Source: Elusimicrobiota bacterium
GTDB taxonomy: Bacteria > Elusimicrobiota > Elusimicrobia > UBA1565 > UBA9628
Direction of reading: 5' to 3'
Assembly (NCBI GenBank): GCA_003151975.1
Contig: PLZD01000025.1
Location: forward strand, 1 to 64,000
DNA length: 64,000 bases
Below the pieces are notes generated by a model that searched no databases, was not told the DNA's origin, and saw nothing but the letters and a program-made list of their open reading frames with translations. The position numbers and the translations under genes were made by a program. Of the stretch, positions 1 to 64,000 are shown piece after piece; the first letter of the stretch is position 1; every line of letters starts with the position of its first letter.

Positions 1-178
1 CGCCAGCCCCCGCCTCCACGCGGAAGAACTTGTCGGGCTTGTTGACTTCTGCCCCGATCTCTTCCTTGGGCTTCAACGCCATGACGACGAGCTGGCAGTG
101 CTTCGCCGTGTAAAGCACCCGGCGGAACTCCTCATTCTTGACGGCGAGACCCTCGATGTCTTTCACAAAGCCTTTCAT
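1..178 (-). CDS. Cupin-domain protein, N-terminal part (cut by window edge)
   Basis: Only the first 59 codons are present; the gene continues beyond position 1. The N-terminus reads MKGFVKDIEGLAVKNEEFRR, followed by a stretch ending PDKFFRVEAGAG. This matches the small single-domain cupins often annotated as mannose-6-phosphate isomerase-like, in which an E-I-G-x-E-x-(H/N) segment leads into the first beta-barrel motif. The usual metal-binding His of that motif appears as Asn here (EVNKPD). The ATG at 176-178 has a strong GGAGGAG ribosome site 7 bases upstream. It is the last recognisable chromosomal gene before the mobile element. Substrate unknown. Confidence 0.8.
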   Translation of the reverse strand, partial: MKGFVKDIEGLAVKNEEFRRVLYTAKHCQLVVMALKPKEEIGAEVNKPDKFFRVEAGAG

Positions 179-929
179 AATGACTCCTCCTTTGAAGTCG
201 TCCCCTTGACCTTGAATCAAGGCGTGTGCTGTCCAGTTCAAGTTGTAACATTTTGGGCCTGAGTTCCGTTGACATCTCTGTCCCACCACGGCAACTCCGT
301 CCACTCTTCGTAAACCTCCCAATACTGCATCGCCATCGCCATACGGATCGCCCATCGAGGGGTCATCCGGCCGCAAGGTGCGCGCGTGGGCGGCGAGGCG
401 AAAATATTGGCCGAGGTATCGGAGGGAACATCCGGGATATCGTGAGCGAGAGATCGCACGGATGCGGCGCCGTCGTGCAAAAACGTCGCAAAACAGGAAC
501 GATGACCTCAAATCCTCGTCGGAGGAAGGCGGTATCCTGTCCGCTTGAAGTGCGACATGACCTGGGCGCCTAATCTCTTGACGTTCTGACCGCCTCCATG
601 CCAAGCAGGAGGCAGCTCAAATATCATCCGACCGTATGCCAGATTTATGCCATCTTACCGCAGCACGGGATCGTATCCCATGTAAACGGATGCAATCCCA
701 TGCAATCGAACTGATTCTTGAGAAGCTGTGGCGAATGCTGAGTTCTCGACGAGGAAACGGGCATTTGTGACACCGCGGCCCTGTTAGGGCCGCGACAAAA
801 CAGAGGCCGATGAAGGTGAAAAAGCTGGCGGAAAAAATCGGACTCGCGAGGAGATCAAGAGTGGTCTGTCGACGGAAAAATGCGGGGCCGGCGGGCGGCG
901 TTTCGGCGATTCTCCGACGGAGAGAAAAA
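179..929. other. Gene-poor left flank of the mobile element
   Basis: About 750 bases with no convincing gene; open frames here lack ribosome sites and have no recognisable protein pattern. Visible structure: a strong hairpin at 774-794 (CGCGGCCCT, loop GTT), a repeated motif at 680-708 (GTAAACGGATGCAAT followed by CCCATGCAAT), and palindromic Y-TCGACGA-R motifs at about 742-758 and 911-925 that resemble one inside the element at 1020-1036. It may be the debris of an earlier insertion at the same tRNA gene. Confidence 0.5.
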
Positions 930-973
930 TGCCCCCAACGAGAATCGAACTCGTGTTTCAGCCTTGAAAGGGC
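930..973 (+). repeat. Left attachment site: displaced tRNA-Glu 3' half
   Basis: Forty-four bases identical to 27917-27960. Read on the minus strand it contains the tRNA-Glu anticodon loop, anticodon stem 3' side, T arm and acceptor 3' strand, but no 5' half, so it cannot form a tRNA. This is the mark left by site-specific integration into a tRNA 3' end. Confidence 0.93.
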
Positions 974-1091
974 GTTCAGCCGGTTTTTGATCTTTCGACG
1001 GGAAGCCCGCATTTTCGCCGTTTCTCGACGAGAAACCGAGTGCATACGCTTACATCGGTTTACATCGGTTGACGCCCGTTTTTGTCGCCAA

Positions 1092-1111
1092 GTGGCACAA
1101 ATCTGGCACAA
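1092..1111 (+). repeat. Candidate integrase arm-type site, left copy
   Basis: The 20-mer GTGGCACAAATCTGGCACAA occurs here and at 27825-27844 in the same orientation. It holds two spaced TGGCACAAA units, 120 bases inside the left boundary. Paired short repeats inside both ends of a tRNA-targeted element fit arm-type binding sites of a tyrosine integrase. A tandem 10-mer (TACATCGGTT twice, 1051-1070) and a palindrome GTTTCTCGACGAGAAAC (1020-1036) lie next to it. Confidence 0.6.
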
Positions 1112-1226
1112 ATCCGGGGGCGATTTTCCCTGCGAAAGATCTATTCCGGCAGCCACATTATACCATGTCCTTCCAGAAACGCCTGGGTCTCTAGTCCTAG
1201 GCTTTGGGGAAATAACAGGAGGACAC

Positions 1227-1760
1227 ATGACAAGACAAGATGTGGCGTCGATGCAGGTCGAGGAATTCAGGATTCTCGCGTGGAAAGATAAGTGTGGCTT
1301 GCTACGGCTTATTGTCCGCAATGCTAATAGCGGCCGAGTGGCCTGCGGCTTGAATCATCCATGGGAATGCGGTGCCGACGATTCTGTTCGGTTAGTAATC
1401 ACGAGCAACCGTTACATCATCGAGGACATCATGGAGTGCAGTTCGCCGGATCGAAGAACCTCTCCAGAGTTTCTCAGAACGGCCGGCAAGGATGCCACTT
1501 ACAGGACGTGGTGCATGACGCAGAGCTCATCTGGAGGGCATACGCCGGAGGAATTGGCGAGTATGATCGAGGCGGTCCGACGCGAAGAGCGTCGGGATCC
1601 GGAGACTGGAATATGTATCGGGACAGGGGGGAGGCGACCCCATTGCGCTCTGTGCCAGAGTGGCGACACGGTGATTCAGCCGGGCGACTGGGTCATCTGC
1701 AAGAAGTGCGGGTTCAGACGGAGAAGGATCGGGGCCGCAGCCGCGATGGTGTCTGCTTGA
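1227..1760 (+). CDS. Hypothetical protein with C-terminal zinc ribbon
   Basis: 177 aa. The open frame runs further upstream, but the ATG at 1227 is preceded by a clear AGGAGG at a good distance, so this start is preferred. Near the C-terminus two CxxC pairs (CALC and CKKC), about 16 residues apart, form a zinc-ribbon pattern, followed by a basic tail (GFRRRRIGA). The middle has no recognised domain. It is the first element gene inside the left attachment site and is followed, overlapping or nearly so, by an AlpA-like DNA-binding protein. A DNA- or RNA-binding accessory role is possible but unproven. Confidence 0.7.
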   Translation: MTRQDVASMQVEEFRILAWKDKCGLLRLIVRNANSGRVACGLNHPWECGADDSVRLVITSNRYIIEDIMECSSPDRRTSPEFLRTAGKDATYRTWCMTQSSSGGHTPEELASMIEAVRREERRDPETGICIGTGGRRPHCALCQSGDTVIQPGDWVICKKCGFRRRRIGAAAAMVSA

Positions 1761-1783
1761 AGTGCGTCGAGGCGCCTGCAGAA

Positions 1784-2107
1784 GTGGATGTGGCCGACCT
1801 CGAACGGTCCCTGCAAACCCTGGTTCGGTGGGTCGTCAACGAGCACAGGCGCAGGCTGGCGGCGCAGAGTCCTGCAATGACCGTGCCGTCATTCAGCAAG
1901 CTGGTTCCGCCCGCATCCGTCGGAGAGCGCCGCCTTATGAACGTTGATGGTCTTGCCACGTATCTGAGTCTGCCGAAGGCGACGATCTATAGCTGGGTTT
2001 CGATGCGCAAGATCCCAGAGAAGGCGATCGTGCGTCTGGGGCGTTCGCTGAAATTCGACATCAAGGAGATCGAGGCGTGGCTTGATGTCGGAAGGACTAG
2101 TCGCTAA
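1784..2107 (+). CDS. AlpA/excisionase-like helix-turn-helix protein
   Basis: About 107 aa with the GTG start chosen here. TTG at 1757 or ATG at 1877 or 1937 are alternatives; none has a strong ribosome site. The last 60 residues form a MerR-type HTH_17 domain: NVDGLATYLSLPKATIYSWV then a basic wing and IKEIEAWLDVG. Such domains are found in AlpA regulators and excisionases that steer element excision. A helical segment (VADLERSLQTLVRWVVNEH) precedes it. It lies just inside the left end of the element, far from the integrase. A second HTH_17 protein is encoded at 23932. Confidence 0.75.
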   Translation: MDVADLERSLQTLVRWVVNEHRRRLAAQSPAMTVPSFSKLVPPASVGERRLMNVDGLATYLSLPKATIYSWVSMRKIPEKAIVRLGRSLKFDIKEIEAWLDVGRTSR

Positions 2108-2153
2108 GAGGCTAGGGCACAATGCTGCCTCGTGCTCCTCCCCGGATCTTGAG

Positions 2154-3032
2154 CTAGGCGGGAAATAATTCGCTTAAGTCGCTCAGGAAGTTGTCGAGGT
2201 ATGCATCGTAAGTCGACTTGTCTGTCCGGTAAGAGACGTTTTCCCGAAGACGGATCGAGCCACGCGCGGACGACAACTCGAAGTTGTCTTTCCTGATCGC
2301 AATCGTCTTCTCCAGGTAGGGGCGACCCTTTTGAGCGGCGAGGTGTTTCCGGGCGATGTCCCAGTCGGCCTCGTTCATGCGAACGACGGTCGAGAATATG
2401 TCGAAGGCGTGGTGCCTCCCATTATCCTTATCCTCATCATCCTTACGGTCGTCGAACGCATTCAGCTTCAGAATCAAGAAATTGTACGCCGAGGGCAAAT
2501 AGAGGATCTGATTCTTGGGCTTCGCGCCTGCGTCGAGCGTCGCGAGGTCCACCGGCTGTTTCCCAATCTCAATCCCTTCCGCCTCCTCCGTCAGGTAGGC
2601 GTGGATGCCGTCCACGCCTTTGGGCCTGATCCGCGGCTCACTTATCTTAACCTTCTTGAGATCGGCCGCCTCCGGTGGCGCTGACAGGAGATCGATCTTG
2701 ATCTCGCGATCCCCTTCGGGGAGCGTCACCGTTTTGATGAACTGGAAATTCTTCGCGTCGGGATTTACGTCATACTTGAGCCGAAGCAGCGACTCCTTTA
2801 GGCTGGTCACTTTCTTGGGATCGACGATCAACTTCGACGACAGGAAGAGGTCGAGATCGGCCGTCGATCGCACGACTGGGTCGAACGGATAGCGAGGAAC
2901 GCGGGCGCTGAAGAGCTTGCGCCGCAGATAGAGGCCCATGCCGCCTCCGAGGATCACGGAGACGTCGTTCTTGTCGAGCTCGACGCACAGCTCGGCTAGG
3001 TGCTGGACGAGTGGATCGTTGTTCGTCGTCAT
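2154..3032 (-). CDS. abiEii: AbiEii-like nucleotidyltransferase toxin
   Basis: 292 aa. The N-terminus carries the nucleotidyltransferase signature of the AbiEii/AbiGii toxin family: GGGMG at residues 29-33, followed by RSTADLDLF around 55-63, with the two acidic metal ligands in DLD. Family members are kinase- or nucleotidyltransferase-like toxins that block growth on phage infection. It overlaps the antitoxin gene upstream by four bases (ATGA at 3029-3032), so it is translationally coupled. Within a mobile element it probably serves both element maintenance and phage defence. Length is in the normal range for the family. Confidence 0.82.
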   Translation of the reverse strand: MTTNNDPLVQHLAELCVELDKNDVSVILGGGMGLYLRRKLFSARVPRYPFDPVVRSTADLDLFLSSKLIVDPKKVTSLKESLLRLKYDVNPDAKNFQFIKTVTLPEGDREIKIDLLSAPPEAADLKKVKISEPRIRPKGVDGIHAYLTEEAEGIEIGKQPVDLATLDAGAKPKNQILYLPSAYNFLILKLNAFDDRKDDEDKDNGRHHAFDIFSTVVRMNEADWDIARKHLAAQKGRPYLEKTIAIRKDNFELSSARGSIRLRENVSYRTDKSTYDAYLDNFLSDLSELFPA

Positions 3033-4096
3033 TTTAGCCCTCCGAGGATTCCCTTCTTGACGCTTTCGGCCAGCTCGCGCTCGCGCTTATCCATCTTCGA
3101 AAGCTCCAAGTAGCATTGGACCGGTGAAGCCCAGCGAAGTCCGTTTTGCTCCCGCGCGTCGAAGTAGGGAAAGGAATCGATGGTCTTCCACAGGACGGCA
3201 TTGAAGAAGCGATCTTCGGCATACTGAGCCAATGGACCGAAATCGGTCATGTAGACGCGGGCCGTCTCGCCGACGGTCGTGACCGTGTACCGTTCGACGG
3301 AGCTTTCGCCGCCAAGGACCCATCGAATTGATGGCGGCAGCGACTGAGAGAAATTCTGGATGGTCGAAATACCCGGCACGGGAAGCTTGATGCTCAGTGT
3401 CTCCAAGACCTTGGGGGGTCGATATCCATCGGCGAGATTTTGAAGCAGCTTGTCTGGCTGCAGCAAGGCGATCTCGCCGGCCCGGCGTTCGATGACAAGA
3501 TCATCCTCGAGGCTCTTGAGGACCTTGGACACGGCCGACAGCGAGAGGCTTCCGCCGAGTTTTTTGATCGCCGCGCTTACCTCGTTGACCGACGCGAAGC
3601 TCCGCCGCCCGCTCAAGAAGAGGCGGCCGACGAGCGAGCTCGAGCCGGAGTAGACTTTCTTGATCGACTTCGACTCGGGGAACTCATTCTTGCGATCAAG
3701 GCGGATCGCGGCGAGGGTGTCGGTCTGGATGAAATAATTGCCGCTCAAGTCGAGGCCGCTGATCCCTTCCTGTTGGATCATGTCGATGATACTTTGCGTC
3801 AGGAATGGAACGACGAGCATGAGGTTGGCGCGGGTTTTCTTGGCGAAGGCCGCGTACTGCTTCAATTGGGAGATCGCGTCGCTTACGAGCTTAGGCGCTG
3901 TCCGGGATTTGACCTCGACCAGGAACTTGACGTCCTTGCCAGCCCACGTCACCTCGATTAGCGCATCCGCGCGTCGATCACCGATCCGGATTTCCCTCTC
4001 CACCATGCGGAGCCCGAGGGGGGCAAAGAGATCCGTCCGGCTCGTTAGCCGGGAGAGAATCGACTGCTCGGTGAGGGGGCTATTTTCCTGAACCAT
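3029..4096 (-). CDS. abiEi: AbiEi-family antitoxin with nuclease-like N-terminal domain
   Basis: 355 aa. It precedes and overlaps the AbiEii-like toxin, the gene order of type IV AbiE systems. Residues 1-130 look like a restriction-endonuclease fold rather than the usual leading winged helix: RADALIEV, then KFLVEVKSR, giving D44 and E61-x-K63 of a PD-(D/E)xK site. A winged-helix segment follows near 165-220 (SVNEVSAAIKKLGGSLSLS). In characterised AbiE systems the antitoxin also represses its own promoter; the inverted repeats just upstream of this gene fit that. Whether the nuclease-like site is active is not known. Confidence 0.75.
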   Translation of the reverse strand: MVQENSPLTEQSILSRLTSRTDLFAPLGLRMVEREIRIGDRRADALIEVTWAGKDVKFLVEVKSRTAPKLVSDAISQLKQYAAFAKKTRANLMLVVPFLTQSIIDMIQQEGISGLDLSGNYFIQTDTLAAIRLDRKNEFPESKSIKKVYSGSSSLVGRLFLSGRRSFASVNEVSAAIKKLGGSLSLSAVSKVLKSLEDDLVIERRAGEIALLQPDKLLQNLADGYRPPKVLETLSIKLPVPGISTIQNFSQSLPPSIRWVLGGESSVERYTVTTVGETARVYMTDFGPLAQYAEDRFFNAVLWKTIDSFPYFDAREQNGLRWASPVQCYLELSKMDKRERELAESVKKGILGGLK

Positions 4097-4100
4097 GATT

Positions 4101-4136
4101 ATTTCCTACTTAGGAAAATACCATGAAATAGGAAAT
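4101..4136 (-). promoter_or_regulatory. Candidate operator of the AbiE operon
   Basis: Three copies of one half-site lie directly upstream of the antitoxin start: ATTTCCTA at 4101-4108, its mirror TAGGAAAA at 4111-4118, and TAGGAAAT at 4129-4136. The first two make an inverted repeat. AbiEi antitoxins are known to bind inverted repeats and repress their operon, so this is the natural autoregulatory site. Confidence 0.6.
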
Positions 4137-4154
4137 TTGTCAAGACCCTAAACG

Positions 4155-4188
4155 GAGCGCCCCGTGCAATCGCACGGGGCGCTCTTTT
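4155..4188. terminator. Strong hairpin between operons, probable terminator
   Basis: A perfect 13-bp GC-rich stem (GAGCGCCCCGTGC, loop AATC) is followed on the plus strand by TTTT and on the minus strand by CGTTTAG. It sits between the end of the minus-strand gene at 4236 and the AbiE promoter, so it most likely stops transcription entering the AbiE operon from the lipoprotein operon. Confidence 0.65.
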
Positions 4189-4198
4189 GGGAGAGACC

Positions 4199-4230
4199 GC
4201 GGGCCAGCTGATCGACCGCAGCTGGCCCGC
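4199..4230. terminator. Second hairpin after the lipoprotein operon
   Basis: A 12-bp stem (GCGGGCCAGCTG with its complement at 4219-4230, loop ATCGACCG region) lies a few bases after the stop codon of the 102-aa gene. It lacks a U-tract, so it may act with the hairpin at 4155 or protect the mRNA 3' end. Confidence 0.45.
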
Positions 4231-4235
4231 CGACA

Positions 4236-4544
4236 TTACCTGCTGCTCAGTATCTTGTTGATGGCGTCCTCCGACACGCCGATCGAGCGCAGGTCATCCG
4301 TCGCCTTGGTCACATAGAGCTTATCCAGGTCTATGGGCTGGCCGTTGCCGTCCAGCGCCGACATGCCGGCATCGGCCAAGCCGATGAGCATGCTGGCGGT
4401 GCCCGCGCAAGGGACGTTAAGCGCAGCCGCGATGTTCATGGCACTCTTCAAGCTCGCCAGGAATCTCATCGCGCCAGTCTTCTGCGCTTGGTCTTTACCG
4501 ATCTCGCTCAACGCGTTGTTGAGCACGTCGTTGTAGTCAGCCAT
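4236..4544 (-). CDS. Hypothetical 102-aa protein
   Basis: Starts at an ATG with GGAGG upstream, 11 bases after the lipoprotein gene. The sequence has a hydrophobic or amphipathic middle (AMNIAAALNVPCAGTASMLI) followed by a DGNGQPIDLDKLY segment and a helical C-terminus (SEDAINKIL). No family recognised and no signal peptide. It is the last gene of an element operon with a 39-aa protein and a lipoprotein. In conjugative elements such small lipoprotein clusters sometimes provide entry exclusion, but nothing in this protein proves that. Confidence 0.65.
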   Translation of the reverse strand: MADYNDVLNNALSEIGKDQAQKTGAMRFLASLKSAMNIAAALNVPCAGTASMLIGLADAGMSALDGNGQPIDLDKLYVTKATDDLRSIGVSEDAINKILSSR

Positions 4545-4555
4545 GGGGGCCTCCG

Positions 4556-4975
4556 TTACCGGACCCTGATCCCAAGTCTCTTCGCGAGATCCTGGGCATC
4601 CTTGACGATCTCGAGCATCTTCATGCTGAGATCGTCGAGGTCTGTAGGCTTCGTCTTGGAATCCTCCCAGACCTTGAGACCGGCGACGTAGGCGTTGTGG
4701 GCATCCGCGAACTTATCGAGGACCTTACGGAGATCATTCAGGATGACCAAACGGTCTTTGTCGTCCTTGGTGATCGTTCCGCTTCTGTCTTTCTCGATGA
4801 TCGCGGCGATTTGCTTCACGGTCTCTGCTTCGACGCTTGCGTACACCTTCTGGCTGACGGCAGCAGTCTGCTTCGCCTTCCCCAGCGTAGATCCGCAGCC
4901 GCTGAGGAGCATGGCAAGCAGGCCGAACGACACTGCGCTTGCGCGCAGCACTTTAGGCATGGTCTTTTGTGGCAT
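4556..4975 (-). CDS. Small predicted lipoprotein
   Basis: 139 aa from the ATG at 4973-4975, chosen because GGAGG stands 8 bases upstream; the longer frame to 5020 has no such site. A signal peptide of about 27 residues ends in the lipobox LLSGC, predicting lipid attachment at Cys. The mature part is helical and charged (TVKQIAAIIEKDRSGTITKD, then LRKVLDKFADAHNAY), with a DRSGTITKDDKD stretch that resembles an EF-hand loop. No family recognised. It is the middle gene of a three-gene minus-strand operon on the element. Confidence 0.8.
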   Translation of the reverse strand: MPQKTMPKVLRASAVSFGLLAMLLSGCGSTLGKAKQTAAVSQKVYASVEAETVKQIAAIIEKDRSGTITKDDKDRLVILNDLRKVLDKFADAHNAYVAGLKVWEDSKTKPTDLDDLSMKMLEIVKDAQDLAKRLGIRVR

Positions 4976-5001
4976 TGGCGTTAGCCTCCATTTCCTGGGT
5001 C

Positions 5002-5030
5002 TTGACAACTTCCCAAACATCAGCTATACC
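5002..5030 (+). promoter_or_regulatory. Plus-strand sigma-70 promoter, antisense to lipoprotein leader
   Basis: TTGACA (5002-5007) and TATACC (5025-5030) are separated by exactly 17 bases. No plus-strand gene follows; a hairpin-plus-U-tract lies about 35 bases downstream of the predicted start, so the transcript would be short. Confidence 0.6.
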
Positions 5031-5036
5031 TGTCGC

Positions 5037-5095
5037 TTGGGATGTGCTATACTGAGCAGGGCAGCCGGGGAGCAAGCTCCCCGGCCCCCTTTTTC
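5037..5095 (+). ncRNA. Candidate short antisense RNA ending in a terminator
   Basis: Predicted transcript of about 59 nt from the promoter at 5002-5030 to the terminator: stem GCCGGGGAG / CTCCCCGGC at 5064-5085, then CCCCCTTTTT. It would be fully complementary to the mRNA between the 39-aa gene and the lipoprotein gene, so it could control that operon. Inferred from promoter and terminator only. Confidence 0.45.
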
Positions 5096-5103
5096 AGCGG
5101 AGG

Positions 5104-5223
5104 CTACTTATCCTTCGCCCAAAAGCAGAAGAACCGGCCGCTTTTGGGGTAGATAAGCTTGCCATTTCGACGGATGTACCGGCAGAAGACCAGGTGAAAT
5201 CCTGGCTTGGTTTGCTTAACCAT
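5104..5223 (-). CDS. Conserved-looking 39-aa basic protein
   Basis: Starts at ATG 5221-5223 with GAGGAGG about 10 bases upstream and ends at TAG 5104. The peptide is MVKQTKPGFHLVFCRYIRRN then GKLIYPKSGRFFCFWAKDK: rich in aromatic and basic residues, with two cysteines, and not low-complexity. The compact, complete look and strong ribosome site argue for a real small gene. A consensus promoter lies at 5351-5379 and the two genes that follow are on the same strand, so it probably heads their operon. Function unknown. Confidence 0.7.
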   Translation of the reverse strand: MVKQTKPGFHLVFCRYIRRNGKLIYPKSGRFFCFWAKDK

Positions 5224-5311
5224 TTGGTGTCGTCCTCCTCAGGGGTCGGCCACCGAGCTCCAATTCGGTGGCTTGGGATGCAATTGCGCACCCTCCTCAG
5301 AGGGGCTTGCA

Positions 5312-5342
5312 AAGAGGTCCGCCCTTCCATGGCGGGCCTCTT
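5312..5342 (-). promoter_or_regulatory. Structured 5' leader hairpin of the lipoprotein operon
   Basis: A 12-bp hairpin (AAGAGG-x-CCGCC arms, 7-base loop) sits at the very 5' end of the transcript predicted from the promoter at 5351-5379. Further along the 120-nt leader are a second stem (GCCACCGA/TCGGTGGC, about 5248-5271) and two GAGGAGG ribosome-site-like copies, near 5290 and near 5235. The leader looks built for RNA stability or translational control. Confidence 0.4.
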
Positions 5343-5350
5343 CTATTTCA

Positions 5351-5379
5351 AGTATAGCCCCGGAATCCTATTTTGTCAA
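5351..5379 (-). promoter_or_regulatory. Consensus sigma-70 promoter of the lipoprotein operon
   Basis: On the minus strand TTGACA (5374-5379) and TATACT (5351-5356) are separated by 17 bases. It is the best promoter in the element and reads toward the 39-aa, lipoprotein and 102-aa genes. It is divergent from the XRE/ImmA operon, so the XRE repressor may bind between them. Confidence 0.75.
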
Positions 5380-5461
5380 CCCCATTAACATATTAGAAAT
5401 ACAAATGTGATATGCCATTAGAAGCTGGTATCCTTTAATCAACATTTTAATTTTATTTTAG

Positions 5462-5490
5462 TTGAACTTTTCGGAATTGGGAGGTATACT
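5462..5490 (+). promoter_or_regulatory. Promoter of XRE-ImmA operon, apparently leaderless
   Basis: TTGAAC (5462-5467), 17-base spacer, TATACT (5485-5490). The start codon is at 5497, seven bases after the -10 box, exactly where transcription should begin, and there is no ribosome site. A leaderless mRNA is therefore likely, as for lambda cI from PRM. Confidence 0.65.
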
Positions 5491-5496
5491 GTTTCT

Positions 5497-5790
5497 ATGG
5501 CTGAAACATTGGGTGGACTGAGTGTGGCGCTAGGAGCGAAGCTTAAATCCTTTCGCGATACCGCCAAACTGAACCAGGCACAAGTAGCCGAACTAGTTGG
5601 CCTGAGCCGCGCATCGATTTCGAATATCGAGCATGGCAGGCAACCGGTGACCATTGAGACATTGATGCTGATCGCAAAAGCGTTGCATGTCTCGCTTAAG
5701 GATCTTCTTCCGGATGATGATGAGATTCAGCGCAAGGAGCAAGATCGCCTGTTCGTCCAAAGCGTCGGCTTGAGCCATGGGAATTCGTAA
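5497..5790 (+). CDS. XRE-family transcriptional repressor
   Basis: 97 aa. Residues 12-68 form a Cro/cI-type HTH_3 domain: LGAKLKSFRDTAKLNQAQVA, then ELVGLSRASISNIEHGRQPV and LMLIAKALHVSLKDLL. It overlaps an ImmA-type protease gene by 14 bases. In ICEBs1-like elements the equivalent pair (ImmR/ImmA) keeps the element quiet until DNA damage or a signal triggers cleavage of the repressor. The probable target is the divergent promoter region 5350-5496. High confidence in the domain; the switch role is inferred. Confidence 0.88.
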   Translation: MAETLGGLSVALGAKLKSFRDTAKLNQAQVAELVGLSRASISNIEHGRQPVTIETLMLIAKALHVSLKDLLPDDDEIQRKEQDRLFVQSVGLSHGNS

Positions 5791-6313
5791 AAGAATAATT
5801 AGAGGGAAGGTCGCGGAGCTCCTTTCGCAGGCGAATATTTCGGGAGCTCCCGTTGACCCGTCGAAAGTCGCTGAGCTGCTAAGTCTTGCGATAAATCCCC
5901 AGCCAGCCGATGATGATATCTCCGGGTGCCTTCTTCGGAAAGAAGGCGGTAGCGTGATCGGTGTTAATTCGAAGCATAGCGCTAGTAGACAGCGCTTCAC
6001 GATTGCGCATGAGATTGGGCATTTCCTGTTCCACCGTGGCGAATCAGTGCATCTTGATCGGGCGAATTCCTTTCAGGTTAATTTCCGCGATCAAGATTCG
6101 TCCACCGGTATGTATCTCGAGGAGCGGGAGGCAAATTTTTTTGCTGCCGAGTTGTTGATGCCGCGAGAGTTCCTGGCTGCGGAAATTGGGGTCATAGATT
6201 TGTCCGCTGATGATGATGTTGCTATGAGAAATCTTGCGGACCGATTTGGTGTTAGTATGCAGGCATTGACCTTTCGGCTTGCAAACCTGGGCCTCCTGAC
6301 TCCGTCCTTGTAA
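5777..6313 (+). CDS. immA: ImmA/IrrE-family metallo-endopeptidase
   Basis: 178 aa. The zinc-binding HEIGH motif is at residues 78-82 within RFTIAHEIGHFLFHR, and a third ligand region follows in EREANFFAAELLMP, both typical of the ImmA/IrrE (COG2856) family. The C-terminus (LADRFGVSMQALTFRLANLGLL) is the usual helical tail. These proteases cleave the partner XRE repressor to release element genes. It follows and overlaps the XRE gene, which is the standard arrangement. A weak hairpin (ACTCCGCC/GGCGGAGT) lies downstream at 6369-6389. Confidence 0.9.
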   Translation: MGIRKRIIRGKVAELLSQANISGAPVDPSKVAELLSLAINPQPADDDISGCLLRKEGGSVIGVNSKHSASRQRFTIAHEIGHFLFHRGESVHLDRANSFQVNFRDQDSSTGMYLEEREANFFAAELLMPREFLAAEIGVIDLSADDDVAMRNLADRFGVSMQALTFRLANLGLLTPSL

Positions 6314-6401
6314 ACAGGCGCCAGCTAGCCTAGACCCCAAAGGTCTTGACTGTGGTACCCACATCTTGACTCCGCCGACGGGGCGGAGTACCCTCTAGAT
6401 C

Positions 6402-9305
6402 GTGGCCTCGGAATCCACCTTCTCCAATGTATTTTGGCGGCGCCTCCTGATGTCCGCGCCGGCGGCGCGCATCTCCTTTGACCAGGAGCGCCTGTCGATC
6501 GATGTTGCGGGGCAGCGATCCGAGGTTGAGATAGCTCCCGACGTAGAACTCGCGCCGCAAGGCTCGTGGTTCGGAGCTCGATTGGCGGTCCACAAAGGGC
6601 GCGAAGAGATCTGTCAACTCGGCGGCTTTCGACTCGCTGACGCGAATGCGGCGGCCCAGCTTTTCAAAGAGGTAAAGACGGCTCTGCTACGGAGGATCGC
6701 TCTGCAGCGATATGCACTCCTCCAAGGCGAGGCCGAGCTTCGCGCCCTTGTGGAGGATGGCAAGACCCATTGGGAGGAGCCTCGCTATCTTCGGGACTCG
6801 TCGTGGAAAAAGTGGCGCGGACGAGCGCAGCCGTTCAGTTGGATGGCCGGGATTCTCTCGGGGTGTGACCCCGTCCCCGAGAGCATCCGGAAGGACCAAG
6901 GCGACTTTGCTTCGCTCCTTCGCTACGGCTCCACCGAGATCAGCCTGCGCAACGAGGGCTTCGTCGCCGAGGAGCGCGTCCGCTACAAGACGCTGATGAC
7001 GAACCACAAAGGGCAGAGCCTAACAGAGGAGCAAGAGAAGGCGGTCGTCACGGACGAGGACAACAACCTCATTGTCGCGGCCGCGGGTTCGGGCAAGACC
7101 AGCGTGATCGAGGCCAAGTTCAGATACCTCGTCGAATCCGGCAGGGCCAAGCCCGGAGAGATCCTGCTTTTGGCCTACAACAAGAAGGCCGCCGATGAGA
7201 TCGAGGAAAGATTGGACACCCCCGGCGCCGTCGTCCGCACCTTTCATGCGTTGGGCAACGAGATTCTGGCTGAAGCGGCCAACAAGAAGCAGACCGTCTC
7301 CCATCTGGCCGGCGATTCAAACGCCCTCAAAAAATTCATTCAGGAGCTGATCAACAGTCTCCTCGACGTGAAGAAGCATGGCTTCGCCGTGCTCGGCTTT
7401 CTGATCAATTATTTCTATCCACCTGTCGACGATGTTCTAATCGGTTCCACGAAGGAGTATGTGAAGATCATGCAGGGGGCCGACCTCCGGAGCATTAAGG
7501 GAGAGAAGGTTAAGAGTTTCGGCGAGCTGATCATCGCAAACCTCCTGGCCGCTTACGGGATTCCTTACACCTATGAGGCCGACTACCCCTTCGACACGGC
7601 CACGAAGGCCAAGCGCGGCTACCAACCGGACTTCGAGCTTGACGGCAAAGCTTTCGGCCTGGAGGGGAAATACTACGTGGAGTATTTCGGGGTCGACCGC
7701 AACGGCGCCACGCGAAAGGATATCGACTCGACCGAGTATCGAAAGGACATGCAGTGGAAACGGGAGCTGCACAAGAAACACGAGACCAAGCTGGTAGAGG
7801 TCTATTATCACCAACTCCGCGAAGGGAAGCTCGAGGACGCGCTCCTGTCCGGCTTGCGCAGCCTTGGCTTCCCGACGAATCCCTTGCCGCCGGAAAAGCT
7901 ATGCGGAATGCTGAGCCAGGAGGGGGACTGCATCTCCCGCCTTGCTGAGATGCTCGCCACTTTCATTCGGCTCTTTAAGGGCGGTATTGATGACCTGGCC
8001 AGTCTGCGGGGGAAAACTGAGGTGGGGGATGCCCATTCGCCAGGTGCGCGTCGCCAATCGGCTTTCCTCGACGTGTTCGAGAAAGTGCTCACGGCCTACG
8101 AGGATGAGCTTGCCAGGACAGGCCACATCGACTTCGAGGACATGATCCGCAAAGCCATAGAGTGCGTGCGCAAGGGCAAGTTCCGGTCGCCGTATCGCTA
8201 TATCCTGGTAGATGAGTTCCAGGACATTAGCCCGGCCCGAGCGGCTTTGGTGACGGCTCTCAGGGATCTGGTGCCGGACTCCGCCTTGACTTGCGTGGGC
8301 GACGACTGGCAATCGATCTATCGTTTCGCGGGCAGCCAGATCAAATTGATGACGGGCTTTCGAGAGGTCTTCGGCGCGACCGCGCGGGTCGACCTGACTC
8401 TGACGCATCGCTTTCCCCAAGAGCTGGCCTCCGCGACGACGGAGTTCATTACGCGCAATCCCCGCCAGCTTAGAAAGAACGTGCGCGCGTCAGGGAAGAT
8501 CGACCGTGCGCCCATCACTGTGGTCTACGAGGAAAATCTTGGCGAAGGACTGGTCGATGCCATAAAAGCCGTAAAAGAGAACCTCCCAAAGGGAGGCAGC
8601 GTGCTTCTCCTGGGTCGATATAACCGTCTCTGCCCCACGGGCGCCCAGTCTCCCGAATCGCTGAGCTCGGCCCATCCCGGATTCACTTTCGAGTTTATGA
8701 GCGTCCATCGCTCCAAGGGCCTGGAGTACGACGCGGTCATCCTGCTCAGCGCCAACGAGAACACGCCAAGCTTCCCGTCGAGCCGCGTTGACGACCCGAT
8801 CTTCAGTCTTATTCTCGGAGCGTCCGACGACTACCCGCACTCCGAGGAGCGGCGCTTGTTCTACGTGGCCATGACGCGCGCCAAGAGGTGCGTGGTCGTT
8901 ACGACCAGCGTCCTGAAGCCGTCGCCGTTCATCGCTGAGCTGCTCGAGATCAAAGCCTGCGCTTGCGTCGGGTCGGCGGCGCCGGACGCGCGGGCAGTCT
9001 GTCCTCATTGCCAAGCGGGCATGATCGTCCTGCGCAAAGGACCCACAGGCTCTTTCTATGGTTGCTCGAGCTTCCCCTATTGCGACTTCAAACAGCAGGT
9101 CTGCGCCAAATGCAAGACCGGAAGATTAGTTAGAGATCCCCAGAAGCCTGAGGTGGTCAGGTGCTCCTCCAAGGATTGCAAGAACACCGCGACGCTCTGC
9201 GACCGATGCCGGACCGGCTGGATGGAGCGGAAAATGGGGAAGCGCGGGCCGTTCTTCGGCTGCACGAATTGGCCTGAGTGCCCGCGCACCATGGATGCCG
9301 CGTAG
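6402..9305 (+). CDS. UvrD/HelD-type superfamily 1 helicase with C-terminal zinc ribbons
   Basis: 967 aa from GTG at 6402; ATG at 6450 is an alternative. Walker A AAGSGKT is near residues 227-233, the DEFQ box near 604, and GDDWQSIYRFAGS near 633-645, the pattern of helicase IV-like UvrD enzymes. Residues about 365-450 hold an inserted domain (SFGELIIANLLAAYGIPYTY, then YQPDFELDG and YYVEYFG) that resembles a restriction-endonuclease fold. The last 100 residues have three CxxC-type clusters like topoisomerase zinc ribbons. It may process DNA during transfer, repair or defence. Separate transcription unit on the element. Confidence 0.85.
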   Translation: MASESTFSNVFWRRLLMSAPAARISFDQERLSIDVAGQRSEVEIAPDVELAPQGSWFGARLAVHKGREEICQLGGFRLADANAAAQLFKEVKTALLRRIALQRYALLQGEAELRALVEDGKTHWEEPRYLRDSSWKKWRGRAQPFSWMAGILSGCDPVPESIRKDQGDFASLLRYGSTEISLRNEGFVAEERVRYKTLMTNHKGQSLTEEQEKAVVTDEDNNLIVAAAGSGKTSVIEAKFRYLVESGRAKPGEILLLAYNKKAADEIEERLDTPGAVVRTFHALGNEILAEAANKKQTVSHLAGDSNALKKFIQELINSLLDVKKHGFAVLGFLINYFYPPVDDVLIGSTKEYVKIMQGADLRSIKGEKVKSFGELIIANLLAAYGIPYTYEADYPFDTATKAKRGYQPDFELDGKAFGLEGKYYVEYFGVDRNGATRKDIDSTEYRKDMQWKRELHKKHETKLVEVYYHQLREGKLEDALLSGLRSLGFPTNPLPPEKLCGMLSQEGDCISRLAEMLATFIRLFKGGIDDLASLRGKTEVGDAHSPGARRQSAFLDVFEKVLTAYEDELARTGHIDFEDMIRKAIECVRKGKFRSPYRYILVDEFQDISPARAALVTALRDLVPDSALTCVGDDWQSIYRFAGSQIKLMTGFREVFGATARVDLTLTHRFPQELASATTEFITRNPRQLRKNVRASGKIDRAPITVVYEENLGEGLVDAIKAVKENLPKGGSVLLLGRYNRLCPTGAQSPESLSSAHPGFTFEFMSVHRSKGLEYDAVILLSANENTPSFPSSRVDDPIFSLILGASDDYPHSEERRLFYVAMTRAKRCVVVTTSVLKPSPFIAELLEIKACACVGSAAPDARAVCPHCQAGMIVLRKGPTGSFYGCSSFPYCDFKQQVCAKCKTGRLVRDPQKPEVVRCSSKDCKNTATLCDRCRTGWMERKMGKRGPFFGCTNWPECPRTMDAA

Positions 9306-9322
9306 GACCTTGTCGGTTAAGC

Positions 9323-9802
9323 TTAGCGGCCCTTCAACGCATTGATGATCGGATTCCAATTGTTCTTACGGCGTCGGTCATCTGGTACCAACGAGACTTC
9401 ATCGAACCATCTGAACCCAACTTCCTTTCGAGGCTTTCCGTCCTTCTTCGGTTTCGCCATATAGGCCGCATACACGTCAGAGACGCGGCGCGACAAGACG
9501 GAATATTCGTATATGTAGAACTCTGGCGCACCGCTGGTGGCCAGGTTTACGAGAACCACGAATATCCCTGCCGGCGCTTGCGCGGCGGTGATATCAGTGC
9601 CGAGCTTCCAGCCTTGTTTATTGTGGTCAGAGCGAGTCTTCACTTGAATGGATACACTCTTCGTTCCATTTGGTGCGGTCACCACGACGTCAAACAGCGG
9701 ATTGTTTTTTGGCGTAAGCAAGGCCAGATAACCTAAACGACAGATTTCAGCACAAACATAGTATTCACCTGCCGTGCCGACGAGATTGTTAGCGCCGCTC
9801 AT
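9323..9802 (-). CDS. Predicted PD-(D/E)xK-fold nuclease
   Basis: 159 aa. E13 in GTAGEYYVCAEICRLGY, D38 in LFDVVV and QVK at 53-55 (SIQVKTRSD) make the E...D...QxK core seen in Holliday-junction-resolvase-like and type II-like nuclease folds. The C-terminus is basic. Its ATG overlaps the stop of a GIY-YIG gene by four bases (9799-9802), so the two are made together. Convergent with the helicase gene, 17 bases apart. A defence or element-processing nuclease is likely; target unknown. Confidence 0.7.
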   Translation of the reverse strand: MSGANNLVGTAGEYYVCAEICRLGYLALLTPKNNPLFDVVVTAPNGTKSVSIQVKTRSDHNKQGWKLGTDITAAQAPAGIFVVLVNLATSGAPEFYIYEYSVLSRRVSDVYAAYMAKPKKDGKPRKEVGFRWFDEVSLVPDDRRRKNNWNPIINALKGR

Positions 9803-10296
9803 TTCCTTTGCCTCCGCTGCGCCTCATGCTTCCTTCCTACGGTCAGGCTGTATTTTAAACTATCCTTCTTGTCGTTGAATTCCGGTAACTGCCCGAACTT
9901 CTCGACAAATTTGGCGAAACAGACATATTCAAATTTCGCCACCTCCCCCATTGCCCTTAGATCGTTAGGCGCGTTAGTCTTTGGATCACAGGGGAAGGAG
10001 ACAACTGCGACGTAGAGCCTTCCCATAAGTCGTCCATAATGTCGGTACTTGTAGCGAACGCGATCGGCGCCTCCGTGGCCCCTTTTCCCGGCGATGGTAT
10101 TGTCAAATTGTTCAAGTCGTCCTTTCAGACCAGAAACCGCATTCGTCATCCCGACGTAGATGATCTCTGACCGCCAGGAAAAGGTCTTGCCCGAAAGAAT
10201 CCGCGGCGTGTACGCGATAGCATAAACGCCTGGGAATTTAAGCCCCTTTAGCCCGTCTCTCAATTGCCAAGAATGCCATTCTGAAAATGTCTTCAT
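9799..10296 (-). CDS. GIY-YIG-like endonuclease
   Basis: 165 aa. GVY at residues 23-25 and YVG at 47-49 within EIIYVGMTN, followed by GLKGRLEQF with Arg at 60, fit a GIY-YIG nuclease domain. The rest is basic, with RVRYKYRHYGRLMGR and a C-terminal RKHEAQRRQRK tail that suggests nucleic acid binding. First gene of a two-gene minus-strand operon with a PD-(D/E)xK-fold protein. Such a two-nuclease operon next to restriction-modification genes suggests anti-phage or anti-plasmid function. No DNA-binding homing domain is visible. Confidence 0.7.
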   Translation of the reverse strand: MKTFSEWHSWQLRDGLKGLKFPGVYAIAYTPRILSGKTFSWRSEIIYVGMTNAVSGLKGRLEQFDNTIAGKRGHGGADRVRYKYRHYGRLMGRLYVAVVSFPCDPKTNAPNDLRAMGEVAKFEYVCFAKFVEKFGQLPEFNDKKDSLKYSLTVGRKHEAQRRQRK

Positions 10297-10607
10297 TGGC
10301 GTTCATTTTACCAAAGCTCGCTGCGGCAGGACCATGAACAGACCACCGAAAGAAGGGGCTCTCCTGCCCGGTCCTATCATCGACAGGTTTGCGGTGACGT
10401 TGCGTCAACCGGCTCGAATATTTAGTGGCGTGCGCGCAGCACGGTCCCGCCCGCGGTCCGGCCCAGGGGGGGGGGCCGACTGAATAGCCGGCCAACTAAT
10501 GAAATATGGAGGGTTTGGCCCGAGAAATGGCATAATCTAAAATCGGGTTGCGGCAGATACGCAACACATATTCGTTTATTCTTCTGCGCACCGAACGAGC
10601 CCCAGAA
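10297..10607. other. Intergenic region between divergent operons
   Basis: About 310 bases between the GIY-YIG gene and the DUF3883 gene. A G run sits at 10468-10477 in a GC-rich patch, followed by an AT-richer stretch that should hold the divergent promoters. No RNA gene or clear repeat seen; the open frame upstream of 10608 has no family features. Confidence 0.5.
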
Positions 10608-11771
10608 ATGTCGATTGCCATTACCGCATCCTCACGTAGCCATATTCTCCCGATCGTTAGGGGATTGGTTCGGGCCGGCTGGGTTCCACAAGCAGTACCG
10701 GAGCGGGGCCTGCTATCGAGAAACGGCCAACTCGTTGAGCTCCATTCAGGTCAAGGCGACCTGCGGGTTCGACTTTTTGTTTACAAGGTCACGGGTTCGA
10801 GCCGCGGAAATCCCGATGAGCGTAGAATTGAGATCACCCAGACTTATCCGAAAGGCTTGCAGCGGGCACGGCGCTATGCGGATGTCGTCCTTGGGTTCGA
10901 TGAGGAGCATGATATCTTTGTCGGAGTCGATCCCGCACGCATAGGACACGGCGGCAGTACTGGAAATGCCTCCAGTTTTTTCGACATAGATGGGCTCGGA
11001 TGGAATCGCGAAGACGAAATTCTCATTCGGCCACGCACCACGGAGTTGCTCCGGGGCGGCCTAGAGTTTCACGCCTTCGTGAGACCGCCGCGCCTCGCCG
11101 AATACCTCTACAACTTTGCAGCGATTCACGCCGGCTCGTATGTCGGGAAGGGCAAGTATTCTGGGCCAGCCATCAGCCTCTCGAACCGAATCGTTGAGTC
11201 AAAATTTCAGGTTAACTCGCGGCTTGCGGCAAACGGGGTGCTCAAACTTCTGGGGCCCGCGCAATCAATTCGTAAACGCGGGATTGGGAAATCCACAATC
11301 ACAGCCTTTGAAAAGGGCGACACCAGGAAGCTCCGGAGGAAGAAACTCTCCCGCGAGGAGTTTGAGGAGTTGCAGAGACGAAATGTGGAGAATGGGCGCC
11401 TTGGTGAAGAGTTTGTCCTCAATCACGAGCGCAGGTCCTTGCGCGCGGCAGGGCGGCATAATCTAGCTTCGCGAATCAGATGGGTCAGCGAAAAGTCCGT
11501 TTGCGAGGGCTACGACATTCTTTCTTTTCATCGCAACGGGGATGAAAAATGGATTGAGGTCAAGTCGACGGTGGGCTCTGGGCGAAGTTTCCCGATGAGC
11601 GACAATGAATGGAAAACGGCTTGTCAGACTAACGAGAAGTATTGGATTTACAGAGTCATAAAAGTCCGCTCCAAACCTAAAATCCAAGACATGTTGTGTG
11701 ACCCCAAACGGCTTGAGGCGCAAGGCCGACTTACGAAAATGGCGATGGGCTGGCGTATTACTTTCAAATAA
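10608..11771 (+). CDS. DUF3883 domain protein of a restriction cluster
   Basis: 388 aa from the ATG at 10608; the frame extends 20 codons upstream without a ribosome site. The C-terminal third matches the DUF3883 (NO VEIN C-terminal) pattern: NGRLGEEFVLNHERR, then GYDILSFHRNGDEKWIEVKS, with D near 302 and EVK near 315-317 forming a PD-(D/E)xK-like core, and NEWKTACQTNEKYWIYRV. The N-terminal half has no firm match. It stands 25 bases before a type III-like methyltransferase in the same direction. DUF3883 proteins recur in restriction and defence islands, probably as nuclease or recognition partners. Confidence 0.78.
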   Translation: MSIAITASSRSHILPIVRGLVRAGWVPQAVPERGLLSRNGQLVELHSGQGDLRVRLFVYKVTGSSRGNPDERRIEITQTYPKGLQRARRYADVVLGFDEEHDIFVGVDPARIGHGGSTGNASSFFDIDGLGWNREDEILIRPRTTELLRGGLEFHAFVRPPRLAEYLYNFAAIHAGSYVGKGKYSGPAISLSNRIVESKFQVNSRLAANGVLKLLGPAQSIRKRGIGKSTITAFEKGDTRKLRRKKLSREEFEELQRRNVENGRLGEEFVLNHERRSLRAAGRHNLASRIRWVSEKSVCEGYDILSFHRNGDEKWIEVKSTVGSGRSFPMSDNEWKTACQTNEKYWIYRVIKVRSKPKIQDMLCDPKRLEAQGRLTKMAMGWRITFK

Positions 11772-11796
11772 CGAAGTTATATCGAGGACACCTTTA

Positions 11797-14325
11797 ATGG
11801 CGCGCACAGAAAACGCTGATCGAAAACCGGTCGAGCAATACGATCATAAGGACAAGAAGCGGATAAACAATCCACCGGTAGGCTTGGTTACTAATGACAC
11901 TGAGGAGGCCGATGGCAGAAAAACGTACGCCTATGATCCGCATCTCGATCCGCGTCTCGAATGGTCCGGCAAGAAGGAGCACACGTCTTTTGAAGTCCCA
12001 ACCGTCTCTCTCCACGTCCATGAACGAATTGATCCCAAAACGATCATCGAGGCAGTAAAAAAGAAGAGCATTTACGGAGGTCTCGACGGCGATCAACTCC
12101 CGCTGTTCGAAACAGTCCGCGAGAATCCTCCGCTGCGTGAGGCGCTGGATTTCTACAAGCACTCACACAACTGGTCAAACCGCCTGATTGCCGGCGATTC
12201 CTTGCTGGTTATGAACTCTCTCCTGGAGAAGGAGGGGATGGCTGGCCAGGTGCAGACCGTTTATATCGACCCACCCTATGGCGTTAAGTATCGAAGCAAC
12301 TTCCAGCCATTCGTGAATAAGCGGGATATCTCGCTTTCAGATAAGGACGAAGACCTTACCCAGGAACCCGAAATGATTCGTGCCTTCAGGGATACGTGGG
12401 AATTGGGCATTCATTCTTATTTGACGTACCTTAGAGATCGTCTCTTGTTGGCGAAGGAGATTTTGCACGAAACCGGTTCGTGCTTCGTCCAGATTAGCGA
12501 CGAGAACGTCCACTTGGTCCGCAATCTGATGGACGAAGTATTTGGAGCGGATAATTTTTGCGCCCAGATTAGTTTCACCAAGGCGGCCGGTGGCCTGAGA
12601 TCCGCCTCGCGCGTCGGCTCAGTTTTGGATTACTTGGTTTGGTATGCGAAGGATAAAGAGCACGTAAAATACCGGCCGTTGTACGAGCCCAAGAACGACG
12701 CAATTGACGCCGGCTATACGATGCTTGAATTGGCGAACGGCACACGACGTTCGATGACCCTGGAGGAAAAACAGAAGCGCGAGCCACTCCCGAAGGGATC
12801 TAAGCCTTTCATGTCCGTCCTGATGACCAAGCCAGGACCTGGGTCAAAGTTCGAGGTCGAATACAAAGGCAGGAAGTATGACTCCGGACGCCGATGGTGG
12901 GGTACGACTCCTGAGGGCATACAGAGCGTAATAAAGTCCAAGCGCATCGTATCTACCGATAAAAGTATTCGGTTCGTCAGTTACTTCGACGATTTCCCGT
13001 ATAGAGCGTTCACCAATCTCTGGGATGGATTCGGCGGCGCTGCTGATCCGGTCTATGTGGTCCAGACTAATGCGCAGGTTGTTCAGCGCTGTCTTCTCAT
13101 GACAACGGACCCCGGGGACTTGGTTTTTGACCCAACATGCGGCTCTGGCACCACAGCTGTTGTCTCGGAGCAATGGGGCCGGCGCTGGATTACCTGCGAC
13201 ACTTCCCGAGTGGCCGTAACGCTCGCCAAGCAGCGGTTGATGACTGCCGTCTTCGATTACTACGAACTTCAGCATCCGCATGAAGGCATAGGCAGTGGTT
13301 TTAGATATAAGAGTGCGACTCACACGACGTTGAAGTCGATTGCAAACAACGAGCCTCCTGGAGAGGAGCGACTATATGATCAGCCGTTTGTAGACAATAA
13401 GCGTGTGCGGGTCAATGGTCCGTTCACAGTTGAGGCGGTTCCTGCGCCGAATGTTCGACCGATCTCGGACGTTAGCGCCGATGAGCAGGAAGCTGATGTG
13501 GCGGTTGCTCGGAAAGGGCCGACGTTGCGCCATTCCGAATGGCGTTCGGAGATTCTAAAGACCGGTATTCGTGGAAAGGGTAAACAGTTTATCGAATTCT
13601 CACGGATAGAGCCGCTGCCCGGTACGAAGTGGCTCCACGCCGAGGGAGAAACGAAGGGCGCAGGCCAAGAGCGAGTCGTTGTCTCATTTGGACCTGAACA
13701 CGCGCCGCTAGAACAACGGCAGGTCGAATCGGCTTGGGAAGAGGCGCGCACTTTGAGCCCGAAGCCGACGATGATCCTCTTCGCTTCTTTTGAATTCGAC
13801 CCGGAAGCTGCTAAGGATATTGATGAACTGACTAAGGAAAAGACGGGTATGACTTTCCTAAAGGTGAAGATGAACAATGACCTGCTTACGGACGATCTGA
13901 AGAAACAGCGTTCGAGCAATCAGAGTTTCTGGCTAATGGGGCAGCCAGATGTCGAGGTCCGACAAATAAAGAAGGGTGGGAACAAAGGGAAGTTTGAGGT
14001 CGAGGTTCACGGTTTTGATTACTACAACACCAAGACAGGGTCGATTGAGTCGGGTGATACCTCGAAAATTGCTGTTTGGATGCTCGATACGGACTACGAT
14101 GGCCGTAGCCTGTATCCGAGACAGGTTTTCTTCCCAATGGCGGGCGAGGACGAGGGTTGGGCTCGTCTCGCTAAAACCCTAGAAGGTGAGATCGATGAAG
14201 AACTCATTGAGTCATACCGCGGTACAGCCTCTCTCCCTTTCGTTGCAGGCAAGAATAAGCGAATCGCCGTAAAGATTGTAGATGACCGCGGAATCGAGAG
14301 TTTGAAGGTGGTTCAACTGTCCTAA
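11797..14325 (+). CDS. mod: Type III-like DNA adenine methyltransferase (Mod)
   Basis: 842 aa from the ATG at 11797, which has GAGG upstream; the frame continues upstream into the previous gene without support. The DPPY motif (IDPPYGVKYRSNF) is near residue 158 and the AdoMet site FDPTCGSGTT near 444, the beta-class order, with a long target-recognition region between. The extended C-terminus (about 300 aa) probably contacts Res. It modifies adenine in the element's recognition site and its stop overlaps the Res start by one base. Codon use is less GC-rich than in the neighbouring relaxase genes, suggesting separate acquisition. Confidence 0.9.
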   Translation: MARTENADRKPVEQYDHKDKKRINNPPVGLVTNDTEEADGRKTYAYDPHLDPRLEWSGKKEHTSFEVPTVSLHVHERIDPKTIIEAVKKKSIYGGLDGDQLPLFETVRENPPLREALDFYKHSHNWSNRLIAGDSLLVMNSLLEKEGMAGQVQTVYIDPPYGVKYRSNFQPFVNKRDISLSDKDEDLTQEPEMIRAFRDTWELGIHSYLTYLRDRLLLAKEILHETGSCFVQISDENVHLVRNLMDEVFGADNFCAQISFTKAAGGLRSASRVGSVLDYLVWYAKDKEHVKYRPLYEPKNDAIDAGYTMLELANGTRRSMTLEEKQKREPLPKGSKPFMSVLMTKPGPGSKFEVEYKGRKYDSGRRWWGTTPEGIQSVIKSKRIVSTDKSIRFVSYFDDFPYRAFTNLWDGFGGAADPVYVVQTNAQVVQRCLLMTTDPGDLVFDPTCGSGTTAVVSEQWGRRWITCDTSRVAVTLAKQRLMTAVFDYYELQHPHEGIGSGFRYKSATHTTLKSIANNEPPGEERLYDQPFVDNKRVRVNGPFTVEAVPAPNVRPISDVSADEQEADVAVARKGPTLRHSEWRSEILKTGIRGKGKQFIEFSRIEPLPGTKWLHAEGETKGAGQERVVVSFGPEHAPLEQRQVESAWEEARTLSPKPTMILFASFEFDPEAAKDIDELTKEKTGMTFLKVKMNNDLLTDDLKKQRSSNQSFWLMGQPDVEVRQIKKGGNKGKFEVEVHGFDYYNTKTGSIESGDTSKIAVWMLDTDYDGRSLYPRQVFFPMAGEDEGWARLAKTLEGEIDEELIESYRGTASLPFVAGKNKRIAVKIVDDRGIESLKVVQLS

Positions 14326-17183
14326 TGTCAGGCAAGATCGATCGCCTCATCATCAACTCGCCATACGAGGAACCGAGCCAATACTGGTCCTATAACAGAG
14401 AGGCCCGGTCCTTCTCTCTCGTCAAAGACAAACGTCGGCCTGCGGGCTATATTCGGGCATCTGAAAGCTCGCGTTCCTTCGATGATCCCGGAGAGTTTGT
14501 TGAACTGCCAAGGGTCAACAAGATCAGGGAGCGCGTTAAGGCATGGCGGGAGCACCCAACATCGCCTTATGCCGGGGTAAGCGGCATTACCAGGCGTCTC
14601 CTTGAGCATTGGCGTGACCAGACGCAGCGTGATTCAAACCAGAGGCTTTTCTTCTGCCAGCTCGAAGCGATTGAGACACTCATCTGGGTGACCGAATCGT
14701 CACCTTCAGAGCGTCAGGGGATTGAGTTTCCAAGCGATGGGGGCCCCTTCTCGCGCCTCTGCAGTAAGATGGCTACCGGGTCGGGTAAGACTACGGTGAT
14801 GGCAATGATCATCGCTTGGCAGACTTTGAATAAGGCTACCTATCCCCAGGATAAGAGGTTCGGAAAGAACTTTCTGATCGTTGCGCCGGGTCTGACCGTA
14901 AAGAGCAGGCTCCGAGTCCTGGTCCCGGCAGGTTCTGGGAATTACTACGAAGAGTTCAATGTCGTACCCCCTGGGCTGCATGACAAACTACGAACAGCAA
15001 GAGTCCTGATTCACAATTGGCACGCCCTGTTGCCCCTTGACCCAGAGGCGGGGTCTCGCGTGATCAGAAAAGGAGCCGAGAGCGACGAGGCCTTTACGCG
15101 GCGAGTTCTTGGCGAAATGGGGTCCTCGAGCGGTCTCGTTGTAATCAACGATGAAGCGCACCATGCTTGGCGGGTTCCTCCGAAATCAACGATCAAGGGT
15201 GTAGCGAAGGAGGATATTGAGGAGGCCACTCAATGGGTGGGTGGCTTGGACCGCATCCATAAGACACGCGGCATTTTGCGATGCTTCGATTTGACGGCGA
15301 CCCCATTTGCGCCAACTGGCAAGAGAAGCGGAGAAGAGACTCTCTTCGACTGGATTGTAAGTGATTTCGGCCTCAACGATGCTATTGAGGCGGGCCTAGT
15401 TAAAACCCCGAGGGTGGTGATCCGCGATGATGGTGTTCCCGACGCGAAGACCTACAAGTCGCGTCTCTACCACATCTATGTTGATCCTGAGGTAAAGGAT
15501 GACCTCAGCCGCCGTGCAGAGCCACACGAAAAGCTCCCTGATTTGGTCACTAATGGCTATTACTTGCTGGGCAAGGATTGGCTAGAAACGGCGAAGGACT
15601 GGAAGAAACGAGGCTTCCCGACTCCTCCCGTTATGATCACAGTTGCCAATCGAACGGAAACTGCGGCGCGCATACAATACGCGTTTACTCGCGGAAAGAT
15701 CCGCATCGAGGAACTGAAAGATATTGAAAAGACGCTCCACATCGATTCCAAAGTGCTCGATGAGGCAGAGGCGTTCGGAGAGCCCGTCCCAATTGGCGTA
15801 AGCCGCTCGGACCAAAGCGATGGTGACGAAGAGGGTGCAGGAAAAAAACTTTCAAGAAAGGAGCTGGCTGAGCTTCTGCGTCGAAAGGTTGACACCGTTG
15901 GGAAGGTCGGTCAGCCGGGCGGGCAGATTCAAAATGTTATATCGGTTGGGATGCTATCCGAAGGATGGGACGCCAAGACAGTCACCCATATCATGGGCCT
16001 GCGTGCGTTCTCGAGCCAACTTTTGTGCGAGCAGGTCGTTGGCCGTGGTCTTAGGCGAACATCCTACGAGGTAAATTCTGAGACGGGACTGTTTGAGCCC
16101 GAGTACGTAAACATTTTTGGAGTCCCGTTCACCTTCTTGCCTCATGAAGGTGGAGATGGGCCGCCCCCTCCGCCACCGACGCCAAAGACTCGGATCGAAC
16201 CATTGGTTGAAAAGCTAGAGTTCCAGCTCTCGTGGCCCAATATCGTCCGTGTCGATCATGACTATCGCCCGCAACTATCCCTCGATTGGGCAAAGGTCAA
16301 ACGCTTTACAATCAATGCGAATGACACTCGGACCCTTGCCGAGCTAGCCCCAATTGTGGAGGGTAAGCCGGATGTTAGCAAGGTCACTGAAATTGACCTC
16401 GAAGACCTAGGACGCAAATTCCGCATGCAGAAGGTCGTCTTCGAGGCTGCCGCGGACATTTACGATCAGATGAAACCGCGTTGGAAGGCCAATCGCGAGT
16501 TCCTTCTCGCACAACTCATCGGTTTAGTCGAGCAGTTCTTGAAGTCCGACAAGATCGACATCGACCCTCCTCTATTCAACCATGATGACTTGCGTCGCCG
16601 CATCCTTCTGACTCTCAATATGTCGAAGATCGTCCAGCACATTTGGGAGGCTATCCGCTTCGCGAACACCGAAGCGCTTGCCCCACTCTTTGATACGGAG
16701 AATCCGATTAGGTCTACTGCCGATATGCGCCCGTGGTTCACAGGCCGGCCCTGTGAACAGCCTAGACGCTCTCACATCAGCCACTGCGTCTACGACAGTA
16801 CCTGGGAGGCATGCGAAGCGTTCAAGCTTGACCATGATAAGAGCGTAATAGCTTGGGTCAAGAATGACCATCTGGGATTTGCGATCCTCTACGTATTCAA
16901 TGGCGTAGTGAAGAAATACTACCCGGATTTCCTAATCCGCCTAAAGAACGGGAAATCGCTCATCTTGGAAGTGAAGGGACAAGATTCACAGGAGAATCGG
17001 ACCAAGCGGGAATTCCTGGACGAATGGGTCAAGGCGGTAAATTCTCATGGGGGTTTTGGGGCATGGGCTGCCGATGTATCACGGTCCACGGCCGATTTGC
17101 CTGCCATCCTTCGTAAGCATGCAGAATCAATTCCTGTAACTAAGGCGTCATCTGACAAAGGGAAGGGAGTTCCAGTTGCATGA
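14325..17183 (+). CDS. res: Type III-like restriction subunit (Res): helicase-nuclease
   Basis: 952 aa. Superfamily 2 helicase core: Walker A MATGSGKTTV near residue 148, DEAHH near 275, and SEGWDAKTV with QVVGRGLRR near 545-575. A C-terminal nuclease site YYPDFLIRLKNGK then LILEVKG (PD...ExK) lies near 866-887. In this family Res and Mod form one complex that cuts unmodified DNA after ATP-driven communication between sites. Start ATG overlaps the Mod stop codon by one base, so coupling is tight. All catalytic motifs appear intact. Confidence 0.9.
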   Translation: MSGKIDRLIINSPYEEPSQYWSYNREARSFSLVKDKRRPAGYIRASESSRSFDDPGEFVELPRVNKIRERVKAWREHPTSPYAGVSGITRRLLEHWRDQTQRDSNQRLFFCQLEAIETLIWVTESSPSERQGIEFPSDGGPFSRLCSKMATGSGKTTVMAMIIAWQTLNKATYPQDKRFGKNFLIVAPGLTVKSRLRVLVPAGSGNYYEEFNVVPPGLHDKLRTARVLIHNWHALLPLDPEAGSRVIRKGAESDEAFTRRVLGEMGSSSGLVVINDEAHHAWRVPPKSTIKGVAKEDIEEATQWVGGLDRIHKTRGILRCFDLTATPFAPTGKRSGEETLFDWIVSDFGLNDAIEAGLVKTPRVVIRDDGVPDAKTYKSRLYHIYVDPEVKDDLSRRAEPHEKLPDLVTNGYYLLGKDWLETAKDWKKRGFPTPPVMITVANRTETAARIQYAFTRGKIRIEELKDIEKTLHIDSKVLDEAEAFGEPVPIGVSRSDQSDGDEEGAGKKLSRKELAELLRRKVDTVGKVGQPGGQIQNVISVGMLSEGWDAKTVTHIMGLRAFSSQLLCEQVVGRGLRRTSYEVNSETGLFEPEYVNIFGVPFTFLPHEGGDGPPPPPPTPKTRIEPLVEKLEFQLSWPNIVRVDHDYRPQLSLDWAKVKRFTINANDTRTLAELAPIVEGKPDVSKVTEIDLEDLGRKFRMQKVVFEAAADIYDQMKPRWKANREFLLAQLIGLVEQFLKSDKIDIDPPLFNHDDLRRRILLTLNMSKIVQHIWEAIRFANTEALAPLFDTENPIRSTADMRPWFTGRPCEQPRRSHISHCVYDSTWEACEAFKLDHDKSVIAWVKNDHLGFAILYVFNGVVKKYYPDFLIRLKNGKSLILEVKGQDSQENRTKREFLDEWVKAVNSHGGFGAWAADVSRSTADLPAILRKHAESIPVTKASSDKGKGVPVA

Positions 17184-17208
17184 TCTTCGGAACTCTGTCT
17201 AAGTAGGA

Positions 17209-17976
17209 ATGTATCTGGGGATCGACGCTGGCTTTTCTGCGCAAGGCAGAAGTACTGGTCTCTGCCTAATCGATCCCTTCGCCAAAAATCCTGTCCGCTC
17301 TATTCATGTGAGGACCGCGGAAACAACCGCCGCGATCACCGATCTGCTATCATCGAGGGCCCCAATCGCTGCATCAATCGATGGCCCTTTGCTCCTATCA
17401 AACTCGGGGCTCCGCTTTACAACCGCGAACAGATATCGCGAATGTGAACGGATGCTCTCAGGCGGGATATTTCAAAAGCGGTGCAAGCCAGGAGCTACAA
17501 ATACTCCGCGCGGTTTCGCATTGCATAGGCAAGCAACCTCAATTGCAAATTTCCTCCTTAGGACGTTTCCAGGAATTATCATTCACGAGGCGTTCCCAAA
17601 CGCCTTTCTCGGTGTCATGTTGCCGGACTCCGCCTTCCGGGTGCCCATCCGCCGTGGTATCAAGTCAGATGTTTTCTGGGAGAATTGCGTGAACGGGACC
17701 ACGTTGATGCGTCGGCTACTGAACCGCCTATTCCCCGGAACCCTGGCAATCAGATTGCTAAAGGCCGCAACGAAGCTCAATGACCATGACGAGAGAGCAG
17801 CATTCGTGTGCGCTCTTGTTGCGCGGGGATCGGAAACACAGGCGAATTTCATGGTAGGCAACGGTGCGGATGGAGCGATCTCGCTCCCTCCAGCAAACTG
17901 TATTCAACCCTGGGCTCTTGATGAACTCAGAATCCGATGCGGCCCTACCGGGAATACTGGAGCGATCCTGGCATGA
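17209..17976 (+). CDS. DUF429-family protein (predicted RNase H-like fold)
   Basis: 255 aa. It starts YLGIDAGFSA, the glycine-flanked Asp strand of DUF429, and has AASIDGPLLL near residue 56 and a late acidic segment (LNDHDERAAFVCALVA), an arrangement reminiscent of RNase H/RuvC-like nucleases. RTTPRG-like and HEAFPNAFLG segments also fit DUF429. It lies 25 bases after Res in the same direction, so it is likely part of the restriction cluster. No DUF429 function is established; a nuclease role is an inference from fold. Confidence 0.75.
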   Translation: MYLGIDAGFSAQGRSTGLCLIDPFAKNPVRSIHVRTAETTAAITDLLSSRAPIAASIDGPLLLSNSGLRFTTANRYRECERMLSGGIFQKRCKPGATNTPRGFALHRQATSIANFLLRTFPGIIIHEAFPNAFLGVMLPDSAFRVPIRRGIKSDVFWENCVNGTTLMRRLLNRLFPGTLAIRLLKAATKLNDHDERAAFVCALVARGSETQANFMVGNGADGAISLPPANCIQPWALDELRIRCGPTGNTGAILA

Positions 17977-19025
17977 TGACCCCGCCGACATTGCGGCCCG
18001 ATGAGGCCATGAAGCTCGAGGACCTCCTCGAGAACATCGACGACCTCGTCATACTCGCGACCACCGACGGCAAGATCCTCTACGTCAACCGCGCCTGGCG
18101 TGAGAAGCTCGGCTATTCCCAGGAAGAAGTGCACAAGATCAACGCGCACGACGTGCTGCACCCCATGCAGCATCGCCTGGTCGCTGTCAACGAGGCCAAG
18201 TTGATGGCCGGCGAAACGTTGCGGGACGTTCAAAGGACGTTCGTGGCCAAGAATGGGAACGAATTCTTCGTCGAGGGATTTCTCAATTACCGCTTCGGCA
18301 AGGACGGCAAGCCCGAATACGTGCGCGCGGTGTTCCGCGACATCACCGAGCGCAAGAAAGCCGAGGAGATGAAGAATGAGCTCATCGCGATGGCGACCCA
18401 CGAGCTGCGCAGCCCGCTGACCTCGATCATCGGCTCGATCGAACTGGCCAAACGCCACCCTGACACGGCGGACAAGATGCTGGAGATGGCTCTGCGCAAC
18501 AGCCAGTTCATGCTCGATCTGATAAACGATTACCTGAGCATCGAAAAATTGACCTCGGGCGGCACTCCGCTCAACCTAGAACCTCTGGACCTCTCGGCCT
18601 TGGTCGAAGGCACGCTGGAGACGGGCCGGGGCCTGGGCGCTAAGAATCAGGTGAGGCTGGAGCTGGGCGCCGTTCTGGACGGCGCCAAGGTCTCGGGCGA
18701 CCCCGACCGCCTGCGCCAGGTGCTGACGAACCTGCTCTCGAACGCTGTCAAGTTCTCGCCTGAGAACGACGTCGTCACGGCGTCCATCTCGCGCAAAGAG
18801 GGCTTCCTGCGGGTGAGTGTGGCCGACCACGGCCCCGGCATACCGGAGAATTTTCGCGGCAAGATCTTCGGACGCTTCGAGCAAGCCGAGGGGCACAAGA
18901 AGGGGGGCTCGGGCCTTGGGCTTGCCATCTCGAAGGCCATCGTGGAGCGCCACAACGGGCGCATCGGCTTCGAGACCGGAAACGGAACTACTTTCTTCTT
19001 CGAGCTGCCCGAGCTTGCTTCTTGA
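17973..19025 (+). CDS. PAS-domain sensor histidine kinase, no partner regulator nearby
   Basis: About 350 aa from ATG 17973, which overlaps the DUF429 stop (ATGATG/TGA). A PAS domain covers about 10-125 (ILYVNRAWREKLGY to FRDITERKKAEE), the HisKA phosphoacceptor is His near 143 (ATHELRSPLTSII), and the HATPase boxes are NLLSNAVKF, DHGPGIP and GSGLGLAISKAI. No membrane segment, so it senses a cytosolic signal. No response regulator is encoded nearby. GC content is higher than in the restriction genes it is joined to. The start could be at 17937 or 17976. Confidence 0.85.
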   Translation: MMTPPTLRPDEAMKLEDLLENIDDLVILATTDGKILYVNRAWREKLGYSQEEVHKINAHDVLHPMQHRLVAVNEAKLMAGETLRDVQRTFVAKNGNEFFVEGFLNYRFGKDGKPEYVRAVFRDITERKKAEEMKNELIAMATHELRSPLTSIIGSIELAKRHPDTADKMLEMALRNSQFMLDLINDYLSIEKLTSGGTPLNLEPLDLSALVEGTLETGRGLGAKNQVRLELGAVLDGAKVSGDPDRLRQVLTNLLSNAVKFSPENDVVTASISRKEGFLRVSVADHGPGIPENFRGKIFGRFEQAEGHKKGGSGLGLAISKAIVERHNGRIGFETGNGTTFFFELPELAS

Positions 19026-19048
19026 TCGGCTGGCGCGAGTAGCAGTCG

Positions 19049-19083
19049 AAGCCCGCTCCCGCGCCCTTCGCGGGCTCTTCTTT
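19049..19083 (+). terminator. Terminator after the histidine kinase
   Basis: AGCCCGC (19050-19056) pairs with GCGGGCT (19070-19076) and is followed by CTTCTTT. It closes the plus-strand restriction/kinase transcript before the convergent RadC-like gene. Confidence 0.6.
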
Positions 19084-19156
19084 GGTCCACCAGCGCATCT
19101 GACCGCAGAGTTATCCCGGCCGTGTTTCGCAATTCTGGGCTTGTCACGGGAGCGCA

Positions 19157-19612
19157 TCAAAAGAGTCGCGCGGAGCTGAAGCTGAAGTGTTTCTCGTTTG
19201 CGATGATGATGTGGTCGACGACGTCGATCCCGAGCAAGAGGCCGCACATGGCGAGCCGCTTCGTCATTCTCAGGTCGGAGTCGCTGGGTTGGGAATCTCC
19301 TGACGGATGATTGTGGGCAAGGACAATTTTTGATGCCCGAGAGACAGCGATGGCGGTGCCGAATATCTCGCGAGGGTGCGCGGGTGCGCTATCAACGGTG
19401 CCGATAGATACGAGCTCGGCGCCCAAGAAGTTCGAGCGAGCTCCGAGATCCACGCGCCAAAGATGCTCGCGGTCGAGCCCGGCAAAGATCGGCCGAAGCA
19501 GGCCATGAATCTGCTCGGTCGTGGTCAGCCGAAGTTTCGGGTCGGCCGGCAGAGCCACGATCCTCCGGACCGGTTTGGAAATCCAGGGTGAATGCGTGGG
19601 CTTGAGGTTCAT
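19157..19612 (-). CDS. RadC-like JAB/MPN-domain protein
   Basis: 151 aa. The metal site of RadC-type JAB domains is visible as IVLAHNHPSGDSQPSDSD around residues 97-113 (H100, H102, then Asp). It lacks the N-terminal helix-hairpin-helix of chromosomal RadC and is about two-thirds of its length, which is common for versions on plasmids and islands. Role unproven; associated with mobile DNA. It overlaps the small upstream gene by four bases. Confidence 0.85.
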   Translation of the reverse strand: MNLKPTHSPWISKPVRRIVALPADPKLRLTTTEQIHGLLRPIFAGLDREHLWRVDLGARSNFLGAELVSIGTVDSAPAHPREIFGTAIAVSRASKIVLAHNHPSGDSQPSDSDLRMTKRLAMCGLLLGIDVVDHIIIANEKHFSFSSARLF

Positions 19613-19794
19613 TCCAGCCTCCCTAGTTTGATCGCCACCCTCTTGCGTTCGAGGTGCAGTTGCACGATGGCGAGTACTTGCCGATCCTGTTCTCCCGGAG
19701 TCAGATCCAGAAAGCCTCGCGATTCTGATAGAGCGACCACCGCAAGAGCGAGGCGCCTCCTGACGCGGCGGTCATGGCCTGAGCGATCATTCAT
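19609..19794 (-). CDS. Hypothetical 61-aa protein upstream of RadC-like gene
   Basis: Short basic protein (MNDRSGHDRRVRRRLALAVV, ending HLERKRVAIKLGRLE) whose stop overlaps the RadC-like start by four bases (19609-19612). That coupling is the main reason to accept it; no clear ribosome site. No family recognised. Confidence 0.5.
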   Translation of the reverse strand: MNDRSGHDRRVRRRLALAVVALSESRGFLDLTPGEQDRQVLAIVQLHLERKRVAIKLGRLE

Positions 19795-19987
19795 CTAGAT
19801 ATATACGAAGTACCCCACCAAAAAGTTCCCAGCAGTTTGTCCAAGATCGAGCATTTTTGCAGAAAGCCACCTCCGAGGTAGACCCCCTAAAAAGCACCGT
19901 TTTCAAGTATGCACCATTGTACTTTCATAATTCTTCTGCTATACTCCTGACCGTTGGCCTAAATTCCGGAGCGAGGCCAAAAGAAAA
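19795..19987. other. Relaxase upstream region, possible oriT
   Basis: About 190 AT-richer bases between divergent transcription units, directly upstream of the MobF relaxase. Relaxases usually nick at an oriT beside their own gene, so this is the best candidate location. I could not identify a convincing inverted repeat with a nic site. Confidence 0.35.
19917..19945 (+). promoter_or_regulatory. Promoter of the relaxase operon
   Basis: TTGTAC (19917-19922), 17-base spacer, TATACT (19940-19945), about 36 bases before the relaxase start, with GGAGCGAGG as ribosome site just upstream of the ATG. Confidence 0.65.
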
Positions 19988-22900
19988 ATGCTGACTTCCT
20001 GCAAGCTGACCGGCGACCCGAAGGCCACGGCCAACTACCACATGGGGGAGGAGAATTACTATTTCTCCCAGGCCGGCAGCGCGGAAGGACTCGCAGGCGA
20101 CGGCGCTCCCGGCACTCAGGACCACGTTCGCGTCCATGGGGAGCTCCTCAGGGAGCTTGGTTTCCGGGACGGCCAGGCCATCACGCGCGAGCAGTTCACC
20201 AACATGCTCAGCGGCAAGGATGCCTGGGGCGTCAAGGTTTCCGGCTGGCGCAAGGTCCACGGCATCGACCTCACCTTCTCGGCGCCCAAGTCCGTCAGCG
20301 TGGCCGCCCTGCTGACGCACCGCGATCCCAAGATCCTGGAGGCCCACGAAGACGCCGTCCTCGAGGTCATGCGCGAGATCGAGTACCAGTGCGGAGCGGC
20401 CCAGCCCAAGCCCGGCGTGTGCGCTCCGACCCACAAGCTCGCCTACGTTACGGCGCTCGACGGCTTCAACCGGGAGCACGAACCCCACATCCATACGCAT
20501 GTCGTCATCGCCAACATGACCTTCTACAACGGGAAGGTCTACGCCCTGGACGGCCGCGAGATCATGACCCGGGCGTTCAACAAGATGTGGGGGGCGATGT
20601 ACCGGGGCAAGCTCGCAACCAAGCTTAAGGCACTGGGTTACGGCGTGACCTATACCAAGAAGGGGGAGATCCGGCTGGACGCCGTATCGCTCGAAGTCGA
20701 GAAGGCGTTCTCGGGGCGGCGGGCCCAAATCCTCGAGGCCAAGGGGCGCGGCCTGCGCGATATGGCCGCGTGGGACACGACGCGCAAGGGCAAGGACCCG
20801 GAGGTCGGGAAAGAGGAGGTGTTGGCGAAATGGCAGAAGAAGCTGGAGCAGTTCCAGGAGAAGTCGCCGGAGGTCAACAGGGCGGAGGCCTTGAGCGAAC
20901 GGACTCGGTGGTGCCAGGAAGCTCACTGGAGCGTCGAGGCGAGACAGGAGCTGGGCGGGGAGAGGGTCACCGGCGAAGTTGGACGATGGCAGCTGGCTGT
21001 TGAGCGGGCGACTCAGTCCTCGGCCTGCGTCACGAAGGACGAGATCATCACCGAGTACCTGACCGAGCTTGCCCGCACCGAGTCCTGGAAGAACGTGACC
21101 TACGCCCAGGCCGAGGCGGGGCTCGAAGCTCAGGTCAAGGCCGGCCACATCCTCAGGACCGACAACGGCTTCTACACCAGCTGGGAGATGGCCCGGGCGG
21201 ACCGCGAGTGCGTCCAGCGCCATGAAGCTTGGAGCGTGGCTCTGACGGATTGGCGGGCGCGGCGCGATGTCGCGGCCTACCAAGAGGCAGCTCGAAGCGC
21301 CGGCAGGAAGCTGCTGTCGGAGCGGCAGATTCAGGTGGCGGTTGGGATTCTGACGGCGGGCGAGGGAACCGTGATCGTCCAAGGCGATGCGGGGTCGGGG
21401 AAGACGACGATGCTGAGGGCCGTCAACCATGTGGCCTCCGCCGCCCGCTTTGCGGTCTATGGGGTCGCGGTCCAGGGCGTCGCCGCCCGGAACCTGGAAA
21501 ACGAGTCGGGCATCGAATCGTGCACGCTGGCTTCTTACTTGGAGGACGCAAAGCAGAGGACCGACTCCGGCGGTCCGCGGCTCGTGGTGCTTGATGAAGC
21601 GTCTATGCTGGGCAGTCGGGATGCGGCCAAGCTCCTGACGGTGGCCGCTCGGCGCGGCGACAAGGTGGTCCTGGTCGGCGACCGCAATCAAATCCAGTCG
21701 ATCGGCGCCGGCAGGCCCTTCGAGCGGCTCATCGAGACCGCCGAGGCCTCCGGCAAACTGCTGAGCCTTCAGGACAACTGGCGCCAGCGCAACCCCGTCC
21801 TGCGCGAGGCGGTCGACCTGGCGCGGCAAGGCCAAATGCGGCAGAGCTTCGATCTGCTTGAGAGCAAAGGTCATGTCATTGAAGTTCATGACGCTCTTCA
21901 GCGCCGGACCTACATCGCGGGCATGTACAAGAAAGACACGCTGATCCTGACCGGAACCGTCGAGAGCTGCGAGGACCTCAACAAGAAGATCCGGGCCAAG
22001 CTCATGGAGAAGGGGGAGCTCGATCCCAAGACTCAGCGGGAGTACCGGCTCTCTCGAAAGGACAACGACGGCGTCCGGCATGATTCTTACCGCCAGATCG
22101 CCGCTGGCGAGCGCATCCGCTTTCTCGAGAACGACTACCGCGACAACCTGGACGTGCGCAACGGGGAATGCGGAACAGTAGAGAAGACGTTGGCGGGGGC
22201 GCTGGAAGTGCGTCACGATGACGGCCGGCTGCTCAAGATCGACCTCTCCCAGTATTCGATGATGGATCATGGCTACGCGGTGACGACGTATAAGGGCCAA
22301 GGCCAGACCTTCGACCGCGTTCTTGTCGAGGCGGACACGCGGATTCCGCAGCTGCAGGATCAAAGGAACTCTTATGTGCAGATCACGCGCGCGCGCGACG
22401 AGATCGCCATCTTCACCGACGACGCCGAAGCCTTGCGCGACATCGCGGGGATATTGAACGGCAAGCGCGACACGCTGGACCTCAAGGCCGATCTCGAGGA
22501 ATCAAAGCGCATGGAAGCAAAGGTCGACGACCTCGCCCGCCGCGAGGTCGCTTCGATAAGTCGCGAGGCTGAGGCTTTCGGCCAGGAGGCTGCGGAGAGC
22601 ATCACGGCGCCGATCGAGATTGAGGAGCCCGCGCCCATCCGGATCGAGAACGAGACGGCCCTCTTCAATGTGGGCGGCATCAAGGATGCCGAGAAGGACC
22701 TTCGGGCCCAAATGCAGAAGATCGAGGACCATATCAACGGGCGCGACGATCTCGCGCACGCCGACAAGCTCCGGTTGGCGGCGGTTTTCAATAGCGGCGA
22801 CGCGAGCACTCTGCTCCTGATCCACTCGTTGCCGGAGCACAAGATTCTTGGCGCCGAAGTCGCTTTGGGCATCAAATCGGAGGACGAGGCGTGCGCGGGT

Positions 22901-23026
22901 CTTAAGAGCGGCGGGAAGTGGGCCGTTAAGAATTCCGCGAGCATGGCGAGGGGAATCGCGAGGTCCCGGCGCGTCGAGCCGACGAAGGAGCGCGACCATG
23001 TTGAGGACTTTGGATTTGAGCTATAG
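19988..23026 (+). CDS. MobF-family conjugative relaxase-helicase (TrwC/TraI-like)
   Basis: 1012 aa. N-terminal relaxase domain: candidate catalytic tyrosines Y17 and Y24/Y25, FSAPKSVSV near 97-105, and the three-His metal site HEPHIHTHVV at 164-173. A RecD-like superfamily 1 helicase follows with Walker A GDAGSGKTT at 466-474, LDEAS near 535-539 and a C-terminal YAVTTYKGQGQTFDRVLVE motif. It would nick at oriT, stay bound to the 5' end and unwind the strand for transfer. Length matches TrwC. It heads an operon with a MerR-like and an AlpA-like protein. Confidence 0.95.
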   Translation: MLTSCKLTGDPKATANYHMGEENYYFSQAGSAEGLAGDGAPGTQDHVRVHGELLRELGFRDGQAITREQFTNMLSGKDAWGVKVSGWRKVHGIDLTFSAPKSVSVAALLTHRDPKILEAHEDAVLEVMREIEYQCGAAQPKPGVCAPTHKLAYVTALDGFNREHEPHIHTHVVIANMTFYNGKVYALDGREIMTRAFNKMWGAMYRGKLATKLKALGYGVTYTKKGEIRLDAVSLEVEKAFSGRRAQILEAKGRGLRDMAAWDTTRKGKDPEVGKEEVLAKWQKKLEQFQEKSPEVNRAEALSERTRWCQEAHWSVEARQELGGERVTGEVGRWQLAVERATQSSACVTKDEIITEYLTELARTESWKNVTYAQAEAGLEAQVKAGHILRTDNGFYTSWEMARADRECVQRHEAWSVALTDWRARRDVAAYQEAARSAGRKLLSERQIQVAVGILTAGEGTVIVQGDAGSGKTTMLRAVNHVASAARFAVYGVAVQGVAARNLENESGIESCTLASYLEDAKQRTDSGGPRLVVLDEASMLGSRDAAKLLTVAARRGDKVVLVGDRNQIQSIGAGRPFERLIETAEASGKLLSLQDNWRQRNPVLREAVDLARQGQMRQSFDLLESKGHVIEVHDALQRRTYIAGMYKKDTLILTGTVESCEDLNKKIRAKLMEKGELDPKTQREYRLSRKDNDGVRHDSYRQIAAGERIRFLENDYRDNLDVRNGECGTVEKTLAGALEVRHDDGRLLKIDLSQYSMMDHGYAVTTYKGQGQTFDRVLVEADTRIPQLQDQRNSYVQITRARDEIAIFTDDAEALRDIAGILNGKRDTLDLKADLEESKRMEAKVDDLARREVASISREAEAFGQEAAESITAPIEIEEPAPIRIENETALFNVGGIKDAEKDLRAQMQKIEDHINGRDDLAHADKLRLAAVFNSGDASTLLLIHSLPEHKILGAEVALGIKSEDEACAGLKSGGKWAVKNSASMARGIARSRRVEPTKERDHVEDFGFEL

Positions 23027-23133
23027 CATGAGACGAGCGGCGTGAGGTTTGGAGCTCTAGAGAGATTGTCGTAGAATCTGCATGGAGCTAGGCGGAGATC
23101 GTTACCGCCGGATTCTTTTCAGGGGTTCATTTT

Positions 23134-23907
23134 ATGAGCGACAAGCCTTGGCCGGATCAAAAAGAGATCGACTCGCTGCCCATTCCTCAAGACTTCGAGG
23201 CGGTCTTCGCGTTCTACGCGAAGTTGAAAATGCAGCAAAAAGATCCTCGCTACACTGGGTGGGCCCGGGTCCTCGTCACGGAGAAGGTTTTCCTGAAAAT
23301 CGTGGAGACCATGCTCGAACTCAAAATGAGCCCGCGGGAGTTGAAGACCTACTCTTCAAAGCGCCTGCAACTTATACCTCCGCCGGTACGGCGCGACGGC
23401 GATAAGACCGATTATTACATCTATCCCGATCACTTTGACGCGCTCGCCCCCACGCTGACGCTGCGCAAAGGCTACCACCTGTCTCTCAAGAATCTCCGGA
23501 GCATCATGGGGGCCATGCCCAAGGAAGGGCACCACATGATCGTCAACGGCATGCTGACGAGCGAAGACCTGTTGGATCTCGCCAAGGTGGCCCCCCTCGG
23601 CTTCGCTCTCAAGGACTTGGTCATGGCCAAGACGTGCGAAACGATGCTCCACGACATTCTGCCGATCGATGAGGCAGTGATGGAGGCGAGCAAGCCCGGC
23701 GACGAACTCTGCGCTGTCGAGGAGGTGTTGATCCTGCGGCGCCTTGAGGAGATCAAGAAGTGGGTGACTTCGGGTCGACGGCGAGAATTTATTTATCGAG
23801 AATCGGAGGAGGATGCCCGGCTTCTGGCCGAGAGGCGAATCATCAACACCCCGACCGATCGCGCGATAATGTTCAGGCGCCAGCGGGGAAAGGCGAGGAA
23901 AGGTTGA
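23134..23907 (+). CDS. Hypothetical protein with internal MerR-like HTH
   Basis: 257 aa. Residues about 60-135 follow the MerR winged-helix pattern: MSPRELKTYSSKRLQLIPPP, then DYYIYPDHFDALAPTLTLRK and GYHLSLKNLRSIM. The C-terminal half is helical and charged (LILRRLEEIKKWVTSGRRRE). No metal-binding cysteines. Start ATG at 23134 follows TTTT with an upstream GGGG-type site. Position between the relaxase and an AlpA-like gene suggests a transfer or excision regulator, or an oriT-binding accessory protein. Confidence 0.7.
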   Translation: MSDKPWPDQKEIDSLPIPQDFEAVFAFYAKLKMQQKDPRYTGWARVLVTEKVFLKIVETMLELKMSPRELKTYSSKRLQLIPPPVRRDGDKTDYYIYPDHFDALAPTLTLRKGYHLSLKNLRSIMGAMPKEGHHMIVNGMLTSEDLLDLAKVAPLGFALKDLVMAKTCETMLHDILPIDEAVMEASKPGDELCAVEEVLILRRLEEIKKWVTSGRRREFIYRESEEDARLLAERRIINTPTDRAIMFRRQRGKARKG

Positions 23908-23931
23908 GGGGGCCCATCGCCAGGTCATAAG

Positions 23932-24144
23932 ATGGAATCAGAACGACTCTTGACCGTCGAGCAGCTGGCCGGTTGGCTGCAGGTGAAAAAACGGACCGTC
24001 TATCAATGGGTCCACGAGGAGTATATTCCCGTGGTTAAGCTGGGCGCTCTCGTGCGCTTTCGCGAAGGCAGCGTCAACGAATGGATCAGGAAGCGCGAGC
24101 AGCCCGGGCGGAGCGAGCGAAAGCTACGGATCGACGTCGACTGA
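23932..24144 (+). CDS. AlpA/excisionase-like HTH_17 protein
   Basis: 70 aa, almost entirely one MerR-type HTH_17 domain: LTVEQLAGWLQVKKRTVYQW then a wing (VVKLGALVRFREGSVNEWI) and a basic tail. Size and pattern fit excisionases and AlpA regulators. Last gene of the relaxase operon, so it may couple excision to transfer. Confidence 0.85.
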   Translation: MESERLLTVEQLAGWLQVKKRTVYQWVHEEYIPVVKLGALVRFREGSVNEWIRKREQPGRSERKLRIDVD

Positions 24145-24161
24145 GTTTCAATCCCCCCGGA

Positions 24162-25487
24162 CTATCTCTTGGGGCGAGAGAGCAGGTCTGCGACATCTTC
24201 ATGTCGACTCCGCTTTGCAATGTCCAGAGCTGTATGACCGTCCTTGTCCCGCGTGCTCACGTCAGCCCCTGCTTTGAGAAGCAGCCTTACAACATCCACG
24301 CGCCCTCCTTCCGCGGCAAGCATCAAGGCGGTCCCTAGTTCGCTGCTGACCGCATTCACCTTGGCACCGTGGTTAATGAGTAGGCCTGCCAAGTCCGCAT
24401 CTCCATTGGCGGCAGCGCCCATGAGAGCTGTTGGATCGCCCTCCTTCGTCGCATTCACCTTCGCCCCATTTTGAATAAGTAGTTGCGCAATCTCGGAGTG
24501 CCGCCCGATCACCGCTCTCTCCAATGCGGTACCGCCGTCCTTCCCAGCGGTGTTCACCTCAGCACCATGCTGAATGAGCAGATTTACCACATCCGCATGG
24601 CCGCCACGGGCAGCGTACATTAACGCCGTCGAGCCATCCGTGTCAGACGAATTCACAGCAGCCCCTTTTTGGATAAGCAGTCCTGCAACCTCCGCGCGGC
24701 CGCTGTCTGAAGCAGTCATCAAGGCAGTTATTCCGTCCTCGCTGGATGAATTAACGTCAATCCCTTGATCCAGAATATCTTGGACCGCTTTCAAATCCGT
24801 TTCCTTGGCGGCCATCCTAAGTTTATGGCCGGCTGGCTCAAAGCCATGTTGGCCGACAATGCCTAAATTCAACGCAATGAGCAAGAAGAGTAAGACCTTT
24901 CCTGGCCAGCGAATAGGGCGGGTCTTGCAAGCTCGCTCCCCTAACCGCCACTCCACGCGCAGCATAACGCGCGTTATGCAGTAGGCAGCTCCCAAAGCAA
25001 ACGCCGTTCCAAAAAAAAGAGCCATGCCCGGTCGGTCCGAAACCTTTAATGATATGGTCATGGCGATGAAGCAGCCCCACCAGATTCCAACGACATCATC
25101 AGGTTGGCGCTCCCAGTCAATTTTCGACGCCGGAGAAAAAGAAGGAAGACTTCCGACATAGAGCTGGGAAACCATTTGATATGGCCGGAAGAATAGCCAA
25201 ATTGGTGTGAACCAGCCAAAAATCGCCCAAAGACGATGATGCAATAATGGGAAGCCAGCGTCTTCGAGTCTCATCGTGGAGGTCATCAGCCACCAAATAA
25301 ATAAAATACCACCATCGACAAACCCTAATACCCCGGCAATCATTATGGGCGAAGAGATGCCAAGAGCCATTGCTCCCGTCCCGATGACGGCGAGCCATAT
25401 CGCGCAGATCGCAATCTGCGCCGGTAGTGGAGCTTCTCGAAAACGAGCCTGCCTTTGATTCGTAGAATCGGCGCTCTGTTCGATCAC
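24162..25487 (-). CDS. Membrane protein with DUF4328-like region and ankyrin repeats
   Basis: 441 aa. The first 215 residues hold about four to five hydrophobic segments, with FGWFTPIWLFFRPYQMVSQL resembling the DUF4328 signature. Residues about 222-438 are seven 33-residue ankyrin repeats (for example GSTALMYAARGGHADVVNLL). The ankyrin part probably faces the cytoplasm and binds a partner. It lies 24 bases after a membrane metallopeptidase-like gene on the same strand. Convergent with the AlpA-like gene. The pair's role is unknown; inhibitor or sensor of the protease-like partner is one possibility. Confidence 0.85.
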   Translation of the reverse strand: MIEQSADSTNQRQARFREAPLPAQIAICAIWLAVIGTGAMALGISSPIMIAGVLGFVDGGILFIWWLMTSTMRLEDAGFPLLHHRLWAIFGWFTPIWLFFRPYQMVSQLYVGSLPSFSPASKIDWERQPDDVVGIWWGCFIAMTISLKVSDRPGMALFFGTAFALGAAYCITRVMLRVEWRLGERACKTRPIRWPGKVLLFLLIALNLGIVGQHGFEPAGHKLRMAAKETDLKAVQDILDQGIDVNSSSEDGITALMTASDSGRAEVAGLLIQKGAAVNSSDTDGSTALMYAARGGHADVVNLLIQHGAEVNTAGKDGGTALERAVIGRHSEIAQLLIQNGAKVNATKEGDPTALMGAAANGDADLAGLLINHGAKVNAVSSELGTALMLAAEGGRVDVVRLLLKAGADVSTRDKDGHTALDIAKRSRHEDVADLLSRPKR

Positions 25488-25511
25488 TTTCCGATGACCT
25501 TCTGACCTGTC

Positions 25512-26684
25512 TCAGCGCATTTGGAGTGTGGCATTCAGTTCCTCTTTGGCATCGCGAACGGCACCTTCATAGTAATGGCGGGCTGCTGCGAGCCGCTCAG
25601 GAGAGGACCACGTCCGTAGATTGTCCTCCATCAAGATGAGACTGCTGTCGCGGTCATTTTCTGATTGCTCGCGATTAAGCGTGGAGTTGTCCTCAGGCGT
25701 GTCGAAGCCCTGGAACGTCTTGATCTTTTGCACATAGTACGGCGTGGCGTCGTGGGTCGAATCAAAAATGGATGGAAGGTCATAACTGCTTAGACTCCAT
25801 TCGACATATCGTGGCAGACTGTCCGCCAGGTATTGAAGAGTTGCATAGCTCGCATACGCGGCCTGAGGAATATGCTCCGCATCCCTGTCGGCGTCAATCT
25901 GGCGTGCGAGGCGGCTTTCGACATATCCCTTTTGCAAGAAAGAGCATGCATACCATGGGCTGCAACTCCTTGTTGACCAGCGATTCGAGAGCACTTCCAG
26001 CCAAGGCGCCTCGCCGTTTCGGGCTCTAAGCCGTTCAAAATTGCCCTCGTCGAGCTGCGCCAACTCCTCGTTCTCCACGCAATTCACAGTGTACGGGAAC
26101 GCTCTATCGTCCCGCGCATGACGAACTTCATGAACAATCGTACTGGCCAGGAGAGCTGCAAGACCGACGCTGCTGCTCTTCGAAGAGATCGCCGCCGTCC
26201 TATTGGAAAGCGCGGTATCCGGATCTATCACCAGAGAATGGTCGGTCCTCCGGTACTTGGCCACCGTTTCGGGCGATATGAACTCGAACACAACGCGGAT
26301 ACCGCCGTGTTCCAAGAAATCGGCCGTTCTTGCCGCGATCGGGTTTCCATTAAGCGACCGAAAGTATTGAATCAAAGAGTATTGCAGGTTCCGCTCTGAC
26401 TCAGTCTGGGCTCGTGAGATTCTGATTCGGTGCACGAGTCGGAGTGTGGCGCCATTTCGATAATAAGGCGTATAATCCGCGAGCACTCGGTATCCCAACA
26501 GCGAAACGGCCAGAAATCCCGCGGCGATAGCGAGAACGGATGACGTTCTTTTCCATCGAGGAACAGCCGGAGCTTCGGCTCGCCGCGGAGGACTTGAAAA
26601 GAGACGATTGCAGTGAGGGCACTTTGACTTGTTGACGCCTACATCTTCATTGCAAAAGGGGCAAAGATAGCCGATTTCTTGCAT
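25512..26684 (-). CDS. Membrane-anchored metallopeptidase-like protein with zinc ribbon
   Basis: 390 aa. An N-terminal zinc ribbon (C8xxC11 ... C22xxC25) is followed by one membrane segment at about 49-69 and a large outer domain with HEVRH at 185-189, an HExxH zinc-peptidase signature in ASTIVHEVRHARDD. A Glu-rich stretch (NCVENEELAQLDEGNFE) downstream could give the third ligand. The fold is not one I recognise. First gene of a two-gene operon with an ankyrin membrane protein, adjacent to the integrase. Confidence 0.7.
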   Translation of the reverse strand: MQEIGYLCPFCNEDVGVNKSKCPHCNRLFSSPPRRAEAPAVPRWKRTSSVLAIAAGFLAVSLLGYRVLADYTPYYRNGATLRLVHRIRISRAQTESERNLQYSLIQYFRSLNGNPIAARTADFLEHGGIRVVFEFISPETVAKYRRTDHSLVIDPDTALSNRTAAISSKSSSVGLAALLASTIVHEVRHARDDRAFPYTVNCVENEELAQLDEGNFERLRARNGEAPWLEVLSNRWSTRSCSPWYACSFLQKGYVESRLARQIDADRDAEHIPQAAYASYATLQYLADSLPRYVEWSLSSYDLPSIFDSTHDATPYYVQKIKTFQGFDTPEDNSTLNREQSENDRDSSLILMEDNLRTWSSPERLAAARHYYEGAVRDAKEELNATLQMR

Positions 26685-26792
26685 TGGATTCTCATGTCCA
26701 CGCCACTTCTAGGGAAACCGCTGTCTGGTGGCGCCGGTCACCAAGCGAATTGTAACAGTAAAACCGTGGAATTGCCACGCTGGACTAAATGG

Positions 26793-27812
26793 CTAGTAAT
26801 GGAGTTTGTCTACGGCCGCGCGCAGATAGTCCGGGGCCAGGTGCGCGTAGATCTCGGTGGTCTTGATGCTGGAGTGACCGAGCAGCTTCTGGACCGTGTA
26901 GATGTCGGCGCCGTTCATGACGAGGTGGCTCGCGAACGTGTGGCGCAGCGTATGAACCGAGACGTTCTTGATGCCGCAGCCGCGGAACACCACTCGGAAG
27001 TCGCGGGACAGGACGTTCCCATCGAGCTTGTTACCGCCGCCGTTCCTGAAAATAAACGTGCCATCCCGTTTGGGGAAGCCCTGAAGGAGGCGAACTAGAT
27101 GCGCCGTCATCGGGATGTGCCGTACCTCGTAGTCCTTGGGGTTCCAGCCGTCTTTGGATTGGACCGATAGCAGCTTGTTCTTGAAGTCAATGTCGGTCCA
27201 AGCAAGATGGATCAACTCGTCCCGCCGAAGTCCCGTGTGAAGAAAAGTTTCCAAGATCGGCCGGAGCCGATCGTTCGATGCCTTGAGCGCGACCTTGATC
27301 TCATCCGTGGTCAGATAGCGGACCTTGCGCCGAGGCTCTTTGAACTTCTGGACGGATTTAGCCGGGCTCTCGGAGAGGGCTCCCCAAGCGACGGCTTTGT
27401 TGAGCATGGCCTTGATCGTGTTGAGTTCGCGATTGATCGTGGAGACCATCGTGCCTTGTTCGCGGCGGTGGGTCTTGTATGCTTCCAGGCGGGACGCCGT
27501 GATGGCGCCGACTTTGTCCACCTGCATGAACGCTGCGAAGATCTTGAGGACTTGCGTATCACGGTCGAAAGAGAGGGGGGCCTTGTTGCCTTTGGAGTAC
27601 GTCAGGTATTCCTGGACGAAATCAGCGAAATTGCGGTTCTTGGCGGCAAACCCAAGCTCTTTGCGTTCTAGCTTGACGTCTATCTCCCCGGCGGCGAGAT
27701 TGGCGAGCTTCTGGGAGCGCCCCAGGCGCTTGCGCACCCGGCGGCCATCGACGAAGTAGTCGACGTAATAGACCGTGCCCTTCTTGCCCTCGCGGGAGTA
27801 GACTCGGGACAT
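26793..27812 (-). CDS. int: Tyrosine recombinase (element integrase)
   Basis: 339 aa from ATG 27810-27812; a longer frame starts at 27857 but would run through the arm-site repeat. N-terminal AP2-like arm-binding part (GTVYYVDYFVDGRRVRKRLG), SAM-like core-binding domain, then the catalytic domain with Arg in HTGLRRDEL (about 192), HTLRHTFASHL (about 285), GHSSIKTTEIY with Tyr near 322. All catalytic residues are present. It lies next to the tRNA-Glu target, as expected of the enzyme that inserted this element. Confidence 0.95.
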   Translation of the reverse strand: MSRVYSREGKKGTVYYVDYFVDGRRVRKRLGRSQKLANLAAGEIDVKLERKELGFAAKNRNFADFVQEYLTYSKGNKAPLSFDRDTQVLKIFAAFMQVDKVGAITASRLEAYKTHRREQGTMVSTINRELNTIKAMLNKAVAWGALSESPAKSVQKFKEPRRKVRYLTTDEIKVALKASNDRLRPILETFLHTGLRRDELIHLAWTDIDFKNKLLSVQSKDGWNPKDYEVRHIPMTAHLVRLLQGFPKRDGTFIFRNGGGNKLDGNVLSRDFRVVFRGCGIKNVSVHTLRHTFASHLVMNGADIYTVQKLLGHSSIKTTEIYAHLAPDYLRAAVDKLHY

Positions 27813-27824
27813 GACCCCATTATT

Positions 27825-27844
27825 GTGGCACAAATCTGGCACAA
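27825..27844 (+). repeat. Candidate integrase arm-type site, right copy
   Basis: Identical 20-mer to 1092-1111, same orientation, about 75 bases inside the right boundary and just upstream of the integrase start. Binding here could also repress the integrase promoter. Confidence 0.6.
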
Positions 27845-27855
27845 GCGCAAGACCC

Positions 27856-27893
27856 AAAAAAAGACGGAGGAGGGCTTTTGGCCTTCCTCCGTC
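27856..27893 (-). terminator. Rho-independent terminator behind tRNA-Glu, carried by the element
   Basis: On the minus strand the stem GACGGAGGA / TCCTCCGTC with inner GGC/GCC pairs (27863-27893) is followed by TTTTTTT. It stops the tRNA-Lys/tRNA-Glu transcript 25 bases after the tRNA and shields the integrase gene. It lies inside the element boundary, so it was brought by the element. Confidence 0.85.
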
Positions 27894-27916
27894 GATGATT
27901 ACGCCATTTTAGAGCT

Positions 27917-27960
27917 TGCCCCCAACGAGAATCGAACTCGTGTTTCAGCCTTGAAAGGGC
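27917..27960 (+). repeat. Right attachment site within tRNA-Glu
   Basis: Identical to 930-973 over 44 bases; forms the 3' half of the intact tRNA-Glu gene, so integration left the tRNA functional. Confidence 0.93.
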
Positions 27961-27988
27961 CGCGTCCTAGCCGTTAGACGATGGGGGC
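27917..27988 (-). tRNA. tRNA-Glu(TTC)
   Basis: Full cloverleaf on the minus strand: acceptor GCCCCCA pairs with TGGGGGC, anticodon loop CTTTCAA gives TTC, T loop GTTCGATTC. No encoded CCA. It is the integration target of the element to its left and follows tRNA-Lys by 10 bases. Confidence 0.95.
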
Positions 27989-27998
27989 TTAGATCATT

Positions 27999-28070
27999 TG
28001 TGCCCGGTGGGATTCGAACCCACGACCCCTCGCTTAAAAGGCGAATGCTCTACCCCTGAGCTACGGGCAC
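27999..28070 (-). tRNA. tRNA-Lys(TTT)
   Basis: Acceptor GTGCCCG pairs with CGGGCAC, anticodon loop CTTTTAA gives TTT, T loop GTTCGAATC. No encoded CCA. First tRNA of a Lys-Glu pair. Confidence 0.95.
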
Positions 28071-28203
28071 CCAACCTGAAGATTATATTTCATTTTACGC
28101 CGCTTGGCCAAAGGTCCCTCCGGGGAAGGGCCGGATTCCGGTCGATCCTTGCCCCATGTGCCCATGCTTTAAGCAGCAATTCCCGTCATAATCTGAAGAT
28201 AGC

Positions 28204-29769
28204 ATGAGACTCATCTGGCGCATCAGCCTTCTGCTGTGGGCCGCCCCGGCGTTCGCCGGCGGCGTGTCCGAGGTACGCTCGTTTTCCACGCGCGAGCCCG
28301 TCCTAGCGCCCGCGGCCGCGCCTCTCCTTCCTCTCGACGTGCGCGACGCGGCAATGCCGTTGCCGCTGAATCTACCGCAGCCCTTATCCGTCATCGGGAC
28401 CAACGAAGCGGCGGTGATGGCGGCGATAGCGCCGCAGACCGCGATCGCCGCGCCGACTTTGCAGGCTTTGGGCCAGTCACCCGCCGCGCAGGCGCTCGCA
28501 CAGCCCGGCGCCGACCCCGCGCCGGCCATCGAAAATCTTTTTGACGGGAATTCATCGCGCGTCGCGCTGCTCGACGGACCGGTGGAGGCCGTCGACGCGC
28601 GCGCGGACATGATCTCAAGCGCTCAAGAATCCGTCTTCGCAGCGTATTACCGATTTCATCTCGACGCCGCCGGGCTCTCGAAGCTCGCGATGCTCCGCCA
28701 AGCCGCGCGGGCGGGCCGCGACGTTCGGCTCGTGCTGGACCCTTGGGGCAGCGGAATCCCAAAGGCGATGCTCCGGCATCTGGTCGACGAGGGAGTGCAA
28801 GTCCGGTTCTATCATCGGCCCTCCGTGAGCCGCCTCTCCTGGCTTTGGCGCCGCTCGCACGACAAGTGGACCATCGTCGACGGTAAGAAGGCGATCTTGG
28901 GCGACCGCAACATGGGCGATCACTACTTCGGCATGGGCAAGAAGCCCTGGACGAGCCGCGAGGCCTACATCGAAGGCAAGGTCGCGGCCCAAGCCCAGGC
29001 TTACGCGCTCAAGCTTTGGAACAGCGCCGAGGTCGCGGCGCCGCGGGGCTTAAGTTCGGCGCCTGCGGTCGAGATCGCGGGCGCATCGAGGAAGCTCGAC
29101 GCATTCGACGATCATTTCGCCAAGCGGCGTGCTAATGGAGGCCTCGACCTCAAGCCGTGGACCGCGCGCGCTCGGACGATCGCGAAAGCCAAGTTCAGCC
29201 ACAACATGATCGGCTCGCGGCATGGCGTCACGGGCACGGGCTTGGATTTGCTCAAGATGATCCGCCGCGCCGAGAAGACCATCGTCATCGAGAATTCCTA
29301 CGTCGTCCTGCCGCAGGTCTTCAAGGTCGAGCTCGCGCGCGCAATCTCGCGCGGCGTGCGCGTGATCCTGCTGACGAACTCGCCTCAGACGAACAATCTT
29401 TTCTGGCCGCGCATCGCCTACGAGGCCGACGCCCCGGAGCTCGTGCGGATGGGCATCGAGCTTTGGGAGTTCAAGGGACCTGGCGTTTTGCACGCGAAGG
29501 CGATGGTCGTCGACGGGCGCCGGTCGTATCTCGGCAGCTTCAACCTCGACCCGCGCTCGCTGCGGCTTAACACGGAGACGGGCTTCATCGCCGACGACGG
29601 AGGCTTCGCGCGCGATCTCCTTGGGCAGATCCGCGCCACGCAGGTCAACTCGACTTTGGTCGCCTTCCAAGGCCGCTGGGTCGTTCCGCGCAGCCGCGTG
29701 CCGGTGCTCAGCCGGCTTTGGGGCTGGGCGCGCCGGCTTCTCTTGGCCCTGATGCGCGAGCAGGTTTAA
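28204..29769 (+). CDS. Exported phospholipase D-like / cardiolipin synthase-like protein
   Basis: 521 aa. A signal peptide (MRLIWRISLLLWAAPAFAGG) and an Ala/Pro-rich linker precede two PLD domains. Both HKD motifs are intact: HDKWTIVD (about residue 219) and HAKAMVVD (about 430), each followed by the usual Gly-rich N-x-D/N-L-D part. PLDs of this type exchange phosphatidyl groups (cardiolipin synthesis) or hydrolyse phospholipids or nucleic acid; the signal peptide argues for a periplasmic enzyme. First chromosomal protein gene right of the element. Its 3' end overlaps the convergent gene by about 60 bases. Confidence 0.85.
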   Translation: MRLIWRISLLLWAAPAFAGGVSEVRSFSTREPVLAPAAAPLLPLDVRDAAMPLPLNLPQPLSVIGTNEAAVMAAIAPQTAIAAPTLQALGQSPAAQALAQPGADPAPAIENLFDGNSSRVALLDGPVEAVDARADMISSAQESVFAAYYRFHLDAAGLSKLAMLRQAARAGRDVRLVLDPWGSGIPKAMLRHLVDEGVQVRFYHRPSVSRLSWLWRRSHDKWTIVDGKKAILGDRNMGDHYFGMGKKPWTSREAYIEGKVAAQAQAYALKLWNSAEVAAPRGLSSAPAVEIAGASRKLDAFDDHFAKRRANGGLDLKPWTARARTIAKAKFSHNMIGSRHGVTGTGLDLLKMIRRAEKTIVIENSYVVLPQVFKVELARAISRGVRVILLTNSPQTNNLFWPRIAYEADAPELVRMGIELWEFKGPGVLHAKAMVVDGRRSYLGSFNLDPRSLRLNTETGFIADDGGFARDLLGQIRATQVNSTLVAFQGRWVVPRSRVPVLSRLWGWARRLLLALMREQV

Positions 29770-30214
29770 GTCGCGCGCGCAGGGCGCGCGAGACGGGAGA
29801 GTGGATCGTCGCGACGTCGGAGATCAAGGCCGTTCCGGCCAACGCCGTCAACGCCACCAGGACGCGCAGGGACTTCAACCGCGTCGTCGTTATCGGCGGC
29901 TCGAGGAGCGCCACGAATTCGGCCAGAAATACGGCGAAGTAGAAGCTCGCGCACGCGCCGAAGGCCAGGAAGACCGCGTGGTCGGCGGGCGCCGCTTTGA
30001 GCCACCACCGCAAAAGCTCGCGCCACCAAAGCTCGAAGGCCAGCGCGAAACAGCAGAAGCCGTAGGCGAAGGCTTCCCAGCCGGGGAACTCCTCGTCGCG
30101 CAGCCGCTTGGCGAGTGCGAACGAGAACAGCGCCGCGATCGCGAAGGCCGTCGAGGTCGCGGCCAGGAACTTGGCCGTCTTCCAGAGGATGACGAGGAAG
30201 CGGGCGACGGGCAC
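29708..30214 (-). CDS. Hypothetical four-helix membrane protein
   Basis: 168 aa from GTG 30212-30214, two bases after the POT transporter stop, so probably co-transcribed with it. Four hydrophobic helices: LAATSTAFAIAALFSFALA, AYGFCCFALAFELWW, FLAFGACASFYFAVFLAEF and LVALTALAGTALISDV. A basic Ala/Pro-rich tail follows and overlaps the convergent PLD gene 3' end. No family recognised. Confidence 0.6.
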   Translation of the reverse strand: MPVARFLVILWKTAKFLAATSTAFAIAALFSFALAKRLRDEEFPGWEAFAYGFCCFALAFELWWRELLRWWLKAAPADHAVFLAFGACASFYFAVFLAEFVALLEPPITTTRLKSLRVLVALTALAGTALISDVATIHSPVSRALRARLKPARASGPREAGAPSPKAG

Positions 30215-30216
30215 GC

Positions 30217-31587
30217 TTAGAGCTTGTGGCCGATGGCGTTCTTGAGCGGCTTGCGCACCGCGAAGATCGCGGCGCTCGCTCCGACTCCGAGCGCGACCAG
30301 CAGAAGGAAGAAGGCCTGCTTGGGCATCCTCTCGTAGTAGGTGCCGATGTAGCCCGCCATGTAGTTTCCGAAGAAAATGGAGAGGAACCACAAACCCATG
30401 AGCATGCTGACCAGCCGCGGGGGCGCCACCTTGGTCACCAGCGACAAGCCGATCGGCGAGAGATAGAGCTCTCCGAGCGTGTACAGGATCGTGCAGCCCA
30501 CGAGCCAGAGGAAGCTGATCTTGTCGGTGGGCCCCAGGCCGTGAGCGATGTACATGAGCGGAATGAACGACACGCCGAGCAGCACGCAGCCGATGGACAT
30601 CTTGACGATGCTGTCGGGTTCCCGTCCTTGCTTGGCCTGCCGGGCCCAGAACATGTCGAGCAGGGGCGCGAACGCGATGATGAAGACCGGATTGACCGCT
30701 TGGAACCAGGTCGAGGGCATCTGCCAGCCGAAGACGGTCCAGTCGGTGTTCTGGTCGGCGAAGAGCTGGATCGTGTTGCCTTGCTGCTCGTAGACGGCCC
30801 AGAAGACGATGTTGAGGGCGCACAGCACGATGAGGCCGGCGATCGCCTGCCACTCCTGTCTCGTCAGGGGCTCTTTGGAGGACTTCACGACCTCGGGCTT
30901 GTTGAGATTGTCCTGGGCCAAGTATTTCTGTCCCCAGACATAGACGATCAGCCCCAACACCATGCCGACGCCCGCGGCGGTAAAGCCGTAATGCCAGCCG
31001 TAGCGCTGTCCGAGCGTGCCGCACACCAGCGGCGAGAGCAGCGCGCCGACGTTGATGCCCATGTAAAAGATCGTGAAGGCGCCGTCGCGCCGCGGGTCTC
31101 CCTCGCGATAGAGGAGTCCGACCTGAGTGGAGACATTGGGCTTGAAGCAGCCGTTGCCCAGGATCAGGAACAGCAGCGCGATGAAGAACCATTGCTCGAA
31201 GGCCATCATGAAATGGCCGATCGCCATCAGCACGCCGCCGACGACGACCGTCTTGCGCTGGCCCAGTAAGCGGTCGGCGAGTATGCCGCCGAAGAACGGC
31301 GTGAAGTACACGAAGCCCGTGTAGAGGCCGTAGATTTGCGAGGCCAGGGGTTGGGTGGCCAGTGGGCCGAACACGCCTTCCAGCGCGGTCTTGAGCGCCG
31401 CGAAGCCGAGGACGTTGCCGCCCGTCTCGGCGTGATGGATCAGGTAGCTCGTCATGTAGAGCACGAGCAGCGCGCGCATTCCGTAATAGGAGAAGCGCTC
31501 CCACATCTCCGAGAAGAACAGGATGTAAAGGCCGACCGGGTGCCCGAGGAATTCCTTGTACGGCTTTTCGGCGCGCTCAGTCATCAC
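30217..31587 (-). CDS. POT-family proton-dependent oligopeptide transporter
   Basis: 456 aa, about 12-14 membrane helices. The POT/PTR2 signatures are clear: FSEMWERFSYYGMRALLVLY (the ExxERFxYY proton-coupling motif) in helix 1 and GNGCFKPNVST in helix 5. It imports di- and tripeptides using the proton gradient. Start overlaps the stop of the SDR gene upstream (31584-31587); a second ATG follows immediately at 31584. Confidence 0.93.
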   Translation of the reverse strand: MMTERAEKPYKEFLGHPVGLYILFFSEMWERFSYYGMRALLVLYMTSYLIHHAETGGNVLGFAALKTALEGVFGPLATQPLASQIYGLYTGFVYFTPFFGGILADRLLGQRKTVVVGGVLMAIGHFMMAFEQWFFIALLFLILGNGCFKPNVSTQVGLLYREGDPRRDGAFTIFYMGINVGALLSPLVCGTLGQRYGWHYGFTAAGVGMVLGLIVYVWGQKYLAQDNLNKPEVVKSSKEPLTRQEWQAIAGLIVLCALNIVFWAVYEQQGNTIQLFADQNTDWTVFGWQMPSTWFQAVNPVFIIAFAPLLDMFWARQAKQGREPDSIVKMSIGCVLLGVSFIPLMYIAHGLGPTDKISFLWLVGCTILYTLGELYLSPIGLSLVTKVAPPRLVSMLMGLWFLSIFFGNYMAGYIGTYYERMPKQAFFLLLVALGVGASAAIFAVRKPLKNAIGHKL

Positions 31588-33089
31588 CAGTCCGTGACCT
31601 TGTAGTCCTTGAAGAATTTCCCGAAGGCGGGCTCGCCGGTGTTGTGGCCCGCGAATATGGGGTCCAGCACGCGCGCCGCGCCGTCGACGATGTCGAGCGG
31701 GGGCTGGAAGTCGAGCTCATTTTTCTTGCGCTCGGCGTGCAGGGCCGGATCCTCGTCGGTGACCCAGCCGGTGTCGACCGCGTTCATGAAGACGCCGTCC
31801 TTGGCGTAATCGGGGGCCGAGGTCAAGGTCATCATGTTGAGCGCGGCCTTGGCCATGTTCGTGTGCGGGTGCTTGTCGGTCTTGGTGTGGCGGGAGAACG
31901 AGCCTTCCATCGCCGAGACGTTGACGATGTGCTTCATCGCCGAAGGGGATTTCGACATCAGAGGCTTGAGCTTGCCGCAGAGGATGAAGGGCGCTACCGC
32001 ATTGATCAGGTGGACCTCGAGCATCTCGGGGGTCGCGACCTCCGAGAGCTTGAGGCGCCAAGTGTTGCGCGCGCGCAGATCGACCTGCTGGAGGTCGGCG
32101 TCGGTGCGGCCTTGCGGGAAGGTGCCGGCAGGGCAGGCTTCCTCATCGTAGGCGTATTGAAGCTGGGAGAGCTCGGCGGATTTGGCGAGGCCCACGCCGG
32201 GCGTCTTCGCGCTCGAAAGAATTAAGCCCGTTTCGACGGTGTCGTGGGAGGTCTTGGGCGCGGCGAAGCCGAGCGCCTGCACGCAGCGCTCGTGCGAGGC
32301 CAGCAAGGGCGCGAGTTCGGGAGCCGGGGAATTTTTCTCCGCCTCGAGCAGGTGCGCGTACCATTGCGGCGGCCGGCGCACGGTCTGACACGCGTTATTG
32401 ACGAGCATGTCCAGGCGAGGTTCAGCTTCGCTGATGTACCGGCAGAACAGTTCGACGCTCGGCGAGTGGCGCAGGTCGAGGCCGTGGATTTGCAGGCGCT
32501 CTTTCCACTCGGCGAAATCTTTTTCGCGCGCGTAGCGCGCCGCCGAGTCGTGCGGGAAGCGCGTCGTCGCGATGACGCGCGCGCCGGCGCGCAGCAGCTT
32601 GAGGCTGATGTGAAAGCCGATCTTGACGCGCGAGCCCGTGACGACCGCCGTCATGCCCGAGAGATCGGCGGTCTGAAAGCGCTTCTCGTAATTGAACGCG
32701 GCGCAGTCGGGGCACATCGAATCGTAGAAGAAATGCAGGCGCGTGAAGGCGGCCTTGCAGACGTAGCAGTAACGCGGAATTTTTAGCTCGCGCGCGGGAC
32801 CGCTGGCGTCGCGTTCGGGGGTCGTGAAAACTTCGTTTAGCCGCGCCGAGCGGATTCCGACCTGGTTGCGCACCTCGCGGTCATGCAGGGCGAGCTTGGC
32901 CTTCTTGAACCTGCGCCGGGCGCGGGCATCGCGGACGAACTCCCACTTGTTGGGCCGGGAGAGGCGGCCGGCGGCGGCCATGAGCGCCACGCGCAGGTCT
33001 TCGGGGACCGAGGCGATTTTGGTGCGGTCGGCGACGACGGATTCGAGCAGCGCGACGGCCCGGCGCAGTTCGTCTTCGGGAATGTCCAC
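31584..33089 (-). CDS. SDR-family oxidoreductase with N-terminal zinc-finger region
   Basis: 501 aa. Residues 1-105 are charged and helical, then CYVCKAAF...MCPDCAAFN forms a four-Cys zinc site (about 108-132), then a Rossmann SDR domain with TAVVTGSRVKIGFHISLKLL, NNACQT and an S...N(M)xxK active-site region (HPHTNMAKAALN); the usual YxxxK Tyr appears replaced by Asn. About twice the length of a simple SDR. Substrate unknown. First gene of an operon with the POT transporter; divergent from the aminotransferase. Confidence 0.8.
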   Translation of the reverse strand: MDIPEDELRRAVALLESVVADRTKIASVPEDLRVALMAAAGRLSRPNKWEFVRDARARRRFKKAKLALHDREVRNQVGIRSARLNEVFTTPERDASGPARELKIPRYCYVCKAAFTRLHFFYDSMCPDCAAFNYEKRFQTADLSGMTAVVTGSRVKIGFHISLKLLRAGARVIATTRFPHDSAARYAREKDFAEWKERLQIHGLDLRHSPSVELFCRYISEAEPRLDMLVNNACQTVRRPPQWYAHLLEAEKNSPAPELAPLLASHERCVQALGFAAPKTSHDTVETGLILSSAKTPGVGLAKSAELSQLQYAYDEEACPAGTFPQGRTDADLQQVDLRARNTWRLKLSEVATPEMLEVHLINAVAPFILCGKLKPLMSKSPSAMKHIVNVSAMEGSFSRHTKTDKHPHTNMAKAALNMMTLTSAPDYAKDGVFMNAVDTGWVTDEDPALHAERKKNELDFQPPLDIVDGAARVLDPIFAGHNTGEPAFGKFFKDYKVTDW

Positions 33090-33136
33090 GACGGAGATTC
33101 TACCAAATCTGCTAGGATTACCCTACAGATTTCCTC

Positions 33137-34417
33137 ATGACACGTAAAATACCCGCGGCCGGCATCAATCTGTTCCAGCTGATCTACGTGCTGATCCGCG
33201 AATACACGGAAAAGACCGGCCTGCCGCCGCTCAATCTCTCCCTCGGAAACCCCGACGGCATCCCCATCGAGGCGATCCGCAAGCTCAAGGCGCGGTTCTC
33301 CCAAGACTCCGGCTACGACTATCACACCTACGCCGAGGACAAGAACCTCGAGAATTTCGCGGAGGGGATGGTCGAGCTTCACGGCGGTATCCTTTATAAG
33401 GACCATCCGCACCTGCGCGCCGTGCCGATCGCGGGCATCAAGACCGCCAGCGCGTTGATCCCGCTGGCTTGCGGCCTGCACTTGCCCGACCGCAAACGCC
33501 GCGACTCCTTCGTCGTCGCCTCGAACCTGCCGGCCTACGACGTCGTCGGCACTTGGTCGTCGTCGTATCTCGGCGCCAAACGCGTGGTCTGGCCGCTGAT
33601 GACGGTCGACAACATGAGGCTCAACGTCGCGCGCTTGAAGGACGCTCTGAAGAAGGAAAAGATCGCTCGCCCCGACCTGATCTTCGTGATCCGGCCCGGA
33701 AATCCCGCCGCGGTAGGCGCTTCTAAACAGGAATGGATGGAGCTCATCGAATTCTGCGTCGAGCACGGCACTCGCCTGGTCAACGATTCGGCTTATTCGG
33801 GCCTCGCCGACAAGAAACATCACACGCCGCTAGCGCTTGTCGCCAAGGATTATCCCGAGCTCGAGTGGCTCGAGCTTTACTCGGTCAGCAAATCCTACAA
33901 CGATCCCGGCGCGCGCCTGGGCGCGATGGTCGGGTCGAAGGATTTCGTCGAGGACTACATCCTCGTCAAAGGCAACACCGACTCGGGCCCCGTGCCCTCC
34001 GTGATGGCCGCGTACGGCAAGTTCTTCGCGGACCGCGCCTTCGCGCGCAAGACGCTCGACGACCTGCGCGCGCTCTACGGGCGGCGCGTCGACTACCTCG
34101 TGCCGAAGCTCAAGGCGGCCGGGCTCGTTCCGGCCTGCGGCACCGACGCGGGTTTCTTTACTTTGTGGAAAGTACCGCGCGAGGTGCTCGGCGTCGACCT
34201 CGCGAAAGACCCGCGCACCCGCGATCTGCCCGCGCACGAGGCGTTCAACCGTCTCGTGATCTCCGAGACCGGAATCGTCGGTGTGCATTTCGCCGGCTGT
34301 GCGCCCGAGGGCAAGCAAGACCCGCTGATCCGCTACGCGGTCTGCACCGACGTCCTCGATAAGGGTTTTCAAGAACGCTTCGAGGAGCAGCTCGCGCGCT
34401 GGAAGCCGCGCTACTGA
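33137..34417 (+). CDS. Class I/II PLP-dependent aminotransferase
   Basis: 426 aa. LSLGNPDG near the start, NDSAYSGLA, and the PLP lysine in YSVSKSYNDPGARLGAMVGS with the Arg that binds phosphate. This is the LL-DAP-aminotransferase/aspartate-aminotransferase type of fold. LL-diaminopimelate aminotransferase would fit with lysA in the same window, but specificity is uncertain. Followed after 6 bases by the SCO1-like gene. Confidence 0.85.
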   Translation: MTRKIPAAGINLFQLIYVLIREYTEKTGLPPLNLSLGNPDGIPIEAIRKLKARFSQDSGYDYHTYAEDKNLENFAEGMVELHGGILYKDHPHLRAVPIAGIKTASALIPLACGLHLPDRKRRDSFVVASNLPAYDVVGTWSSSYLGAKRVVWPLMTVDNMRLNVARLKDALKKEKIARPDLIFVIRPGNPAAVGASKQEWMELIEFCVEHGTRLVNDSAYSGLADKKHHTPLALVAKDYPELEWLELYSVSKSYNDPGARLGAMVGSKDFVEDYILVKGNTDSGPVPSVMAAYGKFFADRAFARKTLDDLRALYGRRVDYLVPKLKAAGLVPACGTDAGFFTLWKVPREVLGVDLAKDPRTRDLPAHEAFNRLVISETGIVGVHFAGCAPEGKQDPLIRYAVCTDVLDKGFQERFEEQLARWKPRY

Positions 34418-34423
34418 GCCGCC

Positions 34424-34996
34424 ATGAGCCGAGCGCTCGCCCTATTCGCCATGATTGCGGCCGCTTGCGGACGGCCGAGTCCGGATTTGCCGCGGCTTCA
34501 AACTTTGCCCGATTTCCGACTGACTTCCGTGACGGCGCTGGGCCGCCCGCAAAGCTTCTCGCCGTCGGATCTGAGCGGCGCGCCGTGGATCGCGGACTTC
34601 ATTTTTACTTCGTGCTCCGGACCATGCCCGATCCTGTCGACGCGCATGGCCGCTCTGCAGAAGACTGTGCCGGCGCGGGTCCGTCTCGTGAGCTTCACGG
34701 TCGACCCCGACACGGACAGCCCGGAGCTTCTCGCGGAGTACGCGCGCAAGTTCGGCGCCGACCCGCGGCGCTGGCTTTTCGCGACCGGCGACAAGGCCGG
34801 CCTCTATCGCTTCCTCAGAGAGGGCTTCGAGCTTCCCGTCGTCGAGGATCCGGCGCAGCCGGCCGGCGTCCGCGTGACCCACAGCACGAAGTTCGCGCTC
34901 GTCGATTCCTCGATGACGGTGCGCGGCTATTACGATGGACAGGACAGGGCGGAGCTTTCCGCGCTGGAACGGGACGCGCGCCGTCTAGCGCCCTAG
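34424..34996 (+). CDS. SCO1/SenC-family lipoprotein
   Basis: 190 aa. Short signal with a lipobox-like AAACG around residue 15. The thioredoxin-like domain carries the copper-binding TSCSGPCPIL (CxxxC) and a later THSTKFALVD with the conserved His. Related proteins deliver copper to cytochrome oxidase CuA or act as thiol reductases. The 3' end overlaps the convergent secreted-protein gene by 12 bases. Confidence 0.88.
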   Translation: MSRALALFAMIAAACGRPSPDLPRLQTLPDFRLTSVTALGRPQSFSPSDLSGAPWIADFIFTSCSGPCPILSTRMAALQKTVPARVRLVSFTVDPDTDSPELLAEYARKFGADPRRWLFATGDKAGLYRFLREGFELPVVEDPAQPAGVRVTHSTKFALVDSSMTVRGYYDGQDRAELSALERDARRLAP

Positions 34997-36568
34997 TTCT
35001 TGCAGGGTGCGCTTGTAAACGCGCAGCAGGTCGGTCGGCCGGTGCTTGGCCGGCAGCATCTGGTCCAAGGTCTGCCACCAGAAGCCGCCGCAGAGCGAGC
35101 GCTCCATGGCGCACGAGGCGCCGGCGTAGAGAATGGCCAGGTCCTTGCGCGCTCCGTCGACGTCGTCGGGATGCAGCCACCAGTAGCCCTTGAGGTCGTT
35201 CTGCTCGACGTAGCCGAAGCTGCCCAGCATGAAGCGCTTCTCCGGGAATTGCTCGCGAAGGCGCGTGAAGATCGGCTCGAAGGCCGTGCCCACGGGATTG
35301 TCCTCGGGCCAGAAGCTGACCGCGACGACGTCGACGTTGCGCGCGAAGCCTTGCCCGGCGTACTTGGTCAGCCAGCCGAATAGCGAGTGCACCTCGTCGG
35401 GCGCGGTGCCGTCCCACCAATAGAGCGTCGCCACCGTCTCCAGCGAGGGCTCGATGTTCTTGACCTGGGCCGCGCCCGCGGAGAAAATCTTGAAGACGCG
35501 GTCGGGGCTCAGCGGCTCCTTGGTCCCGCCGAGCCAGTCGCCATTGATCTCCGAGCCGACTTCCCAAGTCTTGATCTGATCGCTGTAGTGCAGGACCAGG
35601 TTGCGCGTGCGCTCGGAGTAGATGGTCGGCGTCAGCTTGGAGGGCCACTGGTTCGTGTCGAGGATGGTGCCCATGATCTTGAAGCCGTTGGCGCGCAGTT
35701 CCTTGACCACGGCGTCGTACTCGTTGAAGGAGCGCTGGTTGTCGTAAGTGAAATCCGCGGGATTCGGGCGGAAGACCAGGCGGACCCAGTTGAAGCCGGC
35801 CTTGGAGAGCTTCGAGATGACGTCCTGGTAGTCGTCCATGCGCTCGACGATGCTCGCGTCCAAGGTCACGCCGAAGCGCTGGTTCTTTGAAAATTTCTCG
35901 TTGCGCGCCATTTGGACGCCGTGCTCGAAGAGCATCTTCTCCCAGCCGAGCGCGGTGTTGTAGAGCGCCTTCTCGAACGTCTCGGCGCGCTTGGGGGCTT
36001 CCTTGTATGACTCCGCCTTCGCGATCCCGTCCTTGGCCTTGTCGAAGAATTTGACCGCCTTCGAGCCGGGCTCGTAGTGCGGATCCATGTCTTTGGTGTG
36101 CCTGACCCAGGCGTCCTTGAACAAACGGTACTGCGTTTTGGCGATCTCCTCGTTGAGGTAGACGACGTCGCCGTCGGCGAAGCCCTGCCCGTCGTGGTCG
36201 GCCCACACCGTCGAGACGCCGTCGTCCTCGATGGGCCAAGGCAGGCTCAGCCGCACGCGGCCGAGGCGGTCCCATTTCATGAGGATCAGCGGCCCCTGCT
36301 GGGACAGCGTGACTTTCTGGAACGCGAGCCCATCGGGCGAGGTCGCGACGATGCCCGACGCGTTGGGATCGGGCGGGTCCTTGCGATCCGCTCGGCCGAT
36401 GTAGGCGAGAAACTTGTTGAGATCGAGCGGATGGCCTTTGCGGTCGTAGGCCATCACCTTGATGGTTCCCGACTCGCCTTGTGAAGCGTATCGCGTGCGG
36501 GGAGCGGCGGAAGCGGCGGAGACGAGAAAGACCGCGCCCAGCACCAGAGCCGACTGTCGCCGTGCCAT
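34985..36568 (-). CDS. Exported TIM-barrel (glycoside-hydrolase-like) protein
   Basis: 527 aa from the ATG at 36566-36568, which begins a clean signal peptide (MARRQSALVLGAVFLVSAAS ASA-type cleavage). A beta-rich N-terminal domain of about 190 residues is followed by a region with glycosidase-barrel marks: FGVTLDASIVERMDDYQDVI, FNWVRLVFRP, WEVGSEINGDW (an acid/base Glu after Asn-free SE-I-N) and FGYVEQNDLKGYWW. It resembles clan GH-A enzymes, but I cannot name a family. Periplasmic or secreted polysaccharide processing is likely. Confidence 0.65.
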   Translation of the reverse strand: MARRQSALVLGAVFLVSAASAAPRTRYASQGESGTIKVMAYDRKGHPLDLNKFLAYIGRADRKDPPDPNASGIVATSPDGLAFQKVTLSQQGPLILMKWDRLGRVRLSLPWPIEDDGVSTVWADHDGQGFADGDVVYLNEEIAKTQYRLFKDAWVRHTKDMDPHYEPGSKAVKFFDKAKDGIAKAESYKEAPKRAETFEKALYNTALGWEKMLFEHGVQMARNEKFSKNQRFGVTLDASIVERMDDYQDVISKLSKAGFNWVRLVFRPNPADFTYDNQRSFNEYDAVVKELRANGFKIMGTILDTNQWPSKLTPTIYSERTRNLVLHYSDQIKTWEVGSEINGDWLGGTKEPLSPDRVFKIFSAGAAQVKNIEPSLETVATLYWWDGTAPDEVHSLFGWLTKYAGQGFARNVDVVAVSFWPEDNPVGTAFEPIFTRLREQFPEKRFMLGSFGYVEQNDLKGYWWLHPDDVDGARKDLAILYAGASCAMERSLCGGFWWQTLDQMLPAKHRPTDLLRVYKRTLQELGR

Positions 36569-36609
36569 CGGCGCTAACTTAGCAAATTTTCGTTTCGAAA
36601 ATGTATAGC

Positions 36610-37245
36610 TCAGAAGCGGCCTTGATAGCGCGAGCGGCGCCAGAGGTTCTTGAGCTCGAGCCAATGCGACGAGCCGAAGAACAGAAAATAGTTCGCCAAG
36701 CCCGCCAGCAGCGCGATCCGGTCGCCCGCCGAGCCGAAGATCATGTCCCAGAGGATGATGAACCAGAAGGCGCCGGCGAGCCACTTCATCTTCGCCGGCA
36801 GGAAGAAAAAGAAAAGGACTTCGAATTCCGGATTAAGCCGCGCGAACGCGAGGAAGAGGCTCATGTGGAACGGCGTGGCGGGCAGGGTGTAGCCAGTGGC
36901 CAGCGATGCCGCGCTGGTGGCAAGCGTGCCGATCAAGCAAAAGAAAGTGAACTGGAAGTCGCCCCAGTACGCCTCGAGGCGCACGAGGTAGGCGTAGATC
37001 ATCAGCACCCAAATGAAAAGTCCCAGTGGGCCGTAGTCGGGGGGGATCAGTATGAAGGTAAAGCAGCGCCAGACTTGTCCGTGGAGGATGAGTTCGGGAA
37101 CGAGCCGCAGCTGATCCGGCATCTCGGGCTTGAACTGCGTCAGCAGTCCCACGATCGCGTGCATGCCCGCGATGAAAGCGGCCAAGCCCGGGATCGCGAT
37201 GAAGCTCAGATGGCGCTCGAACTTGCGCGGCCAGCGGTCGTCCAT
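36610..37245 (-). CDS. Rhomboid/derlin-like membrane protein
   Basis: 211 aa from ATG 37243-37245. Five to six membrane helices with the layout of rhomboid-family proteins: PELILHGQVWRCFTFILIPP at the L1-like position and a late AFWFIILWDMIFGS. The catalytic GxSG and helix-6 His are not seen, so it is probably a proteolytically inactive relative. Divergent from murB. Confidence 0.65.
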   Translation of the reverse strand: MDDRWPRKFERHLSFIAIPGLAAFIAGMHAIVGLLTQFKPEMPDQLRLVPELILHGQVWRCFTFILIPPDYGPLGLFIWVLMIYAYLVRLEAYWGDFQFTFFCLIGTLATSAASLATGYTLPATPFHMSLFLAFARLNPEFEVLFFFFLPAKMKWLAGAFWFIILWDMIFGSAGDRIALLAGLANYFLFFGSSHWLELKNLWRRSRYQGRF

Positions 37246-37330
37246 GGCGGGGATCATACCAAAGATTGGTCTCGCGGCGAAAAGAGGAGGAATGGCGGGA
37301 GGCGCTTCGGGAAAAAAGATATAGTTATGC

Positions 37331-38233
37331 ATGAGCGACTGGCGCAAGACTATTCAGCACGCTCTGCCTGACGCGAAAATTTCCGAGCCGCTCGCGAAGT
37401 ACACGACCTTCCGCATCGGCGGGCCCGCCGATTTGTTCGTCGACCTCGAGAACAATCAGCAGCTCGTGATGCTCATGCGCATGGCCAAGGAGGCCAAGCA
37501 GCCCGTCATGTTCATCGGCTGGGGCTCGAACATGCTCGTGCGCGACGGCGGCGTGCGCGGCATCGTCGCGCGCCTGCGCGGCGATTTCGAGAAGATCGAG
37601 TTTCCGGGCGGGAACAGAGTCAGCGCCGGCGCCGCGGTGCGCGTGCCCCAGCTCGTGACGGCCTGCGCGGCGCAGGGACTCTGCGGCGACGAGTCGCTCG
37701 TGGGCGTGCCGGGCACGGTCGGCGGCGCGCTCGTGATGAACGCGGGCACGCGCGAAGGCGAGATCGGGCCGCTGGTCGTCGAGGTCGAGACCTTCGATCC
37801 GCGGACGCTGGCGGCGGCGACTTTGCACGCGAAGGACCTGCACTTCGAATATCGCAAGAGCAATCTCGAGGGCCGCATCGTGCTGGGCTGCGTGCTTCAA
37901 TTGAAGCCAGGGGACAAAGTTGATATAATGAAGCGCGTACAAGATTTTCAGCAGAAGCGTCTTCGCACTCAACCGATCCATACCTATAACGTGGGCTCGA
38001 CTTTCAAAAACCCTCAGGGGAAATTCGTAGCCAAGCTCATCGAAGAGGCCGGACTCAAAGGCATGACCGTAGGAGGCGCTCGAATTTCACCGATGCACGC
38101 CAATTTTATCGAGAACTTCGCCGACGCCAAGGCCGCCGATGTCCTCGCGCTCGTCGGAAAAATTCAAGCCCAGATCAAAAAATCGCTCGGGCTCGACCTC
38201 GAGCTCGAGATGAAGGTGGTCGGTGAACCATAA
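37331..38233 (+). CDS. murB: UDP-N-acetylmuramate dehydrogenase
   Basis: 300 aa. FAD-binding PCMH domain with YTTFRIGGPADLFV and GWGSNMLVRDGG, then GVPGTVGGALVMNAG, and the C-terminal NVGSTFKNP with the catalytic Ser. It reduces UDP-GlcNAc-enolpyruvate to UDP-MurNAc. The C-terminus AKLIEEAGLKG...ISPMHANFI is typical. It starts a forward cell-division cluster and overlaps ftsQ by 11 bases. Confidence 0.96.
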   Translation: MSDWRKTIQHALPDAKISEPLAKYTTFRIGGPADLFVDLENNQQLVMLMRMAKEAKQPVMFIGWGSNMLVRDGGVRGIVARLRGDFEKIEFPGGNRVSAGAAVRVPQLVTACAAQGLCGDESLVGVPGTVGGALVMNAGTREGEIGPLVVEVETFDPRTLAAATLHAKDLHFEYRKSNLEGRIVLGCVLQLKPGDKVDIMKRVQDFQQKRLRTQPIHTYNVGSTFKNPQGKFVAKLIEEAGLKGMTVGGARISPMHANFIENFADAKAADVLALVGKIQAQIKKSLGLDLELEMKVVGEP

Positions 38234-39020
38234 GCCGCGCCCCCGGCGCCATCGCGTGGCCGTGCGCCCGAAAGTGCGCAGCCAGCGCTTGCGTGAGCTC
38301 GGCGCCGCCGGAGCCCTGGCCTGCCTCGGCGGCTTGGCCCTGCTGACGATCCTCCAATTCAAGCGCGAAGGCGCGGATTTGGCCGCGCTCAAGGCCAAGA
38401 TTCTGCCGCCTCCGCGCGCCATCGAGGTCGTGGGCGCTCCCGCGGGGCTTCAAGAGCGGCTGCTCTCTTTCGTGGAGTCGCGCGGCGCGCAGGCCGCCAG
38501 CCCCGCCGAGATCCTGTCAACATTCCCGTGCCTCAAGAACGCCGGCGTGAGCCGCAGCTACTTGCGCGGCAAGCTGACCTATTCGGTGGAGCCGCGCAAG
38601 CCGGTCGGAACCGCGCTGCTGCGCGGACGAGCTGCGGGTTTCTTGAGCGATGACGGAGTGATCTTCTCGGCGCCCGATGAATTATTCGAGATCTCCGGCC
38701 CCGCGCTTGCGCTCGACGGCGCGAGCGAGAAGGACCTCAAGGCGCTCGCGGTCTTTCTCCCGCAAGCGGCCAAGGCCGGAGCGCTTCCCGCGGCGCTCTT
38801 GAAGATGCGCTTCGTTTCCGCTCAGGACGGCTGGCAGGCCGAGCTCGCCGACGGGACTTCGCTGCAGTGGGGAGATCTGCGCTTCACGCGCCAGAAGTTC
38901 GACCGCCTGCGCGAGATCCTCGCCGACGCCCACGCGCAGTTCGGCGGCGCCGCCGGCGCCGACATGAGATATTTCGAGGACGGACGCGTTCTGCTCAAGC
39001 CCATGAGGCCCCTAAGATGA
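38223..39020 (+). CDS. ftsQ: FtsQ/DivIB-like cell-division protein
   Basis: 265 aa from GTG, overlapping the murB stop. Basic cytoplasmic tail (about 28 residues), one membrane helix (GAAGALACLGGLALLTIL), then a POTRA-like periplasmic domain with SRSYLRGKLTYSVEPRKPVG and a beta domain. The sequence is divergent, but the position murB-x-ftsA-ftsZ and the topology identify it. Stop overlaps ftsA ATG by four bases. Confidence 0.85.
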   Translation: MNHKPRPRRHRVAVRPKVRSQRLRELGAAGALACLGGLALLTILQFKREGADLAALKAKILPPPRAIEVVGAPAGLQERLLSFVESRGAQAASPAEILSTFPCLKNAGVSRSYLRGKLTYSVEPRKPVGTALLRGRAAGFLSDDGVIFSAPDELFEISGPALALDGASEKDLKALAVFLPQAAKAGALPAALLKMRFVSAQDGWQAELADGTSLQWGDLRFTRQKFDRLREILADAHAQFGGAAGADMRYFEDGRVLLKPMRPLR

Positions 39021-40264
39021 GAATGGCAAAGCCGGAGATCGTCGCCGGGCTCGACATGGGCAGCGGGCGCGTGACCTGTCTCATCGGAACTCCGGAAAAC
39101 GACAGCCAGCGCGTCAAGGTGCTCGGCGGATCCTCCGTCGTCTGCCGCGGGATCAAGGGCGGCGTCGTCATCAACATCCAAGAGACCGCGCGCGCGGTGA
39201 CGCGCGCCGTCGAAGAGGCCGAGGCGGCCGCAGGCGTGACGGTCACGGGACTATATCTTGGCGTGCGCGGCACGCACTTGCAGTCCTTCAACAACCGCGG
39301 CGCCTTCAACATCGCGCGCACCGACAAGGAGATCACGCCCGACGACGTCTCCGCCGTCGTCGGCAACGCGAAGGCGATCCCGCTCTCGACCGACCGCGAG
39401 ATCCTGCACGTGGTGCCGCAAGGCTTCAGCCTCGACCGGCAGAAAGGCGTGCCCCACCCGGTGGGCATGGAAGGCTCGCTTTTGGAAGTCGAAGTGCACA
39501 TCGTCACGGCGTCCACGGCGCACCTCAACAATCTCGTAAAGACCGTCGCCCAGGCCGGCTTCGAGGTCATCGAGCCCGTCTACGGCCTGCTCGCCGCCGG
39601 CGAGATGCTCGTCACGCCCGAGGAAAAGGACCTCGGCTCCTTGCTGATCGATTTCGGCGGGCAATCCGTGTCGCTCGGCGTCTACTCCGAGGGCAGCATC
39701 CGCTACTCGAAGGAGCTCGCCATCGGCTCCGATTTCATCACGCGCGACTTGGCCGTCGGCCTGCGCACGTCGCTTGCCACCGCCGAGCGCATCAAGATGG
39801 AGCACGGCATCGCGCATCCCTCGCTCTTGAACGGCGACGCCGAGATCGAATTCCACGGCGTGGACGGACGGACTCCTTCGCGCGTGAAGACGTCCACGAT
39901 GATGGGCATCATCCTGCCGCGCGTCGAGGAGATCTTTTCCGTGATCGCCGAAGAGCTGCAAAGCTCGTCCTACGCCGATCTCGTCGTGCCGGGCGGCGCG
40001 GTGCTGACCGGAGGCGGCTCGCTGATGCGCGGGACTCTCGCCGCCGCCGAGCAGATTTTGGGGATGCCCGTGCGCCTCGGCATGGCGCATCCGGATCTTT
40101 TTACGGCCGACGAACCGTGGCTCAACCCGACCTACGCCACCGCGCTGGGGCTTCTGCATTTCTCGCGGCAAGCCCGCTGGGGCGGGGTCGCCAGCCGCCT
40201 GGCGCTGCGCAAGAAGCCCATGTGGATGCGCCGGATCACGCAGGTCTTCGAGGATTTGTTCTAG
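39017..40264 (+). CDS. ftsA: Cell-division protein FtsA
   Basis: 415 aa from ATG 39017. Actin-like ATPase with phosphate 1 loop AGLDMGSGRVTCLI, the SHS2-containing 1C region, phosphate 2 LLIDFGGQSVSLGVY and adenosine motif VVPGGAVLTGGGSLMRG. The C-terminal amphipathic helix (MWMRRITQVFEDLF) anchors it to the membrane. It links FtsZ to the membrane and stands directly before ftsZ with no gap. Confidence 0.96.
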   Translation: MRMAKPEIVAGLDMGSGRVTCLIGTPENDSQRVKVLGGSSVVCRGIKGGVVINIQETARAVTRAVEEAEAAAGVTVTGLYLGVRGTHLQSFNNRGAFNIARTDKEITPDDVSAVVGNAKAIPLSTDREILHVVPQGFSLDRQKGVPHPVGMEGSLLEVEVHIVTASTAHLNNLVKTVAQAGFEVIEPVYGLLAAGEMLVTPEEKDLGSLLIDFGGQSVSLGVYSEGSIRYSKELAIGSDFITRDLAVGLRTSLATAERIKMEHGIAHPSLLNGDAEIEFHGVDGRTPSRVKTSTMMGIILPRVEEIFSVIAEELQSSSYADLVVPGGAVLTGGGSLMRGTLAAAEQILGMPVRLGMAHPDLFTADEPWLNPTYATALGLLHFSRQARWGGVASRLALRKKPMWMRRITQVFEDLF

Positions 40265-41398
40265 ATGAGAATTCAAGTCGCAGAAGACTTGCATGAGACG
40301 CGCGCGGTCATCAAGGTCGTCGGCATCGGCGGAGCCGGCGGCAACGCCATCAACCGCATGGCCGAGGCCGGCCTTCAAGGCGTCGAGCTGATCGCGGCCA
40401 ATTCCGACGCGCAGGACCTGCGCCGCAGCCAGGCCGCGGTGCGCATCCAGGTCGGCGAGCGCCTGACCAAGGGGCTCGGGGTCGGCGGCGATCCGTCCAA
40501 AGGCCGCTTGGCCATGCTCGAGAGCGAGGACCAAATCCGCGAGATTCTCGACGGTGCGGACCTCGTTTTTATAACGGCAGGCATGGGCGGCGGAACCGGC
40601 ACCGGAGGCGCGCCTGTCGTCGCGGGCATCGCCAAGGACATCGGGGCTCTCACCATCGGCGTCGTCACGAGGCCGTTTGATTTCGAGAAGATGGGCCGGG
40701 CCAATCTTGCCGAGCAGGGCATCCACGACATGCGCCAAAACGTCGACACGCTGCTCGTCATCCCGAACCAGCGCCTGCTCGACGTCGTCGACACCGACGC
40801 GACGGCCGACACGGCCTTCCGCATGGCCGACGACGTCCTGCGCAAATCGATCCAGTCCATCTCCGACGTCATCACGCGCGCCGGCCAGATCAACATGGAC
40901 ATGAACGATATCAAGGCCATCATGAAGGATGCGGGCGAGGCGCTCATCGGCATGGGCGAGGCGACCGGCACCGGGCGCGCGATCAAGGCCGCCAAGGCCG
41001 CGGTCCATTCTCCCTTGCTCGAGAATGTCGTTATGGATGGGGCAAAAGGCCTGATCGTCAACATCACGGGCCGCAAGAACACTTTGAAGCTCTCCGAGAT
41101 CGAGGAGGCCATGGCGCTGATCACGGGCGCGGCTTCCCCCGACGCCAAGACGAAGTTCGGCGCCGTCTACGACGACAGCTTGGGCGATTCGATCCGGATC
41201 ACCGTGATCGCGACGGGCTTCCCGGCCAAGCGCGGCAACCGAGGCATGTTCCGTCCCGGGGCGCGAACCTCGCTCTCCGGCGGGCGCTCGCCTTTGACCG
41301 GGGCTTTCGACGACGCCCCCGATTCCGTCGCCGCGAGCAGCCCCGACGATTGGAGCAAGCCCGCTTTTATGCGCATTAAAATCCGGAAACTTAAGTAA
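40265..41398 (+). CDS. ftsZ: Cell-division GTPase FtsZ
   Basis: 377 aa. Tubulin-like signature GMGGGTGTGGAP, N-terminal GIGGAGGNAINRM and synergy-loop NMDMNDIKAIM. A variable linker leads to the C-terminal peptide DDWSKPAFMRIKIRKLK, a form of the FtsA-binding DxPAFLR tail. Forms the Z-ring. Confidence 0.98.
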   Translation: MRIQVAEDLHETRAVIKVVGIGGAGGNAINRMAEAGLQGVELIAANSDAQDLRRSQAAVRIQVGERLTKGLGVGGDPSKGRLAMLESEDQIREILDGADLVFITAGMGGGTGTGGAPVVAGIAKDIGALTIGVVTRPFDFEKMGRANLAEQGIHDMRQNVDTLLVIPNQRLLDVVDTDATADTAFRMADDVLRKSIQSISDVITRAGQINMDMNDIKAIMKDAGEALIGMGEATGTGRAIKAAKAAVHSPLLENVVMDGAKGLIVNITGRKNTLKLSEIEEAMALITGAASPDAKTKFGAVYDDSLGDSIRITVIATGFPAKRGNRGMFRPGARTSLSGGRSPLTGAFDDAPDSVAASSPDDWSKPAFMRIKIRKLK

Positions 41399-41409
41399 AG
41401 GAATTCATC

Positions 41410-42489
41410 ATGGACCTCCAGGGACTGCTGCAGATGATGGTCAACAAGCGCGCCAGCGACCTGCACATCCGCTCGGGCGGTCCGGCCTATCTGCGCATCG
41501 ACGGCGATCTCGTCGTCGCCGCCCCCGAAATCCTGACCCAGCCCGACGTCGAGGCCATGATGGGGACCGTCATGAACTCGCGCGCCAAGAAGCTCTTCGA
41601 ACAGAACGGCGAAGCCGACTTCTCGTTCCAGGCCGGCGAGGTCGCGCGCTTCCGCGTCAACGCGTTCAAGCAGCGCCAGAAGCTTTGTCTTGCGATCCGC
41701 TTCATCTCGATGCAAATTCCGACGCTCTCCGACCTGCGCCTGCCGGTGGCGACCATGCGCAAGATCGCCGACAACGGCCGCGGCCTCGTGCTGGTCACGG
41801 GCATCACGGGCTCGGGTAAATCATCGACGCTCTCGGCCATGGTCGATTACATCAACGATACCCGCCAGGAGCACATCCTGACGATCGAGGACCCCATCGA
41901 GTTCGTGCACAAGGACAAGAAGGCCATCGTCAGCCAGCGCGAGATCGGCGAGGATTGCCCGAGCTACACCGACGGCCTCAAGATGGCGATGCGCCAAGAC
42001 CCCGACGTCATCCTCGTCGGCGAAATGCGCGATCTGGAGACGACCTCCGCCGCGCTGACCGCCGCGCAGACCGGTCACTTGGTCTTCGGCACCCTGCACA
42101 CGATCGACGCGGTCCAGACCATCTCGCGCGTCATCGACCTCTACCCGCCGCACCAGCAGGCGCTCATCCGCATCCAGCTCGCCGAAAGCTTGAAGGCCAT
42201 CGTCAGCCAGCGCCTGCTGCCCTGCACCAAGGGCGGCCGCGTGCCCGCCGTCGAAATCCTGATCGTCACGGCCCACGTGCGCAAGTGCATCGAGGACAAC
42301 AAGTCCAACGAAATCGTCGCGGCGTGCGCTAAGGGCCAGTTCTACGGCATGCAGACGTTCAATCAATCTCTCGTCAAGCTGTTCAAGGACGGCCTCGTGA
42401 CCGAGGCCGACGTCATGGAAGCGGCGTCATCACCGGACGACGTGAAGCTCGCATTGCGCGGCATCGAGCAGGAAATCAAACCCAATTAA
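41410..42489 (+). CDS. pilT: Type IV pilus retraction ATPase PilT
   Basis: 359 aa. Walker A VTGITGSGKSSTLSAM, Asp box LTIEDPIEFVHKDKK, Walker B DPDVILVGEMRD and His box TGHLVFGTLHT. Length and N-terminal LLQMMVNKRASDLHIRSG match PilT. It drives pilus retraction. AAGGA ribosome site 8 bases upstream. No other pilus gene is in the window. Confidence 0.95.
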   Translation: MDLQGLLQMMVNKRASDLHIRSGGPAYLRIDGDLVVAAPEILTQPDVEAMMGTVMNSRAKKLFEQNGEADFSFQAGEVARFRVNAFKQRQKLCLAIRFISMQIPTLSDLRLPVATMRKIADNGRGLVLVTGITGSGKSSTLSAMVDYINDTRQEHILTIEDPIEFVHKDKKAIVSQREIGEDCPSYTDGLKMAMRQDPDVILVGEMRDLETTSAALTAAQTGHLVFGTLHTIDAVQTISRVIDLYPPHQQALIRIQLAESLKAIVSQRLLPCTKGGRVPAVEILIVTAHVRKCIEDNKSNEIVAACAKGQFYGMQTFNQSLVKLFKDGLVTEADVMEAASSPDDVKLALRGIEQEIKPN

Positions 42490-42521
42490 CGACGCTACAG
42501 GGTCGCTAGGAGAGTAAGCTT

Positions 42522-43280
42522 ATGTTTGCAGAAGGCTACATCGGCATCGCAGGAATCATCGGCGTCGGCAAGTCCACGCTCACCGTGGACCTCGCCCGCG
42601 CGCTCAATTTCGAGCCCATCCTCGAGGAAGTCGACGGCAATCCGTATCTCGAGAGCTTCTACAAGGACATGAAGGGCTTCGGGACGATGATGCAGGTCTG
42701 GCTGCTCAACCACCGCTTCCGCCAGCACCGCGAGTTCGTCACGCGCATCTCGCTGGGCAAGATTCGCGGCGTCGTGCAGGACCGCACGATCTGGGAGGAC
42801 ACGATCTTCGCGCGCATGCTCAACGCGCATCCGGATAAAATCATTACCGATCTCGACTACAACACCTACCTCGATCTGTTCGACAACATGGTCCTTCGCG
42901 AGCTCGTATTCCCGCAGCTCTTGATCTACCTCGACATCAAGCCCGAGACGGCGGTCATGCGCATCAACTCCCGCGGCCGCGGCATGGAGCAGCAGATCCC
43001 GCTCGAGTACCTCTGCGCGCTGCGCGACAACTACGAGCAGTTCATCGCCGAGATGGAGCAGGCCGGCGTGCGCGTGCTGCGCATCCCGTGGGAGACCTTC
43101 CAGCCCATCTCCGAGGTCGCGCGCCTCGTGCACGAGTACAGCTTGAAGCCCTCGAGCTTCACCAAGTGGGTGCGCCCGCTGCGCCGCACGCCGAGCTCGA
43201 AGTCCGACGCCAAGAACGACGCCAAGGCCGAGGTCGCGACGGCCAAGGCCGCCGGCAAGCCCGTCGATGCCGCCGCCTAG
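42522..43280 (+). CDS. Deoxynucleoside kinase
   Basis: 252 aa. P-loop GIAGIIGVGKSTLTVDLA, the EEVDGNPYLESFYKD substrate loop, QDRTIWEDTIFARML (the D-R-x-x-x-E-D site), and INSRGRGMEQQIPLEYL as LID. It phosphorylates deoxyadenosine/deoxyguanosine or similar in nucleoside salvage. A basic Ala/Lys-rich tail of about 30 residues is extra. Overlaps the pgeF gene by 14 bases. Confidence 0.9.
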   Translation: MFAEGYIGIAGIIGVGKSTLTVDLARALNFEPILEEVDGNPYLESFYKDMKGFGTMMQVWLLNHRFRQHREFVTRISLGKIRGVVQDRTIWEDTIFARMLNAHPDKIITDLDYNTYLDLFDNMVLRELVFPQLLIYLDIKPETAVMRINSRGRGMEQQIPLEYLCALRDNYEQFIAEMEQAGVRVLRIPWETFQPISEVARLVHEYSLKPSSFTKWVRPLRRTPSSKSDAKNDAKAEVATAKAAGKPVDAAA

Positions 43281-43995
43281 CGGAAAGCCCGGACAAGCCA
43301 GCTTCCGCGATTTCCCCGGCACCGCCGGGTTCGCCGATCCCGCGGGCAAAGTGCGTCTCGGCGTCACCGCGCGGCGCGCGGGCAGCATGAAGGATCCATA
43401 CCTGCGCGATGCGGCGCTCTCCAAGGCGGGCCTCTCGGGACGTCCCGCGTTTTACCTCAAGCAAATTCACGGCGCTGAAGTGATCCGCGTGACTGAGGCC
43501 GAGGTCCGCCAGCCATCGCCGGAAGCCGACGGTTGGATCACGAATCTCCACGGCCCCGTTCTCTGCGTCTTCACGGCCGATTGTCTTCCCATTTATATCT
43601 GGGACCGGGCCGGCCGGGCCGCCGGGGTCTTCCACGCGGGCTGGCGCGGCCTTGCGAAAGGCATGCCGCGCGCCGCCGTGAAGGCGTTCGACGCGCACTT
43701 CGGCCTCAAGCCGCAGGACCTCGCCGCGCAGGTCGGCCCGCACATCGGCAAGTGCTGCTACCGCGTCGGGCCCGAGACCGCCGAGCAGTTCCGGGCGGAA
43801 GTCCGCATCGAACGCGACGGCGGGACTTACCTCGATCTCGGCAAGGAAGCCGTTCTGCAGCTCATCGAGTCGGGTATTCGTCTGACGACCCCCGCGACCG
43901 AATGCACTTCGTGCCGCAACGAGGATTATTTTTCTTTCCGCCGCGAGAAATCCGACGGCCGCATGATGGCCTTCATCACGCTCGATCCGAAGTAA
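43267..43995 (+). CDS. pgeF: Peptidoglycan editing factor / purine nucleoside phosphorylase-like (YfiH)
   Basis: 242 aa. Laccase-domain family marks: YLKQIHGAEVIRV, FTADCLPIYIWD, VFHAGWRGLAKGM and GPHIGKCCYRVG with the zinc-binding His and Cys residues. Members clear wrongly made muropeptides and show purine nucleoside phosphorylase activity. Overlaps the kinase gene upstream. Confidence 0.92.
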   Translation: MPPPSGKPGQASFRDFPGTAGFADPAGKVRLGVTARRAGSMKDPYLRDAALSKAGLSGRPAFYLKQIHGAEVIRVTEAEVRQPSPEADGWITNLHGPVLCVFTADCLPIYIWDRAGRAAGVFHAGWRGLAKGMPRAAVKAFDAHFGLKPQDLAAQVGPHIGKCCYRVGPETAEQFRAEVRIERDGGTYLDLGKEAVLQLIESGIRLTTPATECTSCRNEDYFSFRREKSDGRMMAFITLDPK

Positions 43996-44012
43996 CGGTG
44001 CCGGGGTTGTAG

Positions 44013-44032
44013 AACTGTCCCCGGGGACAGTT
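44013..44032. repeat. Perfect 20-bp palindrome AACTGTCCCCGGGGACAGTT
   Basis: Lies 18 bases after the pgeF stop, before hisC. The CTGTCCCCGGGGACAG core looks like a REP-type dispersed repeat; it may also end the upstream transcript, though no U-tract follows. Confidence 0.5.
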
Positions 44033-44121
44033 GGCCTCGTCTCGGGGCTTCCCTGAACCTGTTGATCCGCGACAAGGTTGAAATCGCCTCAAAAGAGTTA
44101 AAATATTTCTCGGTAATAGAC

Positions 44122-45231
44122 ATGGGCCTCAACACTCAGCCGCGACGCTGCCTGATCAACGTGGTGCCGTACATGCCCGGCAAATCGATCGCCTCGGTCC
44201 AGCGCGAGCTCGGCCTCAAGAATGTCGTTAAGCTCGCCTCGAACGAAAATCCGCTGGGCCCCTCGCCCAAGGCGATGGCCGTCTTCAGGCGCGCCGAGAA
44301 GATGTGCCATATCTACCCGGAAGGCGCCAGCCCCGAGCTGCGCGAGGCGGTCGCGCGCTTCCACCGCATCAAGGCCGATCAGGTCCTGGTGGGCAACGGC
44401 TCCGACGAGCTGATTCGATATCTGTGCGAGGCCTTCGTCGACAACGAGGACGAGGTCGTCGTCTCGCAGTACGGCTTCATCCGCTTCAAACAGCAGGCCC
44501 TGCTGATGGGCGCGCGCGTTATCGAGGTGCCGATGGTCGATTGGACCCACGACCTCGAGACGATGGCGAAAACCGCCAATCCCCGCACCAAACTCCTTTT
44601 CGTCGCGAACCCGAACAACCCGACCGGGACCTACAACACGGAAGAAGAGGTCCGCACTCTTCTCAAGGCGGTGCCGCGCTCCACGATCGTCGTGCTCGAC
44701 GAGGCCTATTGCCAGTTCGCCGGCGAGTGGGCTGACTACCCGGCGAGCATCCCCGACCTCGTGCGCGAGCACGAGAACGTCGTCGTGCTCAGAACCTTCT
44801 CGAAGGCCTACGGCCTCGCGGGCCTGCGCGTGGGCTACGCCGTCGGCGATCCCGAGCTTTTGAGCTGGCTCGACCGCATCCGCATGCCCTTCAACGTCAA
44901 TCTGCCCGCGCAGCAGGCCTGCGTCGAGGCGCTCAAGGACACGGCCTTCGTGCGCAAGAGCGTGGCGGTGATCACGGCTGCGCGCGAGCCGCTCATCGTC
45001 GCGCTGCGCGAGCTGGGCTTCTCCGTCCACGACTCGGCCACCAACTTCCTCTTCGTCAAATGCCCGATTCCCGGCCGCGAGCTTTTCAAGAAGCTCCTCA
45101 AGCACGGCCTCATCATCCGGCCGCTCGACGAATACGGCCTCAAGGAGCACGCGCGCATCTCCATCGGCAGCCGCGAGCAGAACCGCATGCTCCTCTCGGC
45201 GCTCCGGCAGGTCGTCGGGGTGCCGGTGTGA
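44122..45231 (+). CDS. hisC: Histidinol-phosphate aminotransferase
   Basis: 369 aa from ATG 44122; the frame continues 20 codons upstream from a TTG. PLP enzyme with KLASNENPLGPSP, NPNNPTG, DEAYCQFAG and TFSKAYGLAGLRVGY containing the PLP lysine; C-terminal RISIGSREQNRMLL binds phosphate. Converts imidazole acetol phosphate to histidinol phosphate. A weak promoter-like TTGAAA...TAAAAT lies at 44078-44104. Stop overlaps cmk GTG by four bases. Confidence 0.93.
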   Translation: MGLNTQPRRCLINVVPYMPGKSIASVQRELGLKNVVKLASNENPLGPSPKAMAVFRRAEKMCHIYPEGASPELREAVARFHRIKADQVLVGNGSDELIRYLCEAFVDNEDEVVVSQYGFIRFKQQALLMGARVIEVPMVDWTHDLETMAKTANPRTKLLFVANPNNPTGTYNTEEEVRTLLKAVPRSTIVVLDEAYCQFAGEWADYPASIPDLVREHENVVVLRTFSKAYGLAGLRVGYAVGDPELLSWLDRIRMPFNVNLPAQQACVEALKDTAFVRKSVAVITAAREPLIVALRELGFSVHDSATNFLFVKCPIPGRELFKKLLKHGLIIRPLDEYGLKEHARISIGSREQNRMLLSALRQVVGVPV

Positions 45232-45920
45232 CGAAGCGCCGCAAGGGCTGGATCATCGCCATGGATGGTCCCGCAGGCGTGGGCAAATCGACCGTCGGCA
45301 ATCTCGTCGCCAAGCACCTCGGCTATCATTTCATCAACACCGGCGAGATGTACCGCGCGCTGACTTGGAAGGGCTTGGAGTTGGGGGCCGACCTCAACGA
45401 TTTCGACGCGGTGCTCAAACTCGCCGAGCGCATCAAGTGGGAGTTCAAGCCCAACGAGGAGGGCACGACGCTCAAGACCTGGGTCGACGGCGAGCCTGTC
45501 ACCGTGCAGATTCGCGACGAGAAGGTCAGCAAGAATTCCAGCGTCGTCGCGGCCAATCCCGGCGTGCGCAAGTTCATGTGCCGCCTGCAGCGCAAGCTCG
45601 GCAGCGAGGGCGGCATCGTCATGGAAGGCCGCGACATCACGACGCACGTCTTTCCCGACGCGGACTTCAAGATCTACCTCGACGCGTCCATCGACGAGCG
45701 CGCCGACCGCCGCTACCGCCAGCTCAAGGCTTCCGGCCACGAGGCGGACCGGCAGAAAATCAAGGAAGCGATCTTGACGCGCGACCTCAACGATCTCAAG
45801 CGCAAGATCAACCCTTTGAGCCAGGCCGCCGACGCTTGCGTGATCGACTCGACGCATTTGTCTATGAAGCAGGTGGCCCAAAAAATTCTCCGTCTCATCA
45901 AGCGCGGCCATGGGAAATGA
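45228..45920 (+). CDS. cmk: Cytidylate kinase
   Basis: 230 aa from GTG 45228. P-loop IAMDGPAGVGKSTVGNLVA, HFINTGEMYRALTWK, EGRDITTHVFPDADFKIYLD and ERADRRYRQL. Phosphorylates CMP and dCMP. Followed, with an 11-base overlap, by plsC and then rpsA, the classic cmk-rpsA neighbourhood. Confidence 0.96.
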   Translation: MTKRRKGWIIAMDGPAGVGKSTVGNLVAKHLGYHFINTGEMYRALTWKGLELGADLNDFDAVLKLAERIKWEFKPNEEGTTLKTWVDGEPVTVQIRDEKVSKNSSVVAANPGVRKFMCRLQRKLGSEGGIVMEGRDITTHVFPDADFKIYLDASIDERADRRYRQLKASGHEADRQKIKEAILTRDLNDLKRKINPLSQAADACVIDSTHLSMKQVAQKILRLIKRGHGK

Positions 45921-46521
45921 GGCGACCGCGGAGTGGCGCGCGGCTCCCTGGCTGCGGCGCTTCGCGCATCCCATCTTCCTGGCCTTCATCCGGCTCATGT
46001 GGCGGATGCCGGTCTCGGGACTCGAGAGAGTGCCGGAGTCGGGTCCCCTGATCATCGCCGGCAACCACGTCTCGCTGGCCGACGGCGTGATGCTCGCAGT
46101 CGCGCTGGGCCCCAGACGCTTCATGCGCGGCTTGGGCAAGCAGGAACTGTTCGCGGTTCCGTTGGTCGGCTGGTTCCTGCGGAACACGGGCTTTGTGCCG
46201 CTGGACCGCAGCGGAGACGTCGGCGCCATGCGCTGGGCGATCGACGTGCTCAAGGCGGGGGGCTGCCTGCAGATCTTTCCGGAGGGCACCCGTTCGAAGG
46301 ACGGCAAGCCCGGGCGCCCGAAGGCCGGCCTCGGCTTTATCGCGGCGCACAGCAAGGCCGCCGTGCTGCCGGCCCGGCTCGTGAACACGGACAAGTTCCC
46401 TTGGCCGGCCAGGATGGAGGTGCGCTTCGGGGAGCCGTTGAGATTTTCGGGAGAGCCGGCCGACCGCAAGGCGTTCTTGGAGTTCGGGCAAACGGTGCTG
46501 GATAGAATTTTATCGTTGTAG
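45910..46521 (+). CDS. plsC: 1-acyl-sn-glycerol-3-phosphate acyltransferase
   Basis: 203 aa. Acyltransferase motifs GNHVSLADG (a variant of NHxxxxD), GFVPLDR and FPEGTRSKDG, then an ILPARLV-like motif. Makes phosphatidic acid at the inner membrane. Sits between cmk and rpsA. Confidence 0.92.
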   Translation: MGNEATAEWRAAPWLRRFAHPIFLAFIRLMWRMPVSGLERVPESGPLIIAGNHVSLADGVMLAVALGPRRFMRGLGKQELFAVPLVGWFLRNTGFVPLDRSGDVGAMRWAIDVLKAGGCLQIFPEGTRSKDGKPGRPKAGLGFIAAHSKAAVLPARLVNTDKFPWPARMEVRFGEPLRFSGEPADRKAFLEFGQTVLDRILSL

Positions 46522-46568
46522 AGACTTTAAAGTCATTTGACCGACGAGCGAAAATTGGAGATAATATC

Positions 46569-47765
46569 ATGGTAATCGTGGAAACCAACGAAAAAGAAGA
46601 GCAGAATCTAGAAGAGGCCGATCTGGAGGCCGACATCGCGGCCGAGTCCGCGCCCGCGGGCGAGACAATGGAGTCCCTGCTGGCCCAACAGGCCGCGGTC
46701 GCCGAGAAGCTCGCCCACAAGGGAGTCGCCTGGGTCAAGGTCATCACCGTGACCAAGGAAAACGTCCTCGTCGACATCGGCGAGAAGCGCGAGGGCGTCG
46801 TCCCGGCTTCAGAGTTCGCGCCGTCCGCCCTTCCCTCCGCGGGACAGCGGATCCCCGTCATTTTGATCGGGCCGCGCCGCGACGTCGGAACCGTTCTCTC
46901 GTACAAGAAGGCCAAAGCCGAGCTCGGTTGGGACGCCGCGGTCAAGGCGCACGGCGAGAAGGCCCGCGTCCGCGGCCAGATCCAATCCGCCATCAAGGGC
47001 GGCTTTCTTGTGGACGTCGGCGGCGTGGCCGGCTTCCTTCCTTCTTCGCTCGCGGACCTGCGGCCCGTGCGCAATCCGGCGCGCATGGTCCACACCGGCG
47101 TACGCTGCTACATCATCGAGCTCAACGCCTCCAAGAAGCAGCTCGTTCTCTCCCGCAAGGCCGTCCTCGAGGAAGAGGTCAACAAGCGCCGCTCCAAGCT
47201 TCTCGCAGAACTTCGCGTCGGCGAGGTCCGTATCGGCCGCGTGGTGCAAGCCGGCCCGACGGGACTTCTCGTCGACATTGGAGGCGCGGAAGGTTTCGTC
47301 CGCACAGCCGACATCTCGTGGGTGACTACGGCTGCTCCGGCCCATGAGCGCGGCGCCAAGATTCGCGTCAAGGTGCTCTCCAAGCCCGCGCCCGGCTCCG
47401 AACAGCTTTACCTCGGGATGAAGCAGCTCACGCCCAATCCCGCCGACGCCATCCGCAAGAAGTACCCGCCCAAGACCGTCGTCAAGGGCAAGGTGACCGA
47501 GTCCGGCCCCACCGGGGTCAAGATGGTGCTCGACGACAAGCGCATCGCCGTCTGCCCTCCGTCCGAGATGGACCCCGACGCCGCGTGCGGCGTGGGCGCG
47601 ATCGTCTCGGCGATCGTCCAGGGGATAAACTCGACCACCTTCGAGATCACCGTCTCCATCGCCAAGTTCGAGGAGATCCGCAGCCGCAAGCGCGTCGCGG
47701 AGTATCTCAAGGCCCCCAAGCCGCTGACTCTGGGTCAGCTTCTGTCGCCCGATAAGGGGGAGTAG
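46569..47765 (+). CDS. rpsA: Ribosomal protein S1 (four S1 domains)
   Basis: 398 aa. Four S1 RNA-binding repeats at about 50-115, 135-205, 215-290 and 300-375, for example GGFLVDVGGVAGFLPSSL and GLLVDIGGAEGFVRTADISW. E. coli S1 has six, so this is a short form of the kind found in many phyla. GGAG is 8 bases before the ATG. Helps mRNA bind the 30S subunit. Confidence 0.93.
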   Translation: MVIVETNEKEEQNLEEADLEADIAAESAPAGETMESLLAQQAAVAEKLAHKGVAWVKVITVTKENVLVDIGEKREGVVPASEFAPSALPSAGQRIPVILIGPRRDVGTVLSYKKAKAELGWDAAVKAHGEKARVRGQIQSAIKGGFLVDVGGVAGFLPSSLADLRPVRNPARMVHTGVRCYIIELNASKKQLVLSRKAVLEEEVNKRRSKLLAELRVGEVRIGRVVQAGPTGLLVDIGGAEGFVRTADISWVTTAAPAHERGAKIRVKVLSKPAPGSEQLYLGMKQLTPNPADAIRKKYPPKTVVKGKVTESGPTGVKMVLDDKRIAVCPPSEMDPDAACGVGAIVSAIVQGINSTTFEITVSIAKFEEIRSRKRVAEYLKAPKPLTLGQLLSPDKGE

Positions 47766-47780
47766 GTCCTCTCCGGCGCG

Positions 47781-48779
47781 ATGACCGGCAACGCCAAGGC
47801 CGAGGACCTGGTCGTCCGGATCAAGCCCGCGCGGACGCACGGGCGCCTCAACCTCTCTTGGCTGACCTCGAAGGTGGTGGTCGCCGCCGTGCTGGCGGCG
47901 GGCGCTATTTTCATGGGCGTCATGTACGTGGTCCTGCAGGACGCGGGCTCGTTCTCGCGCCGCAAGATCGAATTCCCGCCGCTGCCTCAGCTCAACTCTT
48001 CGATCACGGCGGCGCAGGAGCGCCTTCACGCCAACCCGCAGGACATCACGACGCTCGTCGAGCTCGGGACTTTGCACTTCGAGAAGGGCAAGGAGTTCTA
48101 CCCCGACGCGATCAACGAGCTCGAGGAGGCCCGCGACCTGGGCGCACTCGACCCGCGTATTTTCTACTGCCTGGGGATCATGTACCAGGAGGTCGGCCTC
48201 TATCCGTTCGCGCTCGAGGAGTACAAGCGCTTCCTGCGCCACTATCCGGAAGACAAGGAAATCCGGATGCTCGAGGCCAAGCTGCTTTACAAGCAGGGCA
48301 ACTATCCCGAGGCCGTCACCGAGTTCGAGCGGCTCAAGTTCCATTTTCCCAGCGACAGCCTCATCGAGGAAAACCTTGGCTTAAGCCTTTGGGCCGCCAA
48401 ATCCGTCGACCGCGCCCACGATTCGTTCTCCTCGCTGCGCACGATGGGCGGCGTGCAAGGCGCCCGCGCCGAATACTATCTCGGGCAGATCGCCGCCGAG
48501 AAAGGGCAGTACCAAGAATCCATCGGCCATTATCTCGAGTGCCAGAAAGAGCTGGCCAATCCCGAGCTCGGCCTGACGCCCGAGCAAGTGCACGCGGCGC
48601 TGGCCACCGCCTACCAAAAGCTCGGGCAATTCCCGGCGGCCAAGCCGGTCTGGGAACAGGTCGTCAACGAAACCACGGGCGACGCCAAGAAGAACGCCCA
48701 GAAATCTCTCCACGAAGTCGTAAGGCGCCTACCCGCTCCTCCTCCGGCCAAGAAGCCCGCACGCACGAAGAGGTCTTGA
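47781..48779 (+). CDS. Membrane-anchored TPR protein
   Basis: 332 aa. One membrane helix at about 32-54 (VVVAAVLAAGAIFMGVMYVV), then TPR-type helix pairs (FYPDAINELEEARDLGALDP, YPFALEEYKRFLRHYPEDKE, YPEAVTEFERLKFHFPSD). A basic Pro-rich tail ends the protein. Two bases before the surface protease gene, so they may act together in envelope assembly. Partner unknown. Confidence 0.85.
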   Translation: MTGNAKAEDLVVRIKPARTHGRLNLSWLTSKVVVAAVLAAGAIFMGVMYVVLQDAGSFSRRKIEFPPLPQLNSSITAAQERLHANPQDITTLVELGTLHFEKGKEFYPDAINELEEARDLGALDPRIFYCLGIMYQEVGLYPFALEEYKRFLRHYPEDKEIRMLEAKLLYKQGNYPEAVTEFERLKFHFPSDSLIEENLGLSLWAAKSVDRAHDSFSSLRTMGGVQGARAEYYLGQIAAEKGQYQESIGHYLECQKELANPELGLTPEQVHAALATAYQKLGQFPAAKPVWEQVVNETTGDAKKNAQKSLHEVVRRLPAPPPAKKPARTKRS

Positions 48780-48781
48780 GC

Positions 48782-51673
48782 ATGCGCCTTGCGGCGCTGC
48801 TGATGCTTCTCGCGGTCCCGGCCGGCGCGCAGTCCAACTTCGGCCAGAACCACGTCGTCATTCGGGATTTCGACTGGAAGGTCCGTTCCACCGAGCACTT
48901 CGACATTTATTATTACGAGCAGTCCAAGCCGCTCGTGCCGCGCGCGGCGAAGATCCTCGAAGAAGCGTTCGAGCACGTCAACAAGATGCTCGACATCGAG
49001 ACCGAGCCGGCGGCGTGGGCGAGCCCGAGCGTCAAGAAGCGCACGCAATGGGAGCGCCGGCCGTTCTTCCTCTACGCGAGCCCCAACGATTTCGAGCAGT
49101 CCAACATCGCTGATGTCGGAGACGGCACGGGCGGCATCACCGAGCCCACGAAGAACCGCTTCATGGTCTACAACAACGGCGAGGCCGAGTGGCTCGACGA
49201 GGTCATCACGCACGAGTTCACGCACATCATGCAGTACTATATCCTCATCTCAGGCTGGTGGAAGACGGGCGAGATTCTCAAGACCATCGTCTACCCTCTG
49301 TGGTTCATCGAGGGCATGCCCGATTACGTGACCGAGGCCATCGAGGGCGCCATCGAGGAATCCCTCGTGCGCGACGCCGCGACGTCCAACGGCTTGATCC
49401 CGCTGACAAGGCTCGAGCACTTCGGCCACTTGAAGCCCCATCAGATCACGCTGGGCTATCACGAGGGCGCCGTCGCCATGCAGTTTCTCGCCGAGCAGTA
49501 CGGCGCGCGCAAAGTCGGCGACATGCTGCGGCTCTTTCGGTCGCGCGTCGAGCTCGCCAGCGTCCTTCGAGACCTCATCGGCCTGGACCCGTTCGAGCTC
49601 GACGCCAAGTTCCGGGAGTACGCCGTCGAGCGCTACGCGCGGACCGTCAGAGTCAACCGCCTCAAGGAGCCCTCCAGGTTCGGCGGCGCGCTGACCGCGA
49701 CGCACGACACGATCCCGCAGTTCAACGTCTCGCCCGCGTTTAGCCCCGACGGCAAGACGATGTATTTCCTCAGCACCAATCGCGACGAGGACCCGCCCCA
49801 AGTCTGGGAGATGAACATGCGCACGGGCAAGTCGCGCCAGCTGCCGCACATCCTCTACGGGCCCATCGAGAATATCCAGATGGGAAACTTCGCGAACCTC
49901 TCGCGCGCCTTGACGATCTCGCGCGATGGGCGCTGGCTGGCCTGGGGCGGCACGAAGAACCACCGCGACTCGATCTTTCTCTACGATCTCCGAACGCAGC
50001 GCCTGGATAAACTCGTTCTGCCCGGCTTCGAGACCGCCCAGCAGCCGGCTTTTTCTTTCGATGGGAATCTCATCGCCTTCTCGGGCATGAAAGACTCCGT
50101 CACGGATATTTATGTCTACGATCGCGCCAATGGCTCGATTCGCCAGCTGACCAACGACGTCAACGACGACCAGATGCCGTGCTTCATGCCCGACGGCGGC
50201 TCAATCATCTACTCGCAGGAGGTCACGGACCCGCTGGCGGAGCATCATTACGACCGGCGCCTCGTGAGGCTGGACCTGAAGACGGGGGTGTCGGCCCAGC
50301 TTGAGGACTCCGGCGCCCAGGCACGCGATCCAATTATCTCGGCCGATGGCGACCGCCTGTTGTTCGTGATCGATGACGGGGAATTCTCCGACGTCTACGA
50401 GCTCGAGCTCGGCAGCGGCAAAGTCGAGCGCCTGACGCGCACGATCGGCGGGTCCTACACGCCGGTCTACACGCCGGACGGCCAGATCGCGTTCTCTTCG
50501 CTGCGCCGCGGCAGCGTCCACATCTACAAGGGCCCGCGCTCCGAATTCCTGTCCGAGGTCGTGCCGTCCGTCACTCGGGAACTGGCGCCAAACTTGAAAT
50601 TCATGCTTCCCGGCATGGGAAGCGTCGGCGTCTCGTCGGCGACGATCGTCATGACGCCGGAGGCGCCGTATAAATTTAAATATTCAACGGATCTCTTCAT
50701 TCCGGCCGCGAACTACTCCTCGCCTGGCGGCCTCTTTTGGTTCAACTACTGGCAAGGCTCCGATATGCTGGGCAATCATGTGAATACGGCGCAGGTCAGT
50801 TACGCGGGCCCCAATTTTGACTACTCGACTCAATACGCGTATTCCCGCTTTCGTCCCGAGCTGGTGGCCGACCTGAATGGGCATGGACTCAAGCAATTCA
50901 TCGATAACAACACGGGCGACACGATGGACGATCTATACAATCAGCAAGCCGTGGGCGTTGTTTACCCTTTCGACCGCTATCATCGCGCCGAGGCCTTTCT
51001 GCAGTCCGCGACCGAACGCATTCGCGACGAGACGAGCGGCTCCATCACGGAGAACGAGTCGCGCCTGGCGAGCCTGGCTCTCGTGCGCGACACGACGACA
51101 GGGCGCTACCTCGTGGCCGAGAAGGGCAATCGGCTCAGGATGGAGTGGGCCCAGTCAACCGAGGCTCTCGGCGGCAACCGGCGCTTCGCGCTCGAAAGCG
51201 CGGAGGCCCAGCAGCTGATGCGGCTCGGGAGCATGAACGTGATGGCCTTCCGGCTCTACGGCGCCCAGACCACCGGCCCCGATCACCCCCAGTTGATCGT
51301 CGGCGGCTTGGGAGGCGTGCGCGGCTATGCGCGCTCGGACGCCGAGAACGCCGGAAGCCGCGACCTCGTCGGCACGGCCGAATGGCGCTTCCCGATCTTC
51401 CCGGACCTCAATTATTACATGTGGTATTTCTTTCCCGACTTCTATTTCAAGGCGATCTTCGGTACACTGTTTACGGACGCCGGCCTGGCGTGGGACTCTC
51501 CGGGCGAGGTCGCGCACGACAAAATCCAGAATGTCCGCAACTCCATCGGCGTCGGAATTCGCATCTATACTTTCATCCTGCAGGAGTATCCGATTCTCGT
51601 CTCGATGGATTGGGCTCAGCGCACCACCCAAAACGGGGGGATCTTTTATGTCTACCTGGGGCAATCATTCTGA
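48782..51673 (+). CDS. Surface protein: peptidase MA-like, beta-propeller and outer-membrane barrel
   Basis: 963 aa from ATG 48782. Signal peptide MRLAALLMLLAVPAGAQS; a gluzincin-type domain with HEFTHIMQ at about 143-150 and a downstream WFIEGMPDY (third ligand Glu); a TolB-like propeller at about 300-570 with repeated FSPDGK/SRDGRW/SFDGN/SADGD blades; and a C-terminal BamA/Omp85-like barrel with VGGLGGVRGY and a final aromatic residue (LGQSF). It probably sits in the outer membrane with the protease part exposed to the periplasm or surface. Confidence 0.85.
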   Translation: MRLAALLMLLAVPAGAQSNFGQNHVVIRDFDWKVRSTEHFDIYYYEQSKPLVPRAAKILEEAFEHVNKMLDIETEPAAWASPSVKKRTQWERRPFFLYASPNDFEQSNIADVGDGTGGITEPTKNRFMVYNNGEAEWLDEVITHEFTHIMQYYILISGWWKTGEILKTIVYPLWFIEGMPDYVTEAIEGAIEESLVRDAATSNGLIPLTRLEHFGHLKPHQITLGYHEGAVAMQFLAEQYGARKVGDMLRLFRSRVELASVLRDLIGLDPFELDAKFREYAVERYARTVRVNRLKEPSRFGGALTATHDTIPQFNVSPAFSPDGKTMYFLSTNRDEDPPQVWEMNMRTGKSRQLPHILYGPIENIQMGNFANLSRALTISRDGRWLAWGGTKNHRDSIFLYDLRTQRLDKLVLPGFETAQQPAFSFDGNLIAFSGMKDSVTDIYVYDRANGSIRQLTNDVNDDQMPCFMPDGGSIIYSQEVTDPLAEHHYDRRLVRLDLKTGVSAQLEDSGAQARDPIISADGDRLLFVIDDGEFSDVYELELGSGKVERLTRTIGGSYTPVYTPDGQIAFSSLRRGSVHIYKGPRSEFLSEVVPSVTRELAPNLKFMLPGMGSVGVSSATIVMTPEAPYKFKYSTDLFIPAANYSSPGGLFWFNYWQGSDMLGNHVNTAQVSYAGPNFDYSTQYAYSRFRPELVADLNGHGLKQFIDNNTGDTMDDLYNQQAVGVVYPFDRYHRAEAFLQSATERIRDETSGSITENESRLASLALVRDTTTGRYLVAEKGNRLRMEWAQSTEALGGNRRFALESAEAQQLMRLGSMNVMAFRLYGAQTTGPDHPQLIVGGLGGVRGYARSDAENAGSRDLVGTAEWRFPIFPDLNYYMWYFFPDFYFKAIFGTLFTDAGLAWDSPGEVAHDKIQNVRNSIGVGIRIYTFILQEYPILVSMDWAQRTTQNGGIFYVYLGQSF

Positions 51674-51679
51674 TCGGTC

Positions 51680-52909
51680 ATGACAAATAAGAAAAATCTT
51701 CGGATCGAGGGCCTGAGCGCCGAGTCTTTGGTCGCGCGCTTCGGCTCGCCGTTGTACGTCTACTCGAAGGCGTCTTTGCTCGGGCGCCTCACCGCCCTCA
51801 AGCGCGCCTTCAGCAAACGCGAGCCGCTGATCTGCTACGCGATGAAGGCCAACCCGAACCGCGAGGTCTGCCGGATCATGGCACGGGCCGGAGCCGGCGC
51901 CGACATCGTCAGCGGCGGCGAGCTCTTGCGCGCGTTGGCGGCGGGCATGAGACCTGAGCGCGTCGTCTTCTCGGGCGTCGGCAAGACGGCAGACGAGCTG
52001 GAGCTCGCTTTGAAGCGCCGCGTCCTGACGCTCAACGTAGAGTCATCCGAGGAGTTGGACGCGCTCGAGCGCATCGCGCGGCGGCTCAAGCGCAAGGCGC
52101 CGGTCTCAATCCGCCTCAACCCCGACATCGACCCCAAGACGCACCCGCACATCACGACGGGGCGCTCGGAGAATAAATTCGGCGTGGAGCGCCCCGAGGC
52201 CATGAGGCTCTTCAGAAAGGCCTCCACAAGCCCCTGGCTGCGCGTTCAGGGCATCCAGTGCCACATAGGCTCCCAGATCACCGATACGCGGCCCTACGGC
52301 CTTGCCGCGCGAGCCGTGACCGGGGTCATCAAAGAGCTCGCCGGAGAGGGCATCGCGCTCGAGATGGCCGACTTCGGCGGCGGCCTTGGAGTCACCTATC
52401 AAAACGAGCGCGAGCATCCGGTCGGCGCCCTGGCCAAGATCCTGACCGCGGCGCTGGCGCCGTGGCCGGCCATGCGCCTGCTGCTGGAGCCCGGGCGCTA
52501 TCTCGTGGCCGACGCGGGCATCCTGCTGACGCGCGTTCTGTACCGTAAGAGCACCTCGCGCCGCCGCTTCTTGATCGTGGACGCCGCGATGAACGACCTG
52601 GGACGACCGGCGCTTTACGGCGCCTGGCACCCGATCGCGCCTGCCCGGCCTCGGACGGGCCCGCGCCAGGCCGTGGACATCGTCGGGCCGATCTGCGAGT
52701 CGGGGGACTTCATGGGACGCGACAGGCTGCTGCCGCCTTGCGAACCAGGGGACGTCCTGGCCATCTTCAAAGCGGGCGCCTACGGCTTCGCTATGAGCTC
52801 TCAATATAATTCCCGGCCGCGCGCGGCGGAAGTCCTCGTTGAGGGCTCGCGCGCGAAGCTCATCCGCCGCCGCGAGACCCTCAAAGACATCGTCCGCAAT
52901 GAGCTCTGA
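51680..52909 (+). CDS. lysA: Diaminopimelate decarboxylase
   Basis: 409 aa. Fold-III PLP enzyme: PLYVYSKASL, ICYAMKANPN with the PLP lysine near 56, ADIVSGGELLRAL, GIQCHIGSQITD, FGGGLGVTY, EPGRYLVADAG and the C-terminal CESGDFMGRDR motif. Makes lysine from meso-DAP. Confidence 0.95.
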   Translation: MTNKKNLRIEGLSAESLVARFGSPLYVYSKASLLGRLTALKRAFSKREPLICYAMKANPNREVCRIMARAGAGADIVSGGELLRALAAGMRPERVVFSGVGKTADELELALKRRVLTLNVESSEELDALERIARRLKRKAPVSIRLNPDIDPKTHPHITTGRSENKFGVERPEAMRLFRKASTSPWLRVQGIQCHIGSQITDTRPYGLAARAVTGVIKELAGEGIALEMADFGGGLGVTYQNEREHPVGALAKILTAALAPWPAMRLLLEPGRYLVADAGILLTRVLYRKSTSRRRFLIVDAAMNDLGRPALYGAWHPIAPARPRTGPRQAVDIVGPICESGDFMGRDRLLPPCEPGDVLAIFKAGAYGFAMSSQYNSRPRAAEVLVEGSRAKLIRRRETLKDIVRNEL

Positions 52910-53726
52910 TCCCAAGCCCGTCGACGCGGAGCAATACACCGAGGACTACTTCCTCGAGCGGGTGGGGGGCGCCGAATTCTTTCGGCTCTACGGGCCGGAC
53001 GTCATGAAGCCCGCCTTGGCGTACGCGTTCAAGGAAGCAGGGTTGCGAAAAGGCATGACCGCGCTCGACGTCGGCTGCGGTCGCGGCGAGCTCTTGTTTC
53101 ACCTCAAGAAGGAAGGCGTGGAGGCCATCGGCGCCGACGTGGCTCCCGCTGCCCTGAGCATCGCCGCCAGGACCGCGAAAGCGCCCGTCGTTCGCTGCGA
53201 CGCCAAGAAGCTGCCGTTTGCGGACGGCAGCTTCGACAGAATTTTCTTTCTGGGAGTCCTCGACCATCTTCACGATTGGGAGCTGGAGAAGACCTTCTCG
53301 GAGTTCGCGCGCGTGCTCAAGCCGGAAGGCGTCGTCCTCGCCGACACCTGCACGAACACCGACTATTACAAGAACTTGACCTTCGAAGCGCGCAGGAGCT
53401 GGGCGCGCCGGCTGGGGCTCAAAGAGCCAATGGCGCCGCGCTCGGAAGAGGATGAAAACCTTCACGTCAACGAACACAATGGAAGACGGCTGAGAGAATT
53501 TTTCGAGAAGATCGGCTGGAGGGGGGAGATAACGCCTAAGCCGAATGAAAAGTATCTCCTGCGCGAGCTCTATGGGGACCACCTGCCGGATAGATTCCCT
53601 ATGAAGCGGCCCTCGGCGTGGAAGAGTCTCTACCACGGCTGCGTGTTCCGGGGGCCATGGAAAAAGCACTTGGCGCGCGCCTGGTTCTGCAGGCTGAGCC
53701 CCAAGGGGGGAAATTCAGTATCATAA
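52899..53726 (+). CDS. Class I SAM-dependent methyltransferase
   Basis: 275 aa from ATG 52899, overlapping lysA by 11 bases. Motif I ALDVGCGRGELLFHL, motif II-like CDAKKLPFADGSFDRIFFLG and post-motif LKPEGVVLADT, of the Methyltransf_11 type. C-terminal part basic. Substrate unknown. Confidence 0.9.
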   Translation: MSSDPKPVDAEQYTEDYFLERVGGAEFFRLYGPDVMKPALAYAFKEAGLRKGMTALDVGCGRGELLFHLKKEGVEAIGADVAPAALSIAARTAKAPVVRCDAKKLPFADGSFDRIFFLGVLDHLHDWELEKTFSEFARVLKPEGVVLADTCTNTDYYKNLTFEARRSWARRLGLKEPMAPRSEEDENLHVNEHNGRRLREFFEKIGWRGEITPKPNEKYLLRELYGDHLPDRFPMKRPSAWKSLYHGCVFRGPWKKHLARAWFCRLSPKGGNSVS

Positions 53727-53730
53727 TCCT

Positions 53731-54024
53731 ATGGGGAAGAAGCAGAAGCAGCTGAAGACTTCGGCGCAGGCCCCGGATTCTCCTCTAGAACCTCTCTCCC
53801 GGCGCGGAAAAAGGGTCGTGGCGAGGGGATTGGGAACTCTCGTTCTCGGTTTTATCGCGCTTTCCTTCACGGATCCCATGGGAAGGAACGCGGCGTCGCT
53901 TGTAGCGCCTTTTCTGATTGTGGGGGGGTATGTTCTGATCGGCGCCGGGATTTTTCTTCCTGACGCGCCGCCGGCCACTGGACCATCTCAGAATCCTTCC
54001 GCGCCCCCCTCTCGTATTCTGTAG
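53731..54024 (+). CDS. Small membrane protein, hypothetical
   Basis: 97 aa. Basic N-terminus, two membrane helices (GLGTLVLGFIALSF and LVAPFLIVGGYVLIGAGIFL), Pro-rich tail. Four bases after the methyltransferase stop, so likely the last gene of that operon. No family recognised. Confidence 0.65.
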   Translation: MGKKQKQLKTSAQAPDSPLEPLSRRGKRVVARGLGTLVLGFIALSFTDPMGRNAASLVAPFLIVGGYVLIGAGIFLPDAPPATGPSQNPSAPPSRIL

Positions 54025-54025
54025 A

Positions 54026-54054
54026 CCATCAAAGGAGGAGACCTCCTTTGATGG
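54026..54054 (+). terminator. Perfect 13-bp hairpin after the operon
   Basis: CCATCAAAGGAGG and its exact complement around loop AGA, starting two bases after the stop codon of the 97-aa gene. No U-tract, but position and strength suggest the end of the long plus-strand run. Confidence 0.55.
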
Positions 54055-54387
54055 AGCCGCACTTAAAGGTCTTTTTCTGTCCCACCCCACCCCAAGGTCT
54101 TTCGCCCCCGGCTCTCGTGGTCTTTTTCGGGCCGTAGTCTTTTTCGCCTTTTGGTTTCCTTGGTCAATTTTGCTCCGGCGGTTTTTGCCTCGTTTTCGTC
54201 CGATTTCCTGCCTCCTTCCTTTCATAGGGTTTTTCGCCGGGCCCCCCAACCAGGCTTTTTCGCCACGCGAGCCGCTTGAGCTGCTCGGTCCTTCTTGGTG
54301 TTTTTAAGCCCCGGGATCCCTTCATGGTCTTTCCGGGAACTTGCCAAATTCCCTGGCATCCAACCCTGGTCCAGGGCTGGGTTTTCA

Positions 54388-54575
54388 TGGTCTTTTTGAG
54401 CAGCCCCGATTCTCGGCAACTTCCCGAGATTTTGCCAAGTTTTTCGGCGCTCAGACCCAGGGTCCGGAGCGAGGTCTTTGGTGGTCTTTTCGAGCTGCCC
54501 CGGTTCCAGGCAACTTCCCGAGATCTTGTCCAATTTTTCGGCGCTCAGACCCAGGGTCCGGAGCCCGGTCTTTTG
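54388..54575. repeat. 94-bp imperfect tandem repeat (two clear units, degenerate flanking ones)
   Basis: Unit 1 at 54388-54481 and unit 2 at 54482-54575 agree at roughly 85% by eye, with a 31-base identical core (TTTTTCGGCGCTCAGACCCA and onward). A third unit begins in phase at 54576 (TGGTCTTTTTTGGG) and a worn one near 54296, both degenerate. 94 is not a multiple of 3. Confidence 0.8.
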
Positions 54576-54960
54576 TGGTCTTTTTTGGGTGTCCGGCAGC
54601 CTGGGCGGGCTGCCAATATTTTTGCAAAATTTCGGGATCCTTGCCGGCTCGGTTTTCCAATCGGCCGGCGATTCCGAAAAATCTGCCAACTTTTGGGAGA
54701 ATTCGAGACTGCTAACTTTGAATATCTAACAAACGATGCCGATTTGGCGCGGATTGTATTGTGCGAGCTTGCATCTTTCGTGCGTTGTCATAAGAATTAT
54801 AGGCTCACGATGGTGATTCGAATGATTATAATATGCAACATAATAGTTATTATCAGTAGTAATAAAATGGCGAGAAAGGCCGTAAAATCGGCTTTCCCTT
54901 AATTGCCCGGCCACCTGAACTCGGCCGGTTTCCGGTGTCGGCTGGGCCGCCCGCGCCGTC

Positions 54961-55488
54961 TTAGATTCGTCCGGTAATGGCGCCGGTCAGTTGATTGGCC
55001 AGGATGTATGCTTTGAGCCGGCCCGAACTCGTGAGCTCGTAGCGCCGCGCCCGGCGCGAGCCGGACGACAGGATCTCGCCCTGGGCCACGGCATCCTGCA
55101 GGGCCCGGTCCATTCTTAATACTGGGTATCCGGAGCGGCGCAGCCACTTGGCCAGCTGGGTTGCCGTGGGCTTGGGTTGGCTCAGCAGCTTGTGCGACGC
55201 GGCCAGAAGCACGAGGCAGGCGTCCTTATCACCCTTCTCTCCGGAGAGCTTGGCTCTGAGCTGGATGTTGGGGCCCTTGAGCTCCATGATGGCTTCCCAG
55301 GCGATGTGCGGCGCACCTAGGCCTTGAGGGCCGGCCTCGGGGTAGGCCGCGGCCGTCTCGATCGTTCCTTGGACGCTCTTGAGGAAGTCCTGGCGCTCGC
55401 GGTGCACGAATTCCGGGCTGCCCTCGGCCTCAAACTCGGCGCCGCCGGGCAGCTTGAGGCGGATGCGGTGCGGCTGCTCTGCGGGCAT
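54961..55488 (-). CDS. Hypothetical winged-helix-like protein
   Basis: 175 aa from ATG 55486-55488; the longer frame to 55605 crosses the promoter. The N-terminus HRIRLKLPGGAEFEAEGSPE is a short beta sheet like that in several uncharacterised archaeal and bacterial proteins. The C-terminal 80 residues look like a winged helix: PTATQLAKWLRRSGYPVLRM then AVAQGEILSSGSRRARRYELTSSGRLKAYIL. It stands alone between AT-rich stretches. Function unknown. Confidence 0.7.
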   Translation of the reverse strand: MPAEQPHRIRLKLPGGAEFEAEGSPEFVHRERQDFLKSVQGTIETAAAYPEAGPQGLGAPHIAWEAIMELKGPNIQLRAKLSGEKGDKDACLVLLAASHKLLSQPKPTATQLAKWLRRSGYPVLRMDRALQDAVAQGEILSSGSRRARRYELTSSGRLKAYILANQLTGAITGRI

Positions 55489-55494
55489 ATCTTT

Positions 55495-55523
55495 ATTATG
55501 CCATATGAGAGCGCAAAGGTCAA
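55495..55523 (-). promoter_or_regulatory. Promoter of the winged-helix gene, apparently leaderless
   Basis: On the minus strand TTGACC (55518-55523), 17-base spacer, CATAAT (55495-55500), then six bases to the ATG at 55488. Transcription should start at or beside the start codon. Upstream is an AT-rich palindrome (TATAAATTATTTATA, about 55605-55619). Confidence 0.55.
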
Positions 55524-55605
55524 AGCGATGTTGATATCCGGTGTATAAGCCATATACGCATCTCGGCGACTCCGTATATGCCAAATTATCTGTCTTTAAA
55601 ATCAT

Positions 55606-55955
55606 ATAAATAATTTATATGTCACGATAAAGACATAGAGGTGTGGATAGCCCTGTGGATGGAATCCCCCGCCGAGAACTCCTCCCAGCGTTCCCGTCGA
55701 AATTGCGTCGCATAGGCGGCCCGAGCAGAGGTTGATTGGAGCGTGAGGCGAGCGGCTTGAACGAGAACCAGCCTGGCACCGAGGCTGGAGACGATCAGTA
55801 GCCCTCGATCGGCGCCAAGAAGGGTGCCAAAGGAAGGCCTGGAACCTTGGGGTCTGGAGGGCTCAAAAATGCCCCCGGAGACGCGTCGCCGGCCTGTGTG
55901 GGGATAGCCTCGACCGAGGTCTAAAACGCGTGCCGGGGAGGCCTGCGAGGAGGAG
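55606..55955. other. Intergenic region, nothing clear
   Basis: 350 bases between the winged-helix gene and the porin-like gene end. GC-rich apart from its left end; no gene, RNA or obvious terminator seen. Confidence 0.5.
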
Positions 55956-57341
55956 TTAGAAGCGGCCGGAGGCTTCGAGCGAGAACTTCTTGGCGGCGCC
56001 GCGAGCGGGGTTGGTGGCCGTCCCGGTCGAAAAGACCGCAGCCGAGGCGGCCAGCAAGAAGTGATCTAGGATTGGGTAGCGCAACTTAACGTCCCACTCC
56101 GTGCCCAAGGTTCTCGGGCCGGACTGCACGCGATCGGCCTGGAACAGGAAGTAGTCGATATCCAGAACGACGCCATGAAAGGCGGGCGGAGTGAACCCCG
56201 CGCCCACCGTCACGATTCCGCTGGCGCCCTGGGTCAGGCCGCTGGCGGTCGTGGTCGAATAGTTCCCGCCGAACGCTTGGTAGGGAGTGGCCGCGAAGAA
56301 CTCGCCAAAGCCGGTCCGCTCCAGGCCGTCAAAACGGTGGCCATGGGACGGAAAAAAAGCCTCGTCGGTGGTCGGCGTATTGGGCTTGTCGCCGCTGCCT
56401 CGCGCCATCGTGATGCGGGCGATGCCCTCGCCGACGCTCGGTATGCGCTGCTTCCATTTAGCCCTCACGACTTCCGCGTTTCCGTTGTAGGTAATGTGAT
56501 TGGCCAGAGGTCGAATTCCCGTCGGCGTCGCGACGCCCTTCTCCATGGCCGCCTCGCCGTCAAACACGATCGGGCCGTAGCTGATCTGGTAGTGGGCGCT
56601 GCTGAAGGAGCGCATGGCCTTGGAGATCGTACAGCTTTGCGGCCCGCCCGCGACGTCGGGGTTCGAGTTGAATTGGTTGCAGCCGTAGACCGGCTGCACG
56701 GCGCGGTCGCGCTCGAAAAGCTGGCTGAACTGCCAGGTGCCTTCCGTCGGCAGATCGAGGGCGAGGCCGAAGAGATCGAGACTGTTGGGCGGCGCGTTGT
56801 TGGAGCTCCGGTCGTTGAATATGAAGGTCTCGGCCTTCATCCCCCAGAACGGGAGATCCCCCTCGATGACCACGCCGGTGAGGCCCGCGCCGTCGTCATC
56901 GAGCAGAAGACCGCTGCCCAGCTTGAAAGTCTGCCGCCCGAAGGTGGCCGTCGTGGGTATGCCGAAAAGATTGTGCACCTTCACGTATGCGTTCTCGAGG
57001 AAGGGCGTCATGTTGACGCTGGGGTAGAAGTTCGCGGCTCCGCCCAGCGGAGATGCCAGCGTGACCGTGGAACCGGCGGTGCCCAGGGCCCTCATGAGGA
57101 TCCCTAAGTCCATCGTCGTCTCCTCCCCCTTCACTGTCTCGAGGCTGATCTTGCGCACGCCGATGCCCAGCCGCGCGTCATTGGAGATGAATGCGTGATT
57201 GTCCCGGTCGTTGAGGTTGAGGTCGAGGTTGCTGTAGGAAACGGCCCGCATCCGGTAATCGGAAGTCACGTCGAGATTGGCGGCCTGGACGAGGCCGCCG
57301 CAGCCGACGAGAAGTCCAAGGGCCAAGGTTCTCTTTAGCAT
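55956..57341 (-). CDS. Outer-membrane beta-barrel protein (porin-like)
   Basis: 461 aa. Signal peptide MLKRTLALGLLVGCGGLVQA then an alternating-hydrophobicity barrel, with TFGRQTFKLGSGLLLDDDGA and a C-terminal aromatic ending (KFSLEASGRF). Similar in style to alginate-type porins. Ribosome site AGGA 10 bases upstream. Likely a diffusion channel. The adjacent barrel gene upstream has its own terminator, so they are separate units. Confidence 0.8.
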   Translation of the reverse strand: MLKRTLALGLLVGCGGLVQAANLDVTSDYRMRAVSYSNLDLNLNDRDNHAFISNDARLGIGVRKISLETVKGEETTMDLGILMRALGTAGSTVTLASPLGGAANFYPSVNMTPFLENAYVKVHNLFGIPTTATFGRQTFKLGSGLLLDDDGAGLTGVVIEGDLPFWGMKAETFIFNDRSSNNAPPNSLDLFGLALDLPTEGTWQFSQLFERDRAVQPVYGCNQFNSNPDVAGGPQSCTISKAMRSFSSAHYQISYGPIVFDGEAAMEKGVATPTGIRPLANHITYNGNAEVVRAKWKQRIPSVGEGIARITMARGSGDKPNTPTTDEAFFPSHGHRFDGLERTGFGEFFAATPYQAFGGNYSTTTASGLTQGASGIVTVGAGFTPPAFHGVVLDIDYFLFQADRVQSGPRTLGTEWDVKLRYPILDHFLLAASAAVFSTGTATNPARGAAKKFSLEASGRF

Positions 57342-57450
57342 TCGATGTGAAATCCTACAAAAATAGCCCCGGCCCGTAAATGGAGCTGGGGCGTCGGACG
57401 CAGACCTCGAGCTTAACAGCCGAGTCTCGGGTTGTCAAGGCGCGGGCCAT

Positions 57451-57489
57451 AAAAAGAGAAACCCCCCCGGCCATTGGCCGGAGGGGTTT
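57451..57489 (-). terminator. Terminator of the major outer-membrane protein gene
   Basis: On the minus strand AAACCCCTCCGGCC pairs with GGCCGGGGGGGTTT around loop AAT, followed by CTCTTTTT. It lies 25 bases after the stop of the gene at 57514. Confidence 0.88.
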
Positions 57490-57513
57490 CTTGCGAGTGA
57501 TGCTTTGCTTGGG

Positions 57514-59163
57514 TTAGAACTTCACCCGAGCGTCGAACGCGACCAACACCGCGGGGTTCGTGCCTACGCCCCACACTGTGCCAGCGGCATTCTTCAAGGC
57601 GCCTTGCGTACCAGTCGCCTGGTTGCCTTCGGAGATGATGCCGCCCGGCATGAACCGGCCGGCGGTTACACCGAAGTTGACGTTGTCGGAATGCTTCCAT
57701 CCGAATTCAATGTCCTCTTCGTAACCGATGTGCTTGTTGCCGTTGAAGGCCGATTGGCCGTTGGCAACGCTGGAAACGCCCAGTGCGGCGGCGCCGTTCA
57801 TAGGAAGCACTGGGGCTGCGACCGTCTGCGTGTGGAAGTCCCACACGGAGACACCGACAGTGAGCTTCTTAACCGCATCCGGCGTGACCTTGAGGCCCAA
57901 GCCGGTGATAACGCGGTTCGTCAGCGAGTTCGTGGCGCCGTTGCCACCCAGCGAGGTCGCGCCAAGGCCAACGGGCTGTGCGCCGCCGTTGGTGTAGGGA
58001 GCGAAGCGGCCGTAGATCGCGCCCGGGCGGTAGTCGCCCGAGATCGCCTGGAAGCCGCGGCCTTCGTTGGAGTGCGCGTCGTGCTGACCCGTGCCGAAGC
58101 CGAAGCTACCCCACGGCGTGATGGTACCCACGCCGGAGACATCGGCCTTGTAGCCCGCGTCCGCGAGAACTTCCCAACCCTTGTAGCGCATCGAGTTGGA
58201 GAGGTTGGTGTTCGTGATATTGCCGCCAACCCGGTTGTCGCCCCAGTTCTTGTCGAATTGACCGTTGAACCAGGCTCCAGCGGCGTGCAGCTTGATCTTG
58301 GCGCCGGTGACATACAGGTTGTCGTTTTTGCCGGTCGCGATCTGGTTTCCGGCTCCCAACCCGAGCTGCGACGGGTCCTGACCCAGCGCGCCGGTAGCGT
58401 GCGTCTCGCGGTTCCAGGTGTAGATGTTGCCGCTGGCGTTCTCGTTGCCCTTCCACGACAGGACGAGGCCGGTGATATCGATCGTCGCGGCAGGAACCGC
58501 AGCGACCTGACCCGCGGCCTGACCCGCCAGACCCGTCACGCCGAACTGGTCGTTGCTCCAGTCGAAGCGCGCCGCGTCGATGGCGTTGGTCGGATTGCCG
58601 TACTCGGGCTTGTCGGACGGTCCGATGTAGATGACCGAATCGCCGGCTTCGCCGTAGTACTGGCGACCGACGGTCGTGTCAACTCCACCGAACACCTTGT
58701 CGACCTTGAAGTAGGCCTGGTCGATGTAGACCGAGCCGAGTACGTTCGAGGTGCCACCCTTGTTACCCGCGCCACCCGTACCGAGCGGTTGGCTGTTGGC
58801 GTTTTCGCCGCTTCCAGTGCCGCCGACGGTTCCCCACGAGCGGTCGTTCTTGGTCAGGGTGATCTTCGAATGAACGTCATCGAGGAGATCCCAGTCCAAG
58901 CTCAGCATCAAGCGCGTCTGCACGTTGCTGACGCGGTCGTTTCCGCTGTTCGCGGCGGCCGTGGCGCCCGTGTTTGCGGCTGCCGTCGGTGCGAAGTTTT
59001 GACGGGTCGAGAAATCCAGAACGTTTCTCGCCGACGTCGCGTCTACGTCGATCTGACCACTGAGCTTCAGGTTCTTGAACAACTCAGCGGCATTGGCGAT
59101 ACCGAATGATGGAATGGTCATCGCCAGCGCCAGGGTCGTTCCCAGGAGCTTCTTTGTATTCAC
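57514..59163 (-). CDS. Probable major outer-membrane beta-barrel protein
   Basis: 549 aa from GTG 59161-59163 with GAGGAGG upstream. Signal peptide MNTKKLLGTTLALAMTIPSF GIANA. Many alternating strands rich in Gly, Asn and Thr and a final Phe (AFDARVKF), as needed for BAM recognition. Strong promoter, 140-nt structured leader and a strong terminator suggest abundant expression. GVDTTVGRQYYGEAGDSVIY resembles a porin strand-loop. Substrate unknown. Confidence 0.85.
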   Translation of the reverse strand: MNTKKLLGTTLALAMTIPSFGIANAAELFKNLKLSGQIDVDATSARNVLDFSTRQNFAPTAAANTGATAAANSGNDRVSNVQTRLMLSLDWDLLDDVHSKITLTKNDRSWGTVGGTGSGENANSQPLGTGGAGNKGGTSNVLGSVYIDQAYFKVDKVFGGVDTTVGRQYYGEAGDSVIYIGPSDKPEYGNPTNAIDAARFDWSNDQFGVTGLAGQAAGQVAAVPAATIDITGLVLSWKGNENASGNIYTWNRETHATGALGQDPSQLGLGAGNQIATGKNDNLYVTGAKIKLHAAGAWFNGQFDKNWGDNRVGGNITNTNLSNSMRYKGWEVLADAGYKADVSGVGTITPWGSFGFGTGQHDAHSNEGRGFQAISGDYRPGAIYGRFAPYTNGGAQPVGLGATSLGGNGATNSLTNRVITGLGLKVTPDAVKKLTVGVSVWDFHTQTVAAPVLPMNGAAALGVSSVANGQSAFNGNKHIGYEEDIEFGWKHSDNVNFGVTAGRFMPGGIISEGNQATGTQGALKNAAGTVWGVGTNPAVLVAFDARVKF

Positions 59164-59308
59164 TATGTGTTACCTCCTCACTTGTCGTAAGCCCCACACG
59201 AAGGCGGGGATACGTTTGCTCTTACATATACCCCGCAACTTCACGGGGCCTACGGTTTCGTTTAAGGAGGTCCCCACAGCTTCTGGACTCTCCTTCATGA
59301 GCAGAGCG

Positions 59309-59338
59309 ATTGTAGTAAACATGTATTTTTTTTGTCAA
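59309..59338 (-). promoter_or_regulatory. Promoter of the major outer-membrane protein gene
   Basis: TTGACA (59333-59338) and TACAAT (59309-59314) with an 18-base spacer containing an A-run. It predicts a leader of about 140 nt with GGCCCCG/CGGGG stems (about 59195-59255). Confidence 0.7.
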
Positions 59339-59449
59339 CACTTATTTTCATTTTCGTGTAGACACCAGAATACATGAATTACCATCTTTTGTTATTACGC
59401 TCTTGTTAAGTGCTCGATTGTAGATAGGCGCCGTCGCGTCGGGCACGAG

Positions 59450-60121
59450 TTACTTGTGCCCAGTCGCGAGCGCGTCGAGCCGCTTCTTGGCCCAAACGGC
59501 CCAAGAAGTGTCGGGATACTGCAGCGTGATCTTTTGATACGCGTTGCGCGCCTGCTCGGTTAACCCCTGAGTCTGCTCGCAGCGGGCGAGACTCGCGTGG
59601 ACCTGGGGCGCCAGGAAATGATCAGCGTAGAGCTCGAGAAAATGCTGGGCTCCTTGCGCGGCGGGCTGACATTGGCCGGCGGCTTCTTGCGCCAGCACCG
59701 AGCCGCCGAGCGCCAAAGGCTGCAGGACTTGCGGCTGTCCGCGCTCAAGAATCTTGTTGTAATTCTCCAGAGCTTCCTTATATTGTCCCCTAGGATAAAG
59801 AATGTCCGCTTGGAACAGCAGGCCATAGCTCGCGGCCGCGGAGTTGGGATAGGCGCCGACAAGCTCTTGGATTTGCTTGGCGGCGGCTTCGGGCTGCCCG
59901 GAATAGTAGGCGTCCTCAGCGAGCGCTAAGCGGTCCCAAGCCGCGCTTTGAACGGCGTGCGTGCGGTAAACGAAGAACCCGATCGCGGCGACGGCGGCAA
60001 GAATTCCGCCGGCCGCAAGCGCTGCGGTCTGCTGGTTCTTGGAGACCCAAACCGTCAGGTCTTCAGTGACCTCCTGCAGCCAATCTTTCTTGACTTCCTG
60101 TCTGACCCATTGTTTTCCCAT
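59450..60121 (-). CDS. YfgM-like membrane-anchored TPR protein
   Basis: 223 aa. A membrane helix at about 33-52 (AALAAGGILAAVAAIGFFVY) precedes TPR-like repeats (AWDRLALAEDAYYSGQPEAA, GQYKEALENYNKIL, GLTEQARNAYQKITLQYPDT). This is the layout of YfgM/Tol-Pal-associated tetratricopeptide proteins. Role in envelope protein folding is plausible. Confidence 0.75.
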   Translation of the reverse strand: MGKQWVRQEVKKDWLQEVTEDLTVWVSKNQQTAALAAGGILAAVAAIGFFVYRTHAVQSAAWDRLALAEDAYYSGQPEAAAKQIQELVGAYPNSAAASYGLLFQADILYPRGQYKEALENYNKILERGQPQVLQPLALGGSVLAQEAAGQCQPAAQGAQHFLELYADHFLAPQVHASLARCEQTQGLTEQARNAYQKITLQYPDTSWAVWAKKRLDALATGHK

Positions 60122-60151
60122 ATTTTTTTCCGCGGCTATTCTAGCAAATCA

Positions 60152-60223
60152 TGCCCCGAGAGGGAATCGAACCCCCATCTTCTCCTTAGGACGGAGTAGC
60201 TCTATCCATTGAGCTATCGAGGC
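60152..60223 (-). tRNA. tRNA-Arg(CCT)
   Basis: Acceptor GCCTCGA pairs with TCGGGGC (one G-T pair), loop GTCCTAA gives anticodon CCT, T loop GTTCGATTC. No encoded CCA. Confidence 0.9.
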
Positions 60224-60235
60224 GGAAATCATCCT

Positions 60236-60763
60236 CTAATAGGTGACCAGCGACTGGACGGTATGCCCAGGGAGCTTGGAGCGTCCGTTCAAGAAGCCCA
60301 GCTCGATGAGGAAGGCGATGCCCGAGACCGTGCCGCCGATCTTCTCGATGAGTTCGCAGGCGGCCTTGGCGGTCCCCCCCGTCGCGAGGACGTCGTCGAC
60401 CAGCAGAACCTTGGTTCCCGGCGCGAACGCGTCGGCGTGAGCCTCGATGGAGTCCTGGCCGTACTCGAGCGCGTAGCTGGCGGAGTGCGTCTTTCTCGGG
60501 AGCTTTCCCTTTTTCCTGATCGGCACCACCCCGGCCCCGAGCCGGTACGCGATCGGGGTCGCCAAGAGAAACCCGCGCGACTCGATGCCCGCGACGATCT
60601 TGATTCCCTTCCCTATAAAAGGCTCGGCCATCATGTCGATGGTTCTCTTGAAGGCTTCCGGGTGCGCCAGCAGCGGCGTGATGTCCTTGAAGACGATCCC
60701 CTTTTTAGGGAAGTCGGGGACATCCATGATCAGCGACTTGATGTCGAGCTGGGCCGCGGTCAT
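60236..60763 (-). CDS. apt: Adenine phosphoribosyltransferase
   Basis: 175 aa. PRPP-binding loop KVLLVDDVLATGGTAKAA, ESRGFLLATPIAYRLGAGVVPIRKKGKLP and the YALEYG(Q)DSIE flap. Salvages adenine to AMP. ATG overlaps the sigma-factor stop by four bases, an unusual coupling of a sigma gene with a purine enzyme. Confidence 0.96.
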   Translation of the reverse strand: MTAAQLDIKSLIMDVPDFPKKGIVFKDITPLLAHPEAFKRTIDMMAEPFIGKGIKIVAGIESRGFLLATPIAYRLGAGVVPIRKKGKLPRKTHSASYALEYGQDSIEAHADAFAPGTKVLLVDDVLATGGTAKAACELIEKIGGTVSGIAFLIELGFLNGRSKLPGHTVQSLVTY

Positions 60764-61782
60764 TTGCCTTTTCCTTTATTAGGGACCCGGGAAAGAATCA
60801 AGGACCGGGGCTTGCGGCGGATGAACTGCGGCGCCGTCGGCGCCGTGCGCCGGCCTTCCGGTATGACTTGGCCGAGGATGTCCGTGCGCATCTTCGGCGT
60901 GTTCCAGCCGGGTTGCAGGTTGGGCGTCGCCCCGCGCTGCTCTTGGACCTCGATGAGGCCCATGCGGTTGGCGACCCGGCGCAGGCGCAGGAGCGCGCGC
61001 TCCTCGATCTGCCGGATGCGCTCGCGCGAGAGCTTGAGGCGCTTGCCGACTTCCTCGAGCGTCATCGGCGTTTGGCCCGTGAGGCCGTGGCGGAATTCAA
61101 GAATCATTCGCTCGCGGTCGCCGATTTCCTTCAACGCCTGGTTGAGCTCGTCGTGCAGCTTGAGCACGGAAATCAAGCTCTCCGGGCTTTGGTTGTCGGA
61201 CTCCGAGATCATGTCCTCGACCGTGATGTTCTCGTCCTCGGAGTCGATCGGGGCCTCAAGCGAGCCCATGCCGCGCGCGGCTTCGGCGGCGTCGAGCACG
61301 CCGCGCACCTGCCTCGCGGTCCAGTGCATCTTGCGCGCCATTTCCGCGAGGGTGGGGTCGCGGCCGAGTTGGACGTGAAGTTTCTCCCACTGCTTGAGCC
61401 ACTTGCGCAGGGCTTCCCAGGCGTGCGGAGGAATGCGGATGGTCTTGCTCTGCTCCTCGACGGCGCGGCGGATCGACTGCTCGATCCAGTACGAGGCGTA
61501 GGTCGAGAACCGGTAGCCCTTCTTGGGCTCGAACTTGTCGATGGAGTGCATGAGGCCGAGGTTGCCTTCCTCGACCAGGTCCATGAAATCGATGCCTTGC
61601 CTGTGGTACTTCTTGGCGATGGGGACCACGAGCCGGAGATTGGCCTCCATGATGCGCTGCTTGGACACGTGGTCGCCGCGCTTGGCTTTCTTCCAGAGCG
61701 CGTGCATCTCCTCGCGGTCGACGTTCGACAGCTTCTGGATGCCTTTGAAGTACTGACTTATCGTATCGGTGCTGGGTTCCAT
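60760..61782 (-). CDS. Sigma-70 family RNA polymerase sigma factor
   Basis: 340 aa. Region 2 with VVPIAKKYHRQGIDFMDLVE and YRFSTYASYWIEQSIRRAV, region 3 with RIPPHAWEALRKWLK, and region 4 with LEEVGKRLKLSRERIRQIEERALLRLR. Region 1.1 is absent and region 1.2 short, so it is a compact group 1 or group 2 (RpoD/RpoS-like) factor. A basic tail of about 55 residues after region 4 is unusual. It may be the housekeeping sigma factor; another copy elsewhere cannot be excluded. Confidence 0.9.
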   Translation of the reverse strand: MEPSTDTISQYFKGIQKLSNVDREEMHALWKKAKRGDHVSKQRIMEANLRLVVPIAKKYHRQGIDFMDLVEEGNLGLMHSIDKFEPKKGYRFSTYASYWIEQSIRRAVEEQSKTIRIPPHAWEALRKWLKQWEKLHVQLGRDPTLAEMARKMHWTARQVRGVLDAAEAARGMGSLEAPIDSEDENITVEDMISESDNQSPESLISVLKLHDELNQALKEIGDRERMILEFRHGLTGQTPMTLEEVGKRLKLSRERIRQIEERALLRLRRVANRMGLIEVQEQRGATPNLQPGWNTPKMRTDILGQVIPEGRRTAPTAPQFIRRKPRSLILSRVPNKGKGK

Positions 61783-61817
61783 GAGACTCCTTTAGTTATC
61801 ACTCCCAGGTTTGATCC

Positions 61818-62087
61818 TCAACGGATCTCGAAACCGACGGCTTTCCCTTTCCACTCCACCGCCTTCGCTTCGACTTCGTCCACCCTCGCGAAGGACGGCC
61901 CTTTTTTCAGCAGCGCGACGAACTCCCTAACCGCGTCGGCGTCGCCCTCGGCTTCGCCTTCGACGCAGCCGTCGGGCCGGTTGCGCACCCAGCCCGAAAC
62001 GCCGAGCCGCTCGGCCGTCTCCCGCGCGAACCAGCGGAAGCCGACCCCCTGCACGACTCCGCGCACGACCCAATGTAGACGCGTCAA
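61818..62087 (-). CDS. acyP: Acylphosphatase
   Basis: 89 aa. GVVQGVGFRWFARETAERLG carries the phosphate loop and catalytic Arg, and GWVRNRPDGCVEGEAEGD the catalytic Asn. Hydrolyses acyl phosphates. Stand-alone gene between the sigma factor and tRNA genes. Confidence 0.95.
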   Translation of the reverse strand: MTRLHWVVRGVVQGVGFRWFARETAERLGVSGWVRNRPDGCVEGEAEGDADAVREFVALLKKGPSFARVDEVEAKAVEWKGKAVGFEIR

Positions 62088-62184
62088 GGGTTCTTGGAGG
62101 ATTCTACAATATTGTCAAGCCCGCATTGCAAGGGGGTTGTCAAGGGTTGACAAGACCGACGGAATTGTCAGGCTGAAAAAAACT

Positions 62185-62257
62185 TCGGGGTACTCAGGCT
62201 TGAACTGAGAACCTCTTGGTCCCGAACCAAGCGCTCTGCCAATTGAGCTATACCCCG
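62185..62257 (-). tRNA. tRNA-Pro(CGG)
   Basis: Acceptor CGGGGTA pairs with TACCCCG, anticodon stem CTTGG/CCAAG with loop TTCGGGA gives CGG. T arm CTCAG/CTGAG with loop TTCAAGC. C1-G72 is typical of tRNA-Pro. No encoded CCA. Confidence 0.9.
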
Positions 62258-62305
62258 TTCTGGTATTCTACTACTCTGCGGCCGTTCTTGTCTGCGGGAC
62301 GCGCA

Positions 62306-62380
62306 TGGTCGGGGACCCGGGAATCGAACCCGGAGCCTCTCCCACCCCAAGGGAGCGCTCTACCATTGAGCCAGTCCCCG
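62306..62380 (-). tRNA. tRNA-Pro(GGG)
   Basis: Acceptor CGGGGAC pairs with GTCCCCG, anticodon stem CTCCC/GGGAG with loop TTGGGGT gives GGG, and CCA is encoded (62306-62308). The acceptor is extended on both sides by a further 9-bp inverted repeat (GCGCATGGT). Confidence 0.92.
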
Positions 62381-62392
62381 ACCATGCGCGCC

Positions 62393-62770
62393 TCATCGCA
62401 GCTCACTGACGATCAAATCGATCTCTTTGCGCACCTCGCGCAAGATCTTCAGAGTGCCGGCGGAAGCGGCCTCGCCCGGCACTTCGCCGCCCTCGGACGG
62501 CTTGGCGGGCCGTCGGAGCTCCACGAGAGCCTTCCGCGCCCCCGCCACCGTCATCCTCTTCTTTTGAATCATGTCCTTGATCAGAAAAATCGTGTCCAAG
62601 TCCGCCCGGCTGTAGCGCCGGTGCCCGCTCGTGCGGCGCGCCGGGCGTAAAAAACCCACGTTGACCTCCCAGTACCGCAGCGTGTGCGGCGGCACCTGGG
62701 TGATGCGGCAAGTTTCGCCCATGTTGAAAAATTCCTTGTCCGGCAGCGGCGGAATGCTGGTCTCCACCAC
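62393..62770 (-). CDS. MerR-family transcriptional regulator
   Basis: 125 aa from GTG 62768-62770. Winged helix: FNMGETCRITQVPPHTLRYW, RRTSGHRRYSRADLDTIFLI and MTVAGARKALVELR. The C-terminal coiled coil is short. Of the type encoded next to HU/IHF genes in many bacteria. Last gene of a gpsA-BFN-HU-MerR operon. Confidence 0.9.
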   Translation of the reverse strand: MVETSIPPLPDKEFFNMGETCRITQVPPHTLRYWEVNVGFLRPARRTSGHRRYSRADLDTIFLIKDMIQKKRMTVAGARKALVELRRPAKPSEGGEVPGEAASAGTLKILREVRKEIDLIVSELR

Positions 62771-62773
62771 GAT

Positions 62774-63034
62774 CTATTCGAGCAGGTTCTTTGAAGCCTT
62801 GAAGCGCACGCCCTTGCGAGGCGGAACGACGACCTGCTGTCCGGTCTTCGGATTACGGCCCTGCCGCTGCTGGCGGTGCTTCACGCGGAAGGTGCCGAAG
62901 TTCGAGATGACCACCTTTTCCTCGTTGTTGAGCGCGGTGCGAATCGTGTCGAAGGTGGTCTCGACCGCTTTGGCGGCCTCCCCTTTCGTCGACAGGACCT
63001 TGGCCACGGCTTTGATGATGTCGAGTCTATTCAT
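62774..63034 (-). CDS. hup: HU/IHF-family DNA-binding protein
   Basis: 86 aa. MNRLDIIKAVAKVLSTKGEA dimer helices, VVISNFGTFRVKHRQQRQGRNPKTG with the DNA-bending arm and the intercalating Pro, and a C-terminal VRFKASKNLLE. A nucleoid protein. Overlaps the BFN gene by eight bases. Confidence 0.95.
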   Translation of the reverse strand: MNRLDIIKAVAKVLSTKGEAAKAVETTFDTIRTALNNEEKVVISNFGTFRVKHRQQRQGRNPKTGQQVVVPPRKGVRFKASKNLLE

Positions 63035-63617
63035 CGCTGTCCTCTTTGTCCTTCTTGGGATCCTCTTCCTTCTCCTTGTCTCCCTTCTTCTTCTCCTGCA
63101 GTCCCTTGAAAATATCCTCGGGCTTCAGGTTCTTGAGTTCGCTCTTGAATTTGGTGACCTCGTCCTCGGTGATCGGCTTGCTCAAGGTTTGGCAGCGCGC
63201 GAAGACCTTGTCCTCGACGAAAATCGAGCAGCCGGCGCGGACCGCGACCGCGATCGCGTCGGACGGCCTTGAATCGAGCTGGTGCGAGGCGCTTCCCTTC
63301 TGGATGTGGATGCGGGCGTAGAACGTGTTCTCCTTGATATCGCAGATCACCACCTTTTCCACGGTGAAGCCCAAGGCTTTGATGGTGGCCAGCAGCAGAT
63401 CGTGCGTGAGGGGTCTAGGGAGAACGATGCCTGAGAAACGGATTGCGATCGCTTGCCCTTCCGTAATCCCGATCCAAATGGGAAGGAGGCGGCTTCCGGT
63501 CATTTCCTCGAGAAAGATGATGCACTCGTTGACGGTCGTCGCCAACGAGTAGATGCGCACCTCTTTCTCTTCCGAGCCGCTTGGTTCCTTCGACGGCTCC
63601 TTTTCGCTTTTAGCCAC
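63027..63617 (-). CDS. Bifunctional nuclease (BFN/DUF151) family protein
   Basis: 196 aa from GTG 63615-63617, with AAGGA 7 bases upstream and only one base after the gpsA stop; the longer frame begins at a TTG inside gpsA. BFN core LLPIWIGITEGQAIAI and SRPSDAIAVAVRAGCSIFV. Highly charged Lys/Glu C-terminal tail. Members show nuclease activity in plants and Thermotoga; role in bacteria unclear. Confidence 0.88.
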   Translation of the reverse strand: MAKSEKEPSKEPSGSEEKEVRIYSLATTVNECIIFLEEMTGSRLLPIWIGITEGQAIAIRFSGIVLPRPLTHDLLLATIKALGFTVEKVVICDIKENTFYARIHIQKGSASHQLDSRPSDAIAVAVRAGCSIFVEDKVFARCQTLSKPITEDEVTKFKSELKNLKPEDIFKGLQEKKKGDKEKEEDPKKDKEDSDE

Positions 63618-63618
63618 T

Positions 63619-64000
63619 CTATTCCTTTGAATCAAATCCCAACGCCTGCAAAACTATTCCGGCCGGCCGCTCGTCGTGCACCGCCGCCCAAATCGCCTCT
63701 AGAAGAGGCGCCTTCACTTTCAGCCGCCGTATCAAGGCCCTCGCCGCCGCTGCCGCCTCGATTCCCTCGACCACGGTCGGAATCTCGCGAAGCGCCTGCT
63801 GCAAACTCTTTCCCGCCCCCAGCTTCTCACCGAAGGCGCGGTTGCGCGACTCCGGCGAAGTGCCCGTGGCGATCAAGTCGCCTAGGCCCGACAGTCCGTA
63901 AATAGTGTCGGCTCGTCCACCGCATTTGCGTATCAGGGCCGACATCTCCGCCATTCCCTGCACGATCAGCGCGGCCTTCGTGTTCGCGCCGGCCTTGAGG
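63619..64000 (-). CDS. gpsA: Glycerol-3-phosphate dehydrogenase, C-terminal part (cut by window edge)
   Basis: The last 126 residues are present. GANTKAALI near the edge and GLSGLGDLIATGTSPESRNRAFG are the substrate-binding helices of GpsA, and PTVVEGIEAAAAARAL follows. Supplies glycerol-3-phosphate for phospholipids. Heads the minus-strand run of BFN, HU and MerR genes. Confidence 0.94.
   Translation of the reverse strand, partial: LKAGANTKAALIVQGMAEMSALIRKCGGRADTIYGLSGLGDLIATGTSPESRNRAFGEKLGAGKSLQQALREIPTVVEGIEAAAAARALIRRLKVKAPLLEAIWAAVHDERPAGIVLQALGFDSKE

Follow-up and report, generated by a model that had tools for sequence, protein, structure and literature searches.

The window, a 64,000-nucleotide stretch of an Elusimicrobiota bacterium contig, carries two adjacent membrane-protein genes that we call P0002 and P0001. 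Both lie on the same strand with P0002 upstream, and a gap of 24 nt separates the open reading frames. P0001 starts with a GTG codon, immediately preceded by the RBS-like sequence AGAAGG. A terminator-like hairpin and an overlapping promoter-like site lie between the integrase gene and P0002, so that the pair would form its own transcription unit, as far as consensus matches can tell. An earlier note on this DNA had described the two neighbouring frames as a DUF4328-like ankyrin membrane protein and a membrane protein with a zinc ribbon, one helix and HExxH, lying as cargo beside an integrase. We found each of these points to hold: DUF4328 scores above the Pfam cut-off, the seven repeats, the ribbon motif, the helix and HExxH can all be read in the sequence, and the integrase adjoins the pair inside an att-bounded element (Table 1).

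Table 1. Features of the P0002-P0001 locus and of the element that carries it (window positions)
Feature	Position	Strand	Remarks
Integrative element, complete, 27.0 kb	930-27960	.	att repeats, integrase, MobF relaxase
Attachment repeat, far end	930..973	.	44-bp exact direct repeat
Inner 20-bp exact repeat, far end	1092..1111	.	
MobF/TrwC relaxase-helicase	19988..23026	+	Pfam TrwC 5.6e-48; NCBIfam MobF above cut-off
Conserved element protein, 257 aa	23134..23907	+	element-family marker
HTH_17 excisionase-like gene	23932..24144	+	other slot border; Pfam E=5.5e-12; kept in sister elements
P0001, second gene of pair	24162..25487	-	441 aa; DUF4328 membrane region and seven ankyrin repeats
P0001 ankyrin repeats (seven), residues ~222-439	24171..24824	-	Pfam and by eye; predicted periplasmic side
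P0001 DUF4328 match, residues 49-146	25050..25343	-	Pfam E=3.9e-9, 36.7 bits against a cut-off of 27.2
P0002, first gene of pair	25512..26684	-	390 aa; zinc ribbon, one membrane helix, HExxH peptidase domain
P0002 ENE, residues 204-206	26067..26075	-	candidate third zinc ligand; E206 invariant, E204 at least 90%
P0002 HEVRH zinc-binding motif, residues 185-189	26118..26132	-	H185, E186 and H189 invariant in 40 relatives
P0002 membrane helix, residues 50-68 (approximate)	26481..26537	-	single, strong; RWKR before helix
P0002 zinc-ribbon motif CPFC-x10-CPHC, residues ~5-28	26601..26672	-	predicted cytosolic; Pfam sub-threshold
Promoter-like site 5′ of P0002	26778-26749	-	overlaps hairpin; consensus match only
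Terminator-like hairpin 3′ of integrase	26779-26765	-	consensus match only
Tyrosine integrase	26793..27857	-	Pfam Phage_integrase E=2.5e-30
Inner 20-bp exact repeat, integrase end	27825..27844	.	possible arm-type site
Attachment repeat, integrase end	27917..27960	.	3′ part of tRNA-Glu; 44-bp exact direct repeat

With an integrase, attachment repeats at a tRNA gene and a relaxase, the element is probably an integrative mobilizable element. Its own mating-pair machinery would make such an element an ICE; no T4SS gene was found in the ten main element ORFs scanned with Pfam. The GC content is about 0.63 in the host against about 0.55 over most of the element, the relaxase region excepted. Furthermore, the element carries other defence-like genes. 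A restriction-modification-like cluster at 10548-17183 comprises a NOV_C/MTaX1 protein, a type III-like DNA methylase and a ResIII-type helicase, and at 5497-9305 a capH/capP-like pair (an HTH protein and an ImmA/IrrE-like peptidase) sits just upstream of the gene for a UvrD helicase bearing Top1-type zinc fingers. Two adjacent genes at 2154-4096 look AbiE-like by eye (a nucleotidyltransferase-like protein and its partner) and are matched by no model of Pfam or PADLOC; beside the integrase at a locus in another genome (L154, G218) lies a 35-aa C-terminal piece with 60% identity to the first of them. A PAS-histidine kinase is encoded at 17937-19025, and no response regulator was noticed nearby.

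Four cysteines of P0002 (C8-C11-C22-C25) form the CxxC-x10-CxxC motif of a zinc ribbon, and no Pfam zinc-ribbon model reached its cut-off for this protein. The basic RWKR stretch ahead of the helix points to an N-in/C-out orientation, and we infer a topology with a cytosolic ribbon, one helix and a periplasmic HExxH domain. A lone HExxH is expected by chance in about 1% of 390-aa proteins, as estimated from amino-acid frequencies, and by itself is therefore weak evidence for a peptidase. Conservation among relatives was one of two points on which the earlier note had made its reading depend. In an alignment of 40 relatives H185, E186, H189 and E206 never vary, and at least 90% of the sequences keep E204; the aligned members were taken from matches that keep HExxH, and 7 of 68 sampled ORFs, all weaker matches, lack it. 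The motif followed by a downstream Glu, a pattern shared by the relatives, matches the layout of a gluzincin-like site. P0002 passes the cut-off of none of the Pfam and NCBIfam models and so falls in no named peptidase family, and a profile search found no relative in the PDB. A single-sequence AlphaFold model had a pLDDT of 35 and gave no usable structure. Kinship with the element's own ImmA/IrrE-like protein found no support, the match covering 15 columns at a probability of 3.4.

Two scans of GTDB contigs, which paired short peptide patterns with a strict tblastn check and rule out close relatives only, returned none, and close relatives were likewise missing from viral contigs, phages and plasmids. 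The profile search of the peptidase domain that the earlier note had proposed, run iteratively with one distant match and a same-genome paralogue as its starting points, recovered the family in 93 of the 341 genomes of the phylum, and P0002 by its sequence is a member of a large unnamed HExxH peptidase family. HExxH is present in 61 of the 68 sampled ORFs, and in 56 of these 61 a signal-like or membrane stretch lies upstream of the domain, which indicates that export of the domain is the rule; since most relatives have such a signal peptide or helix, the catalytic domain of P0002 is itself probably periplasmic. Close family members share a C-terminal motif, FW-x-D-x-x-R...AR-x-YY. Single members weakly match putative or known HExxH metallopeptidases (DUF4344 at best 2.8e-5, DUF6782 at 0.011, Peptidase_M48 at 0.016), so that the family appears metallopeptidase-like yet falls in no named family; these models match only one or two of 40 members and not P0002 itself. 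The zinc-ribbon motif occurs in none of the 68 sampled ORFs, making the cytosolic ribbon with its tether P0002's own feature among the members sampled. By eye, N-terminal motifs resembling this ribbon are found in cyclic-nucleotide-binding-like proteins of the same genome (L003, 965-1492 and 1492-2064), which suggests that this lineage often adds such a ribbon to its proteins.

The ankyrin part of P0001 is matched by Pfam ankyrin families with E-values down to 1.4e-56. The protein has five clear helices with successive loop K/R counts of 3, 0, 5, 1 and 8, followed by the ankyrin part. The basic loop at 173-197, with its 8 K/R before the last helix, would place the repeats outside, on the predicted side of the P0002 peptidase. 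A W-rich stretch at about 85-103 may form a sixth helix, which would flip the N-terminal side and leave the ankyrin placement unaffected. Nowhere else in the 341 genomes did we see the DUF4328-ankyrin fusion: besides the source genome, just one has a DUF4328 match above cut-off, and its 251-aa frame leaves no room for a P0001-like ankyrin region as well. We found no paper on DUF4328 with ankyrin repeats, or on DUF4328 alone. The candidate defence ankyrin protein PDC-M72A of PADLOC matches P0001 at E=5.4e-45, but within the repeats only, the DUF4328 part being unmatched, and membership of P0001 in that family was rejected. No PADLOC model matches P0002.

Next we examined the slot between the integrase and the HTH_17 excisionase-like gene, which in the window is filled by the pair. 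Around relatives of the integrase within the same family of genomes, the modules again run integrase, slot, HTH_17, usually with the 257-aa protein as well; more distant relatives of this 257-aa marker were rejected as comparisons because their element layouts differ. Eight elements were comparable. In three the slot is empty or gene-poor (G195, less than 90 bp; G194:C59, no gap; G209, about 0.58 kb, no convincing gene), and in one (G218) it holds about 5.9 kb of metabolic, non-defence cargo with, by eye, a LysR-like regulator and a transporter-like gene. The other four hold AbiD (G205:C7, 7e-71), PDC-M21A and B (G205:C11, 1.7e-49 and 5.6e-64), a PDC-M21B/AbiEii-like gene (G216, E=2.5e-58, in an element beside the same tRNA-Lys/tRNA-Glu pair) and, in the second element of the source genome, a SoFic-like Fic protein (G000:C53, 2.8e-120). 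Known or candidate anti-phage genes thus occupy four of the five other filled slots, the PDC families counted here being themselves candidates only. Collectively, these elements define a defence-rich cargo hotspot, in a small sample from one family of genomes. Elsewhere (G194:C29, L191 1684-2064), a 126-aa ankyrin gene follows, at a distance of 56 nt, an integrase sharing 65% identity with that of the window, but the HTH_17 border is missing.

Because of this defence-rich slot, an anti-phage or addiction role is our leading guess for the pair. Tentatively, and as something possible rather than probable, we propose that P0002 and P0001 are a two-gene mobile envelope module in which a peptidase effector is accompanied by an ankyrin partner or inhibitor on the same side of the membrane. 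P0002 would be a membrane-tethered zinc peptidase with its ribbon in the cytosol, and P0001 a multi-pass protein presenting its ankyrin solenoid on the peptidase side, where it would most likely hold, restrain or position P0002; its action may be inhibition, activation or targeting. Once released, the peptidase activity would damage an envelope target, and the module would most likely protect the host cell or the element. The fuller version, a mobile anti-phage system whose peptidase is restrained in the periplasm by the DUF4328-ankyrin partner and released when phage infection disturbs the envelope, we consider unlikely.

The main rival is ordinary envelope proteolysis, in which P0002 would be a lineage-typical extracytoplasmic peptidase carried as cargo for housekeeping or nutrient proteolysis and P0001 an unrelated neighbour. 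The family is widespread across the phylum, and its members are for the most part exported; they are also mostly chromosomal there, so that most of them are probably not defence genes. Ankyrin genes, for their part, occur in 230 of the 341 genomes. We examined some 70 loci of the family, in most cases over 10-20 kb of surrounding sequence, and found an ankyrin gene adjoining a family member at only two besides that of the window, neither with DUF4328; the whole module did not turn up again. From ankyrin gene density we roughly estimate a few tenths of such a neighbour by chance, which makes two above zero and too few to exclude chance. We reject a conserved two-gene system. Of the earlier note's uncharacterised envelope-acting system, the envelope location is supported by the export signals of the family, but a recurrent pairing, or conserved neighbourhood, finds no support. 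One of the two loci, in G184 (L052 492-2589), has a membrane HExxH member followed on the same strand, in the same order and after a 19-nt gap, by a 341-aa ankyrin gene and then, by eye, a FIST-like gene. At the other, in the source genome (L076 6946-9310), a P0002 paralogue is divergent from a gene for an ankyrin and caspase-like protein with a lipoprotein-like start. Both arrangements speak against an unrelated neighbour, as do the close same-strand spacing of P0002 and P0001 and their common slot, otherwise rich in defence genes. Taken together, we regard the rival as rather unlikely.

The idea of an effector with its regulator, which the earlier note had raised, leans on analogy with two enzyme-ankyrin pairs. 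In Tle6-Tli, the enzyme gene is co-transcribed with that of a periplasmic ankyrin partner whose solenoid cups the enzyme (PMC11470151). Besides activating the lipase Tle ahead of its export, Tli neutralises it in the periplasm (PMC10294624). The enzyme-then-ankyrin order and the membrane or periplasmic placement are as in P0002-P0001; Tle, however, is a T6SS-delivered lipase and Tli a lipoprotein without DUF4328, whereas P0002 is a tethered HExxH protein with no lipase match, and a pair of the Tle6-Tli type was rejected. The second case, KatB-AnkB of Pseudomonas aeruginosa, is likewise an enzyme and ankyrin partner in a two-gene operon, in which KatB reaches full activity only with periplasmic AnkB, as related in the passage of PMC2830190 that cites Howell 2000; KatB is a catalase rather than a peptidase, and that passage reports no DUF4328 fusion. 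The carrier also has known counterparts: in E. coli, tRNA-integrated, relaxase-bearing IMEs carry defence genes in tRNA hotspots (PMC10121019), and the element studied here is alike in its tRNA site, relaxase and defence genes but belongs to a different phylum.

The likeness to Tle-Tli (PMC10294624, PMC11470151) would also fit an interbacterial toxin-immunity pair, with P0002 acting on rivals or kin and P0001 as the ankyrin immunity protein, and the small immunity-like ankyrin gene beside the related integrase in G194 agrees with this; P0002, however, is helix-anchored, lacks any recognisable domain for secretion or delivery and adjoins no secretion-system gene, which leaves such a pair improbable. 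Very improbable is a signal-transducing protease, in which ribbon and peptidase would relay an envelope signal sensed by P0001 and thereby regulate whether the element is transferred or excised: the two-sided layout of P0002, the histidine kinase on the element and the position between integrase and excisionase-like gene favour it, but sister elements keep integrase and HTH_17 without such a pair, three of them around an empty or gene-poor slot, showing that the pair is not needed for transfer.

New here are the peptidase family, the borders of the element and the defence-rich slot. With matches in 93 of the 341 genomes, this study defines a widespread, unnamed family of extracytoplasmic HExxH peptidases in the phylum. 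Genes between such an integrase and HTH_17 become ranked candidates, and the slot can be mined for new defence genes. Should P0002-P0001 prove to be a defence system, it would consist of an envelope protease with an ankyrin partner.
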